In this document: positions 1 to 64,000 of the stretch, piece by piece
Position numbering within the stretch: position 1 is the first letter of the stretch
Layout: each line of letters starts with the position of its first letter
From: Henricia sp. BOLD:AAB3569
Lineage: Eukaryota; Echinodermata; Asteroidea; Spinulosida; Echinasteridae
DNA: 64,000 bases
Assembly (NCBI GenBank): GCA_037783545.1
Contig: JBBELK010000325.1
Location: 62,001 to 126,000 of the forward strand
Reading direction: 5' to 3'
Notes under the pieces: generated by a model
Told to the model about the DNA's origin: nothing
Seen by the model: only the letters and a program-made list of their open reading frames with translations
The model's database searches: none
Position numbers and translations under genes: made by a program

Positions 1-280
1 GAAACAGCTTATTGAACGACTACATCCCAAAAGGTACGATCAAACATGGCCACTGTAGACAACGCGGTTTGCAAAGCACTATACGGCTACACGCTAAACG
101 CGAAGATTCTGACAATTAAATTGCAAATCAAAGCTGCTAACTCAACCGGCAGTGGTCTTCCACAGTCGAAGAATAAACACTTCGAAATTCTCCTTGCCAC
201 GCCGAATGTTGAAGCAAAATATTGACTTGAAACTCCGAGGCCGTAGCCACAATTTATCTATCCACCGTCTTGGTATGGAA

Positions 281-505
281 AGCGTACCATGTTCGAGTTG
301 GGATTGTTGGGATGCAATATTGGGAATACCGTGCGTTCTGATGCGTTCAACGTTTAGCGTACCATGTTCGAGTTGGGATTGTTGGGATGCAATATTGGGA
401 ATACCGTGCGTTCGGATGCGTTCAACGTTTAGCGTACCATGTTCGAGTTGGGATTGTTGGGATGCAATATTGGGAATACCGTGCGTTCGGTTGCGTTCGG
501 TTGCC
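281..505. repeat. 75-bp minisatellite, 3 copies
   Basis: The unit starting AGCGTACCATGTTCGAGTTG occurs at 281, 356 and 431. 75 is a multiple of 3, so frames on both strands stay open across it; I do not take these as genes. Confidence 0.9.
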
Positions 506-818
506 AATACCGGCGTACGTATTGTGCTATTGAACGCGCCCCCGATTTGATAATTGTTGTGAATTTCCTTTTTATTAAATAAAAGAAAAGAAAAAAAAAT
601 TGCACTTCTCCATCGTTGAACAATTTGTGAGTGATCCAATATATAAGTTTTTAATAATCTTTTATTCAGAAAAGGCCCAAATTTGCATCTAAAATCTCTA
701 ATTTAAATGCTGATCCTTTTGACCCTGAACGGAAGGAAACATCTGCGTGGGGCTAAACGGTTGATTCACCATTGAACGCAACGTGCGTTAAGTGCCATTG
801 TGGTGGGCCAGCGGGGTA

Positions 819-824
819 TTTATT
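819..824 (-). promoter_or_regulatory. AATAAA downstream of the candidate terminal exon
   Basis: AATAAA on the - strand about 96 nt after the stop at 920, consistent with a 3' end. Confidence 0.4.
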
Positions 825-919
825 TTGTGGTGGGGTTGTCGTCACTCGACATTGGCGGCGCAGTAAGGTCATCTTTACATTTTCCAGTCCTTTGTTTGAA
901 CCAAACCTACTACTGAGGA

Positions 920-1102
920 CTATACGGGACCAATACGTGCATGCATGTAGTCGCGAATGGTGGCTGAGAGTCCAGCGAGCGCATCCATCTTCTCTCTGTT
1001 TGTGCGGCAATCGATCAAGAACTTGAGTTTCCCAGCCATCCAGGTGGGTAGAGCCATATTGGGGACAGGTGTTCTCATGATGTAATGAGTGCCTTCTCGT
1101 GC
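920..1102 (-). CDS. Candidate terminal exon of an unrecognised gene
   Basis: A 61-codon phase-0 exon on the - strand. A pyrimidine-rich acceptor (ending CATGGCCAG) precedes AREGTHYIMRTPVPNMALPT, WMAGKLKFLIDCRTNREKMD and ARIGPV, then stop TAG at 922-920. The composition looks like real folded protein, with a possible amphipathic helix in the middle. AATAAA follows 96 nt later. I do not recognise the family, and no upstream exon was found between 1103 and 8272, so the rest of the gene may lie far away, be nested around GGT, or be lost. Confidence 0.5.
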   Translation of the reverse strand, partial: AREGTHYIMRTPVPNMALPTWMAGKLKFLIDCRTNREKMDALAGLSATIRDYMHARIGPV

Positions 1103-1625
1103 CTGGCCATGCATGAGGGAAAAGCCGTGCAAAGGGAAAGGGGGGTTCACACCCACGGAGCCTTTCCGCGTGTAAATTAAAGCCGACCGTAAGCGTACAC
1201 CGTGCGTTCTGACTCCTTTGCGATTGCGTTTTGACGGACACGTACACAAAATCGTGACCACATCGCCATCGGAACGCATCGCAACTTGTGATGCGACTGC
1301 ACAGCATGCGCTATATAGCATTGCCTCCCATTCAATTGGTCAGTAAAACCACATGTATACACAGTGCCCAGGTCCAAACGACCTTGGCAGACATGGCTAG
1401 CTGAATACGTTTTCCACCGCACTGAGCATTATACAATGCACACTGCATGGCGTCCTCTTTCAATGTAATTGCGTGGATTATTTTTTAAAAGAAACATGTT
1501 TTTATGCGCTCTTTTAAAGGGGAAATTCCGACCCATCTTGATCTAGACCAGCCTGAAATATCCACGCACGAATATTTCAGCTAGTTTCGTTCATGCGCCT
1601 GGGAGTTTATCTATAAACTCGCAAT
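1103..1625. other. Spacer, nothing recognised
   Basis: No exon or clear repeat seen, apart from homopurine/homopyrimidine stretches used by the acceptor of the candidate exon. Confidence 0.4.
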
Positions 1626-1984
1626 CATGGGTGAATTAAACTTGGGGTTGCGGGTTCGAATCCTACTTCGAATCCGGCTGCGGTACCTGTGCCCTTGGGA
1701 AAGGCACTCAACCACACTTGCTCCATCCTTCGGAAGGGATGTAAAGCCGTTGGTCCAGTGTGTTAGGTAATGGTAACGCACTCTAAAGATCCCAGATCAT
1801 TCTTTCGTGAAGAGCAAGGGGATTCCGGGCCCGGTGTCTCTGGCCATTTCTAATTCTAATTCTAATTCTTCATGGGTTTCCTCACGCTTACGAGTGACAG
1901 TGCAATGAGCACTATTGAGGAATCCTTGGTATGAATACCAGAAAGAAATAATAACAATAATAATAATAATAATAATAATAATAT
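1626..1984 (+). mobile_element. tRNA-derived SINE with AAT tail (copy 1)
   Basis: Contains a pol III B box (GGTTCGAATCC), a conserved body (TGCCCTTGGGAAAGGCACTC; TCTGGCCATTTCTAATTCTA) and ends in an (AAT)n tail at about 1950-1982. It matches 30388-30702 in opposite orientation. Confidence 0.8.
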
Positions 1985-2395
1985 AACAAACAAAAAAGGG
2001 CTTACTCAAATTAGTATAAGGTAATGTTTATGTACTCTGGTGTCATTTTCAATTAGGCAAAAGTGCAACCTCGGATGTTAATTTTAACAAACGCAGCCAA
2101 TTTCATGGATGAATGTTTGTGTAATGCTGCAACCCGAAAACTTGGGATATATGAGATGTGGGTGGTTGAGCTCACCATGTAATATAGAGTATTTCAGTAA
2201 CTAAAGAGTCTTCAATAGCTTGGGCCACCCAGTGCACCAAATTAGGTGATTGTTGCTAGACTAAACGGTGCTCAAACTAAGTGTAAACCATCTGTTTGAA
2301 GTGACGACGTGCAAAACATTTTCATGAACTAAGTGACCGCTTATGGTACAGAGGATTACATACAGGGTGTCTAAAAAAATGCAATTCAAAGTTAT

Positions 2396-2520
2396 TTATT
2401 TGGCTTTTTCGCTTTGCGCGAAAAAGCCTTTGTAATCGTTTTGATTTTTTTTTGGCTTTTTTGTTAGGACGAAAAAGCCTTTGTTTTCGTTCTGATTTTT
2501 CCCCCGTTTTCTTCTTCTCA
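2396..2520. repeat. Imperfect duplication of a poly-T/GGCTTTTT hairpin
   Basis: GGCTTTTTCGCTTTGCGCGA followed by AAAAAGCC, then a second GGCTTTTTTG...AAAAAGCC: two adjacent hairpins in low-complexity sequence. Confidence 0.55.
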
Positions 2521-2592
2521 CTTTTTCCCATAGACATAACGCATAGGCGTTGTGATCATGCCCACTTTTTTCAGGTTGTTCCCAAACTTCGA

Positions 2593-3440
2593 TCTTAAAG
2601 GTACACACCGGCCTACTGTTTACATGATTTAGTGATGTAGCAGCATTGACAATACTTTTTTGATGGTCGTTGTGAAAAAAAGATCATCCAAATATCCCGT
2701 AATTTACTAAAGAAGTGCAAAATTAACAAAAACGGTCAAAAGACGGGTTATACGCTTTACCAGCCGTTGCAACTACGCGCGAGCCTCACGACTTTGTCAC
2801 AAACGATTCGCTCTTCTCCTGCTCAGGATATCTCCAATTTTCTGCTCACGATTTCACTGGACAGCCCGGACGACCGAATAGGATTTCCGTTTTCTTTTGA
2901 GGAGTTGGCGTCATGTTTTTCTTCACGAACGTACACCGGAGCAACACGCCCTGCCGTGTGTGTGTGCACTCAGGCTATTTGCCGTGCTGCGCGGGGCAAA
3001 TATCCTCCACTCCACGGTAGCCTGTCGTAGCACGCGCTCGCTCCCGTTCTCCGGACTCTCGAAACAAACAATTATGTTCGAATTTTCATACTTATGTTTA
3101 ACTTTGTTTCATACCTGTATAAATAGTCTCTCTTTTGTCAATTACTTATAAATATTGGGGGAAAATCAGAGTTGAATTTGGTGCAGTTCTGCAGTAACAA
3201 ACTTTTATACGGCTGGAAATACAACTAACTCACAAGACCACGTGACTTTTCGGAACCAGAATTTGGTTCCGAAAAGTCACGTGACCTTGAATTTCTCAAA
3301 AGTGCTAACAAACGGCCAAATTTGATGGCGTCTTTTCAGGATATATCTAATTTACTTTCGAAGGCGCTTCAGAATAATGTATGCATGGGTCTATTTCGAG
3401 CCCAAAATAGCCCAACAAAGCCGGTGTGTTCCTTTAACCA
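2593..3440. mobile_element. TTAA-flanked MITE, family A copy 1
   Basis: Ends TTAAAGGTACACACCGG and CCGGTGTGTTCCTTTAA form an inverted pair with TTAA on both sides, the target of piggyBac-type elements. It contains a perfect hairpin around 3245-3290 (TTCGGAACCA / TGGTTCCGAA). Related copies at 5672-6512 and 51340-51767. Confidence 0.85.
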
Positions 3441-3443
3441 AAC

Positions 3444-4045
3444 TTGGTCACATCAAAGACATGGTATAAGAGGTGTGCACCCAAGAATGACTTCATTGTG
3501 ACGTCATCGGTTACGTCATTATAATAGTTTAAAAATTCCTAAAATGACCAAAATATGCAGACATATATAGATCAGATGATGCACTACAATGTTCTTTGTG
3601 TAGGCATTTTCATCTGACCCTTCCTTCCTGGGTCAATCGAAGGTCAAAGTTCAGCCAATTCAAAAGTCACATTTGTTGTATTGTTTTGTACTTATGTAGC
3701 AATATTAGCTATTAAAGTACGCTTGATCTTCATAAAACTAGGTACAGGCATGGGCCCCATCACAAACGTCCACCACTATGTAGAACGTCACCATGACGTC
3801 AACGATTACGTAATTATAATAATTTTAAAATGGCAAAAAATGTGGATTTTCGTCATAAGAATTTCCCCACAAATGCATTTCGTAAAATGTTTCCCTCTAT
3901 AAAACCACATAACCCAGGGTCGTCATATTTAGCAGACGTTATAGATCAGATCATGGGCTACAATTTGCTTTGTGTAGTCATTTTCATCTGACCCTTCCTT
4001 CCTGGGTCAATCGAAGGTCAAAGTTCAGCCAATTCAACATTTGCG
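3444..4045. repeat. Diverged tandem duplication of about 374 bp
   Basis: The block CATCTGACCCTTCCTTCCTG...AAAGTTCAGCCAATTCAA occurs at about 3604-3665 and 3978-4040, with related sequence around each. Confidence 0.75.
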
Positions 4046-4048
4046 TAT

Positions 4049-4290
4049 ATACAGGGTGGATTTAAAAAAACACGAAACCGAGATATTATTGCTAATTGTA
4101 ACTAAAGTAGGGCGCATATGAATGAACGGGAGATATTATAAAAATATTGACTGCAATGAGGGGCATGGTTAAGATTATAGGCCCAAGGTGATCTCGAAGC
4201 CATGACTATGCCCCGAGGCGGAAGCCGAGGGGCAGAGTCATGGCTTCGAGATCACCGAGGGCCTATAATCTTAACCATGACCTGAATAAA
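4049..4290. mobile_element. Repeat with long hairpin
   Basis: ACAGGGTGGAT...GAAACCGAGATATTAT matches 10683-10770. It is followed by a hairpin of about 60-bp arms (GATTATAGGCCCAAGGTGAT / CCTATAATC). A partial hairpin relative lies near 19115-19180. Confidence 0.65.
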
Positions 4291-4885
4291 CAGCAGTCAA
4301 TATTTGTTTTATATACCGAATGTGCAGATTTTTGTCATCTGGTTGGTTAAAATTAACGATACATCGTACAGTCATGACAGTGGTCCTTCGAGTTTCGATT
4401 TCCGATTTCGGAAGCTTGTCTACGGCGGAAAAGTTGTATATTTACAGCAAACATTTGTAGCATAATCACCTGCCACTTTAGTAGCACATTTCACCTGACA
4501 CAGTTTTCAATGTAGGCCACTCATCTTACTTTCTTAAGGACTTCATCATCTACAACAAACTTCAAAATGACTTCATCGAGATTCCGCTATTACCGTCCTG
4601 ATGAATGTTTACGTGAAGTGCCCAGCTGCAAAGTTGGTGCACAGCTATGCTAACACATGTAATGCGCGCGTCCGGAACCCGCTAAATGACTATGCCCGAG
4701 GCATGGCAAAGCCTATTGCCCGGTGGGCATATACGCGCCGGGTCTAGCTGATTCAGTGCCCCCACTTTTAACCAATCAGATGACCGGAATCTACGCATGA
4801 GGTATATGTTAGGGTTGAAACTCCTCTTTAGAATGACACCATGATCCGGTCATTATGTTTTCGGTTGACTGAGCAGTGACCAGTG

Positions 4886-5195
4886 TTGTTGTTGTTGTTG
4901 TTGTTGTTGTATATTTGATGGCATCTTCGGCCCTTTATGCCATCACTATACGGTTTTAGCTTCAACTATACTATATTATCAACTTGTGATGACGAAGAAG
5001 GAGTTGCAGTTTTAGAAGTGGGAGGGAAAACCCCCAGAGAAATGCCCCAGGGGAAAACACACGCGGTCAAGTATAGGGACTGCAAACCCAATCCACATAC
5101 ACGCCCCGGATTCGAACCCGGGACGCCAGAGGTGAAAGGCGAGGAAAGAACCCGTACGCTAACCCGACCGCCCCGTGACCAGTGTCTATTCCGTT
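4886..5195 (-). mobile_element. tRNA-derived SINE with (CAA)n tail
   Basis: On the - strand: an A-box-like GTTAGCGTACGGG, a B box GGGTTCGAATCCGGGG, a body, and a (CAA)n tail seen as GTTGTTGTT at 4886-4910. A tail-only fragment lies at 53587-53650. Confidence 0.8.
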
Positions 5196-5447
5196 TGCCC
5201 TGTGTGACACGGCGGCGGCCGAGACGGTGACACGGTAACTTTTTGCGTGGAAGCAGTCTTTTAACTGTGTCTACCACGGACGTGTAATTCAACAGAAGAT
5301 GGTTTAACAAAAGGACAGTGAGTAGGATAACATTTTAGTCTTATTTAAGAGAGTCCACTCTCTACAAGAAAGTAATTGTATGTTATTGAGGGAATGTCGT
5401 AGTTTTAGTCCCCAGACTTTAACCCAATTGAACATCTCTGGGACCAT

Positions 5448-6609
5448 GGCCCAATTTCATAGAGCTGTTTAACAGCCCATTTTCCGTTAACCGAGCGTCA
5501 GGGCCCAATTTCATAGAGCTGTTTAAGTACAGCCCATTTTCCGTTAACCGAGCGTGAGGCTATTTCATAGACATCGTTAACAGTAAGCAACTGAAAACCT
5601 GCCTTAACCGCAGAGCAAAATTTTGCTTAAGATAGTGACGCAACAATGGCAGTTTCCAAGCGCGCGCATGGTTAAAGGAACACACCTTCTTTGTTGGGCT
5701 ATTTTGGGCTCGAAATAGACCCATACATTATTCTGAAGCGCATTCGAGAGTAAATTAGATATATCCTGAAAATACGCCGTCAAATTTAGCCGTTTTTGAG
5801 CACTTTTGAAAAATCCAAGGTCACGTGACTTTTCGGAACCAAATTCTGGTTCCGAAAAGTCACGTGGTCTTGTGAGTTAGTTGTATTTCCAGCCGTATAA
5901 AAGTTTGTTACTGCAGAACTGCACCAAATTCAACTCTGTTTTCCCCCCAATATTTATAAGTAATTGACAAAAGAGAGACAATTTATACAGGTATGAAACA
6001 GAGTTAAACATAAGTATGAAAATTCGAACATAATTGTTTGTTTCGAGAGTCCAAAGAACGGGAGCGAGCGCGTGCTATACGGCAGGCTACCGTGGAGTGT
6101 AGAAATTTGCCCCGCGCAGCATGCACGGCAAATAGCCTGAGTGCACACGCGTGTTGCTTCGGTGCACGTACGTTCGTGAAGAAAGAACATGATGCCAACT
6201 CCTCAAAAGAAAACGGAAATTCCTATTCGGTCGTCCGGGCTGTCCAGTGAAATCGTGAGCAGAAAATTTGAGATATCCTGAGCAGGAGAAGAGCGAATCG
6301 TTTGTGACAAAGTCGTGAGGCTCTCGCGTAGTTGCAACGGCTGGTAAATTAGCGTATAACCCGTCTTTTGACCGTTTTTGTTATTTTTGCACTTCTTTAG
6401 TAAATTACGGGATATTTTGATGATATTTTTTTCGCAACGACCATCAAAAAAGTATTGTCAATGCTGCTACATCACTAAATCATGTAAACAGTAGGCAGGT
6501 GTGTACCCGCACGCAGCGGCGGTGAAATAGCCTTAACGTTAGCGCAACTTTTCTGCTACAGTAAGCACACGTTTTCAGCTAGCGCTTAAGCAGCTCTATG
6601 AAATTGGGC
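5448..6609. mobile_element. MITE inserted in the Tc1 relic, itself split
   Basis: Ends GGCCCAATTTCATAGAGCTG and CAGCTCTATGAAATTGGGC are inverted. Its left end is repeated two to three times (5448-5570). The TTAA MITE at 5672-6512 sits inside it. Confidence 0.8.
5672..6512. mobile_element. TTAA MITE, family A copy 2 (inverted relative to copy 1)
   Basis: Begins TTAAAGGAACACACCTTC and ends GGCAGGTGTGTACC. It is the reverse complement of 2593-3440 over its length. Confidence 0.85.
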
Positions 6610-6813
6610 CCATCTCAAGCGGTAAGCAGACAAGAAGATCAAGAAAAACACTACTCAAAGAATCCTTGAAAACGCATGGGAGCGAATTGACCAAGGCCGT
6701 ATCAGAAATCCTATCAACAGTATGCGTCGACGATGTACTGAAGTGGTTGATAAGCAAGGACGGCCAACCCATTACAAAAACAAAACTTTCCATTTCCACA
6801 AAACCTTTATGTT

Positions 6814-8272
6814 TAAAAAAAAATGGTTTTGAAAGCATTAACAACATACTTTTGCTTGGGTGACTCTAATTTACTGTACTTCGTAAATTTAGAAAATTAA
6901 AAACCAAAACCAAAACATTAAATGCATGTTTACATTTGTACACTTTAGGAAAATTAATTGAAGTGAAAAAAGAATATTAAAAATTCTGTAAAAACATGAT
7001 TTCATCAATTTGTCAAATCCCTATAAGCAAGAAAGTGTAATTTTTAATTGGTCATCAAATTTACTAAATGGCAGCATTTCGAGGCGAGGGTTAACTGTTG
7101 GTTGAAACTTTATTGCACATTAAATGTGTAACATTTCACTCTACATTTTACATTTTTGTAACAGGTTAAGGAGCCTAACTGTTTTCCAGAAAAATGAACA
7201 TTTCCCAGGGGGGACTTATTTCTTTTGACCTGTTTTTACTTCCCCTACCCAGGCAAACTGACACAACTCAAAAACCGTTCATCATCAGGTATCAGATTAA
7301 AGACGCATAGAATTTAATGTTTTCCATATTCAAACATTTATAACAAATCAGCCGATTGACCTATGATCGTGATTCCTTCGCCATATACGGTCATTAACAA
7401 AGGTGTTTAACTGACGATGTCATAATGACGTCATCACGTGTCAGATTACAAAATACGAGCTACAATTACCTTGATTCCTTCCCATATACGATCACTAGCA
7501 AAGGTCGTTAATTGATGACGTCATAATGACAGGTGAATGACAGATGCGCACATTGCTTGAACTCGTTTCGTAGTGGTCAAATCTTCGTTGGCTTATAATT
7601 TAAAAGTGATAACAAACAACATGGGACTCATTGTATTATGGTTAGGTATAGCCAAGCTTTAAAAATATGAAAAGGGTGACCTTTGACCTCAATAACCATT
7701 AGTCAAAGAGTTTTTGGCTTATAATTTAAAAGTGTTATAAAATAGAGTGCTTCATTGTAGTCTGGTTAGGTGTTTTTTTAAGTTTTGAAGTAAAAAAAAA
7801 TGCAAAAAAGGCCTACGCTCTGTTCATAGAACAGACGTAGCTCTAGTTATTTATTTATTCACCACATCCAACAGCAGAAGGACCGCCAATTACAGGAATG
7901 GGATCAATTAACATAGATATTCGAATAACTATCAACTTCTGAATTGAATTATAAACTACCAGAGACACCGGGAAAATATGAATATTCGTTTACAACGCAC
8001 CAATTAGAAACCTCGATAAAGCCCCAAAGCGAATATGTGGTACGAAAAGATATCGCAGCCTGTATAGCTATCGAACAGATGTACACTCGTCTGGACGAGG
8101 CTCGTAGCATTGTTATTACGACACTCAATTCCTTGTTTATTGTTTTCATTCATGATACTCAATGTTCATATTACATAAGGTAGTCTGCAAAGTTCTAAGG
8201 ACATCTTATTAACGAGGCATGTATAATGTTTGTTTTCCGATAGTTTAAAACGACTGTCTTATGAAGTAAGTG
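6814..8272. other. AT-rich spacer upstream of GGT
   Basis: Contains a diverged short duplication at about 7370-7540 (CCATATACGRTCA...GATGTCATAATGACGTCAT). A 79-codon frame at 7944-8183 has no recognisable family. A GGT promoter presumably lies here, but no convincing element was seen. Confidence 0.4.
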
Positions 8273-8421
8273 ATGGGCTCAAGTGTTCACCGTAAGATGC
8301 AAAATGGGCCTACGAACGAAGCTGGGCACGAGTCTGCTATGGGTGATGTGACAGTGAATAATGATTGTCCGGAAAATGGGGCCACGATACCTGGACGCAA
8401 AATAGTCGATAAGGAGACAAG
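8273..8421 (+). CDS. GGT: GGT exon 1 (cytosolic N-terminus)
   Basis: Starts at ATG 8273 and encodes residues 1-49 plus two bases of codon 50. It is hydrophilic, as expected for the cytosolic tail of a type II protein. The donor is ACAAG|GTAAAT. An upstream in-frame stop at 8267-8269 fixes the start unless an untranslated first exon exists. Confidence 0.85.
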
Positions 8422-11400
8422 GTAAATAAAATTATTCCGAGCTTCTTCTACTGCCAAATAGCTAGAATGTAGGCTGGAATCCTGACCTTGACAGGTCATG
8501 ACACTTGTGACCTTCAGCAAGACTCTTTACCACGCTTGCTTAGGGACAGAAACATCTTGGTTCTCCTAATGCAGACTAGTTAGTATTTCTGTTCCTTCTG
8601 TTCTTGATATACCACGCCATAAAACTTTTTAAATGTTTTATATTGTAGGCCTATATTAACCATAACTATTGGTAACATGTAACCTAACTCGTCTTTTGTC
8701 ATCAAAGGAATACCAGGTTGAAAAGGTGCATTCTAGCTTCGTTGACGGTCGTGGTAGGGGCGCTGCTAACTGCTCTTAGTGGAAATGGCTTCATACCATT
8801 GACAGAACCAGTGAGATACGAGAATGGAGTAGTAGCGGCTGACGTCAGGTTATGCTCTCAGATCGGACGGTAATCATTCACAAGCTAAAGTCTAAATTTA
8901 TTTTCGTGTTTCTACAAGGATACGTTTAAATTAGCCTGTTGCGTGTTTCACATCAATAGCGTCTGGTGTCCTGACGTACTTCCTTTCACATGTACACTTG
9001 GGATCAAAATGACCAGACTCAACTTTTGTTGCTATGTAATATGAACGTTAGGAGCAAATAGCATGAAGCAACCAGGGGTCAATTTCATGGCGCTGCTAAG
9101 CAAAAAAATTTGCTTAGCACAGGATTTATTTGCTTTATAAAATGGATTACAAGCCAAAATTATACGCCAACTTGTGTTCTTCGCAAGAGTAGGAAAATAC
9201 CTTTCAATACACATCACTAAGCAAACAAATCCTGTGCTAAGCAAATTGTTGTGCTTAGCAGCGCCATGAAATTGGCCCCTGACTGTTGGTTGCTAGGCAT
9301 TGGCGTACATCACGCACCAATAGGCATTGGCGTACATCACGCACCAATAGGCATTGGCGTACATCACGCACCAATAGGCATTGGCGTACATCACGCACCA
9401 ATAGGCATTGGCGTACATCACGCACCAATAGAACTTTCTACGCTGCGTACCTTCATAAGAATTCGTGGCGCGAGCCACAATGCAAAGGCTACACGCAAAA
9501 GGCTAATTCATCGGCTAGCTCTTTGCGGGAGTGAAGTCCAGCTCTATATAACATATACAGTCCCCTCGGGATGGCCACTATAAACAGGTACAAGACCAGG
9601 GACAAACGTTGATAGCAGCTATGCAGTACAGGGCCATCAGCTTTTGGAAAAATTTACGAAGTGTGCCTAATTCAGCGACTGCATTGATTTTCAGTAATAT
9701 TCTAAAGCAAGGAGGACACGCTGTGGACGCAACAGTATCAACCTTTCTGTGCTTGGGTGTGGTCAATGCCCAAAGCTCTGGTCTTGGAGGGGGCATGTTC
9801 ATGGTCATCTACGACAAGAAACGTGGGAAACCAGAAGTACTGATGGCACGAGAGAGGGCGCCCTCAGCGGCCACGCCCAATATGACACTGGAAACTTTGG
9901 GTAAGGAAAACGTATATTTTGTACCAATTCGGTAACTAGGGACGCTTTTTTTGTACATCCGCCATAGCTGGGTGCCACCCATAGGCCCAGTACACAAACT
10001 GTATACGGTTTATGTTGTTGCTATACCAATCAGTGTGTACAACATAAACCATATTGCTAATGGACGGTCAGGTTGGCGTGGCGGTGCTTTCCCCGCCTTC
10101 ACCTCTAGCTCTGACGTCTTCGGTTAGATTCCTACAGTGTATGTGGGTTGGGTTTGCATTCCCAACATGAAGTCGAAAGCACAACTGACGCAAGCTTGAC
10201 TACGCTAGTTTACCTTTAAGACCTGGGGTGGATTGCAATAAAGAAAGATAAGATGTCTTAAGTGGGCCTCCCACTGTGCGATTTTGGCCACGAACTCCCT
10301 ACGATTAGCTACGATTAAGTACGATTGTGTGTAGAGTCTATAGCCAGTCTCTGGTAATCGTGCCAATTCGTAGGAAATTCGTGGCCAAAATCGCACAGTG
10401 GAAGGACCGCTTTAACTACTAAAACGTCTTAACTAAGACACCAATTAAATTTTCTCTTTAAATAAAAGTTTGTGTGTCAACTTGTATCTTGAGATACATA
10501 CACCTTAGGAGACCATAAGTTTAGTTAGGTCGTATGATGTAACAATAATTTGTGGGGTTTAGCCGAGCGTACACTATATACCCATCAAAACTTTGTAAAC
10601 ACCTTGAAAGTTTCAGGTTTTTGAGAAGAAAACGTATAATTTTGTGAAAGCAAATGTAGATGTATTCTAACAAAAAGCAATATACAGGGTGGATAAAAAA
10701 AAACGAAACCGAGATATTATCGCTAATTGTGACTAAAGTAGAGCACGTATGAATGAAAGGGAGATATCATCTGTAAGGGTGGAATCTCCTCTTTAAAATG
10801 GTATGTTTCTATCATTTCGGTGTTCTCTGACAGGTTACAAATCGGTGGCCGTTCCAGGCGAGTTACACGGTCTTTGGGAAGCTCATAGACGCTACGGCCG
10901 ACTGCCGTGGCAGGACTTGTTTGAGCCAGTTATCCGTCTTGCTGAGGAAGGCTTCCCGGTGACCACACATCTCAGCAGGGCGCTGAAATACTTCATCCAG
11001 AAGAGACTCGGGTTGTTAAACATCACATTGCAACCCAGATACGATGGGCTCGTGTGAGTCCTTTGGTTTTAGCTGACTGTGAATCGGTCTTTGCAGAATG
11101 TGTCACATTGGATGAGAGAAACGTCACCCTCATGGGATCTCTGACTCTCCTAACAGCTGAGCTTTGATGCACATTGGTACATTCCCTCGGGTTTTCCCAA
11201 AGACCTCTGAAACACTGGGTAGATGCTCTATACCAGCTGAGCTATAAGGCACAGTGGTATATCTCTTAGGTTTTCCCTAAGACCTCTGACACACTGTAGA
11301 TGCTCTACCAGCTGAGCTATAAGGCACAGTGGTATATCTCTTAGGTTTTCCCAAAGACCTCTGAAACACTGGGTAGATGCTCTATACCAGCTGAGCTATG

Positions 11401-14400
11401 AGGCACAGTGGTATATCTCTTAGGTTTTCCCCAGGATATCTGACACACCGGGCAGATGCTCTACCAGCTGAGCTATATGAGGCACAGTGGTAATATACTC
11501 CCTCAGGTTTTCCCTAAGACCTCTGACACACTGGGTAGATGCTCTACCAGCTGAGCTGTATTAGGCACAGTGGTAATATATATACTGATCCCTTAGGTTT
11601 TCCCTTTTTAGACCTCTGACACACCGGCCGGGAAGATGCTCCATCAGCTGAGCTATGAGGCACAGTAGTATACTATACTAACGTTAGCCCTACGGAACCA
11701 TTTTTGCTCTCTCTTTCGGTGCTTTATGGGTCCGGGTGCGCAAGTGAGCAAAACAACCAAGAAAAGATTGTATATGTTAACTTGAATTAACTTAAATTAG
11801 CACGATCGAATTAGCACGATCTTGTACAGTTATTAGAGTAATTAAATTAAACAAAATACACTTAACATTTAAATCGGTGTTTTCAGATCTAAATACGGCA
11901 AATCGGACGGCAGTTGGAAGTCGGCAGGTGAGATAGTAACAGCACCCAAGTTGGCGAGGACGCTACGTGCTATTGCCGAGAATGGTTCTAGGGAGTTGTA
12001 TACGGGAGAGACTGGCAGGCGGCTCATAGAGGAGATTCGAGACAATGGTAATAGGCGATGAACTGTTTAATGCGAGTTAGTGAGTAGTCCATTAAATTTA
12101 AGACCCACACGGTAAAGGCTACCGAAGTCAAGAGCGGAGAAACCAGCCCCTCACACTGAAACGACCTGGGGCCAATTTCATAAAGCATGTTAGCAGAAAA
12201 ATTTGCTTAATCAAAAATTTGTGTGCTTTATAAAAATGGGTTAATAAACAAAATTGTTCTTCAACTTGTGTTTTTAGCAAGAATAGCAGATATTCTTGTG
12301 AAAAACACAAGTTGACATGCAATTTCGATTATTGACCCATTTTTATAAAGCAAACAAATTTGATTAAGCAAAAATTTCTGCTAACATGCTTTATGAATCT
12401 GTTCCCTGCTCTATGATGAAATTGGCCCCGGATTAACCAGTATCTTTACGATACGGTTATTGTCGCTTGGCTCCACAGTAAAAGGAAGAAACCACCCATA
12501 AACGTTGTTGCATCTAGCCTCAAGGCTTTCGTGGCGAGGTTTATTTACCGCGCGGTTTTGTTTGCGCAAAGAAAAATAGCGAGCACCAGCGTCAGGAAAT
12601 AATAGCACGCACACCACAGCTAGACGGTCCGCCACGATCGCCTTTACAATTGCGTTATAATTGGCGGGATGTCAGTTTCACCAAATCGCAAATACCGATA
12701 TACCACTATGTTTGCATGTTTGTTTTTGTGTTTCTGGGTAAGCAGGCTTTATGGCTACAGTGTTTAGGTTCACTTTTGCTTACCCTGGCCGACTTGGACT
12801 GTTTTGTCCTAGTTCACTCCTGTCTATTTTCTCTGCATTATTCAGTATTACATCGTAAATTGCGCTTTCTTATGTAACTTTTGTTTATTGTTCACTGCAT
12901 GTAATTTGTGTGTGCCTGTTGGGTTTTTTTATGTATTGGCCGAAAAAATAATAATAAATAATAATTACAAGGTGGCCTGATGACGTCATCCGATCTAGCA
13001 GACTACCGTGCTACATGGACGGAAGCTCTAACCTTTTCTATTGGTCAAGGTATAACCGTCGCAGTGCCACCCTCGCCATCTGGCGGACCTGTTCTACAAT
13101 TCCTGCTCAACATATTAAAAAGTAAGAATCTGCTGCACGTGTTCGGTACAGGACGATCATGTCGTTTGAACCATTGTGTCTGCCGATACGTTATTTCGGA
13201 CACATGGTGCTTGAACTATAGGAAGTTCAAGCTAATGCACCTATCAATAATTGTTTGACTCGTAATCACTCGAAATGACTCGTAATTTGTTCGTGATGTC
13301 GAACTAAAAAAAATTCTCTCACATTTCACCTGTCCTAAAAAAACTCTATTGGCTTCCGGTATATTATCGGATTATCTTCAAGATGATGCTCGTTGTTTTT
13401 AAGGCATTGAATGGCACGGCTCCATTATACATCTCCGATCTGCTCTCTTATCACAAACCATCACGCACTTTACGCTCTAGTAGTCAACTCTTGCTCCATC
13501 AACCAAGATCACATCGTCGATCCTTTTCAGTGTCAGCACCTCCATTTTATAATGAATTGCCCTTTCAGATCCGGGCTGCGTTCGAAACACGCGAACTTTG
13601 CAAACGTTTGCATCGTTCGCCAACAACCGGTACCAGGCTTTCCATAGACGAGTGCACAAAAGCATTGTAACCAGTGGCGAACGTTGGCAACGTTTGCGTA
13701 TGTGGAACGCAGCCCAGATCTACTGATACACTATATCCTCTTTCAAATCATGTCTCAAAACCAACCTCATGCACAAGGCATTTGATCAAATGTAGTTTTC
13801 TTTAATAGTGTGTAATTTGTATTTCAGCGCCTTGAGCGCCCTTGAGGGTGGAAACGTTGCGCTATATAAATATTCATTATTATTATTATATTATTATTGT
13901 AGATTTCAACATCTCATCCGCTGATTTCAAGACGACCAGTACCACGATTAGGACGTATCATCGATTAATTGAAGCCTCAAAGTTTGCGTATGCTTTGAGA
14001 AGCTACCTGGGCGATGTATCCACGCCCTCGGTCGAAAAGGTAGGCTACTATCCACAACAACTTTAAAACCTTTTTTAAGGAAAGGTATAAATGGTGTCGG
14101 AAAATGTTTAAAGATTTGAGAAATGATCGATTTTATACCACATGACAAACTACTACATGTCTACCACTGACAACTTTCAATGTGCATTAAGACCGTCTTT
14201 TGTGAATGCATCACTAAGCTTGCAGCTCAGTTGTAGTATCTGAGGGATTATACCACTGTGCCTCGTAGCACATTTGGTGGAGAATCTGTCCAGTGTGTCA
14301 GAGGTCTTGGGGAAAACCTGAAAGAGTATACCACTGTCTCATAGCTCAGCTGGTGGAGCATCTGCCTGATGTGTCCGACGTCTTGGGGAAAACCGGAGGG

Positions 14401-17400
14401 AGTACACCACTGTCGCAGCTGGTAGTGCCCGGTGTGTCAGAGGTCTTGGGGTAAACCTCATAACTCAGCTGGTAGATCATTTGACCAGAGAGTCAGGTTT
14501 CTCGGATTTGTCTATGACTTTTGCATTATTGTTAATATCACAAAGCAAAAACAAAAAACGGTTGACCCAGGGTTGCGAAGCTATATTCCGATGTTTTGGT
14601 TGCAGACTCTGGCCAAGATGGCATCTGAAGAGTTAGCTGCTTCAATATCGTCGTTGATACGCGATGACAACGTGACGTACACCGATGCGTCTGGCTATGG
14701 TGCGTTGATCAACACAGCATCGCATCCTGGAGGCACCAGTCACGTGAGTGTGGTCGACCAAGATGGAAATGCCGTGGCCGCTACCTCGTCTGTCAATGAA
14801 TAGTAAGAAATGTAACGGTTTTGGGGCGGCTAACTATAGGGCAGTACAATTTTTCCCGATTGTTCTTTCACTGTGATTTACGTACATTACTTGAAATACT
14901 CATAGGTTGGCTCTATAGGTGCGGTGCGTCCACACTAGAGTGAATCGCGACGGAACGGCAACGGAACGTAAGAGTCAGCGGTACCGCTGAAAGTTGAAAC
15001 TTTTCAACTTTGGGCGTTTGCCGTTAACGGCTACCGTTATCGGCTACCGTTATCGGCTACCGTTATCGGCTACCGTTAACGGCTACCGTTATCGGCTACC
15101 GTTAACGGCTACCGTTAACGGCTACCGTTAACGGCTATACCGTTATCGTTTCTGTAGACGTCCATACTGTAAACGTCAAAAATTGGGCGCGCGCCCAAAA
15201 TACAACGGCAGCGGAACGGCAAAACGCTCTAGAATGGACCGTATTAACATTATTTGAATTACTTATACATTTGTCGTTATTCCATACTCTAATCATTCAG
15301 TATAATACTAGCCTGTTCAATGTGAAACTGCTTCCGACGCGGGTTCCAACGGGCCTGATGGGGATAAAATAGTAACATGCAAGGGCTTTTATATTGCTTG
15401 ATATGGCGCAGGAATCCCTCGAGGTGACTTCTGAGCATCCCGGTTATGAAAACCATGCTCTTAAATTCCGTTCTCCCGCGGATAATAAATAGAAGCATAT
15501 ACGCAAACTTAAATTGTTATGGTAAGGAGGCCCTGCTGAGATGACCGAAGCGTTCTTGAAGGCTCATATGGGCGGAGCAGCTCGGTAATATAGCTGGGCT
15601 TTTGTCTCTTGGGGGCGAGCAGAAGGTGAGCAGAAGAGTTTTGTACTGGATTCGTTGTTTTATGGGCAACCAATGGAGATCCTTGAGGATTGGTGTGACA
15701 TGATTGCGTTTCTTGAAGAAAGAGACCAGGCGGCGCGGGCGGCAGAGTTTTGGATTCTTTGAAGTTTGTTTACATCTTTGTCGGGGAGGCCGGTAAGTAG
15801 ACAATTACAATTCTCGAGGAGAGAAGTGACAAAGGCATGAACCAAGATTTCGACGGTACGTTTGTTATTAAACACATTTTCCTCAGTCCAAAGGAAGCCT
15901 GTGGACAAACGGCGTTGACCTGTGGACGCATGCTGAGGTGACTGTCGTAGACCACTCCTAGATCATGCACGAACCGTTTCAGCAGGTTGGGCCCGGTAGT
16001 CCCCAAAGGTTATGTGTGAGATCATTGCGCTCTGTCTTGCATGTGGTGATGATAGATGGAGGACTTCCAGGACTATCCAGAGCCAAGTAGACCATGTACC
16101 TTATTTTCAAAAAATCGGACAAAGCGCTGGGCAAGAATTCTCTTCGAGTCGTGGGTGAGTATAGAGTCTGTGGCAGTTGTTCTCAACTGCCATGCTCCGA
16201 ACCCGAAAGAGGGCGCTTTGGTCACTGTTTTCGATCTTCTCCTGATAGTAACCTTTCTTTGCGATCTTCAGGGCGGTGCAGTATACTCCGAGGTGGCATG
16301 ATACATTGCCTGGTTGTCCACAGCTAACTTGGTCTCAACTCATTTTCTTACTTTCAAGCGCTTCTTGCGGCTCACTCCCGGAGAAATTCGTTGTACCGTG
16401 GGATGTGGGCGAAGCTGGATGACGGTTGACTTGATCGGGGCATGGTGATCAAGGGTTGTCTTCAGGTTGACTTTATAGCCTCAACTAAATATTCAGGGTC
16501 AGTGACTTTGGAAAAAGTGTCCTCGATGTCGGACTTAAAACCTGCGAAATTGATACTCCGGATGTTGCGGAATTGAACTTACGATTTTGTAGAAGCAGGG
16601 CGTGACATGGCGGCGAGGAAAATGACAGCTATGTGATCTGATGGCATGGCATTAAGGACGGACACATTTTTAGCACAGCGATCGTTTTTACTAACGATTA
16701 ATAGGTCAAGTGTGTTCCCATGCCAATGGGTTGGTTCAAACACTAACAGTTTTGATCAATGCTTTCTCCCTATAGTTTTGGGAGTGGTATACTCTCCAGC
16801 ACAACCGGTATACTACTCAACAACCAAATGACAGACTTTGATACTCCGGACAGTCAACCAGCCTCATCAGCCAATTATGTAGCGCCAGGCAAAGCCAGTC
16901 TATCTGCCATGTCTCCAGCCATTTTACTGAATGCAAAGACAGATGTGGAACTAGTGATCGGCGGCGCTGGTAGTAAATCAATTATCGCTCTTAATGCCAT
17001 GGTAAGTTTCGGAGTGACTTAATTAAAACACCATCCCATGACGAAGCATCCTCTCTATAACAATAATGTTCTTTATTAGACTTATTTTTTTGGTCTTAAG
17101 GGCACAGGCTCGTCAGCAATGCGCGCACGCCAAATTCGTGCCACAAAATACGCAGCTCCATAGCAAAGGCATGGGGCTGCGTATTTTGCAGCACGGATTT
17201 GGCGTGCGTGCATTTCTGACGAGCCTGTGCCTTTAAAGGTATAGGAAATACTTGCGAAGGGTTGCTTATTTCGCCACGATACCACCAGCATAACCAAGTT
17301 TGTTATAAAAGTAGTACACAGAAGTTTATTTTTCAAATTGTGATGTTCACAATAACAAAAAAAAGCACATTTGAAAGGTCGGCCATATCCAAATTACTGG

Positions 17401-20291
17401 CTTTTGCTATGCTTGTTGCTATACTGTTGCTAACGACTGCTATAAGCCAGTTCGGAATCTCGCGCGCGCAATGAACGTCTATGGGATTGTGTCAAGGTCA
17501 TTTGAGATAAACACAGGTCATTTGAGATAAACACAATGCATACCGCTTTGTTTATCTCAAACCAAAGTCGGGAGACGCATGCGCAGTCGAGACTCCGAAC
17601 TGGCTTATTGTAATGTCAGCCCATAGCAAGATCATTTCATTTCTTTATCAGGAAAACTCGACAAGTAACAAAAAACACAAGCATAAGACACAAGTACATG
17701 CAATCAAACGAGTTTCGACGACAGATGCAAGTGCATTGATAGCACCCCTGAAGGATTACCAAAGAGCGAACCCAATCACTGTCTATTGATTGCTTTCCGG
17801 TGATTGCTTTCCGGTGACGTCACCCCTTCCATCCACCATTTTAGTGGGCATTTTTCATAACCCACGTGGCTCGAGTAATAACCGGCAAAAAGAGCAAGAA
17901 GAGCGCATTGGTTGCACTTACCTCTGTTGCTTGAACTTGCTTTATGTTGTTGCGCCATGGCTGTTGTATCGAGAAAGATAAAAACGCATTTCTTGAGGCC
18001 AAACATCGCGATCAAGTAAAAGCACTTTCGTGTTTACAAGCGCAACCGAGTGCATGCTCAATTTGAACGTATCCCTGCAGACTAGACGCGCGTGCGGTGT
18101 CTTCGAATGAAAATACGCTGGTGAGTATTTTTTACGCGTGTTCATGTGGGTCTATTGGCGCGCGCATGTACGCGCGTGACTGTTGACCACCAAACATTAT
18201 CGGATGTTCTACGTCATTGAAAGCAACCAATAAGCCAGTTCGGAGTCTCGACTGCGCATGCGTCTCCCGACTTTGGTTTGAGATAAACAAAGCGGTAGGC
18301 ATTGTGTTTATCTCAAATGACCTGTGTTTATCTCAAATGACCTTGACACAATCCCATAGACGTTCATTGCGCGCGCGAGATTCCGAACTGGCTTATAGTG
18401 GCAACAACCAAAGTTCCGAATGAAGCCGTACATTCCATCTATATATAATATGACATCAATGTATGTTTTGTATCCCTGAAGTTCATACTGCGTTCAATGT
18501 TTACTGACGCTACACTGAAGGAACTTGGTGATGACATCAGGATTTACAACGTCCTGCAACCGGAGAACGTGGCTCGCTACGAAGCTCACTTTCCGCAAGT
18601 AAGTCTGATGAACGATGCGTGTGGATTCATAGGCCTACTCGTCGTTTTTAGAAGAAGCAGTTTGGGGGACTTGTGTAAAACAACACACTAAAAACCAACA
18701 GAATCAACTTAGAAGGAAAGTGGTTTTGTGATTCTGTGAATTTCACTCCATCGCTTCACTCCAAACTCACTCCATACTGCTTTTTCTGGGCTACCACTGG
18801 CACTATGAAGTATGAGCAACTAACAATGGAAATTGGGCACACACCATTGTGACCAATTTCCATTGTTAGGCTGGATCCGAATTAGTGGCTTTGGCTGTTG
18901 CTATGCTGTTTCTATGGACTTTCATTGTCTGCCCATAGCAACAGCCATAGCCAAAGCCACTAATTCGGATCCAGCCTTAGTTGCCCATTGTGTATAATCA
19001 GAATTCTATAACGATGCAGGGCCAAGCTAATTCAATTCTCTCACTGCTAACCCATCTATACACGAGATATATAACTACAAATATTGGCTGCACTGAGGAG
19101 CATAGGCCTGTTAAGATCATACATGTAGGCCCAAGCTAGGTGATCTCGAAGCCATGACTATAATCCGAGGCAGATGCTTTGAGCCTAAGCTTTGCTTCAT
19201 AATGACGGATTAGTTGTTCAGCAAGACATACTATTGATGTAAAATCAATAAAAGGTGGCCTTTTTCAACTTTGAAGATTTCATTGCAATAAATCAGACAG
19301 AGGGCGCTGTTTTGAGTGCATCACATAAGGAAGACAGAAGGGAAAAGTTAAAAAACAAACATAAGACTTCAAGTTGGACTTGTGGCAAATTGCTGCAGTT
19401 TCTACCCCCAGTTTTGTCATGGCTTACAGCAGGCAACATGTAAAACAAACTCAAACAGCCATGGATTACAAAAGTTTCAGGAAAAAAGTGGAATCTTTTG
19501 TGCACAGTTGAATGTGATTTTCCTGTGTTTGCCTCTTGTGACATCGTGACCTTGGTCGTGAATATGCATATTTTCATTAGCTTAAAAACTAAAAACCTTT
19601 GTTTTAACCCCCAAAGCAAGCTCCAAATAGGATTTTTATGACTTTAACTGAGTAGAGTGGTTTTAAAGCATAGATTTCATTGATAAAAATCCTAAATAAG
19701 GGGCTCTTTAATCTCAACCGTGCCTTTCATTGCAGTGAAAATATAATTTTCAATTATATTTTGAGTTATTGCTTAATTTTGTCAATATTTTTAATAAATG
19801 TATTTATCCTAAATGTATTATCCAATTAGTTTGGAGAGCCCCTCGATAGAAACTATTTGGGTATCGTTTTCTGTCATGTTTCCTGTTCAGTGTTTATTTG
19901 TATGTATTATGTGCGTGTAATTTATTTGTCTGATTTGTATATCCCGCAAAATGAAATAAATGAAATGAATGTGTACTATTTGTGTTACATATAGGATATT
20001 ATCAATGGCTTGGAGGAAAGGGGTCACGTGGTTAAAAGCGGAGCAAAGAGGTCTGCAGTGCAGGCAATTAGGAGGCAAGAAAATGGCTGGATGGCATATA
20101 TAGAGACGTCCATAAGATGGCTGATGCTGCCGCTGGTTACTGATGAGGGCGTCTGCACAGGACCATCGTGTCTGTTTGAACCTGTGGCTGAATTGAGAAG
20201 GTCCGCACTGCAGGCGATTAGGAGGCAAGAACATGACTGGATGGCATATACAGACATCCGTAAGATGGCTGATGCTGCCGCTGGTTACTGA
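8273..20291 (+). CDS. GGT: Gamma-glutamyltransferase (glutathione hydrolase) family, 11 coding exons
   Basis: Spliced coding sequence of 2022 nt (673 residues): 8273-8421, 8708-8869, 9695-9900, 10834-11053, 11887-12047, 12972-13121, 13903-14039, 14606-14802, 16776-17001, 18482-18598, 19995-20291. All introns are GT-AG and phases match throughout. Known family role: cleaves the gamma-glutamyl bond of glutathione at the outer cell surface, and self-cleaves before a catalytic Thr into large and small subunits. Seen: a cytosolic N-terminus of about 50 residues, one membrane segment (about 57-73, type II topology), the Arg of MARERAP (R156) that binds the glutamate carboxylate, and the nucleophile in [10 protein letters not shown] (T439). 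The small-subunit pocket motif reads PGKASLSAM, where active mammalian enzymes have a Ser-Ser pair. An in-frame TAA at 8267-8269 precedes the ATG. The cytosolic tail and divergent pocket resemble the GGT7 branch, but GGT1/GGT5-like is possible. The last exon carries an internal 150-nt duplication. Confidence 0.95.
8708..8869 (+). CDS. GGT: GGT exon 2 (membrane anchor)
   Basis: Encodes residues 50-104. A positively charged NTRLKR cap precedes the hydrophobic run [17 protein letters not shown], followed by the ectodomain start with [13 protein letters not shown], which matches the family's AADxxxCSxIGR block. Acceptor TCAAAG, donor CG|GTAATC, phase 2. Confidence 0.93.
9072..9282. mobile_element. 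Hairpin MITE (GGCGCTGCTAAGCA family)
   Basis: Ends GGGGTCAATTTCATGGCGCT and AGCGCCATGAAATTGGCCCC. The empty relative at about 48880 joins CAACCAG directly to ACTGTTG. Other members: 12168-12428, 28807-29043, 54532-54720. Confidence 0.88.
9295..9430. repeat. 26-bp minisatellite, 5 copies
   Basis: TAGGCATTGGCGTACATCACGCACCAA-type unit repeated five times; a single copy is present in the relative at 48893. Confidence 0.93.
9695..9900 (+). CDS. GGT: GGT exon 3 (glycine-rich core, substrate arginine)
   Basis: Encodes residues 104-173: [20 protein letters not shown], then [14 protein letters not shown], then [11 protein letters not shown]. These are family hallmark blocks; the Arg of MARERAP corresponds to the glutamate-binding Arg of mammalian GGT1. 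Acceptor TTTTCAG, donor G|GTAAGG, phase 1. Confidence 0.97.
10060..10195 (-). mobile_element. Degenerate SINE fragment
   Basis: GTATGTGGGTTGGGTTTGCA and a damaged tRNA-like part resemble the SINE at 4886-5195. Low identity. Confidence 0.4.
10250..10445. mobile_element. Palindromic MITE in GGT intron 3
   Basis: CCCACTGTGCGATTTTGGCC near 10270 pairs with GGCCAAAATCGCACAGTGG near 10382, with outer TGTCTTAAG / CGTCTTAA pairs. Confidence 0.75.
10834..11053 (+). CDS. GGT: GGT exon 4
   Basis: Encodes residues 173-246: [19 protein letters not shown], then [20 protein letters not shown], both strongly conserved in the family. Acceptor TCTGACAG, donor GT|GTGAGT, phase 2. Confidence 0.97.
11145..11675 (-). 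repeat. Tandem array of tRNA 5'-half-like units (about 6)
   Basis: Units of about 100 bp on the - strand contain TAGCTCAGCTGGTAGAGCAT (the conserved 5' half of many tRNAs, with A box), then TGTGTCAGAGGTCTTRGGGAAAACC. No 3' half or acceptor stem partner, so not tRNA genes. Lies in GGT intron 4. Confidence 0.8.
11887..12047 (+). CDS. GGT: GGT exon 5
   Basis: Encodes residues 246-300, including [20 protein letters not shown] and a terminal IRDNG that leads into the next family block (GGxxTxxDLxxY). Acceptor TTTTCAG, donor G|GTAATA, phase 1. Confidence 0.96.
12168..12428. mobile_element. Hairpin MITE, relative of 9072-9282
   Basis: GGGGCCAATTTCATAAAGCA with TTAGCAGAAAAATTTGCTTA at the left; CTTTATGAA and GAAATTGGCCCC at the right. 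Confidence 0.8.
12640..12968 (+). mobile_element. Probable LINE 3' end with AAT-rich tail
   Basis: T-rich 3'UTR-like sequence ends ATGTATTGGCCGAAAAAATA then AATAATAAATAATAATTACA, a typical CR1/L2-type tail, immediately before the GGT exon 6 acceptor. No coding part recognised. Confidence 0.55.
12972..13121 (+). CDS. GGT: GGT exon 6
   Basis: Encodes residues 300-350: [18 protein letters not shown], then [18 protein letters not shown], the conserved PxxPxSGPVLxxxLNIL block. The acceptor sits directly behind an AAT-rich retrotransposon-like tail. Donor A|GTAAGA, phase 1. Confidence 0.96.
13319..13898 (+). pseudogene. CR1/L2-type LINE, 3' end of reverse transcriptase ORF
   Basis: Encodes [37 protein letters not shown] and [17 protein letters not shown], the C-terminal end of CR1/L2-like RT proteins, followed by GCGCTATATAAATATTCATT and ATT repeats. 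It is 5'-truncated and sits against GGT exon 7. Confidence 0.88.
13903..14039 (+). CDS. GGT: GGT exon 7
   Basis: Encodes residues 350-395, including [20 protein letters not shown], matching the family's YHRIxEAxxFAYAxRxxLGD block. The acceptor ATTGTAG is the end of a LINE-derived ATT tail. Donor AAAAG|GTAGGC, phase 0. Confidence 0.95.
14255..14500 (+). repeat. Tandem tRNA 5'-half-like units, opposite orientation
   Basis: Two to three units with CATAGCTCAGCTGGTGGAGCA and GTGTCAGAGGTCTTGGGG, same family as 11145-11675 but inverted. Lies in GGT intron 7. Confidence 0.78.
14606..14802 (+). CDS. GGT: GGT exon 8 (autocleavage site and catalytic Thr)
   Basis: Encodes residues 396-461. It contains [20 protein letters not shown]; the Thr of GGT (T439) is the autoprocessing and catalytic nucleophile of the family. 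It ends at SSVNE with donor TA|GTAAGA, phase 2, and the Asn aligns with the pocket Asn of mammalian GGT1. Confidence 0.96.
14930..15240. mobile_element. Probable MITE containing a 13-bp minisatellite
   Basis: GGTGCGTCCACACTAGAGTG / CGCTCTAGAATGGACC ends, with ACGGAACGGCAACGG-like subterminal repeats. The core 15015-15150 is a tandem run of GGCTACCGTTATC / GGCTACCGTTAAC. Confidence 0.65.
15500..16740 (-). pseudogene. LINE relic (CR1/L2-like) with RT core deleted
   Basis: On the - strand, in order: SDIEDTF...[15 protein letters not shown] (endonuclease-RT linker), a region ending VRFF, then directly [36 protein letters not shown] and [20 protein letters not shown] (RT C-terminal part). The catalytic RT core between them is missing, and several frameshifts are present. 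It lies in GGT intron 8, opposite to the gene. Confidence 0.85.
16776..17001 (+). CDS. GGT: GGT exon 9 (small-subunit pocket)
   Basis: Encodes residues 461-536: [39 protein letters not shown]. Relative to mammalian GGT1, NEMDDF is NQMTDF, PLSSM is SLSAM and AAGG is GAGS, so several gamma-glutamyl contacts differ. Acceptor CCCTATAG, donor ATG|GTAAGT, phase 0. Confidence 0.95.
17090..17245. mobile_element. Palindromic MITE (GGCACAGGCTCGTCAG ends), copy 1
   Basis: GGGCACAGGCTCGTCAGCAA and CTGACGAGCCTGTGCCTTTA are inverted around CTCCATAGCAAAGGCATGG. A second copy lies at 52465-52602. Confidence 0.88.
17443..17611. mobile_element. 170-bp MITE (ATAAGCCAGTTCGGA ends), copy 1
   Basis: ATAAGCCAGTTCGGAATCTC at one end and CGAACTGGCTTAT at the other, with a doubled GTCATTTGAGATAAACACA. 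Inverted twin at 18228-18398. Confidence 0.85.
18228..18398. mobile_element. 170-bp MITE, copy 2 (inverted)
   Basis: Near-identical reverse complement of 17443-17611; both lie in GGT intron 9, separated by about 615 bp, so the intron RNA could form a long hairpin. Confidence 0.85.
18482..18598 (+). CDS. GGT: GGT exon 10
   Basis: Encodes residues 537-575, ending [25 protein letters not shown] sequence that aligns with the EEPRLHxQLxPN region. It is more diverged than the other exons, but both phases (0/0) fit and the donor is CAA|GTAAGT. Confidence 0.85.
18795..18990. mobile_element. Nested hairpins in GGT intron 10
   Basis: CTAACAATGGAAATTGG / CCAATTTCCATTGTTAG hairpin, then GGCTGGATCCGAATTAGTGG / CCACTAATTCGGATCCAGCC arms of about 45 bp. 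Confidence 0.8.
19262..19712. mobile_element. Dispersed repeat, family B copy 1
   Basis: Matches 59935-60330 in reverse over about 400 bp, sharing CAGCAGGCAACATGTAAAAC and GATTTCATTGATAAAAATCC. Lies in GGT intron 10. Confidence 0.85.
19720..19975 (+). mobile_element. Probable LINE 3' end upstream of GGT exon 11
   Basis: GAGAGCCCCTCGATAGAAAC and GTATATCCCGCAAAATGAAA then TAAATGAAATGAATG resemble CR1/L2-type 3' tails. No coding part. Confidence 0.5.
19995..20291 (+). CDS. GGT: GGT exon 11 (terminal, internally duplicated)
   Basis: Encodes residues 576-673 and stop TGA 20289-20291. It begins [13 protein letters not shown]. The C-terminal family block occurs twice: copy 1 at 20049-20162 ([17 protein letters not shown]) and copy 2 at 20200-20311 ([17 protein letters not shown]...MADAAAGY, the normal C-terminus). 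The offset is 150 nt, exactly 50 codons. A 2-nt length difference in copy 1 (CATATATAGAG against CATATACAG) shifts its end out of frame, so the old stop near 20141 is not read and translation continues into copy 2. Confidence 0.85.
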   Translation, partial: DIINGLEERGHVVKSGAKRSAVQAIRRQENGWMAYIETSIRWLMLPLVTDEGVCTGPSCLFEPVAELRRSALQAIRRQEHDWMAYTDIRKMADAAAGY

Positions 20292-20466
20292 CGAGGGCGT
20301 CTGCACAGGAAATATATTTTTGTCCGTAGGTAGGTTTTAGGAGACATTGCTTCCGATTGGTCTAACCCCATGCATAATGTTGTATACTAAAACGTTTCGT
20401 TGATAAATACGTTAACGCAAGTCTTGTTTAATAGTCTATACAACTCCACGAGGGCGCTATATAGAG

Positions 20467-20472
20467 AATAAA
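20467..20472 (+). promoter_or_regulatory. Candidate polyadenylation signal AATAAA of GGT
   Basis: AATAAA lies about 176 nt after the GGT stop codon, a plausible 3' UTR length. No cleavage-site evidence is visible. Confidence 0.4.
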
Positions 20473-21540
20473 TACGTATAAAAATGAATATCCATTGGGT
20501 TTATAGCAGTCGATGAATTTGTAAAAAAAGTCTCTTTTTAGATACGGACTTAATTTATTTACGCTTTTGGAAGAAGGCCACAGTATAAATTAATATCCAT
20601 TGGGTTTATAGCAGTCGATGAATTTGTAAAAAAAGTCTCTTTTCAGATACGGACTTAATTTATTTACGCTTTTGGAAGAAGGCCACAGATTATTTCAACT
20701 AATGTCATGATTATAGCTTAAGATTTTGCTCTTCTCGAGAAATTTTACCCTGGCTTTTAATATAGCGAATACAAAAAGGAAAAGAATATATACAGCACAA
20801 TTATGTAGCATTACATTTTGAAAAACTTATCAAGGTTATAATATTCGAAAATATATGAAGCGAATTGATTTGAAACTATACAAGGTTATTTAATTTCGCT
20901 TGCAAAGCCCCACATCCTAATATATTTATCTATCAGTGCTATTTTGACAGAACACCGTGGTAAAACCTCTAATCTACACACTTATCTGTGGCAGGTATAA
21001 TTCTTGAACCAGATATTTGCAAGGTTAAACCAATCACCACTTTTCCCAAAGCTTTTCATAAATTTGATTACATCGATCATTTAACATTAATAGAGCACTA
21101 ACGTGAAAATGTCACCCTTTGTGTGTTGCCAAGGTTTCTGGGTCTACACTAAAACCAGTGAACTGTTTCCCTGCGCTTTAGCAATGGACGTTTCAGATTA
21201 CCAGTGAATGTTTAGAACCAATTACCATGGCAAGTGACGCCACAGTTTAGTAGTCTATTGTAGTTGTAACCACTAACCGTGCACACAGATATTTAAGTAC
21301 ATTAAAAATAGATGCCCTACACCAAGCATATATTACAACCAGAGAAATTGGGTTTGCTTTTTAACATAACCAGCTCCCATCAACTGAAAAGCAGATATGA
21401 ACTTGACAAGGAATAGCAATTGTAGGATGCCTTGTAGTATGGGCATTTTATACGAATACTGGGTAAAGAATTATCTTTTGCGTACAGTTTTTATCTACTT
21501 TTATCAGGGTCTTTTTTCTTGTTCATTGTACAAAGTAATG
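20473..21540. other. Intergenic AT-rich sequence with a 107-bp tandem duplication
   Basis: AATATCCATTGGGTTTATAG...GGAAGAAGGCCACAG occurs at 20486-20583 and 20593-20688 with very few differences. The rest shows nothing recognisable. Confidence 0.7.
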
Positions 21541-21544
21541 CCTA

Positions 21545-21805
21545 GAGTACATTGACCTTGCAACTGGAAGCAACTGTTGCTTGCAGTCGATGTGAGCGCA
21601 CATATTCAGACACACATGCAACTGACAGCAACTAGTTGCAACTATGCTTACATCGACGCAACTGTACAACTTGTTGCCAGAAAGTAGAACATGAGCTAAC
21701 GGCAACTGGGATTTTTTTCCAGTTGCCAGTAGTTGCAAGTATGCGCACATCAACCTTTTTGAGCAACTAATCAGTTGCTCCCAGTTGCCACCAGTTGCTA
21801 TGTCG
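21545..21805. repeat. GTTGC-rich degenerate inverted repeat
   Basis: Many copies of CAACTGG/CCAGTTGC arranged on both sides of about 21670, e.g. CGATGTGAGCGCACAT against ATGCGCACATCAA. Confidence 0.5.
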
Positions 21806-21811
21806 ATGTAT

Positions 21812-23016
21812 TACCCCTTTCCCACTACAAAATCTCGGGGGTAACGGCAATCCTTAACCCCGAGATACCCCGGGGCAGCGAAATATCGCGCGAGCGTTCC
21901 CACTACTCTTTTGCTGGCCCGGGTTAAGACGAAAAAATCGGCCGTTAGCCCGGGGTTCGTTAACCCTGCCAGCGACCAGGGTTAAGGATGGCAATCTCGG
22001 GGTTAACGGCCAAACTCCGGGGTAAGCATTGTAGTGGGAAACCAAGCAGGGTTAAGTGTTCCCCAAGCAATCTCGGGGTTAAGACGCATGAATCATTGTG
22101 CAATACGGTGTCCAAAAGTTAAACTCGTGGCGCGAAAATGCGTGTTTAGTGCATGCAGCCCTATAAATCCTGCTGGCGTATTGCCTCAAGCAACATCTGC
22201 CTTCTTCCCCTTTTGAGAACGTTGGCGTTGGCGTTTCCTTCGCAATATTTGTAAAATTACCATCAGGACTGCGACCGATATTGCTTCCGTGTCTGGCGCC
22301 ATTTTGAGCGATGTACTAGCAGTACTTTGCCCCCAAACCACTTCGCCCTCGGCTGGACCACTTCTCCCAATCATGGAGGTAGGAATACATCGCCCAAATG
22401 CTACTTTACCCAAGACTCGGCAAACGTAACCTACGTACGTGCCCACTCACGGCTGACAGACATGCAGCTACTTACTGTAGTTTTATGCCGTTTGATTAAA
22501 TCATTTTAAAAAGAAGATTTAGGACTGGCTGAGAAAACACCGTCTTAATACACCCCCATTTTAATGGTATAGGCCTACGCGTGATGCGTCTTGCTTGCCA
22601 CGTGGGTCATGGATGTTTGGACGAAATGTTATTTGCACGAGTGGTGTGTGACCGAAGTAGTTTAGGGGCGAAGTTACTGTAAAGGGCAGTACGGCGAAAC
22701 GAACGCATGTGTCGAATGGTGGGATCATAGGCTATTTACCGATGTCTTGTGGCGCGAAAAAGGACCCGTTGCTTGGCGACAAGCCAGTGCAAAACAATTG
22801 CGGGACCAGCTTGCACACTCCGTCATTTCCAGTCCGCGTGTAGTGGGAAACCGCACCGCGTTAACCCGGGGCAAGCTCGCCCCGGGTTTGCCGAAACTCC
22901 AGGTTAACGAAACAAGTGGGAACAGAACTAGGGGTTAACGAACCCCGGGGTAAGAAAAGCTTAACCCGGGGCAGCAAATCTCCGGGTTAAGCAGTTTGTA
23001 GTGGGAAAAGGGTATA
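21812..23016. mobile_element. 1.2-kb inverted-end DNA element between GGT and DMGDH
   Basis: ACCCCTTTCCCACTACAAA at the left and TTTGTAGTGGGAAAAGGGT at the right, with subterminal TTAACCCCGGGG-type GC-rich repeats on both sides. No transposase frame seen. Confidence 0.75.
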
Positions 23017-23376
23017 AGCTAGGCTTAGGAGTTGTTTAGCACAATGTCTGTTTCTTCAGACAATGGAAGGAATTAGTTTGAAGATTGGTAATACTGATGT
23101 TCAACCATTTACCCTTCCTAAATCTCTTAAATTATGTTACATCAAGTTTACTATTCTCCTTTACAAGCTTTGGAATGATACATCTGGGCTGCGTTTCATT
23201 GAATGTGGAACGGATTGTTTGCCAAATTACGTTAGCAAGATGGCGACGCCCACTTCCCAGCGGCCGTAGTGACGTTGTAATGTGGCTCGCTGCTGCTTAC
23301 CAAATTTGAGGAAATGTGAGACGTTGGCATTGATAGTGTATCGCCAGCGACAGGAGTAGAAACACGAAATGTGCAA

Positions 23377-23382
23377 TTTATT
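23377..23382 (-). promoter_or_regulatory. Candidate polyadenylation signal AATAAA of DMGDH
   Basis: AATAAA on the - strand about 150 nt after the DMGDH stop. Confidence 0.45.
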
Positions 23383-23533
23383 TGTTATTTTCAAAACTGG
23401 AAAGCATCATCTGCCATCTTTCATGTCATTGCGCCATTTTGAAATGACTCCGGAACATTGCAAACAACTCTAAAGGTCGTTGGCCAAAAGCTTGCATAAG
23501 TGGAATGCAGCCCATGTTTAAGTTCTGCAGAGT

Positions 23534-23728
23534 TTAGCTTGTCAACTTAGCTCTAGCCTGCTCCGTAAGCAGTAAAGGTTCCTGGATGACAGTTGATGGG
23601 TAGTGTTTTCCAAGGAGTTCCACCTCGACCTGCGTGCCAATTGGAGTTAGGTTCATGGGAAGGTAGGCATAGCAGATACTCTGGTCTAGATGATAGCTGA
23701 AACATCCGGACGTTGTGTTGCCAACGAC
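23534..23728 (-). CDS. DMGDH: DMGDH exon 16 (terminal)
   Basis: Encodes residues 812-875 and stop TAA at 23536-23534: [20 protein letters not shown], then [20 protein letters not shown]. Acceptor TTGACAG. The C-terminus is slightly shorter than in mammals. Confidence 0.96.
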   Translation of the reverse strand, partial: VVGNTTSGCFSYHLDQSICYAYLPMNLTPIGTQVEVELLGKHYPSTVIQEPLLLTEQARAKLTS

Positions 23729-26700
23729 CTGTCAATGGATCAGATGAGTCAATTATCTACATGTTTATTTGGACAATGCATAGTTCCGATTTTGCCCAGT
23801 TAACCCCGCCCCCTTGGATATTGTTGCTATGGCTCACACGCTATCGTCCAAATGGCGACACACAACGCACATAGCAATGGGACTTTCAACAGAAAGCACA
23901 GATTCATTGGAGAAAACTCAAAGGTATTCATGTTTTAGGGTCGACAGTTATCTTAGATCACACCGAGTACAGGGCCAGTAATACAACGACCGGCCTTGAA
24001 ACCAAAATTCACCCGGATCATCGCATACAACACTGTACAAATTGTACTATGGGGCCGGCAGAACATATCGCGTGATCATGTTGTTGTGAGACAGTGCACT
24101 TTGATATATGTGGGTGACATCCGCCAGCTCTGTTGTGATTGGTCGGCGGGTTCGGTTGATTGACAGGTCGAAACTATGCATTGCTCACCGCCCGGCATCG
24201 GTGGATCACACAAACGATACCTAACTGTCGACACCATCGCCTGATGAAGACTTGAAGTTTTATGGTTAAATGTCGCAGTCCCCACGCTGACATCAGGAGA
24301 CAGCAAATGAGTTTCTTTTAGATTACCAAGATCAACTTAATTTACCTGATCATTCAGCCAGATTGTCTTATTCCCCTCTGGGAGGGTCCAGATTATTAAC
24401 TTATACCAAGCTCTGATTGGTTGTTGAGCAGTGCATGTACACCAGGTGACAGGCCAATCAGCCAGATTGTCTCACTCCCCTCTGGGAGGGTCCAGGTTAT
24501 CAATTTATACCATGCTCTGATTGGCTGTTGATCAGTGCATACAGCAGGTGACAGGCCAATCAGCCAGATTGTCTCACTCCCCTCTGGGAGGGTCCAGATT
24601 ATTAACTTATACCAAGCTCTGATTGGCTGTTGAGCAGTGCATACAGCAGGTGAAAGGCCAATCAGCCAGATTGTCTCACTCCCCTCTGGGAGGGTCCACA
24701 TTATCAATTTATACCATGCTCTGATTGGCTGTTGAGCAGTGCATACAGCAGGTGACAGGCCAATCAGCCAGATTGTCTCACTCCCCTCTGGGTCCACATT
24801 ATCAATTTATACCATGCTCTGATTGGCTGTTGATCAGTGCATACAGCAGGTGACCGGCCAATCAGCCAGATTGTCTCATTCCCCTCTGGGTCCACATTTT
24901 CAATTTATACCATTACTACCATGCTCTGATTGGCTGTTGATCAGTGCATACAGCAGGTGACAGGCCAATTTACCTTATTATCCAACCAGATTGTCTCATT
25001 CCCTTCTGGGTCCACATTTTCAGTATCAGGTACTTTCAGCAACACCAGTTTGCGTTGTAGTCCTTCATCTTTCACTTTCTGAACAGCTGCCTTGCCAACA
25101 AAATCGGCCTCCTGTGAGAGAACAGGTTGAAGTATTAGCAATCTTCCTCAAGAAGCCACAAGTCAATAATCAAAATCTTAAAAACTTCATTAAGATAAAC
25201 AATAGACCCTTTGCAGGGGCGGCCATGACAGGAGGCAGTCACATTGTCACCATGTATCATGCAAGAGTAGGCACTTTGTGGATCTATCAGATTTATATCA
25301 AAACCTGCCCCTATCATGGCCGCTGGTGCAAAGTGTCTATTAAGTTGTTTTATTTTCCCCTTGGCAAATTAATGTAAACTGTTGTAGTCCTCATACTTGG
25401 TACTCGCACTCAAGAACTAATTGAGTACCATTCTTGGTACTAATTGATGGAACTAATTGAGCTTATGCGTCCGGTGGTCCATTTTGTTCTGCCATACTTT
25501 TTTGGTTTTGGTTTTTTTTTTATAATTTGGGGCGAGTTCAGAATGTCATTTTGTTACAGTAAAATGAACCTATAAAAAGAACCCAAGTATTCATGAAATG
25601 TACGTTTATTAAGATTGCTTCAAAACTCGATTTCCTATCACAAAAGTTTACTTTATTTGCAAATTTAGAATTTATCTTGTCAGATACAAAACTAACCTTT
25701 TTTAATTTGATGAAAGGACCAAGTCCTGCTTCCAATGGGCCGTTGTCCATCAGCATCTGAGTATTCAAGAAAAAATGAAAATCAAAGTTTGTCCAAAAAA
25801 CCAGACCGCCTTTATGGGATCTGACCACAGAACTCCATTAAGAACTAGAACGGGAACAGAGCCGGGATGTGCATAACCGCGCCTTCTCATTAGCATAGTT
25901 TTGGGCCATTTGCATAGTTTTGGGCACTTCCCCATTGAATTACACGTAGAACCTCCACGATTAAGGTTACGATGATTTGCCATTCAATAACACAGTCGTT
26001 TCTTATATAGCTGTTAATAGATCTCTGTGGATCTGACAAAGTACTATGCATGGAGGGGAGGGTGTGGTCAGAGCCAATGCGTATGCTAATGTTAAAGTCA
26101 ATGGATGACGTCACAAATTTTGCCAAAAAATGCGTACATGGGGGGGTGGATGGCCCCTAAATAGGGCGTCTGCAGGTCATTCCATGTCAAATCACCCTTC
26201 TAAAAGTAGGACTTTTCACCCCACTCTTTCAGAATGGACTGTGTCAAAACCTTTCCCACCTGTAAGAAAATGTTAGCACTAGAACTTTACATTTTTGCAA
26301 GGTTTTCATTTTTGTAAATTTCGCAAATAAATTCACTTATGCGACAATAACAAACAATTGCACCAGCAAAGCAGCGCATCAATCACTTTACACAACCACA
26401 AAATAAAAATTATTGGAAGTGTGATAGAACTATCAAATTGGCGAAAATATCTGTATGCAAAAATCTTGGCGTATACAGTACCTGAGAGCATGTGTGATCT
26501 AGTGGTTATAATTTCGAGCCCCACTTGTGCCAATGTATTCCCTGGGCAAGACATTTAATTGCCTCGTCAGCCCAAGCGATACTTGGGAATGCCACAATCT
26601 AACTACTGCAGGGCAGCCACCTAGTTAAAGCAAAATGGTTCTGGCGATTTCCCAATGGTAGCGGTAATAATGGCAACAGTGTCAGGATTACCCTCATGTA

Positions 26701-29700
26701 AGGTAGACATGTGTGCTACACAAGAATCCACTTTTATTATTATTATTACCTCTTGGCCCCACATGCGAAACCCCTTCTCAATTCGCATGGTGTTTAGAGC
26801 GTACGTTCCAAAGTCACCGACACCAAACGGTTTCCCTGCTTCTAGCAGCGCATCATATAACCTGGCCGTGTCTTCTGCTTTGTGATAAAACTCCCAACCA
26901 AGTTCACCTGTCAATCAATTTTAATAACAAAAATTTATGTCAGAATCCGAGTTCATTTTGGCATTTTCTCCAAAAACCCATAGACCATCTCAGATGGTGA
27001 AGGAAAACCCAATGCCACCAACCTGTGTATGATTATACAAATGATGAATGTTTATGAGTGCAATGTGAGGAATTAAATATTAAACGACACGTGACCTGCT
27101 ATCATCCAATCGGATGACAAGGATCTACTTGGGCGTTATATAAATTATTAATCGTCTTGACATCCATAAACTGGAAAGCATTTACTATGCAGTGCTAAAC
27201 CAAGTTACGTTGCGTAAAGGAAAACCCTAATACCACCAACCTGTGTATGATATTCTGATGGCTTTAGCAGGCACACCCCCGATGTTAATCGCCTTGAGAT
27301 CCATAAACCGGAAGGCCGTGTCGCTAAGATCAGAATCCGTGACAGTCGACAGGACATCGCGAGACAATGGTCCAGCAAGACTCAGGCAGGCCACACTATC
27401 CGTCAGGTTGGTAAACTGGACATCGTAAGCTCCCTTCCATGCAGAATCTTCCATCCATCTACAACAAACATTGTCCTTGTTCAACTTGGAGCGATAAATA
27501 TTAATGGATGACTTAGTTGTGTATTTGTTCATGATATAAGCTAATGGCAAATCTAAAGATTTGAATCGACTTATTAAATCCTATGAAGACAATATATCCC
27601 TACATATATGGAGACAATATATTTGTTTATTTGTTTAAAAGCTCCATGAGAAAAAAGAATCACATGGTTATCACGACCTCTCTACCACCTGCAGCCGATT
27701 TTATGAAACCTTACGCATTGCGTAAGCCCACTTGCGCAACCTTTTATTGCGTAAGTTGGATGAAGTGATTTTGGGCGAAATGGCACTTTGGGCGAAATGG
27801 TTTTAGGGCGAATTGAAATTATTGTTTTGCTCATTTCTCAAAGACTATAGCACTTCAGACAAAACCATTTCAGGGGACGTTTTCTGCCGTCATGATGTTT
27901 ATATCGTGTAAGTTATGTGTAAGTTATGTGTAAATCTGTAAACATTTCTGATTCTTAGAGATACCAATCATTTGTACTGTCTTTAAATTACTTACCAAAA
28001 CAAGCGGCTAGTGGAAAATTAAGTTTGAGGCGGTTGTAAATTTTAGCCGTACACCAACCTGAGATCATGCAACTCCACAGCGGACCCTGTGACTATATGA
28101 AAATTGTCATCAGCGAGTCGACTGATCGTCACTTCTGCATAAACCTTGCCTTTTGGTGACAGCATGTGGCACAAGGTGCAACGACCAACCTATCAAACAA
28201 ACCAATACATCATGCAATGTGAATGCATTTCCAGTGAGTTGTTAAAGTGCACCACGTTAGGGGACGTCACTATACGCCAAAGGCAACACAGTGTGTTGTT
28301 CAACATAAGAAAGGTCCATCATATACAGGGTACTCACTTCAGGTAGTTTGTTAGCCACCAGATTGTCCAAGAATCGGTACACATCCTTCCCTGTGACCTC
28401 AAGTTTAGCAAACGGCGAAAGGTCAATGATTCCGGCACGATTCATCACCATCTCGTACTCTCGACCAACCGGTTTAAACCAGTTAGAACGATGAAAACTT
28501 GGCTGGTACCCGGCATCGTCACCATCCAATGCAAACCAGTGAGGCTGCTCCCAACCTACAATAAAATCACAGCCAACCGGTTTCAACAGTGAGCTCCATA
28601 TATTTTTCTGGAGAATTTGTCCTCCATTGTCCTCCATTCATTTGTACACATTGTGTTTTAAATTTGACGGCCATGGACGGCCTGTCAGTGTTGCAAATCT
28701 TGCTCCGTGGCAGCCGCCTCGGAGTGTTACAAAGTATGATTTTTTGGTGAAAATTTTCATACAATGAATGTAGAAATGACTCAAGAGTCAGTGTTTATGG
28801 TGCTTGGCCAATTTCATGGCGCTGCTAAGCACAACAATTTGCTTAGCACAGGATTTGTTTGCTTTATAAAATGGATTACAAGCCAAAATTATACACCAAT
28901 TTGTGTTCTTCGCAAGAGTTGGAGAATACCTTTCAATACACATCACTCACGATTTTGGCTGGCAATCCATTTTTGCAAAATAAAGCAAACAAATCATGTG
29001 CTAAGCAAATTTGTTTGCTTAGCAGCGCCATGAAATTGGCCCCTGGTCTCAACTTTTGGCCAATCACATCTGCCTTCTTTTTTTAATTTGTATTTTTGCC
29101 AAGAATAATGGCGGCGTCAACTAGTTAGTAATTACTGTCCATAAATTCAGGAAATGTGAAACACATCCGTCCTGAATGTTTACGGAAAGATTTTTATGAG
29201 ATAAAATGTGAAGTTTCTACAACCAACATATTTGGGATCAGTAAATAGTGCTTTTTAAAGTGGTCGTTTGTTGAGGTGAAAAAGAGAACATTATGATTTG
29301 CTAGAACTTTAGGAACAATGGATGATTTTCCATACAGCAGAGTATTTGTATTGTCATGTTCATTACAGCCAACTTTAGACTTTTTCAGTACCATCTTCAG
29401 AGATTGGATGTTAATTAGGGTTTGTTTTGCCCTTACCCGACGTAATTATTAACACTGTATACTCGGTGCTTTCCTGAGACACTATGAAAAACTTCATAGC
29501 GTGCTCGGGCGGGATTCGAACCCACGACCTCCTGCAAACAAGTCAGACGTCTTAACTACTCGACCACCGAGCTAGCCGGTATGAATGGCCGGGTCAAATC
29601 ATTTTGCAACGGGATCGCAATTAATCAGTAATTGATTTAGCTTGCGTCAGGGAGACAATGTTAAATTAGGGTTTGTTTCAGAGATACCAACATTTACGAT

Positions 29701-32700
29701 TTAGGTGTAATTTATACAACTTTTTTTCTTTTCTATATTGTAAAATGCAAAACAAATAAAGTGTGTATTCGGGAGATTGCTAGGCGAGTGCCCCGTGACA
29801 ATTTAGTCTTTTTCAATTTACAATGTTTGCATCTCATCATCTGCAGTGACTTACCTGCATGGAATCCAAATTCAGCTCCCCTGGACTTCTGCTTCTCATA
29901 TATTCCAGTGACACGTTTAGTGGGTCTGCCTGCCCACCGCTCCTCGCGTGGCCAAATAATAGCATTATTCATCCCATAGGACTCGCGAGCCTTGACGCTT
30001 GTAAACTTCCTGTGTTAATAATTGACAAAGACAAAAATACACGAGCTAGTAATAAGTATTCCGTTACTATTATTTCTCTATTTTATCCAATGGGGCGACA
30101 CTTTTTGTGTAGAGAGCTCTATAAGGGCAACGCGCTTGTTTAGGGTGAGAATTTGGCGTAGCCCCAATATTTTGGAAGTCAAAATCCATTTTTTTAAGGT
30201 CAAAATCCATCTTTTTTAAAATCGAGAACCATTTTTATTAGGTCTAGAACCATTTTTATTAGGTGTGGAACCATTTTCGGAAGCTCCGGGTAACAGAAAT
30301 TTGATGTCCAATCGATGTCTTTTAGCCGAAATTTCGGTGGTAGTTTGGTAAAGTTTTACCGGTGGGACGCCCCTTTGCAGCATTAAGAGATATTATTATT
30401 ATTTCTTTCTGGTATTCATACCAATGATTCTTCAATAGTGCTCATTGCACTGTCACTCGCAAGCGTGAGGAAACCCATGAAGAATTAGAATTAGAAATGG
30501 CCAGAGACACCGGGGAATCCCCTTGCTCTTTATGAAAGAATGCTCTGGGATCTTTAGAGTGGGTTACAATTACCTAACACACTGGACCAACGGCTTTACA
30601 TCCCTTCCGAAGGATGGAGCAAGTGTGATTGAGTGCCTTGCCCAAGGGCACAGGTACCGCAGCCAGATTCGAACCCGCAACCCCAAGTTTTTACCCATGA
30701 TTACTTTAGTATTAAACACAGTATTGACCTCTTTCACTGCCTACAGATTGCCACGTGCATCAGGATCTTAAGCGTAAATTGTTTGTAATAAACGTTGGCT
30801 GCGCCGTATTTCGAACGAATTTTCAACAACAAGGATGTGTTCTTGTTACAGTTTCCATGATGTACTTGACGTTGTTTAATACGCATGCAGTTTTATTTTT
30901 CCTACAATCTGTGAGAGTGGTGAATTGCAAAGCATAGTATGCAAACATACAAAACAACGAAAGAAATGCAAAACATTTCCCCACACACTGTACAGACCAT
31001 ACAGACATGCATTGCTGCTAAAACGATATAAAATTTTTTTTTAGAATCTAAAGGGTCAGTCCGAATTGGACTTTTTGGGGAAAACTTACGGAGACGATGG
31101 GTACTTTTCCCATTTTAAGTCCAATGCGGACAGCCTAGGACGTTTTCCTCTCAGTAACTTTTCCCGAGTCCAGGGGTTACTTTTCCTGGCCAACTGCTGC
31201 CCAGGAAAATTTACCAGGGAACGCTTCTCAAGACGATACATGCAAGCCCAATGCAGACACTTTGAGTCGGTAAAAGCGCTCTGGAAGCGTACATATGGGC
31301 CGTGAAGGTCAAACTGTAAACTGCGCATGCTCTCCCACAATTGTTTAATCATATACAAAATCATTCAAGCGGAATGCATACCCTCAAAATATCTGTGTAG
31401 TGTGTACACCCCACAATTTATCCCTAGCTTATTGTGAGTAGTGTATATAGTATCTTACTGATCATTCCAGCACTCAAACCAACTAAAATCTACGAAGTCA
31501 ACTTAAGGTGGTCATGACTTACCGATCGACCCAGTTGCCAAACCGATTAGGATCCGACTCTGCAAGGTCATATGGCGGTTCACCATCCATTATCCAATCA
31601 CTGATGTACTTGCCAATTCCTCCACAGTGAATTATTCCATAGCTGCAAGGAAAAACAACAAAATTGATCCTGATTTGGCAAAATGATGCAAACTTTAATG
31701 CGAATTGAGTTCATTCAAGACACATTTTACCAAACAGGGGCAGAGGTACTTCCTGAATGGGTTAATCTGTTAAAGGCCCAGTGTATTATTTGCAATGACT
31801 CCAAAAATACAGTAAATAAAATGAAAGAAATTCGGGCAACTTCAACTAACTATCAGGCAACCTCGGTCTTTGGCCGAGGTTGCCCGAGAGCAACCTGCAT
31901 ATTTTCTGAATTTCGCACCCTGGTGGTACATTTGACAAAGGTGAAATTTCTTCGGATGAGTTTGTTGATGTCTTTCTTTTGATTTATAATGGTTTTATTC
32001 GCATAATCGCTCAAAGACAGATCATCTACAGGGCCTTTAAAGCCCAAATACATCATTTGCTGTTACCCAAAAGTGCTGATAACACCACATGATTTTTTTC
32101 CCTGTGTAAAATTGTACCTTTGTGCTTTTAAAAAGTGCTTTAAAAAAAATTGTCTAACCCTTCATTCAACACAAAAACCGGAATGGATTCGTCTGGTTTT
32201 CTGAGGTATTACTGCTTGTATGTGGCTGAAATTTCTACAAGGCAGTTTATCAACATTATTCTTTAGTTATGTAATGTCGTTGTTGCTGTTTTAAAAAGTT
32301 TTCCAATCATGTAATCGGTCTTTAACATTTTTAGCCTTGATTGTAACATTGCTCACCCCGAGCCGCCGGCTAGCCACATGTTCCTAAGTCCCTGGTACGG
32401 TCCAATCAAACCCACGACATCAGGAGAATAAGTGATGGGTCCACACACAACGCTCTGAATGTCTGCCTTCTGCAGAACTGGAACACGTTGCATAGCGCAC
32501 TCTACGTTTTCCATTAATCGATCAATGTCGCTTTCAAATAATTCCTTGCCAAAACCTGCAGTCAAAATGTATCCATCTCAATCATAAATGCACACGTAGG
32601 CCCAGCGGACAGCGCAGAACGATTTGCAAAATACCCACAACACAGTACTAGAACCATACTTTCCTTTATAAAACACTCTTCAGAAACCACAATGTCCGAG

Positions 32701-35700
32701 TGATACTCAGAACGGGAGTTGCAGGGTATTCTGCAATAGACCGTATTCCTGAACGCGTGAGGGCGCTCGAACAAGGTGATTTGGGGGAAAATGTCCATAG
32801 ACGACAGTAGAAAAGTGGGGGTACGTGCATATACGTACGTGGGGAAAAGTCGCGTACGCGGAGCGCGCAGGCCCGTGGCGCGCGCACAGATTTCCATTTA
32901 AAATAAACGTCTGGAAGGCGTGCGCGCATAGCGCGTTTTGTGTTCGAACATAACGCGCGATGGGCGCGGATCACTTGACAGCGCCCTCACGCGTTCAGGA
33001 ATACGGCCTATTGTGCTTATAAAGTACCCATTGCAAATTTTTTTTTTTCGAATTTTTTTAAATATTTTAGTACAATACCTAAAGGTACGATTTGAAAGAA
33101 GACGAGTCAAGCTATTAGTACATGCCTAGCAATTGACGGTGTGTTTGCAGAAACATGAATTTCAGTTGAACAAGGACGATATATACCAGGCAGTTTGGGG
33201 AACTTTGAGGAGAAAGCTGCAGGGCAGTTTTCGGCATTTTGAGGACTGATATTAACCCTCGACCTCATCTGAAGCCTAACACCCATAGCGGCCGGAAGTG
33301 GCCATCAACCCCACAATGTTTGAACACTTCTTTTAATGTGTACTTTAAGTATTCATCTTTTAATTAAGGTCCCAATATGTATGCTCTCTTGTACAGATGT
33401 CAAGATGTTCCCGTTCTTAACCAGTGACATCCCATTTTCTTGGCATCACTCTGGGCATATCGCTGGGTACACGTGGAAATGCATGGTCTGTAAAGGCTTA
33501 ATATATCTTACCTGCAGGAACCCCATCTCGTATCCAGTCATCCTGTAGCTTCATTTTATGGCTGTTCTCATAAGGCCCAAACAGCAATCCAGATCGCTCC
33601 TGTCTTAGGTAGTAGGAGTTCTCGAGATCACGAATCACTGGAGGTTCTCTCTCTAATGCCTCTACTTCAGGAATGGAGGAGGTGATAACGTATTGATGCT
33701 GAATAGCAATCATAGGGAGCTCAACGCCTGCTAAACGGCCGACGTCGGTAGCCCAAAAACCTGACCAATAAAACAATAATAATATTGGATCACAGAGGGT
33801 TCTCTCTTTAATGCCTCTACTTCAGGAATGGAGGATGTGATAACGTATTGATGCTGAATAGCAATCATAGGGAGGTCAACGCCTGCTAAACGGTCGACAT
33901 CGGTCGCCCAAAAACTTGACCAATAAAACAATAATAATAATGGATCACAGAGGGTTCTCTCTTTAATGCCTCTACTTCAGGAATGGAGGATGTGATAACG
34001 TATTGATGCTGAATAGCAATCATAGGAAGCTCAACGCCTGCTAAACGGTCGACATCGGTCGCCCAAAAACTTGACCAATAAAACAATAATAATAATGGAT
34101 CACAGGGGGTTCTCTCTTTAATGCCTCTACTTCAGGAATGGAGGATGTGATAACGTATTGATGCTGAATAGCAATCATACATGTAGGGAGCTCAACGCCT
34201 GCTAAACGGCCGACGTCAGTAGCCCAGAAACCTGACCAATAAAACAATAATAATATTGGATCACAGGGGGTTCTCTCTTTAATGCCTCTACTTCAGGAAT
34301 AGAGGAGGTGATAACGTATTGATGCTGAATAGCAATCATAGGGAGCTCAACGCCTGCTAAACGGCCGACGTCAGTAGCCCAGAAACCTGACCAACAAAAC
34401 AATAATAATAATGGATCACAGGGGGTTCTCTCTTTAATGCCTCTACTTCAGGAATGGAGGATGTGATAACGTATTGATGCTGAATAGCAATCATACATGT
34501 AGGGAGCTCAACGCCTGCTAAACGGCCGACATCAGTAGCCCAGAAACCTGACCAATAAAACAATAATAATATTGGATCACAGGGGGTTCTCTCTTTAATG
34601 CCTCTACTTCAGGAATAGAGGAGGTGATAACGTATTGATGCTGAATAGCAATCATAGGGAGCTCAACGCCTGCTAAACGGCCGACGTCAGTAGCCCAGAA
34701 ACCTGACCAACAAAACAATAATAATAATGGATCACAGGGGGTTCTCTCTTTAATGCCTCTACTTCAGGAATGGAGGATGTGATAACGTATTGATGCTGAA
34801 TAGCAATCATACATGTAGGGAGCTCAACGCCTGCTAAACGGCCGACGTCAGTAGCCCAGAAACCTGACCAACAAAACAATAATAATAATGGATCACAGGG
34901 GGTTCTCTCTTTAATGCCTCTACTTCAGGAATGGAGGATGTGATAACGTATTGATGCTGAATAGCAATCATACATGTAGGGAGCTCAACGCCTGCTAAAC
35001 GGCCGACGTCAGTAGCCCAGAAACCTGACCAACAAAACAATAATAATAATGGATCACAGGGGGTTCTCTCTCTAATGCCTCTACTTCAGGAATAGAGGCT
35101 GTTATAACGTATTGATGCTGAATAGCAATCATAGGGAGCTCAACGACTGCTAAACGGCCGACATCGGTCGCCTAAAAAACCCGACCAACAAAACAATAAT
35201 AATAATATTGGTTGATTTTTGGATTGAGTTTGTGCAAATCACCACACATGTGCGTTTTCTGTGTTGTTTTTGGAGTCAAACGAATCACGTCACAATGCAT
35301 TAAGCGCGTATTGAGATGACTCCAAATGAGATGACTCCCACAATGGCAGTCTTCACAAGTGTGAGCAGCAGTGGTTCGCACAAGTTCAATAGCACACATT
35401 GTCTGTCCTGCAGGATACTTTTGGCGCTGCTGCCATTATTACCGCTGCCATTATTACCGCTGCCATTATTACCGCTGCCAAGTGTGCGGTGGTTCGCACA
35501 AGCTCAATAGCACACATTGTCTGTCCTGCAGGATACTCTTGGCGCTGCTGCCATTATTACCGCTGCCATTATTACCGCTGCCATTATTACCGCTGCCATT
35601 ATTACCGCTGCCATTATTACCGCTGCCATTATTACCGCTGCCATTATTACCGCTGCCATTATTACCGCTGCCAAGTGTGCGGTGGTTCGCACAAGCTCAA

Positions 35701-38700
35701 TAGCACACATTGTCTGTCCTGCAGGATACTTTTGGCGCTGCTGCCATTATTACCGCTGCCATTATTACCGCTGCCATTATTACCGCTGCCAAGTGTGCGG
35801 TGGTTCGCACAAGCTCAATAGCACACATTGTCTGTCCTGCAGGATACTTTTGGCGCTGCTGCCATTATTACCGCTGCCATTATTACCGCTGCCATTATTA
35901 CCGCTGCCAAGTGTGCGGTGGTTCGCACAAGCTCAATAGCACACATTGTCTGTCCTGCAGGATACTCTTGGCGCTGCTGCCATTATTACCGCTGCCATTA
36001 TTACCGCTGCCATTATTACCGCTGCCATTATTACCGCTGCCATTATTACCGCTGCCATTATTACCGCTGCCATTATTACCGCTGCCATTATTACCGCTGC
36101 CAAGTGTGCGGTGGTTCGCACAAGCTCAATAGCACACATTGTCTGTCCTGCAGGATACTTTTGGCGCTGCTGCCATTATTACCGCTGCCATTATTACCGC
36201 TGCCATTATTACCGCTGCCATTATTACCGCTGCCATTATTACCGCTCCCATTATTACCGCTGCCATTATTACCGCTGCCATTATTACCGCTGCCATTATT
36301 ACCGCTGCCATTATTACCGCTGCCATTATTACCGCTGCCATTATTACCGCTGCCAAGTGTGCGGTGGTTCGCACAAGCTCAATAGCACACATTGTCTATC
36401 CTTCAGGATACTCCTGGCGCTGCTGCCATTATTACCGCTGCCATTTCGCTTCAACTAAAGGCCTGTCCGCATTGGACTTTTTTTGGAGGCAAACTTACCG
36501 AGACGATGGGTACTTTCCCATTTTAAGTCCAATGCGGACAGCCTAGGACATTTTCCTCTGAGTAACATTTCCCAAGTCCAGTGGTTACTTTTCCTGGCCA
36601 ACTTCTGCCCAGGAAAATTGACCAGGGAACTTTTTCCCGAGACAAAAAGTCCAATACCGACACAGCGAGTTGGTAATAGCGTATGTCCAGGCTGTGAAGG
36701 TCAAACTGCAAAGAGACACTGCGCATGCTCTCCCACGGTCTCGGTAAAATTTTACTAAGTCAAAAAGTCCAAATGCGGAGAGCAGTAAAATTTAGCCATT
36801 TTTCATTTTACCATCGTCTCGGTAAAACCTTCCAAAAACAAGTCCAATGCGGACACGGCTTAGGTGGCTGCCTGACCAAGACACACGACCCTATCTGCAC
36901 TAAGAGTGTGGCATTCTCCCTCAATAACTCACCTGCAGCATTGACGACTCGTCTAGCATTCAATGTGGACACGGCTTAGGTGGCTGCCTGACCAAGACAC
37001 ACGACCCTATCTGCACTGTGGCATTCTCCCTCAATAACTCACCTGCAGCATTGACGACTCGTCTAGCATTCAATGTGGACACGGCTTAGGTTGCTGCCTG
37101 ACCAAGACACACGACCCTATCTGCACTTAGAGTGTGGCATTCTCCCTCAATAACTCACCTGCAGCATTGACGACTCGTCTAGCATTCAATGTGGACACGG
37201 CTTAGGTGGCTGCCTGACCAAGACACACGACCCTATCTGCACTTAGAGTGTGGCATTCTCCCTCAATAACTCACCTGCAGCATTGACGACTCGTCTAGCA
37301 TTCAATGTGGACACGGCTTAGGTGGCTGCCTGACCAAGACACACGACCCTATCTGCACTTAGAGTGTGGCATTCTCCCTCAATAACTCACCTGCAGCAAT
37401 GACGACTCGTCTAGCATTCAATGAGGACACGGCTTAGGTGGCTGCCTGACCAGGACACACGACCCTATCTGCACTTAGAGTGTGGCATTCTCCCTCAATA
37501 ACTCACCTGCAGCATTGACGACTCGTCTAACATTCAATGTGGACACAGCTTAGGTGGCTGCCTGACCAAGACACACAACCCTATCTGCACTTAGAGTGTG
37601 GCATTCTCCCTCAATAACTCACCTGCAGCATTGACGACTCGTCTAGCATTCAATGTGGACACGGCTTAGGTGGCTGCCTGACCAAGACACACGACCCTAT
37701 CTGCACTTAGAGTGTGGCATTCTCCCTCAATAACTCACCTGCAGCATTGACGACTCGTCTAGCATTCAATGAGGACACGGCTTAGGTGGCTGCCTGACCA
37801 AGACACACGACCCTATCTGTACTAAGAGTGTGGCATTCTCCCTCAATAACTCACCTGCAGCATTGACGACTCGTCTAGCATTCAATGTGGACACGGCTTA
37901 GGTTGCTGCCTGACCAAGACACACGACCCTATCTGCACTGTGGCATTCTCCCTCAATAACTCACCTGCAGCATTGACGACTCGTCTGGCATTCAATGAGG
38001 ACACGGCTTAGGTGGCTGCCTGACCAAGACACACGACCCTATCTGCACTTAGAGTGTGGCATTCTCCCTCAATAACTCACCTGCAGCATTGACGACTCGT
38101 CTAGCATTCAATGTGGACACGGCTTAGGTTGCTGCCTGACCAAGACACACGACCCTATCTGCACTTAGAGTGTGGCATTCTCCCTCAATAACTCACCTGC
38201 AGCATTGACGACTCGTCTAGCATTCAATGTGGACACGGCTTAGGTGGCTGCCTGACCAAGACACACGACCCTATCTGTACTTAGAGTGTGGCATATTCTC
38301 CCTCAATAACTCACCTGCAGCATTGACGACTCGTCTAGCATTCAATGAGGACACGGCTTAGGTGGCTGCCTGACCAAGACACACGACCCTATCTGTACTT
38401 AGAGTGTGGCATTCTCCCTCAATAACTCACCTGCAGCATTGACGACTCGTCTAGCATTCAATGAGGACACGGCTTAGGTGGCTGCCTGACCAAGACACAC
38501 GACCCTATCTGCACTAAGAGTGTGGCATTCTCCCTCAATAACTCACCTGCAGCATTGACGACTCGTCTAGCATTAAATGAGGACACGGCTTAGGTGGCTG
38601 CCTGACCAAGACACACGACCCTATCTGCACTGTGGCATTCTCCCTCAATAACTCACCTGCAGCATTGACGACTCGTCTAGCATTCAATGTGGACACGGCT

Positions 38701-41700
38701 TAGGTTGCTGCCTGACCAAGACACACGACCCTATCTGCACTAAGAGTGTGGCATTCTCCCTCAATAACTCACCTGCAGCATTGACGACTCGTCTAGCATT
38801 CAATGAGGACACGGCTTAGGTGGCTGCCTGACCAAGACACACGACCCTATCTGCACTAAGAGTGTGGCATTCTCCCTCAATAACTCACCTGCAGCATTGA
38901 CGACTCGTCTAGCATTCAATGAGGACACGGCTTAGGTGGCTGCCTGACCAAGACACACGACCCTATCTGCACTAAGAGTGTGGCATTCTCCCTCAATAAC
39001 TCACCTGCAGCATTGACGACTCGTCTGGCATTCAATGAGGACACGGCTTAGGTGGCTGCCTGACCAAGACACACGACCCTATCTGCACTTAGAGTGTGGC
39101 ATTCTCCCTCAATAACTCACCTGCAGCATTGACGACTCGTCTAGCATTCAATGAGGACACGGCTTAGGTGGCTGCCTGACCAAGACACACGACCCTATCT
39201 GCACTAAGAGTGTGGCATTCTCCCTCAATAACTCACCTGCAGCATTGACGACTCGTCTAGCATTCAATGTGGACACGGCTTAGGTGGCTGCCTGACCAAG
39301 ACACACGACCCTATCTGCACTAAGAGTGTGGCATTCTCCCTCAATAACTCACCTGCAGCATTGACGACTCGTCTAGCATTCAATGTGGACACGGCTTAGG
39401 TGGCTGCCTGACCAAGGCACACGACCCTATCTGCACTTAGAGTGTGGCATTCTCCCTCAATAACTCACCTGCAGCATTGACGACTCGTCTAGCATTCAAT
39501 GAGGACACGGCTTAGGTGGCTGCCTGACCAGGACACACGACCCTATCTGCATTTAGAGTGGCATTCTCCCTCAATAACTCACCTGCAGCATTGACGACTC
39601 GTCTAGCATTCAATGAGGACACGGCTTAGGTGGCTGCCTGACCAAGACACACGACCCTATCTGCACTAAGAGTGTGGCATTCTCCCTCAATAACTCACCT
39701 GCAGCATTGACGACTCGTCTAGCATTCAATGAGGACACGGCTTAGGTGGCTGCCTGACCAAGACACACGACCCTATCTGCACTAAGAGTGTGGCATTCTC
39801 CCTCAATAACTCACCTGCAGCATTGACGACTCGTCTAGCATTCAATGAGGACACGGCTTAGGTGGCTGCCTGACCAAGACACACGACCCTATCTGCACTT
39901 AGAGTGTGGCATTCTCCCTCAATAACTTACCTGCAGCATTGACGACTCGTCTAGCATTCAATGAGGACACGGCTTAGGTTGCTGCCTGACCAAGGCACAC
40001 GACCCTATCTGCACTTAGAGTGTGGCATTCTCCCTCAATAACTCACCTGCAGCATTGACGACTCGTCTAGCATTCAATAAGGACACGGCTTAGGTGGCTG
40101 CCTGACCAAGACACACGACCCTATCTGCACTGTGGCATTCTCCCTCAATAACTCACCTGCAGCATTGACGACTCGTCTAGCATTCAATGAGGACACGGCT
40201 TAGGTGGCTGCCTGACCAAGACACACGACCCTATCTGTACTTAGAGTGTGGCATTCTCCCTCAATAACTCACCTGCAGCATTGACGACTCGTCTAGCATT
40301 CAATGAGGACACGGCTTAGGTGGCTGCCTGACCAAGACACACGACCCTATCTGCACTTAGAGTGTGGCATTCTCCCTCAATAACTTACCTGCAGCATTGA
40401 CGACTCGTCTAGCATTCAATGAGGACACGGCTTAGGTTGCTGCCTGACCAAGGCACACGACCCTATCTGCACTTAGAGTGTGGCATTCTCCCTCAATAAC
40501 TCACCTGCAGCATTGACGACTCGTCTAGCATTCAATAAGGACACGGCTTAGGTGGCTGCCTGACCAAGACACACGACCCTATCTGCACTGTGGCATTCTC
40601 CCTCAATAACTCACCTGCAGCATTGACGACTCGTCTAGCATTCAATGAGGACACGGCTTAGGTGGCTGCCTGACCAAGACACACGACCCTATCTGTACTT
40701 AGAGTGTGGCATTCTCCCTCAATAACTCACCTGCAGCATTGACGACTCGTCTAGCATTCAATGAGGACACGGCTTAGGTGGCTGCCTGACCAAGACACAC
40801 GACCCTATCTGCACTGTGGCATTCTCCCTCAATAACTCACCTGCAGCATTGACGACTCGTCTGGCATTCAATGAGGACACGGCTTAGGTGGCTGCCTGAC
40901 CAAGACACACGACCCTATCTGCACTAAGAGTGTGGCATTCTCCCTCAATAACTCACCTGCAGCATTGACGACTCGTCTAGCATTCAATGAGGACACGGCT
41001 TAGGTGGCTGCCTGACCAAGACACACGACCCTATCTGCACTTAGAGTGTGGCATTCTCCCTCAATAACTCACCTGCAGCATTGACGACTCGTCTAGCATT
41101 CAATGAGGACACGGCTTAGGTGGCTGCCTGACCAAGGCACACGACCCTATCTGCACTTAGAGTGTGGCATTCTCCCTCAATAACTCACTTGCAGCATTGA
41201 CGACTCGTCTAGCATTCAATGAGGACACGGCTTAGGTGGCTGCCTGACCAAGGCACACGACCCTATCTGCACTTAGAGTGTGGCATTCTCCCTCAATAAC
41301 TCACCTGCAGCATTGACGACTCGTCTGGCATTCAATGAGGACACGGCTTAGGTGGCTGCCTGACCAAGACACACGACCCTATCTGCACTTAGAGTGTGGC
41401 ATTCTCCCTCAATAACTCACCTGCAGCATTGACGACTCGTCTAGCATTCAATGAGGACACGGCTTAGGTGGCTGCCTGACCAAGACACACGACCCTATCT
41501 GCACTGTGGCATTCTCCCTCAATAACTCACCTGCAGCATTGACGACTCGTCTAGCATTCAATGAGGACACGGCTTAGGTGGCTGCCTGACCAAGACACAC
41601 GACCCTATCTGCACTTAGAGTGTGGCATTCTCCCTCAATAACTCACCTGCAGCATTGACGACTCGTCTGGCATTCAATGAGGACACGGCTTAGGTGGCTG

Positions 41701-44700
41701 CCTGACCAAGACACACGACCCTATCTGCACTAAGAGTGTGGCATTCTCCCTCAATAACTCACCTGCAGCATTGACGACTCGTCTAGCATTCAATGAGGAC
41801 ACGGCTTAGGTGGCTGCCTGACCAAGACACACGACCCTATCTGCACTTAGAGTGTGGCATTCTCCCTCAATAACTCACCTGCAGCATTGACGACTCCTCT
41901 AGCATTCAATGAGGACACGGCTTAGGTGGCTGCCTGACCAAGACACACGACCCTATCTGCACTTAGAGTGTGGCATTCTCCCTCAATAACTCACCTGCAG
42001 CATTGACGACTCGTCTAGCATTCAATGAGGACACGGCTTAGGTTGCTGCCTGACCAAGGCACACGACCCTATCTGTACTTAGAGTGTGGCATTCTCCCTC
42101 AATAACTCACCTGCAGCATTGACGACTCGTCTAGCATTCAATGAGGACACGGCTTAGGTGGCTGCCTGACCAAGGCACACGACCCTATCTGCACTTAGAG
42201 TGTGGCATTCTCCCTCAATAACTCACTTGCAGCATTGACGACTCGTCTAGCATTCAATGAGGACACGGCTTAGGTGGCTGCCTGACCAAGGCACACGACC
42301 CTATCTGCACTTAGAGTGTGGCATTCTCCCTCAATAACTCACCTGCAGCATTGACGACTCGTCTGGCATTCAATGAGGACACGGCTTAGGTGGCTGCCTG
42401 ACCAAGACACACGACCCTATCTGCACTTAGAGTGTGGCATTCTCCCTCAATAACTCACCTGCAGCATTGACGACTCGTCTAGCATTCAATGAGGACACGG
42501 CTTAGGTGGCTGCCTGACCAAGACACACGACCCTATCTGCACTGTGGCATTCTCCCTCAATAACTCACCTGCAGCATTGACGACTCGTCTAGCATTCAAT
42601 GAGGACACGGCTTAGGTGGCTGCCTGACCAAGACACACGACCCTATCTGCACTTAGAGTGTGGCATTCTCCCTCAATAACTCACCTGCAGCATTGACGAC
42701 TCGTCTGGCATTCAATGAGGACACGGCTTAGGTGGCTGCCTGACCAAGACACACGACCCTATCTGCACTGAGAGTGTGGCATTCTCCCTCAATAACTCAC
42801 CTGCAGCATTGACGACTCGTCTAGCATTCAATGAGGAAACGGCTTAGGTGGCTGCCTGACCAAGACACACGACCCTATCTGCACTAAGAGTGTGGCATTC
42901 TCCCTCAATAACTCACCTGCAGCATTGACGACTCGTCTAGCATTCAATGAGGACACGGCTTAGGTGGCTGCCTGACCAAGACACACGACCCTATCTGCAC
43001 TTAGAGTGTGGCATTCTCCCTCAATAACTCACCTGCAGCATTGACGACTCGTCTGGCATTCAATGAGGACACGGCTTAGGTTGCTGCCTGACCAAGACAC
43101 ACGACCCTATCTGCACTTAGAGTGTGGCATTCTCCCTCAATAACTCACCTGCAGCATTGACGACTCGTCTAGCATTCAATGTGGACACAGCTTAGGTGGC
43201 TGCCTGACCAAGACACACGACCCTATCTGCACTTAGAGTGGCATTCTCCCTCAATAACTCACCTGCAGCATTGACGACTCGTCTGGCATTCAATGAGGAC
43301 ATGGCTTAGGTGGCTGCCTGACCAAGACACACGACCCTATCTGTACTTAGAGTGTGGCATTCTCCCTCAATAACTCACCTGCAGCATTGACGACTCGTCT
43401 AGCATTCAATGAGGACACGGCTTAGGTGGCTGCCTGACCAAGACACACGACCCTATCTGCACTGTGGCATTCTCCCTCAATAACTCACCTGCAGCATTGA
43501 CGACTCGTCTAGCATTCAATGAGGACACGGCTTAGGTGGCTGCCTGACCAAGACACACGACCCTATCTGCACGTAGAGTGTGGCATTCTCCCTCAATAAC
43601 TCACCTGCAGCATTGACGACTCGTCTAGCATTCAATGAGGACACGGCTTAGGTGGCTGCCTGACCAAGACACACGACCCTATCTGCACTTAGAGTGTGGC
43701 ATTCTCCCTCAATAACTCACCTGCAGCATTGACGACTCGTCTAGCATTCAATGAGGACACGGCTTAGGTGGCTGCCTGACCAAGACACACGACCCTATCT
43801 GCACTGTGGCATTCTCCCTCAATAACTCACCTGCAGCATTGACGACTCGTCTAGCATTCAATGTGGACACAGCTTAGGTGGCTGCCTGACCAAGACACAC
43901 GACCCTATCTGCACTGTGGCATTCTCCCTCAATAACTCACCTGCAGCATTGACGACTCGTCTAGCATTCAATGTGGACACAGCTTAGGTGGCTGCCTGAC
44001 CAAGACACACGACCCTATCTGCACTTAGAGTGTGGCATTCTCCCTCAATAACTCACCTGCAGCATTGACGACTCGTCTAGCATTCAATGAGGACACGGCT
44101 TAGGTGGCTGCCTGACCAAGACACACGACCCTATCTGCACTAAGAGTGTGGCATTCTCCCTCAATAACTCACCTGCAGCATTGACGACTCGTCTAGCATT
44201 CAATGTGGACACAGCTTAGGTGGCTGCCTGACCAAGACACACGACCCTATCTGCACTTAGAGTGTGGCATTCTCCCTCAATAACTCACCTGCAGCATTGA
44301 CGACTCGTCTAGCATTCAATGAGGACACGGCTTAGGTGGCTGCCTGACCAAGACACACAACCCTATCTGCACTAAGAGTGTGGCATTCTCCCTCAATAAC
44401 TCACCTGCAGCATTGACGACTCGTCTAGCATTCAATGAGGACACGGCTTAGGTGGCTGCCTGACCAAGACACACGACCCTATCTGCACTTAGAGTGTGGC
44501 ATTCTCCCTCAATAACTCACCTGCAGCATTGACGACTCGTCTAGCATTCAATGAGGACACGGCTTAGGTGGCTGCCTGACCAAGACACACGACCCTATCT
44601 GTACTTAGAGGCTGCGTTCGGGTGTGCAGTTCTCGTTACTCGGGAGTAATGCGTGCGCATTGCACTCGGGTCACATCACGCGAACGGCAAGTCCGCAGTA

Positions 44701-46937
44701 GAGTCCGCGTGCGCGAATGGCAATCAGTGAAGATGGCTGTCTCTTGCCATCACTGCACACAAAAATGCTGTTTCACTGCTCACAAGAAACTGAGGAAATA
44801 CAGGCCGTAAGTCGTGAGAACCTTTGATGCCGTCTAAAACAAACCTTAGTGAGTTATTGTTTCAGTTATTGAGTTGACACGTTGAGCAAATTCACCAAAA
44901 ATCCCACCCATATTCCACCATCTTCGTACAAATCACATGACACTTGACAGGAGTACGAGCACACTCCCCATTTGTTGGGGAGTGGGGAGAGCATACTCTC
45001 ACTGACCCGAGTGTCGTTATTCTTGCCGTTCACTAGCGCAGGAGTATAACTCGTGTTAACACGAGTACACGCCTGAACGCAGCCAGAGTGTGGCATTCTC
45101 CCTCAATAACTCACCTGCAGCATTGACAACTCGTCTAGCATTCAATGTTCCATGTTCTGTTTCCACATCCCATCCCCCATCACTTCGCTGTTTTAGGCCT
45201 TCAGCACCAGCAGGCATGTATATCTCAGCTCCATATTTCCTTGCCCCGATAGCCAAGGCTTGCGTCAATGAGTAAGGATCAACGTGCCCGTCTTCTGGGT
45301 TATGTATGCCACCAAGTACCTGGAAAGAATAATAATTAGTGCAAATTTCATGTGAATATGTTCCCGCATGATACCAACATGTATTTTAAGAAAAAGCAAC
45401 AGGGTATAGCTGCATTTTTAATGATGACTTTGACACGGATGTGGTGCTTTATTCTGACCCTGACCAAACCCCCACCCACTCCACCGCCCCGCCCCCCTCC
45501 CCCCTTACCCTCACCCTCTTACCCCATCTATATTCAGCAAAGGATGTAACTCGGCCATTTTCTCTGGACCAATCAGTTCTTGCGGCGCTTTATTCCATCC
45601 TTGTCGTGACATCTGGTACCTGCCCTCATCCATACGCTCTGGTGTAGTGAGCAGTCGAAGGCTACCAGGCTGGTGGAATCCAATTTGCTGTATTAGGAGT
45701 AAAAGAATATTTAAGGAACTGTTTACCACAAATAGACCGTACCAAATAGCCGCCATTTCGTCGGGCAGTTTCTTTGTTCCTTGATGACATGCATGATTGC
45801 ACACATTGTGCTTCCATTGTTGAACGGTTTAAGTAACAAAAGGCGCCCCACGCAGTGGCGGCTATTCGATATGGTCTATTGAGCTCGTGCCAATGACGTC
45901 ATTTTGGGAGAAAAACAATGCCGCGTCGTTGTGGAAGCAATGTGCGTGCGCGTTGTGTGTCCATAGCGCGCGTAACGCGCTATGCTGCCGAGGCTCCCAT
46001 TGGTGAACTAAATCGCCCACCAGAGACACACACAACGCGTACGCACATCGCTTCCACAATGACTCAGCATTATTTGACTCCCAAAATGGCATATTCGCAC
46101 GTGTTCGAAAGGGGTTAATACACATTTCACTACAATTACAGTGAAACCTGCTATTAAGGCCACCTGTTTATAGTGATCCCAAGTGCCATGTGTATAATGC
46201 TAATGCAACCTTTATAATGGGGCCACCTGCTTATGTTACATTGTAGCAGCCAGTTTTTGCCAGTCATCTCAAGGGTGGCCACTATATACATGTACAAGTT
46301 TCACAGTGTCTCATGTGAAGGCGATTACTCCTGATAGGCCTAAAAATGTGAGCAATAAAAACAGAAAAATAGAAATCCATCCACAAAAAGAGGAAACCTT
46401 TTATACTTTTGCACTAAAAAATTAGGAATTTTTATTAAAATTTAAAAAGAGGAAATTAGTTGAAAAGAAGAAATCAGCGGCGGATCCAGGCTCATATATT
46501 ATAAAACATCAAAATATCATTTGTTCATACACCAATACATGTATCGTCAAAGGTTTATGTTTATGATGCTGCAAAAAACAAGGAAAATGCCATGTTTCTT
46601 GGTCTATGGTATTTTTGAAACCCTACTCCAAATGAAATAAGAAATATGGTCAGGTAATTTCATGCAAATTGTCATTCTATTACAAGAAAATCAACCACTA
46701 ACTTGAATAATTACTTTTCAAATGAAATTTAATTGCAATAATCATTCATAGAGATCTGTATTTTTGAAAATTAATACAAGGATGACACAAAGCAGCGACA
46801 TTACCAAGGGGGCGCCTGGGCACGTAACCCCTCCCCAAAATGAGACTCGAGGTGTACACAACTGTATGTGTAAGCTGCTTTGAGTGCCCCCTCTCTAACA
46901 TGTTGTGTCCCCCCCCCCCCCCCCCCCCACCGCCACC

Positions 46938-46970
<33 letters not shown>

Positions 46971-49900
46971 CCTCTCTAACATGTTGTGTCCAGCTCCCCC
47001 CCACCGCTCCCCCACCGGCCCCCGCCCCCCTGCTCCCCTACCCCCCACACCACACCACCCCACCCACCCCCAATTTGAAAAGTCTGCCGACCCCACTGGC
47101 ACAAAAGCATGCCGTTCTATGGTAACATGCAGAATGACACCCCTTGATGGAATTGCCCTTTGATCAATTGCTAGATCACGGAATGAACATCAGGTGACTT
47201 CAAACTACTTTGATTAAAGCCAAGATAAGTAGTTTGACTTCATTTTAACCCCCTGGTGTACAGAGATTATTTGTTCTTCCTTTGTTCTGGGCGATCTCTA
47301 GAAACCGCCCTGGCCCTGTGTACTAAAGGGTTAATCAAGGCAATCAAGCATACTATATATGGAAACAAAGGTGAAACGTTCAGGGGGTAAAAATAATATT
47401 CAGTATTACATACATGTAGAGTGGCAGCATGGTGACATTGCCATACAGTACACTACTTGTCGCCCACCCCCCTCCCCCAACCCCTCCCCCCCCCAAAAAA
47501 AAAATGGTTTACAGATATGGTACATGCATTATGTACGTCATGCACTTTGTACCCCTCAGAAAAAATACAAACGGGGAAATCCACAGGGGTCCCTAATCCA
47601 GCATATTATTCACAAGCATATGTTCAGTGAATAATTATCAAGGACGATAAAATAAATTGATAGCTTGTGGTTTTTTGTTCGCAACCATAAAAAGTGTTCA
47701 AACTTGAATATGGCGAAAAGCTTGTGATGTTTGTATTTATCAACTGGATTCACACTCAATGCATTTATATGCACCTATCAATTGTTTCCCCTCCCCTCCC
47801 TCATCCACACTACCCCACCCCTGTAGTGGAGAGTTTGTCATCTAAATTTGCTCCAGGGGTGGGGATTTTGTGTTCAGTAAATTCAATTAATCAACCATAC
47901 CAGTCTTGATTATTTCAATTTGTTGTGGTCTCTGGCCGTGTCAAAATAATCTATGGTATGGATGTGTATTTCAATGCCTACTGACTACACACATATTTGC
48001 AGCTTTTTCCCAACGACAAACACTCCCACATCCTGACATTTCCTGGCTTACCCAAGCACAAATGCAAGCACATCTTGACATTTCCTGGCTTACCCAAGCA
48101 CAAATGCAAGCACATCTTGACATTTCCTGGCTTACCCAAGCACAAATGCAAGCACATCTTGACATTTCCTGGCTTACCCAAGCACAAAGTGCAAGCTCCT
48201 GTGCATTGTAAAGCTAGCTTGCTTGAAAGCATAACATGTGGGGAAAATACTGGAATTCCCATCTATAAAAGGAACAGAAAATATGTGGGAGGAAACAGCT
48301 CGTTTTTCCTTCCAAGTACTACAGCCTTTTCCCTAAGTAAACTTGATTTCAAACTAAAAAATCCTGTGACTGAAATAGAGAATTTATTTGCAATTTCTTT
48401 ACAATTCTGCTTGATTCAAATGTTCATTTTATTCCCTCGATATTTGGGGCGCGGGGGGTGAATGGGGGAGTGAGGTGAGGGAGTAATGAGTAACGACATA
48501 CCTGCCCAGTTTCTTCTTCTAATTTCTCAAAAAGCTTAATGCTGTAGTAGTGGATGTTTTTTAGATTGATGCCTGGGTGGAAATAAGTCGTCAGTCCGGC
48601 CTAGAGAGGAAACAAACACGGAGTTCAATCGATTGTCAATATAATGAAATAAATTTAAATATTTTAAATGATTGAAAAGTCCCATGGGGACGTCTCTGCA
48701 ATGTCATCAGAACAATGTAGCAGAACATGAACAATTAGCCTTTAGCGTCTGGTGTACTGATGTACTTCTTTTCACATGCAAACTTGACTAAATTTTTGTT
48801 AGTATGTGGTGCACGTGGCAGGTGTAAAGTACAGAATCAGTACCATGGTCACCGTAGAAGGGAATGGCATCAAGCAACCAGACTGTTGATTGCTAGGCAA
48901 TGGCGTGCACCACGTAGCAACAACAGCTTAGTATGTGGACATTCTGCACCTCCATTTGAAAGTGAAGGATTTGGGGCACCAGCCATTATGCAACTATTTC
49001 ACGCAAAAGGCTCTTTAAATAGCTGGTGTACACATGTTAAACTGTGGATAAGAAAACTCTTATACCAACTGTATAGACCGTATCAAATAGCTGCCATCTT
49101 GTAGACCAGCTTTTGACAATTAAATTGGTCAACAATGTGAACACAAAATGTGCAACCATGCATCATGTCCTCAATGAACAAAAAACTGCCCTACAAGATG
49201 GCAGCTATTCGATACTGTCTATATGGAGGGTGATTTAAATCTCACACCTCCAACACACCAAGCAGATACTTTACCAACCGAGCTACAGTGAATGATGCTC
49301 TGTATAAGTGAGTAAAACCCGATTATGCAGATTTTAATTTCATTTTAGTCTCAGAGCTTTCGAAATTTAGTTACCTAGGTTCCATATATCAATGTTGCCT
49401 ATTGATCACTCTCAAATGACATCACTTCCTACAGATTGCCACGTGCATCAGGATCTTGAGCATAAATATTTGTGACGCTCAGCGGCTGGGCCATATTTGG
49501 AATGCATTTTGAGCAACATGCCTGCTTGTTTGGAACATTTTCCATGATGTGCGTACGCGTACTTGATGGCGTTTAATACACAGTTGTATGTTTCCTACAA
49601 AGGTGGCGCCTGTGAAAGTGGTCATCAACAGCAACCATGGAGCATGTACTCATTGCATGCCAGGTTGATCCTACTTTCAGTTCAGACTCCTTCATACCAG
49701 CCTTAGCGAGATGGTAGGCAATACTGGTACCCACACACCCTCCGCCGATGATCGCTACTTCAGCTGTCTAGGTTTAATAAATTGCCTATAGTATCATGGA
49801 GCATGTACTCACTGCATGCCAGGTTGATCCTGCAGTCAATTCAGACTTCTCGAGTAACACCACATCCTTCATACCAGCCTTAGCGAGATGGTAGGCAATA

Positions 49901-50799
49901 CTGGTACCCACACACCCTCCACCGATGATCACTACTTCAGCTGTGCTCTTTAGTCTCTTGTCCAGTTTACCAGCCGGTGACTGACCATTGCTGTAACGTT
50001 TGATAAAACACACTAGGTTTTAAGTTAAGAATCATATAAAATACATGTACATGTACCCCAAAATACTATCCATGGGAAGAAAACATGAAATTTGTCATCC
50101 CTAATTTTGGATGTGAGAGCAAAAAGGCTGGTTGTGATCAATGCAATGCTTTATAGAATCAGATAAATTAGTTTACAAAACATCGGTGGTTTTTGACGAT
50201 ATCCTTGAAAAATTTAGAACACAAAATTTGAGAAAGGTAATGAGACAAAATATGACATGGTTAACCCTTTAACCATCATTGGTACACATTTGTACCTTAA
50301 CACTATGCATGAGGAAAAGGCTTGGAAACGACTATTGTTGCATCACTAGTTTGGCTCTGCAGTTTTCAAATTCAAAGCATGTTTTCAGTTGCTTACTGTT
50401 AACGATGTCTGTGAAATAGCCTGATGCTTGGTTAAGAGAAAATAGGCTGTTAAGTGGCTCTTCAAAATTGGGCCCCGGCAGCCGATTTCACGAATCCTTA
50501 CACACTGCGTAAGTCCCCTTGCGCAACATTTTATTGCGTAGGCTGCGCAACATTTCTGTGAAAATTACACGCAAGCTATGGGGCTTGCGCCATTTTGCAA
50601 AAGTTGCGCAAGCTGCGCACTCTTTCGTGAAATCGGCTGCTGGACTGCCAAAGATTCACCTTGCATGTCTGGCATTCATACCAGTGGAAAACGACGTAGC
50701 AGGTCGATACCAGGGACATCTCCATCTCTGATTGGCTGGACATGATCTTAAAACCGATGGACCAGAACGTCCACACAGGAATGACAGATAGCTACTCAT
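23534..50799 (-). CDS. DMGDH: Dimethylglycine dehydrogenase, mitochondrial, 16 coding exons
   Basis: Spliced from 5' to 3': 50799-50660, 49990-49813, 48600-48502, 45687-45523, 45319-45115, 33760-33512, 32555-32357, 31642-31523, 30009-29855, 28555-28338, 28189-28059, 27458-27241, 26907-26750, 25756-25697, 25111-24974, 23728-23534. Total 2628 nt, 875 residues, close to the 866 of human DMGDH; phases agree everywhere. Known role: oxidises N,N-dimethylglycine to sarcosine in the mitochondrial matrix with FAD and tetrahydrofolate, passing electrons to ETF. Seen: an Arg/Ser-rich leader without acidic residues (1-46), the dinucleotide motif [10 protein letters not shown] (66-75), the GSTWHA histidine H105 where FAD is covalently attached in the family, [14 protein letters not shown], then the folate-binding GcvT-like half (from about 500) with [13 protein letters not shown] and GNTTSG near the end. 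It differs from sarcosine dehydrogenase by closer match to DMGDH throughout. An in-frame TGA at 50812-50814 precedes the ATG. Introns 1, 5, 12 and 15 carry copies of exon edges. Confidence 0.97.
23774..24186. mobile_element. MITE with CAATGCATAGTTTCGA ends, copy 1
   Basis: CAATGCATAGTTCCGA on the left and TCGAAACTATGCATTG on the right. It lies 45 bp upstream of the DMGDH exon 16 acceptor. Reverse-complement relative at 58628-59072. Confidence 0.82.
24340..24990. repeat. About 102-bp tandem array from DMGDH exon 15 3' edge (6-7 copies)
   Basis: Repeat spacing, measured on CTCTGATTGG, is 104, 102, 102, 98 and 107 bp. On the - strand each unit contains the exon 15 end coding [14 protein letters not shown] sequence, then intron sequence with GGCCAATCAG. 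Internal units lack the donor. The unit nearest exon 15 (true exon) and the farthest one (GATCAG|GTAAAT near 24352) both have one. 102 bp is 34 codons, giving a frame open over four units. Confidence 0.9.
24974..25111 (-). CDS. DMGDH: DMGDH exon 15
   Basis: Encodes residues 766-811: [20 protein letters not shown], then [13 protein letters not shown]. Acceptor TCACAG, donor AATAAG|GTAAAT, phase 0. Its 3' edge is the source of the 102-bp array downstream. Confidence 0.95.
25697..25756 (-). CDS. DMGDH: DMGDH exon 14 (20 codons)
   Basis: A 60-nt exon encoding residues 746-765, [20 protein letters not shown], matching NPLEAGLxxFxKLxK of the family. Acceptor ACTCAG, donor AAG|GTTAGT, phase 0/0. 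Confidence 0.93.
26750..26907 (-). CDS. DMGDH: DMGDH exon 13
   Basis: Encodes residues 693-745: [20 protein letters not shown], then [20 protein letters not shown] and RMWGQE, strongly conserved in the DMGDH/GcvT family. Donor GAG|GTAATA, phase 0. Confidence 0.97.
27000..27182 (-). pseudogene. Decayed copy of DMGDH exon 12 3' edge
   Basis: Two blocks match the true exon 12 edge: about 26998-27030 matches the intron/donor side at 27216-27250, and 27148-27182 matches exon sequence at 27288-27318. About 100 bp of unrelated sequence separates them. It reads as an old exon-edge duplication with a later insertion. Confidence 0.6.
27241..27458 (-). CDS. DMGDH: DMGDH exon 12
   Basis: Encodes residues 620-693: [31 protein letters not shown], then [14 protein letters not shown]. 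Donor ACACAG|GTTGGT, phase 1. A decayed copy of its 3' edge lies downstream in the intron. Confidence 0.96.
27691..27765. mobile_element. Fragment of the GCAGCCGATTTCACGAA MITE
   Basis: GCAGCCGATTTTATGAAACC and TTGCGTAAGCCCACTTGCGC match the left part of 50474-50643. Confidence 0.6.
28059..28189 (-). CDS. DMGDH: DMGDH exon 11
   Basis: Encodes residues 577-620: [20 protein letters not shown], then [11 protein letters not shown]. The donor is CTCAG|GTTGGT, weaker than most in this gene. Phase 2. Confidence 0.94.
28338..28555 (-). CDS. DMGDH: DMGDH exon 10
   Basis: Encodes residues 504-576: [34 protein letters not shown], then [20 protein letters not shown]. This is the start of the GcvT-like folate domain. 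Donor GAA|GTGAGT, phase 0. Confidence 0.96.
28807..29043. mobile_element. Hairpin MITE, relative of 9072-9282
   Basis: GGCCAATTTCATGGCGCTGC and GCAGCGCCATGAAATTGGCC ends; the left arm is nearly identical to 9072 onward. In DMGDH intron 9. Confidence 0.88.
29412..29678 (-). mobile_element. tRNA-derived SINE with target-site duplication
   Basis: On the - strand the head GCTCGGTGGTCGAGTAGTTA...GTGGGTTCGAATCCCGC (29505-29575) is tRNA-like with A and B boxes. ATTAGGGTTTGTTT flanks the unit at 29415-29428 and 29665-29678. The acceptor and anticodon stems are imperfect, so this is not a tRNA gene. Confidence 0.75.
29855..30009 (-). CDS. DMGDH: DMGDH exon 9
   Basis: Encodes residues 452-504: [20 protein letters not shown], then [20 protein letters not shown] and GFHAG. 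It links the oxidase and folate-binding halves. Donor GCAG|GTAAGT, phase 1. Confidence 0.96.
30388..30702 (-). mobile_element. tRNA-derived SINE with AAT tail (copy 2)
   Basis: Reverse-complement relative of 1626-1984, with the tail at its low-coordinate end (ATTATTATTATTTCTTTCTG) and the B box near 30670. Lies in DMGDH intron 8. Confidence 0.8.
30740..30925. repeat. Dispersed repeat, relative at 49430-49622
   Basis: CTACAGATTGCCACGTGCAT and TTTCCATGATGTACTTGACG match 49432-49570. Confidence 0.75.
31046..31340. mobile_element. Truncated copy of the TGTCCGCATTGGACT MITE
   Basis: Sequence from CTAAAGGGTCAGTCC through AACTGCGCATGCTCTCCCAC matches 36455-36735. Lies in DMGDH intron 8. Confidence 0.7.
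31523..31642 (-). CDS. DMGDH: DMGDH exon 8
   Basis: Encodes residues 412-452: [20 protein letters not shown], then [19 protein letters not shown]. Acceptor CTTGCAG, donor CG|GTAAGT, phase 2. This closes the FAD-oxidase half. Confidence 0.96.
32357..32555 (-). CDS. DMGDH: DMGDH exon 7
   Basis: Encodes residues 346-412: [20 protein letters not shown], then [20 protein letters not shown], ending LAGGSG. Donor GG|GTGAGC, phase 2. Confidence 0.96.
32735..33016. mobile_element. MITE with AATAGACCGTATTCCTGAAC ends
   Basis: AATAGACCGTATTCCTGAAC and GTTCAGGAATACGGCCTATT inverted ends, inside DMGDH intron 6; the core is GC-rich (CGCGCGC tracts). Confidence 0.85.
33512..33760 (-). CDS. DMGDH: DMGDH exon 6
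   Basis: Encodes residues 263-346: [36 protein letters not shown], then [20 protein letters not shown]. Acceptor TTGGTCAG, donor GCAG|GTAAGA, phase 1. Its first half and acceptor are repeated nine times upstream. Confidence 0.97.
33761..35212. repeat. 155/161-bp tandem array carrying DMGDH exon 6 acceptor (9 copies)
   Basis: Nine units follow the true exon 6 on its upstream side. On the - strand each holds about 30 bp of intron end (ATTATTGTTTTRTTGGTCAG), then the first roughly 125 nt of exon 6 ([16 protein letters not shown]... to ALKREPPVI), then directly the next unit. The 161-bp form has an extra 6 bp (CATGTA) in the exon part; 155 and 161 alternate in the middle, suggesting a 316-bp dimer. 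Units lack the exon 6 donor. Confidence 0.96.
35213..35365. other. Unique intron sequence between two arrays
   Basis: Short single-copy stretch in DMGDH intron 5; no feature seen. Confidence 0.5.
35366..36442. repeat. Nested satellite: about 70-bp segment plus variable runs of a 15-bp repeat
   Basis: A block ending in ACATTGTCTGTCCTGCAGGA and a GGCGCTGCTG link is followed by runs of CCATTATTACCGCTG. Run lengths by reading are about 3, 8, 3, 3, 8, 13 and a truncated last run. The 15-bp repeat has no stops, so long meaningless frames appear (AIITA, PLLPL or CHYYR repeats). Confidence 0.93.
36455..36863. mobile_element. MITE with TGTCCGCATTGGACT inverted ends
   Basis: Left end CTAAAGGCCTGTCCGCATTG, right end reading CAATGCGGACACGGCTTAG, an inverted pair. 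Its right end merges into the first unit of the 116-bp satellite. A second, truncated copy starts at 31046. Confidence 0.8.
36845..44609. repeat. 116-bp satellite carrying DMGDH exon 5 donor (about 67 copies)
   Basis: The unit is 116 bp, with a common 110-bp variant lacking 6 bp (GCACTGTGGC instead of GCACTTAGAGTGTGGC) and a few 114-bp variants. Read on the - strand each unit holds the last roughly 35 bases of exon 5 ending CTGCAG, then the donor GTGAGTTATTGAGG, then about 65 bp of intron, and 16-19 bp from the end of the MITE at 36455-36863. Copies are nearly identical. All have GAC GACTCGT where the true exon has GACAACTCGT. Donor variants are rare: CTTACCTGCAG (GTAAGT) twice and CACTTGCAG twice. 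No long open frame crosses the array. It fills most of DMGDH intron 5. Confidence 0.97.
44610..45084. mobile_element. 475-bp MITE with GGCTGCGTTC ends and AGA target duplication
   Basis: Ends GGCTGCGTTC and GAACGCAGCC, flanked by AGA at 44607-44609 and 45085-45087. It interrupts a satellite unit (CTTAGA | AGAGTGTGG) and so separates the real exon 5 donor from the array. Confidence 0.85.
45115..45319 (-). CDS. DMGDH: DMGDH exon 5
   Basis: Encodes residues 195-263: [20 protein letters not shown], then [20 protein letters not shown] and AAG. Donor GCAG|GTGAGT, phase 1. The last bases of this exon and the following intron start are the template of the 116-bp satellite; this copy alone reads GTT for the Val before NAAG, while the array copies read GTC. 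Confidence 0.97.
45523..45687 (-). CDS. DMGDH: DMGDH exon 4
   Basis: Encodes residues 140-194: [20 protein letters not shown], then [10 protein letters not shown], then [16 protein letters not shown]. Phase 0/0; acceptor AATACAG, donor GGG|GTAAGA. Confidence 0.97.
45720..45840. mobile_element. Fragment of the TAGACCGTATCAAATAGC MITE
   Basis: ATAGACCGTACCAAATAGCC and internal TTCCTTGATGACATGCATGA resemble 49075-49222. DMGDH intron 4. Confidence 0.55.
45845..46125. mobile_element. Palindromic element
   Basis: GACGTCATTTTGGGAG, TTGTGGAAGCAATGTGCGTG and GCGCGCG centre, with inverted CGCACATCGCTTCCACAATG and CTCCCAAAATG. Confidence 0.65.
46130..46885. other. DMGDH intron 4, nothing recognised
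   Basis: AT-rich intron sequence; no exon or repeat structure seen by eye. Confidence 0.4.
46886..47070. repeat. Poly-C tract between two short direct repeats
   Basis: CCCTCTCTAACATGTTGTGTC flanks (about 46888 and 46971) enclose more than 50 nearly uninterrupted C. Frames through it give meaningless poly-Pro or poly-Gly. Confidence 0.85.
48025..48190. repeat. 40-bp minisatellite, 4 copies, DMGDH intron 3
   Basis: Unit CTTGACATTTCCTGGCTTAC plus CCAAGCACAAATGCAAGCACA repeated. Confidence 0.93.
48502..48600 (-). CDS. DMGDH: DMGDH exon 3
   Basis: Encodes residues 107-139, [20 protein letters not shown] then [12 protein letters not shown], nearly identical to vertebrate DMGDH. Phase 0 at both ends; acceptor CTCTAG, donor CAG|GTATGT. 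Confidence 0.97.
48746..49018. repeat. Dispersed repeat, empty-site relative of 8958-9520
   Basis: Same left and right parts without the MITE and with one 26-bp unit. DMGDH intron 2. Confidence 0.8.
49075..49222. mobile_element. MITE with TATAGACCGTATCAAATAGC ends
   Basis: TATAGACCGTATCAAATAGC and GCAGCTATTCGATACTGTCTA inverted ends, 148 bp. DMGDH intron 2. Confidence 0.85.
49430..49622. repeat. Dispersed repeat, relative of 30740-30925
   Basis: CTACAGATTGCCACGTGCAT through CCTGTGAAAGTGG, same order as the other copy. DMGDH intron 2. Confidence 0.75.
49636..49770 (-). pseudogene. Broken tandem copy of DMGDH exon 2
   Basis: The exon 2 block from the [19 protein letters not shown] region to the donor is repeated next to 49796-49945. 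The copy has lost about 18 bp in the DVVLLEK region, its donor is GCA|ATGAGT instead of GTGAGT, and its 5' side stops at the AEVV codons. It cannot be spliced as a normal exon. Confidence 0.8.
49813..49990 (-). CDS. DMGDH: DMGDH exon 2 (FAD-binding motif, FAD-attachment His)
   Basis: Encodes residues 47-106: [20 protein letters not shown], then [20 protein letters not shown]. The GGGCVG turn binds FAD, Glu of LLEK contacts the ribose, and His of TWHA is the covalent flavin site in DMGDH. Acceptor TTACAG, donor GCA|GTGAGT. A damaged partial copy lies 26 bp downstream in the intron. Confidence 0.97.
50474..50643. mobile_element. MITE with GCAGCCGATTTCACGAA ends in DMGDH intron 1
   Basis: GCAGCCGATTTCACGAATCC and TTTCGTGAAATCGGCTGC ends; it begins only 17 bp after the exon 1 donor. 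Confidence 0.85.
50660..50799 (-). CDS. DMGDH: DMGDH exon 1 (mitochondrial targeting peptide)
   Basis: Encodes residues 1-46 plus two bases. The segment [20 protein letters not shown] and what follows is rich in Arg, Ser and Cys with no Asp or Glu, as expected for a matrix-targeting leader. Donor GCAAG|GTGAAT, phase 2, joins exactly to exon 2. Confidence 0.85.
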
Positions 50800-51339
50800 C
50801 GTGTGTTGAATTCAAAGTGAGTTAGCAATGTAAAAGCTGAAAAAACAGGGGACAAAAAGTCAACAATATTATTTTTTTGTTACAGAATTGTCCAAAAGTA
50901 GGCAAACTATAAGGGTTGTAAAGTAAATGTCAGCATAGTTGCCAGGTCTGTGAAGTCATCATCCTATTCATCAACCATTATTCATCAATAGGGTGGCGAT
51001 GCCACGGACCTGATGGAGACTACATGTATGCAGACATTTATGTTACAACTTGTAGGAATGAACAGTTGTTTATTTGTTGTCACAAAAGTTGCCAAACAGT
51101 CAGCAGGGCTTGAAATATCGAGTCTAATTATTTTTAACAAAAATACCACACACATTTGCCAATTGAGACTTTATGTACAGTCTACGAAGTGTATGGAGTA
51201 TATAACTAGGCCAAAACAAAAAATAGTTCTGCTTCCGATTACATGGCATTTCAAAATAGGGTAGGTAGGTAGGGAATTTTTTTTTTTTTGCCAATTTTTT
51301 TTGTGCACAATCATATGGAGGCATCTGCGTGTAGTCAAG

Positions 51340-51767
51340 GCTTAAAGGAACACACCTTCTTTGTTGGGCTATTTTGGGCTCGAAATAGACCCATACATTA
51401 TTCTGAAGCGCAATCGAGAGTAAATTAGATATATCCTGAAAAGACGCCGTAAAATTTAGCCGTTTTTGAGCACTTTTGAAAAATCCAAGGTCACGTGACT
51501 TTTCGGAACCAAATTCTGGTTCCGAAAAGTCATGTGGTCTTGTGAGTCAGTTGTATTTCCAGCCGTATAAAAGTTTGTTACTGCAGAACTGCACCAAATT
51601 CAACTCTGATTTTCCCCCAATATTTTTAAAGTAATTGACAAAAGAGAGACTATTTATACAGGTATGAAACAAAGTTAAACATAAGTATGAAAATTCGAAC
51701 ATAATTGTTTGTTTCGAGAGTCCGGAGAACGGGAGCGAGCGCGTACTATACGGCAGGCTACAGGTGC
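51340..51767. mobile_element. TTAA MITE family A, truncated copy 3
   Basis: Starts TTAAAGGAACACACCTTC and follows 5672-6090, then stops at GGCAGGCTACAGG and joins unrelated sequence. Confidence 0.85.
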
Positions 51768-52464
51768 CTAAACTTTTTTGTGGTACGAGATACAATTTTG
51801 ATGTTATTTTATAAAATAAAGCCCATTTCAAGAGCTTTAAAATAATGTAAAGTTTATCTCTCTAGGTCCATTACTTTTAGAGATATAACTGTCTAAACAT
51901 AGCAAATCATGCTAATTAGTCAAAGTTCGTTGACCTGTATTTAAAAAATTAATTGACCAAATGCAGCCAAATGACATAAAATTTTAGTTCTCTGGGTTTC
52001 TCAAGGAGTCCAATCAGCACACCAAAATTCATTTCAATCTGTGAGGGTCAGGTCCAAAAGCTCGTTGAATTGACATGGAATGACCCACAGGTGGGTATAA
52101 AACCAGAAGCTACCTTTTCCAGAAAGAACCTGGTCAAAAAGACTTGAAATGTAATCGAAAGAATTTTAAAATGCCTTGGTGTCCCCACTCTATACGTCGT
52201 TAAACAATTTTCTCGAATATTATCAAAACTAAGACATGTCTAAATTGCACGGAAATTTCTTCAAAATATTTTGGTAACTTAAAAAGGCCATTTTCACAAA
52301 TGCATCAAAATGTCACACGTGTCTTTGGCCCCCATATTTATGGAATGACCCATATTCAAATGAACCTTATGCGGTCGAATACCCCCACTTTTAGTTTTAC
52401 CCTAGTTCTTGAGAACCTTACCTTGCACTTCCCATTGAAATATTAACACGTTTTGGTGGTTATT
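51768..52464. other. Spacer, nothing recognised
   Basis: AT-rich; CATGGAATGACCCACAGG near 52076 weakly echoes CATTCCATGTCAAATCACCC near 26179. No gene seen. Confidence 0.35.
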
Positions 52465-52602
52465 AAAGGCACAGGCTCGTCAGCAATGCGCGCCCGCCAA
52501 ATTCGTGCTCGAAACACGCAGCTCCATGCCTTTGCTATGGAGCTGCGTATTGCGTGGCACACATTTGGCGGGCGCGCATTGCTGACGAGCCTGTGCCTTT
52601 AA
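52465..52602. mobile_element. Palindromic MITE (GGCACAGGCTCGTCAG ends), copy 2
   Basis: TTAAAGGCACAGGCTCG ... CGAGCCTGTGCCTTTAA, with TTAA at both ends. Confidence 0.9.
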
Positions 52603-52715
52603 CTAAGGAGCATAAGTGGCGACCAGTAAACGGAATCGTACGGGCGTACCACGGTCGTACCGGGCGTACCACCACTGCAGCCCGCGCCGGCCCAGTAAGC
52701 ACGTAAGCCTAGTCT

Positions 52716-53278
52716 CTGAACATACCCCTAGAACTATGGGGGACTGTATCCCCCATAGGTTATGTTGTTTTTTTCCAATATGGCGGCGCCTGAACTTTAA
52801 GATCGGACCGATACGGTTTAAGCTAGCGCAATAATCCGCTCCCCAATCGCCACCAAACTCCGTCTGATAGTTCTTGAGACACTCACCTTGCGTGTGTCTA
52901 CGGAATTTCGGTACCATTTGTCCATTAAATTCTCCGAAAATAATGTTGGAAAATGAACGGGAACATGTGCGATGCATGTGGATGCATGATCGAGGCATTC
53001 GGTGCGATGCATGTGGATGCATCGCACATGTTCCCGTTCATTTTCCAACATTATTTTCGGAGAATTTAATGGACAAATGGTACCGAAATTCCGTAGACAC
53101 ACGCAAGGTGAGTGTCTCAAGAACTATCAGACGGAGTTTGGTGGCGATTGGGGAGCGGATTATTGCGCTAGCTTAAACCGTATCGGTCCGATCTTAAAGT
53201 TCAGGCGCCGCCATATTGGAAAAAAACAACATAACCTATGGGGGATACAGTCCCCCATAGTTCTAGGGGTACTCTGAA
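52716..53278. mobile_element. 560-bp near-perfect palindrome
   Basis: Arms 52716-52985 and 53003-53278 are inverted and almost identical (TACCCCTAGAACTATGGGGG at one end; CCCCCATAGTTCTAGGGGTA at the other). The centre is ATGTGGATGCATGATCGAGG. Confidence 0.93.
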
Positions 53279-53586
53279 CATTGAAAACACGATCCTCTGT
53301 CTTGCACTTCATGAGTTACACACTAGTTGAGTTTGCTAATTCATGGAAGGAAAGCAACTTACAACATACACCTTTTTTCACTGCAACATAACAGCTAGAG
53401 CACTACCATGACTGCAGCTAATATACAATTTAAAACTCCCTATAAACTGCGAAACCCTGACCATCAACCAGCAGAGCTAGAGCTGCAAATAAGGGGGCGA
53501 GTGCATAGACAAGTGTACGTGTGCTTTGACCACCTAGACAGCGTCCTCAATTGATACAAATGAGCCATTAAAATAGACAAACAGAG

Positions 53587-53650
53587 TTGTTGTTGTTGTT
53601 GTTGTTGTTGTGGTTTTAATGGCACATTCGGCAGTCGGGTGCCCTAAGCT
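53587..53650 (-). mobile_element. SINE tail fragment with (CAA)n
   Basis: GTTGTTGTTGTTG then TTTTAATGGCACATTCGGC, matching the tail end of 4886-5195. Confidence 0.6.
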
Positions 53651-54531
53651 TCGTGCCACAAACAATATTCTGCGTAGCATAATACATAGGTCTTATCCAT
53701 AGAGTTGTATAAGCCGTACTCAGACTGTCAGATAGACGGTGACATGGTGAACGAGTTGAGCATGCGCAGAAAAATAAACAATAAAAAGACAATTTTATTG
53801 TGATTAAATGACAAACAGAGGAAAACTTCACCCACTTATATAACACTTTTGTAATCCTTGACTGTCAGGTCTTTGTTTCCTACCTCCATGGTTTTACATG
53901 ATGCCTGTTGTATAACTTAAAGGGACAGTGTCGTCAGTACAAGGATGAAGTTTTTGAAGTGAGCCCTCTTGCTGATTCTCAATTCTCCATTCCTATTTTT
54001 AGCAGCAACTGATGAACTTTTGACCTGGCCGACCGCACAAGTCATGAACACCGCGCGCGCGCGCCTCTTGTCTGGCAGGCTAGGCCTGCAGGAATATGTT
54101 CATGTACGTAGACTAGACGTACATATACGTACGTACGGACGTGTACATGACTTTTTGTACTATGTAGGCCTAGTTGTTGAAAAGTCAGATAAAGTGGCGT
54201 AAAACATATTGTGAATATTTTTTTTTCGAAATCAGTATCGATTAAAATATCACATAAAATGGTCACAGAAAGCGACATGAACCACGATTTTCCAGTGTGA
54301 CGGCAGGGTCCTGGTTGGCCTGGGGAGGTGCATAATTTATAACGGCTTTGCATAACACAATCCACAAACTACTCAATGCAAATCTGTTTCTTCTTCGCTT
54401 TCATTTCATTTTGTCGTGATTATTTTGGTGAAGGGGTGGGGTGGTTCCTTGGACATGACTTGGAAGCAGCCTCACGCAAATATCTCAATGTCTCAAGTTT
54501 GTTTACATATGGCGACTACCCACGTGCTCAT

Positions 54532-54720
54532 GGCCCAATTTCATGGCGCTGTTTTATAGCACAAATATTTGGTTAGCACATAATTTGTTTGCCTTATTTT
54601 GCAAAAATGAGTTGTCAGCCAAAATCGTATTTGGTGTGTATTGACTGGTATTCTGAATACCAGTCAATACAAATCAAATACGATTTTGGCTGCCATCCTA
54701 CCATTTCGGTTTAAAAAAAC
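54532..54720. mobile_element. Hairpin MITE relative, right end lost
   Basis: GGCCCAATTTCATGGCGCTG start and the ACTGGTATTCTGAATACCAGT centre; the right arm stops in unrelated sequence. Confidence 0.65.
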
Positions 54721-55226
54721 CACAGTCGCACTAAGTGCCCCATTCATTCGATTTCACAAAGCACTAGTTTGTCCAGGTATTTTTTACCACAACGTCAAAA
54801 CGGAAAAGTTCAGCAACCTTGGGGTGACGTGATTCACAAAGTTGATAAAATTCCCCAAACGTTGATATAAAAAGCATGCCTATTGGACAACAAATTCTAA
54901 CGACCATTTTTGCTTGAAAAAAATATATCTAATCAGTGTACACACTTTTAAGCTACATGCACAGTACACAAAAATATGTATGCAGAGCTTTATGCCAATG
55001 TGTAACGAGCGCGCGCGCGTCTAGTCTGGCATATATCCGGAAATAAATAATCCGCACCGCCCACATAGACTTGTTCTAGTCTCACGTGTCATAATCAGCA
55101 GCGCAACATTTGCACGCACAACAGGTTTTCATAGAGTCCGTATAAGCCCAACAGTCGTACACTGGGGTAAAGTTTAATACGCAAGCAAAGTCGCAGTGCG
55201 CATGCGCTAAGGCTCAAATTCGGTCC

Positions 55227-57212
55227 GAATAAGCCAGTTGCGTGTAGATTTGCATAAATCCTAGAGTCCTGCCTCTGCGCTATGGCGCTCGCATAATAAG
55301 AGAGTACTGCACCAGACTACCAGGCCGTTGGCAACGGTTGCCAAGTGGCAAGGGGGTGCACGCTAGAACATGTTAGCCGGCGCGAAAGTCTGTACGGTAC
55401 CTGGAATACCTCGCACAGTACTCTATGCATTTTGAAGCTGGACCATCCGAAATTACATGTTGAAATTGCATGTTAAAACATGTACTCGCCATGAAATTTC
55501 GTCAAAATAACGAGTTAGAACGTCTTGTTTGACTCGAAATAGACGTTAACTTTGAAAGCTGGATCGTTCCCAATCTGTGCATGATAAATTCAAAAAAAAG
55601 AGTAACGATTTCGGGTTATAAGACTGGTTTGAAGCTGCCGATTTAACGTCACGAACCCGAACGAAGGGAGACGTATACACTAGACACCAAACTTGACTTG
55701 AAATAGGGGAAATAAGATGACATGCAGATTGTAAATCTTGCCAATATGATAAAATTAATAGCGCCGTTGATTGTTTATCCATTTGACGGAACATCGTCAG
55801 AAATTGGCGAGTTTTACTGTTCCAAAACGCGCGTTCAACATAACAGCGAGCGACTCTCGTTTTGCGTACAAGACCGGCATACGATTTCAAATACACCTTC
55901 CGAATTTTTTGAAAAGAAAAGGTCATGCCTGTTTGTTTCCGAAAATGATCGACGTCTCGCAGCAACTTGGGTAAAATCAAAAGTAATTCAATTATGAATT
56001 AAAATGATTATCTAGCTACATACAAGTTACAACAGATTTTAGAAATACTTTGGCTGCAAAAACTTGACCGAGCGGTTGTTGTGTTATACGTTGTTGAGTT
56101 TGTCTATATCCGTGCGGAATACGGAATTCACCACTAAAAATTGAGATGGGAAAAAAGGGCAGGCTCTAATTTGTGGGCGACAAACAGCACCCGTAACACA
56201 CTTCGATTAGAATAAAATTTTAAACAAAGACAAACAATTATATCTCCTAACAGTCCTCAGTTTCACAAATCTGTCTAGCAAACACGAACCGGGATACGAT
56301 CGACCTTTTTATTTTGGTATATTTAGTAGGCATCGCATAATTTTCGCATTTCCATTTTTCCCGGTCCACACACGCAAAATTCATGTTTCCTATTAAACCA
56401 AATCACGTTTCCTAACCAAATTTAAACTTTATGGGGGTATAATATCATGTAATATTAGAAAGAATTAGTGGCGAGGGTGTACGGTATTTATATCTCCACT
56501 TAATTAAGTCGCGTACGTTGATGTATTTCTCGCGATTTTACTTGGGCTTCGGAATATGCCGGTCATGTACGCAAAACGAGAGTCGCTCGCTGTCGCGTTG
56601 AACGGCGATCTGAAACAGCAAAACTCGCCAATTTCTGACGAAGTTCCGTCGAATGGATATTAAACAATCAACGGCGATATTAATTTTTTATCATATTGTG
56701 GCAAGATTTACTAGCTGCATGTCATCTTATTTCCCCTATTTCAAGTCAAGTTTGCTGTAAAGTGTATACGTCTCCCTTCGTTCGGGTTCGACGTTCAATC
56801 GGCAACTTTGAACCGGTCTCATAACCCGAAATCGTTACTCTTTTCTTGAATTGATCATGCACAGATTGGGAACAATCCAGCTTTCAAAGTTAACGTTCAT
56901 TTCGAGTCAAACAAGACGTTCTAACTCGTTATTTTGACGAAACTTCATGGCGAGTACATGTTTTAACATGCAATTTCAACATGTAATTTCGGATGGTCCA
57001 GCTTCAAAATGCATAGAGTACTGTGCGAGGTATTCCAGGTACCGTACAGACTTTCGCGCCGGCTAACATGTTCTAGCGTGCACCCCCTTGCCACTTGGCA
57101 ACCGTTGCCAACGGCCTGGTAGTCTGGTGCAGTACTCTCTTATTATGCGAGCGCCATAGCGCAGAGGCAGGACTCTAGGATTTATGCAAATCTATCACGC
57201 AACTGGCTTATT
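55227..57212. mobile_element. 1.98-kb foldback element, copy 1
   Basis: Ends AATAAGCCAGTTGCGTG and CACGCAACTGGCTTATT. Inverted arms of about 650 bp (55227-55885 and 56560-57212) surround a core of about 670 bp. Open frames of 144 and 91 codons lie on opposite strands of one arm and match no family I know. Confidence 0.92.
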
Positions 57213-57246
57213 TCAAAACGCGGTGAAGCTGACGACACTGTACCTA

Positions 57247-58627
57247 AAACCTAGAGGACACCTTTAAAGACTTATTTCTCCGCTTTTGACGAAAATAAAA
57301 GTTTGCTTCTGTTTGCAAGTGTTTGCAGTGTAGACGATGCTTTATTGCTTCTAATTCTACATCCAAATTTCAGATTGCAAATTTCCTGTTTTCTTCCCAT
57401 GGATAGCATTTTGTTTGGTTGGAACAAAAGCTATTTTCTGGAAAAAATTCTCGTCACGCTCTTTTAACTGTACTTAAAATTAGAGATGACAATAATATAA
57501 TTAAACTCAGCAGTGAGGCAACCAATTTTTTATGGCAGCAGAATCTCGAGATTTTGATTTTAAATAAAAGATAATCATCTTTTAAACTTTAAAATGTGTT
57601 TTATTGGCCAAATATTGAATAACCCTTTTCAAATTGTTAGGCCGATGTCTGTATACAAACGGTCTGTATACAAACAATTCGAGTTAATCCCTCTTCAAAT
57701 CGTTTCTCTGTTGAGAGAAAACCGTGTGCCGGTTTGAAGGGAACCGTTTCCAACTTGCTGGGTTGGTCGATGATTGACAGGTTTACAACTAGCCGCCTGC
57801 ACGAAGGGAACAAAAGGCTGCTACTGGCCGATAAATTTAAAGGGAGCCGCCCGACCCTCCAGCCAGGCGCACCCCGGGGCATGAATGGGTTGTGGTTAAA
57901 CACCCTTGTTCGGGCGGTCACGTGATAAACAGTGGCGGCTAGTCAGCCAGGAGTAGTCACACAATGCATTGGCCCGTAATCCGATAAGCTCTCTATTGTT
58001 TAGCGAACGTGGGCCGGGTTGAACTTTGCCAATTATCTATCGTCTGGCCAGACAAGTTGAATCGTTTGCTTAATTGTTCACTGAAAACCGTACAACGGTG
58101 TACGTTTATGTACGTTTATGTATATAGTATACAGACCGTTTCTATTTTGACCTCGCGCCTTATACACTCACTCGTGCCGTAGCGCGCTTTGAAACAGCTA
58201 TATATGCGCCCCTGAAAATAAATGCATGACGTAATGCTTAGTGCTATTTTAAACACTACAGTAGCCGGTCCTCATATTCAGTCGTTGTATGTGGAATTTG
58301 TGAAGCGGGAACCAGTCTAGTATGTAATAGACAGCCGAAGTGTGACGTAATTGCCATGGGAATTGGCTCTAAACATCAAGGCCGTCGGAAAACTTACCAT
58401 TGCAAAAGCACAGGGACACGGTTCAGAAATTGCAACCAACAAAAGATGACGTATCACTTCGGCAGTCTTAGCAACCGAAAGCGCGCAGGCTCACACAATG
58501 TTTTATCATTCATGAAGGGTTTATGAACCTTTTTGCGGGAATTTTTTGTATTGTCAACTGAATCATGAAAGAGCTCCTTTCAACATTGTGAAATTTACGC
58601 TTGACTAAAAGTTGGTTATTTTCCGGT
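57247..58627. other. Sequence between the foldback copies, nothing recognised
   Basis: Includes a doubled GTCTGTATACAAAC at 57646-57675 and a GC-rich segment at 57830-57930. No convincing exon. Confidence 0.35.
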
Positions 58628-59072
58628 GGTTGAGCAATACACAGTTCCGACCTGTCAATCAACCGAACCTATCAACCAATCACAACAGAGCGCGCAGACA
58701 GCGCGCAGATCACAGCGCGCGTCATCGCGCACATGTCAAATATCACGCGATATTTTGCCGATACGTTGTGTACGGCCAATGCGGGGTTCCGGGTGAATTT
58801 TTGGTTTCCAGGGCCGGGAGATTCGCTGTTCAAAGGTAAGAAAGCGAATTGTTATGAATATATGACATCTCTGTATCACTGGCCTTTTACTCAGTGTGTG
58901 CTACGGTAACTGTCGACCCAGAAACATGAATAACTTTGAGTATTCTCCAATGAATCTGTGCTTTCCGTTGAAAGTCCCATTGGTTTGTGCATTGGTTTGA
59001 TGATAGCGTGTGAGGCGTAGCAACAATATCCAAGGGGACGGGGTTAATTTGCAATCTCGGAACTATGCATTG
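58628..59072. mobile_element. MITE with CAATGCATAGTTTCGA ends, copy 2 (inverted)
   Basis: CAATACACAGTTCCGACCTG to CTCGGAACTATGCATTG; internal GTCGACCCAGAAACATGAAT matches copy 1 in reverse. Confidence 0.8.
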
Positions 59073-59934
59073 AGAACTGAACAAAGCAAGTGCGTGTTTA
59101 GACCAGCGCCAGCTGGATCAGTCCAGAAAATGATTGATTACTTGAGCTGAACTATGTTTCGATTTCCGACTCCGTGCGTGTAGGATTCGATTCCAACATA
59201 TTTTTTATTTTAAGTAGGGTTACTAATTATGTATTTACCTTTTGATGACTACATTTTAATTAAATTGATATGTTCAAGTAAATCTCTATTGACAAATTAG
59301 GTGTACATTGACATATTGTGGTAAATGCGCTAGTATTCGTTTAGTATAATCGATACAAATTTGACATTTTCTTTGGTATCGATCCAAAGTCCAGCCCAGT
59401 GACACGTGTCACGCATACCGTATTTATTGCGCGCTCATGTACGACCCCGCGCAGTCTTCATCACCGTCGCGTCATCACGTGCACCACCGTACCCGTCGGC
59501 CAGTCGTGTTCGCATCGTACTCGTAGTACCAATACCATAATTATGCCGAAAAAGGTAGGATTATATTCATGTGAAAACGTTGTTTTTTATTTTAGGTCAC
59601 AGGATAATGAAGGATACAGATAACCACATGATAAAGTTAGTGCTGAGGCTGAGGTAACCTCGGCTAGGCACTGATTTACCGCGTAACTGTATGAGATCCA
59701 CCGTAATTTGTGGCTGTTTTGCAAACGGTGAATCGGTCGCTTGTCTGTGCCTTCAATGCTTCAACTTGCTGCAAAACAAATTACCTGGCATGAGTTATCT
59801 TTCATACTTTGCAAAATGTGTATTTACAGCTAAAGATCACTATCACACTTTTGTACTTTTAATCAAGTGTATCATAGTTCATACGTGTGGTGTTTATATG
59901 GCCGAGCGGTCTAGTGCGTCGAACTTAAAGGGCC
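59073..59934. other. Spacer with a tRNA 5'-half-like end
   Basis: ATATGGCCGAGCGGTCTAGT at 59897 looks like the 5' half of a Ser/Leu tRNA, cut by family B copy 2; no 3' half. Otherwise nothing recognised. Confidence 0.4.
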
Positions 59935-60330
59935 CCTTAGGATTTTTATCAATGAAATCTATGCTTTAAAACCACTTTACTCAGTTAAAGTCATAAAAAT
60001 GCTATTTGGAACTTGCTTTGAAGGTTAAAACAAAGGTTTTTAGTTTTTATGCTAATGAAAATATGCATATTAATGACCAAGGTCACGACGTCACAAGAGG
60101 CAAACACAGGAAAATCACATTGAACTGTGCACAAAAGATTCCACTTTTTTTCTCAATTTTCCTGAAACTTTTGTAATCCATGGCTGTTTGAGTTTGTTTT
60201 ACATGTTGCCTGCTGTAAGCCATGACAAAACTGGGGGTAGAAACTGCAGCAATTTGCCACAAGTCCAACTTGAAGTCTTATGTTTTTTCTTAACTTTTCC
60301 CTTCTGTCTTCCTTATGTGATGTCGGCCTT
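59935..60330. mobile_element. Dispersed repeat, family B copy 2 (inverted)
   Basis: Reverse complement of 19262-19712; begins TTAAAGGGCCCCTTAGGATT. It follows a tRNA 5'-half-like ATATGGCCGAGCGGTCTAGT at 59897. Confidence 0.85.
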
Positions 60331-61300
60331 AGCGGCCATGCGCTATGCCCAAACAGAATGAGATGTACAGATGAGATATGTGGCCAACCGGCTTCCTGTG
60401 TCAAGCGCGACGATCACCATGTGTTTTTCTTTTTTTCTGTGCTGGAAATGAAAGTTTTTCCCCCAAATCTGCACTTGCCAATGCTTGATGAGTCATTTTA
60501 ATAAAATAAATTCTGATCAACTTCTCAATTTGCGCTGCGCAATCTTTGAACTAGGTTCATACCGCCGATTTCCTTTTTGTTTGTTTTATCTGTCCCATTG
60601 AAAATCGAAAAACACTACAAAGTTGGATATTTTTGCATTTTCCTCTTTTTGTAATAAAACGGTTGCACAGACTTTAGCCTAATCCTAAGTTCAGGCTGGT
60701 GTTGGGTCTTTATTCCGAAATTTTGAATATTCGTTTTTGATTTTACAATCTGCTTTCAAACTTAAAAATGGTATAAACACTTAAATACAGCTGAAAAACC
60801 ATAATTTAGTAAGTATGGCTCAGCAAATCATGTTCAAATGTATGTAGTTCCAATTAAATAAATGTTCCCGCATGCAAAGGCACATGACATCGACTAAAAA
60901 AAGTGCCAGGATGTACGACCGCGAGAATATCATAATGCCTCAGAAAGTGTAAATTTGGGAAGTTGATCATGGCTTCATACCTTGTGTGCAAAACATATGA
61001 GACGGGCTGAAAAATTTATCAGTGTTTCCTCACAAAATCTTATATTTTTCCTACTCAAAATTTGTTTTCCATCAAATCGGCACAGTCATTCAAAAATTCT
61101 GATCATCTTCCCAACTCTCACCTAAATTTGGTTAGGAGATATGAGCAGAATTTCAAGTTTTTCGTTGAAAACGCTTAGGATTTTTGTCGTGCTCTATAGA
61201 CTTGCATGGAGTCTCAACTGGCGAACGTGTACCGTTACATACGGCCTATGGTATTTTTTCCTGAATTTTTCCATCCCATGCGGCCACTAGCTGACACAAT
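60331..61300. other. Spacer, nothing recognised
   Basis: AT-rich sequence without exon or repeat structure visible. Confidence 0.35.
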
Positions 61301-63285
61301 AAGCCAGTTGCGTGATAGATTTGCATAAATCCTAGAGTCCTGCCTCTGCGCTATGGCGCTCGCATAATAAGAGAGTACTGCACCAGACTACCAGGCCGTT
61401 GGCAACGGTTGCCAAGTGGCAAGGGGGTGCACGCTAGAACATGTTAGCCGGCGCGAAAGTCTGTACGGTACCTGGAATACCTCGCACAGTACTAGTATGC
61501 ATTTTGAAGCTGGACCATCCGAAATTACATGTTGAAATTGCATGTTAAAACATGTACTCGCCATGAAGTTTCGTCAAAATAACGAGTTAGAACGTCTTGT
61601 TTGACTCGAAATGAACGTTAACTTTGAAAGCTGGATTGTTCCCAATCTGTGCATGATCAATTCAAGAAAAGAGTAACGATTTCGGGTTATGAGACCGGTT
61701 CAAAGTTGCCGATTGAACGTCGAACCCGAACGAAGGGAGACGTATACACTTTACAGCAAACTTGACTTGAAATAGGGGAAATAAGATGACATGCAGCTAG
61801 TAAATCTTGCCACAATATGATAAAAAATTAATATCGCCGTTGATTGTTTAATATCCATTCGACGGAACTTCGTCAGAAATTGGCGAGTTTTGCTGTTTCA
61901 GATCGCCGTTCAACGCGACAGCGAGCGACTCTCGTTTTGCGTACATGACCGGCATATTCCGAAGCCCAAGTAAAATCGCGAGAAATACATCAACGTACGC
62001 GACTTAATTAAGTGGAGATATAAATACCGTACACCCTCGCCACTAATTCTTTCTAATATTACATGATATTATGCCCCCATAAAGTTTAAATTTGGTTAGG
62101 AAACGTGATTTGGTTTAATAGGAAACATGAATTTTGCGTGTGTGGACCGGGAAAAATGGAAATGCGAAAATTATGCGATGCCTACTAAATATACCAAAAT
62201 AAAAAGGTCGATCGTATCCCGGTTCGTGTTTGCTAGACAGATTTGTGAAACTGAGGACTGTTAGGAGATATAATTGTTTGTCTTTGTTTAAAATTTTATT
62301 CTAATCGAAGTGTGTTACGGGTGCTGTTTGTCGCCCACAAATTAGAGCCTGCCCTTTTTTCCCATCTCAATTTTTAGTGGTGAATTCCGTATTCCGCACG
62401 GATATAGACAAACTCAACAACGTATAACACAACAACCGCTCGGTCAAGTTTTTGCAGCCAAAGTATTTCTAAAATCTGTTGTAACTTGTATGTAGCTAGA
62501 TAATCATTTTAATTCATAATTGAATTACTTTTGATTTTACCCAAGTTGCTGCGAGACGTCGATCATTTGCGGAAACAAACAGGCATGACCTTTTCTTTTC
62601 AAAAAATTCGGAAGGTGTATTTGAAATCGTATGCCGGTCTTGTACGCAAAACGAGAGTCGCTCGCTGTTATGTTGAACGCGCGTTTTGGAACAGTAAAAC
62701 TCGCCAATTTCTGACGATGTTCCGTCAAATGGATAAACAATCAACGGCGCTATTAATTTTATCATATTGGCAAGATTTACAATCTGCATGTCATCTTATT
62801 TCCCCTATTTCAAGTCAAGTTTGGTGTCTAGTGTATACGTCTCCCTTCGTTCGGGTTCGTGACGTTAAATCGGCAGCTTCAAACCAGTCTTATAACCCGA
62901 AATCGTTACTCTTTTTTTTGAATTTATCATGCACAGATTGGGAACGATCCAGCTTTCAAAGTTAACGTCTATTTCGAGTCAAACAAGACGTTCTAACTCG
63001 TTATTTTGACGAAACTTCATGGCGAGTACATGTTTTAACATGCAATTTCAACATGTAATTTCGGATGGTCCAGCTTCAAAATGCATAGAGTACTGTGCGA
63101 GGTATTCCAGGTACCGTACAGACTTTCGCGCCGGCTAACATGTTCTAGCGTGCACCCCCTTGCCACTTGGCAACCGTTGCCAACGGCCTGGTAGTCTGGT
63201 GCAGTACTCTCTTATTATGCGAGCGCCATAGCGCAGAGGCAGGACTCTAGGATTTATGCAAATCTATCACGCAACTGGCTTATTG
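61301..63285. mobile_element. 1.98-kb foldback element, copy 2 (inverted)
   Basis: Reverse complement of copy 1 over its full length with few differences (for example CCGAAAATG against CCGCAAATG). Same ends. Confidence 0.92.
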
Positions 63286-64000
63286 CACAAGCATTGGGTG
63301 ACTGAATCTTCATAGTACTGGCCTGTTTCGTGCATATTTGCACTTTTTCAATAAGACCTTGCTGGGTTGTGGTCATTCAACATAATGGACTCGCATACAC
63401 TTCTATTGTACACATGTTTATATGTGCACAAAGATCATACCGGTATCTGACCTCTGATGGGAAACCACTTGAATCTGGTGTGAGTCAGTCTCAACTAGTG
63501 TATGGTGGCTCAGATTTAAGCAAACATTTGTAAGACGATGCAAACGGCAACGTTAAAGGCATGTGTTACTAAATCTTTAGATATGTTGTCTTTTTATTCT
63601 ACCTGCTGACAATTCAAATTTATTCCATAGTCGTAAACAATTTGTCATGCTAATTAGATACTGTAGACAGGGAATTGAATATGAATACAATATATTAAAC
63701 TGGATAAAGGCATATAAATGGTTTCCTTTATCAATAAAACTGATCTTATTTAGTATTCCATAAACTATTTATTCTAAGTTGGGATTCAGAAAAATGTGAT
63801 TCTGTCTCTTGAAGAATTGATGCTCATTATTTTGGCGTTTCCAGGAAGTACCTGATGGTGATTATGAATTTTAATACATGCTGAAATTACAAAAATCCTA
63901 GGATTAGGCCATTTTGGTATTGTATATCGTTTTCACAAGATGCTGTTTGTTAGGGACGGGATGTTTAATCGGGGGGGAAAATGAAAAACCAGAGGGTTAT
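63286..64000. other. Spacer at the window end, nothing recognised
   Basis: AT-rich, no supported frame or repeat. Confidence 0.35.

Follow-up and report, generated by a model that had tools for sequence, protein, structure and literature searches.

Satellite arrays of splice junctions in intron 5 of the DMGDH gene of Henricia sp.

Results

Layout of the DMGDH gene and of intron 5

We analyzed a 64,000-nucleotide stretch of the Henricia sp. assembly, called the window below. Its minus strand is the gene strand of a gene that a sequence-only reading had taken for DMGDH, and a match to dimethylglycine dehydrogenase 5l46 at 1223 bits bears this out. Joining 15 exons, each matched one by one using tblastn, gives an open frame of 829 codons, and the product has 83% identity to Patiria miniata DMGDH. 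Coding exon 1 (~42 residues by the Patiria protein) was not located. Given the open frame, the identity to Patiria miniata, and the exon-by-exon matches, the gene looks functional in spite of its arrays. Intron 4 is 203 nt long and intron 5 is 11354 nt long. About 98% of intron 5 consists of arrays and two mobile elements; donor copies lie toward exon 5 and acceptor copies toward exon 6. The features are listed here with the exon numbering of the sequence-only reading.

24354..24969, minus strand: third array, 6 copies of 102 bp, exon 15 end and intron start
24974..25111, minus strand: exon 15, 138 bp, authentic donor AAG|GTAAAT at 24973
33512..33760, minus strand: authentic exon 6, 249 bp, the final acceptor-array copy
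33634..35206, minus strand: acceptor array, 10 copies (155 or 161 bp) of the intron 5 end, acceptor, and exon 6 start
35368..36445, minus strand: 118-bp / 15-bp compound minisatellite
36460..36844, no strand given: MITE2, a dispersed MITE-like element adjoining the donor array (boundaries set by eye)
36845..44609, minus strand: donor array of 67 ~116-bp units, all with GT at the donor
44610..45084, no strand given: MITE1, 475 bp, terminal inverted repeats GGCTGCGTTC, 3-bp duplication AGA
45106..45114, minus strand: authentic exon 5 5' splice site, intron side GTGAGTTAT after CAG
45115..45319, minus strand: authentic exon 5, 205 bp, last 33 bp repeated
49636..49767, minus strand: exon 2 donor edge, one damaged tandem copy (donor GT reads AT, internal deletion)
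49813..49990, minus strand: exon 2

The donor array at exon 5

The sequence-only reading had described about 67 tandem copies of the exon 5 end, with about 68 near-identical intact donors, inside the gene's own intron. TRF and a junction scan confirmed this claim, and the array system is larger than first stated. TRF on the window reports 36845-44610 with a period of 116, 67.5 copies, and 96% matches; the end at 44609 is exact, as MITE1 begins at 44610. The units are head-to-tail and near-identical, as in a satellite or minisatellite. None of the 68 junction copies, namely the 67 of the array and the authentic donor at 45114, has lost its GT. The junction sequence is CAGGTGAGT (CAG|GTGAGT) in 64 of these, CAGGTAAGT in two, and CAAGTGAGT in two. 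Donors follow each other at 116 nt (52 times), 110 nt (11 times), 114 nt (twice), or 118 nt (once), and the first array copy lies 594 nt from the authentic exon 5 donor. The exon part of the unit matches the real exon 5 end bar one difference, GTC for GTT, which is common to 67 of 67 units. Outside the array, CAGGTGAGT has a single gene-strand occurrence in the window, at the real donor, which excludes a chance origin of the array; it was not found on the other strand of the window.

The 67 units comprise 37 distinct sequences, and the array contains one repeated 5-unit block and one repeated 4-unit block, the higher-order pattern of growth by exchange. None of 500 shuffles of unit order reached a five-unit block. 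The two GTAAGT donors reported earlier are present (CAGGTAAGT, at 40388 and 39930) and lie in the repeated 4-unit block; the CAAGTGAGT copies, at 42226 and 41188, lie in the repeated 5-unit block. Since both copies of each variant fall in a repeated block, each pair probably reflects one mutation. Variable columns of the unit number 7 of 33 in the exonic part, 13 of 83 in the intronic part, and 2 of 9 in the donor. As these parts vary alike, all at a low level, donor-specific selection is unsupported; the 68 of 68 intact GTs would fit constraint, but the units vary too little to decide the matter.

Composition of the donor unit

Each unit is composed of 33 bp of exon 5 end, ~72 bp of homology to a dispersed repeat, and ~11 bp of MITE2 tip. 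The homology begins at the donor itself, and the intronic side of the exon 5 donor appears to derive from the dispersed repeat. The terminal repeat of MITE2, GTCCGCATTGGACTT, is the source of the unit end and has CATTG in common with exon 5, a 5-bp microhomology that could be due to chance. MITE1 sits in the first donor unit, 30 nt past the real exon 5 donor; elsewhere in the sequence examined, it has three more copies of almost full length (86-95%) and a partial one.

A search of the 740.7-Mb assembly, with 40 of 365 first-look candidates scored, gave 133 matches, 69 at the DMGDH locus and 64 elsewhere. The 64 off-locus matches cover unit columns 33-106 only, the intronic part, and no full-length unit was found off the locus among the matches scored. 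On these matches, the array is not a member of a genome-wide satellite family. Nor does the dispersed repeat show the tRNA-like head of a tRNA-derived SINE: neither ARAGORN nor Rfam (E <= 0.1) gave a match in six of six loci.

The copy number of tandem repeats is often wrong in assemblies, and mis-joined reads might have set the length of the array or created it altogether. We regard this as very improbable. The array has 37 distinct units in higher-order blocks between unique flanks, and one unit holds the MITE1 insertion with its target duplication. Furthermore, the units of the other exon-edge arrays differ from this one, and the matches scored offer no second full-length source.

Acceptor copies and other exon-edge arrays

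On the exon 6 side of intron 5, a full exon follows only the last acceptor-array copy, which is the authentic exon 6. CAG|G is present in 7 of the 10 copies. In the two decoy acceptors closest to the authentic one, TCAAG stands where others have TCAG|G, and both retain an AG, shifted by 1 nt. Read-through from all nine decoy acceptors meets a stop. Tandem duplication of alternative or mutually exclusive exons does not describe these arrays, as their units hold an exon end or start only, with stops in frame.

In the exon 15 array, GTAAAT recurs at the far end only (24345). A splice boundary is spanned by four of the six local duplications of DMGDH (P 0.012, a post hoc value from one gene with hand-set periods), and we set aside enrichment of duplications at exon edges on that account.

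A second gene of this genome, encoding a dynein heavy chain, also has an exon-edge array. It carries six intact decoy donors, the nearest 132 nt from the real one. The dynein-exon scan at L031, the sole stretch of the 60-kb region that was scanned, returned DHC_N1; for the array, Pfam was run on three plus-strand frames. Within 60 kb around the dynein exon, the sole array (period of at least 50, at least 4 copies) spans a splice boundary. The acceptor array, the exon 15 array, the exon 2 duplication, the mobile-element parts of the donor unit, and the dynein array had all escaped the sequence-only reading.

Our background sample consisted of 20 stretches of 10 kb, screened at the same cut-off; it is not random, with 9 stretches next to the window and 11 picked for a CTGCAGGTGAGTT. 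It gave nine rows, which become eight arrays after joining one split between L013 and L014. One exon-edge array, that of dynein, is among them, with the arrays in L012, L013, L014, L020, and L027 having had no exon test. Four of the nine rows (L012 twice, L020, and L027) resemble one 78-bp family. Pfam gave no match for the array ends in L009 and L010 in 12 of 12 frames (six each), nor for a 46-bp array in L028, outside the nine rows, in three plus-strand frames.

Splice-site strength and choice

We scored splice sites using a weight matrix built from DMGDH's own sites. The common array donor is identical to the real exon 5 donor (11.68), and intact decoy acceptors score 8.33-8.59 versus 8.33 for the real exon 6 acceptor. 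The decoys thus match the real sites in strength, so it is position, not strength, that can single out the correct pair. Read-through from exons 5, 15, and 2 reaches a stop, early in the case of exon 5, so DMGDH needs the outermost donor/acceptor pair. Exon definition predicts the use of this pair (PMC9225289).

Splice-site choice has so far been tested with few competing sites in engineered minigenes. In DMGDH, an intact gene, a single intron holds 68 near-equal donors together with 10 copies of the acceptor, a natural test of splice-site choice in which proximity rules are measurable from RNA. A cross-exon proximity rule has been drawn for such competition. Where an exon has a short intron before it and a long one behind, and its 5' sites are equal in strength, the upstream site was favoured; it was also the only one used in minigenes that carried two identical CAG/guaagu sites (PMC9225289). 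Exon 5 has this setting, between the 203-nt intron 4 and the 11354-nt intron 5. Two points weaken the comparison: the rule comes from human data, and until strength was controlled, the downstream site was the preferred one in ~60% of all human 5'-site events (PMC9225289). The minigenes resemble DMGDH in that equal-strength 5' sites compete beside one exon, but they have two engineered sites each, versus the 68 natural donors and the acceptor copies here (PMC9225289).

Low but real decoy use, giving poison isoforms or pseudo-exons, would make the array a mild splicing burden under selection. Each unit has an AG scoring 6.41, followed by a 51-nt segment ending at the next donor; this lies between the 95% point (5.29) and the 99% point (8.33) of AG scores in the window. 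No intact donor copy lies within 590 nt of the real donors of exons 2, 5, and 15, and the two acceptor decoys nearest exon 6 are altered. However, the altered acceptors still offer an AG one base on, the intact dynein decoys begin just 132 nt from their donor, and independent events are few. We therefore treat silencing of the nearest decoys as a lead only, and a selected burden as unlikely. Seamless recursive splicing at the unit CAG|GT is also unlikely, with an acceptor score of -2.26 (window median -3.64, 90% point 2.73).

The array might instead act in cis, its U1 sites and decoy acceptors slowing or regulating intron 5 removal or shielding it from premature polyadenylation, with copy number tuning DMGDH output. 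CAG|GTGAGT is a near-consensus U1 site, exact in 64 of the 68 donors, and AATAAA is absent from the gene strand of intron 5. Against this, ATTAAA occurs eight times in intron 5, within the acceptor array, and the unit columns show no donor-specific conservation. Arrays of differing sequence also lie at other DMGDH exon edges and in another gene, as a mutational process predicts. We judge cis action slightly less likely still than a selected burden.

Proposed origin and tolerance

The donor array is most likely a tolerated, nearly neutral satellite, as far as its sequence can tell. Of the three outcomes proposed by the sequence-only reading, neutrality and exon definition are best supported, and our results speak neither for nor against a U1 sink. 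The preference for splice boundaries, in the DMGDH duplications and the dynein array, has no reason under pure neutrality and counts against it.

From the unit make-up, we suggest that the dispersed repeat arrived at the exon 5 donor and that MITE2 then inserted in it. The CATTG homology between the MITE2 terminal repeat and exon 5 may have led to the first tandem duplication, and unequal exchange or slippage, suggested by the higher-order blocks, would have expanded it to 67 units. MITE1 has entered the first unit and accounts for the present 594-nt distance of the first decoy donor from the real one. The acceptor copies at the other intron end would have expanded independently. In the nascent RNA, exons 5 (205 nt) and 6 (249 nt) would each be defined by the nearest donor or acceptor, and joining the outermost pair would remove the entire satellite as a single intron. 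Decoy use would bring premature stops, which the frames examined contain, and presumably mRNA decay.

We think it fairly likely that the DMGDH arrays are exon-edge satellites, local tandem arrays that captured splice junctions of a working gene and are tolerated because splicing pairs sites across exons and not across the repeat. More tentatively, at somewhat less than an even chance for the reading as a whole, exon-edge satellites may be a class that recurs in this genome. Mobile elements landing beside exons would give short homology to the exon, and tandem growth would engulf the splice junction. The resulting genes would carry tens of equal-strength donors or acceptors, with DMGDH intron 5 as the extreme case. 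Such introns would survive only through exon definition, or where near-exon decoys have been lost or pushed away.

Comparison with known repeats

DMGDH shows exon sequence joining a satellite of its own gene, with the rest of the unit from mobile elements and the frame still open. The earlier judgment that a satellite built on a functional splice site is unusual stands, with one qualification. Turri, Cuin, and Porter (1995) reportedly described the interferon-induced 6-16 / IFI6 transcript as having multiple splice donor sites supplied by a minisatellite, whose repeat unit is said to span only a dozen bases or so and whose alternative donors are said to be in use. Both are tandem repeats with splice donors in their units, and the DMGDH units likewise carry a consensus donor. 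However, DMGDH has 67 hybrid 116-bp units with mobile-element parts and an acceptor array at the intron's other end.

In potato RdRp, a tandem genomic duplication across an intron-exon boundary was a single event that made a new intron (PMC4974935). In both genes the duplicated segment crosses an intron-exon boundary with splice signals, but DMGDH has up to 67 copies at several boundaries, and no new intron is inferred.

Closer to home, the module family of the intronic part of the donor unit is tandem at two other loci, L036 (133 bp x 12.8) and L039 (134 bp x 6). These repeat the whole ~133-bp module, whereas the DMGDH unit fuses a truncated module to exon 5 and the MITE tip. In the 118-bp / 15-bp minisatellite, each unit has a part homologous to the sequence that continues the dispersed repeat of the donor unit. 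By eye only, the dispersed repeat shows a GGTTCGAGCCC-like box.

Architecture of the DMGDH gene

We located the window at G000:C325:62001-126000 in the 740.7-Mb assembly, with DMGDH on its minus strand. Fifteen joined exons, picked by splice signals, give an 829-codon open frame that matches dimethylglycine dehydrogenase 5l46 with 1223 bits. The Patiria protein matches exon by exon, and the nearest relatives among 120 matches listed are the sea stars Patiria miniata (83%) and Asterias rubens (81%). Exon 1 was not found, and exon numbers follow the sequence-only reading. Beside the gene, gamma-glutamyltranspeptidase-like plus-strand exons were seen by eye from reading frames at 9552-17000. A near-identical reading-frame stretch occurs twice in inverted orientation (55549-55998 and 62513-62962), either a large inverted repeat or a mobile element.

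Lengths of exons and introns around intron 5
Intron 4: 203 nt
Exon 5: 205 nt
Intron 5: 11354 nt
Exon 6: 249 nt
Intron 6: 956 nt

Features of intron 5
44610-45084, mobile element MITE1
36845-44609, minus strand, donor array
36460-36844, mobile element MITE2
35368-36445, 118-bp minisatellite
33634-35206, acceptor array

Both ends of intron 5 are arrayed

The arrays, their composition, the frames and the open reading frame are direct observations. At the donor end, TRF reports a period of 116 and 67.5 copies (36845-44610), which bears out the sequence-only reading of about 67 tandem copies of the exon 5/intron 5 boundary. That reading also expected about 68 near-identical 5' splice sites; counting the authentic one at 45114, we found 68 junctions, all with GT, of which 64 read CAGGTGAGT, two CAGGTAAGT and two CAAGTGAGT. 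The 67 units comprise 37 different sequences with a mean pairwise substitution difference of 1.9%. Blocks of five and of four units each recur within the array, and a block of five was reached by none of 500 unit-order shuffles. GTAAGT does occur twice, as had been claimed, in the last unit of both four-unit block copies, and the two CAAGTGAGT units end both copies of the five-unit block, so a single change probably gave rise to each pair. Variable columns (exonic, 7/33; intronic, 13/83; donor, 2/9, overlapping both) give no sign of donor-specific constraint, a comparison with little power.

The 3' end carries 10 copies of a segment that runs from the intron end through the acceptor into the start of exon 6, the final copy being authentic exon 6 (acceptor 33760). 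Units of 155 and 161 bp are mixed, differing by a 6-bp ACATGT insertion, and TRF additionally gives a dimer period of 316 bp. Six of the decoys, the array copies of the acceptor, retain TTGGTCAG/G and score 8.33-8.59 versus 8.33 for the authentic site; the two nearest read TCAAG, with AG one base over, and the farthest TCGG.

Make-up of the donor unit and intron 5

Arrays, repeat pieces and mobile elements make up ~98% of the 11354-nt intron (hand-set coordinates). Matches to the donor unit number at least 69 at the DMGDH locus and at least 64 elsewhere (133 together), lower bounds because 40 of 365 first-look candidates were scored. Those elsewhere span only the intronic unit columns 33-106, at 84-92% identity. 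In example loci this dispersed repeat holds an internal ~133-bp module, which forms tandem arrays of its own at two sites, with 12.8 copies at one and 6 at the other. In alignment, a stretch of the repeat, TGG(G or T)GAGCTGTT-AGGGGGAATGCC, joins the DMGDH intron at CAG/GTGAGTTATTGAGGGAGAATGCC, i.e. from the donor onward; in two loci BLAST similarity begins with intron base 3, and in others somewhere from base 7 to base 14.

MITE2 interrupts the repeat after CACCTA; the repeat continues at GTTGAAGCG and then into the 118-bp minisatellite. The MITE2 tip forms the last bases of the donor unit, and CATTG, common to exon 5 and MITE2, is the point of unit junction. MITE1 (475 bp) lies 30 nt past the authentic donor; its target duplication is 3 bp long (AGA), and it has copies elsewhere at 86-95% identity.

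Three stretches of the assembly (L036, L039 and L040) carry the dispersed repeat with its ~133-bp module, tandem in several places, and a further copy of the repeat lies in a DMGDH intron at ~26500-26700. By eye, another (L034, ~450-520) sits directly 5' of TTTTCAG, a likely acceptor, followed by sequence that looks coding, a further case of an element adjoining a splice site. Tandem arrays of a 77-79-bp repeat containing CTACCAGCTGAGCTAT, tRNA-like by eye, occur at 11150-11575 and in L012, L020 and L027.

Probable consequences for splicing

Read-through beyond exon 5, 15 or 2 soon meets a stop, and so does reading on from any decoy acceptor, the two shifted ones among them; productive mRNA thus requires donor 45114 and acceptor 33760, the outermost pair. 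In the human data of one study (PMC9225289), exons with a short upstream and a long downstream intron prefer the upstream of equal-strength 5' sites. Its minigenes with two identical CAG/guaagu sites were spliced solely at the upstream one, and the preference went to shorter exons. Together with the intron lengths, this predicts that the closest splice sites define exon 5 (205 nt) and exon 6 (249 nt), on the assumption that exon definition operates in this species. On this basis, the arrays are most likely side products of tandem expansion, set off by mobile elements and tolerated by the gene. We likewise infer the order of events, decay of misspliced RNA and neutrality.

Other arrayed exon edges

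The exon 15 donor edge is arrayed in 6 copies of 102 bp (24354-24969). GTAAAT is present in just two places, the authentic site (24973) and the far end (24345); by eye, the middle copies lack ~13 bp including the donor. Exon 2 has a damaged tandem copy of its donor edge, with GT changed to AT. Self-comparison found six local duplications in DMGDH, four across a splice boundary (P = 0.012 when duplications are placed at random along the collapsed gene; post hoc, with hand-set periods).

Searching a 200-kb sample for arrays, we found one such exon-edge array (132 bp x 7.3), at 4705-5669 of L022, a stretch of G000:C217. Its start lies within an exon that matches cytoplasmic dynein 1 heavy chain 1 (residues 1573-1628 of 5nug, E 3.8e-26), and the array repeats the exon end with donor AAG/GTAGGT. 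Of the resulting seven donors, 132 or 129 nt apart, the first is authentic. Pfam DHC_N2 appears in six stretches of the array (stops read through), and DHC_N1 lies upstream, in the stretch L031. This is the sole array with a period of at least 50 and at least 4 copies in 60 kb around the dynein exon. By eye, the exon (GTGGTCAACATC) and intron (GTGGACAACAG) also have a short match in common.
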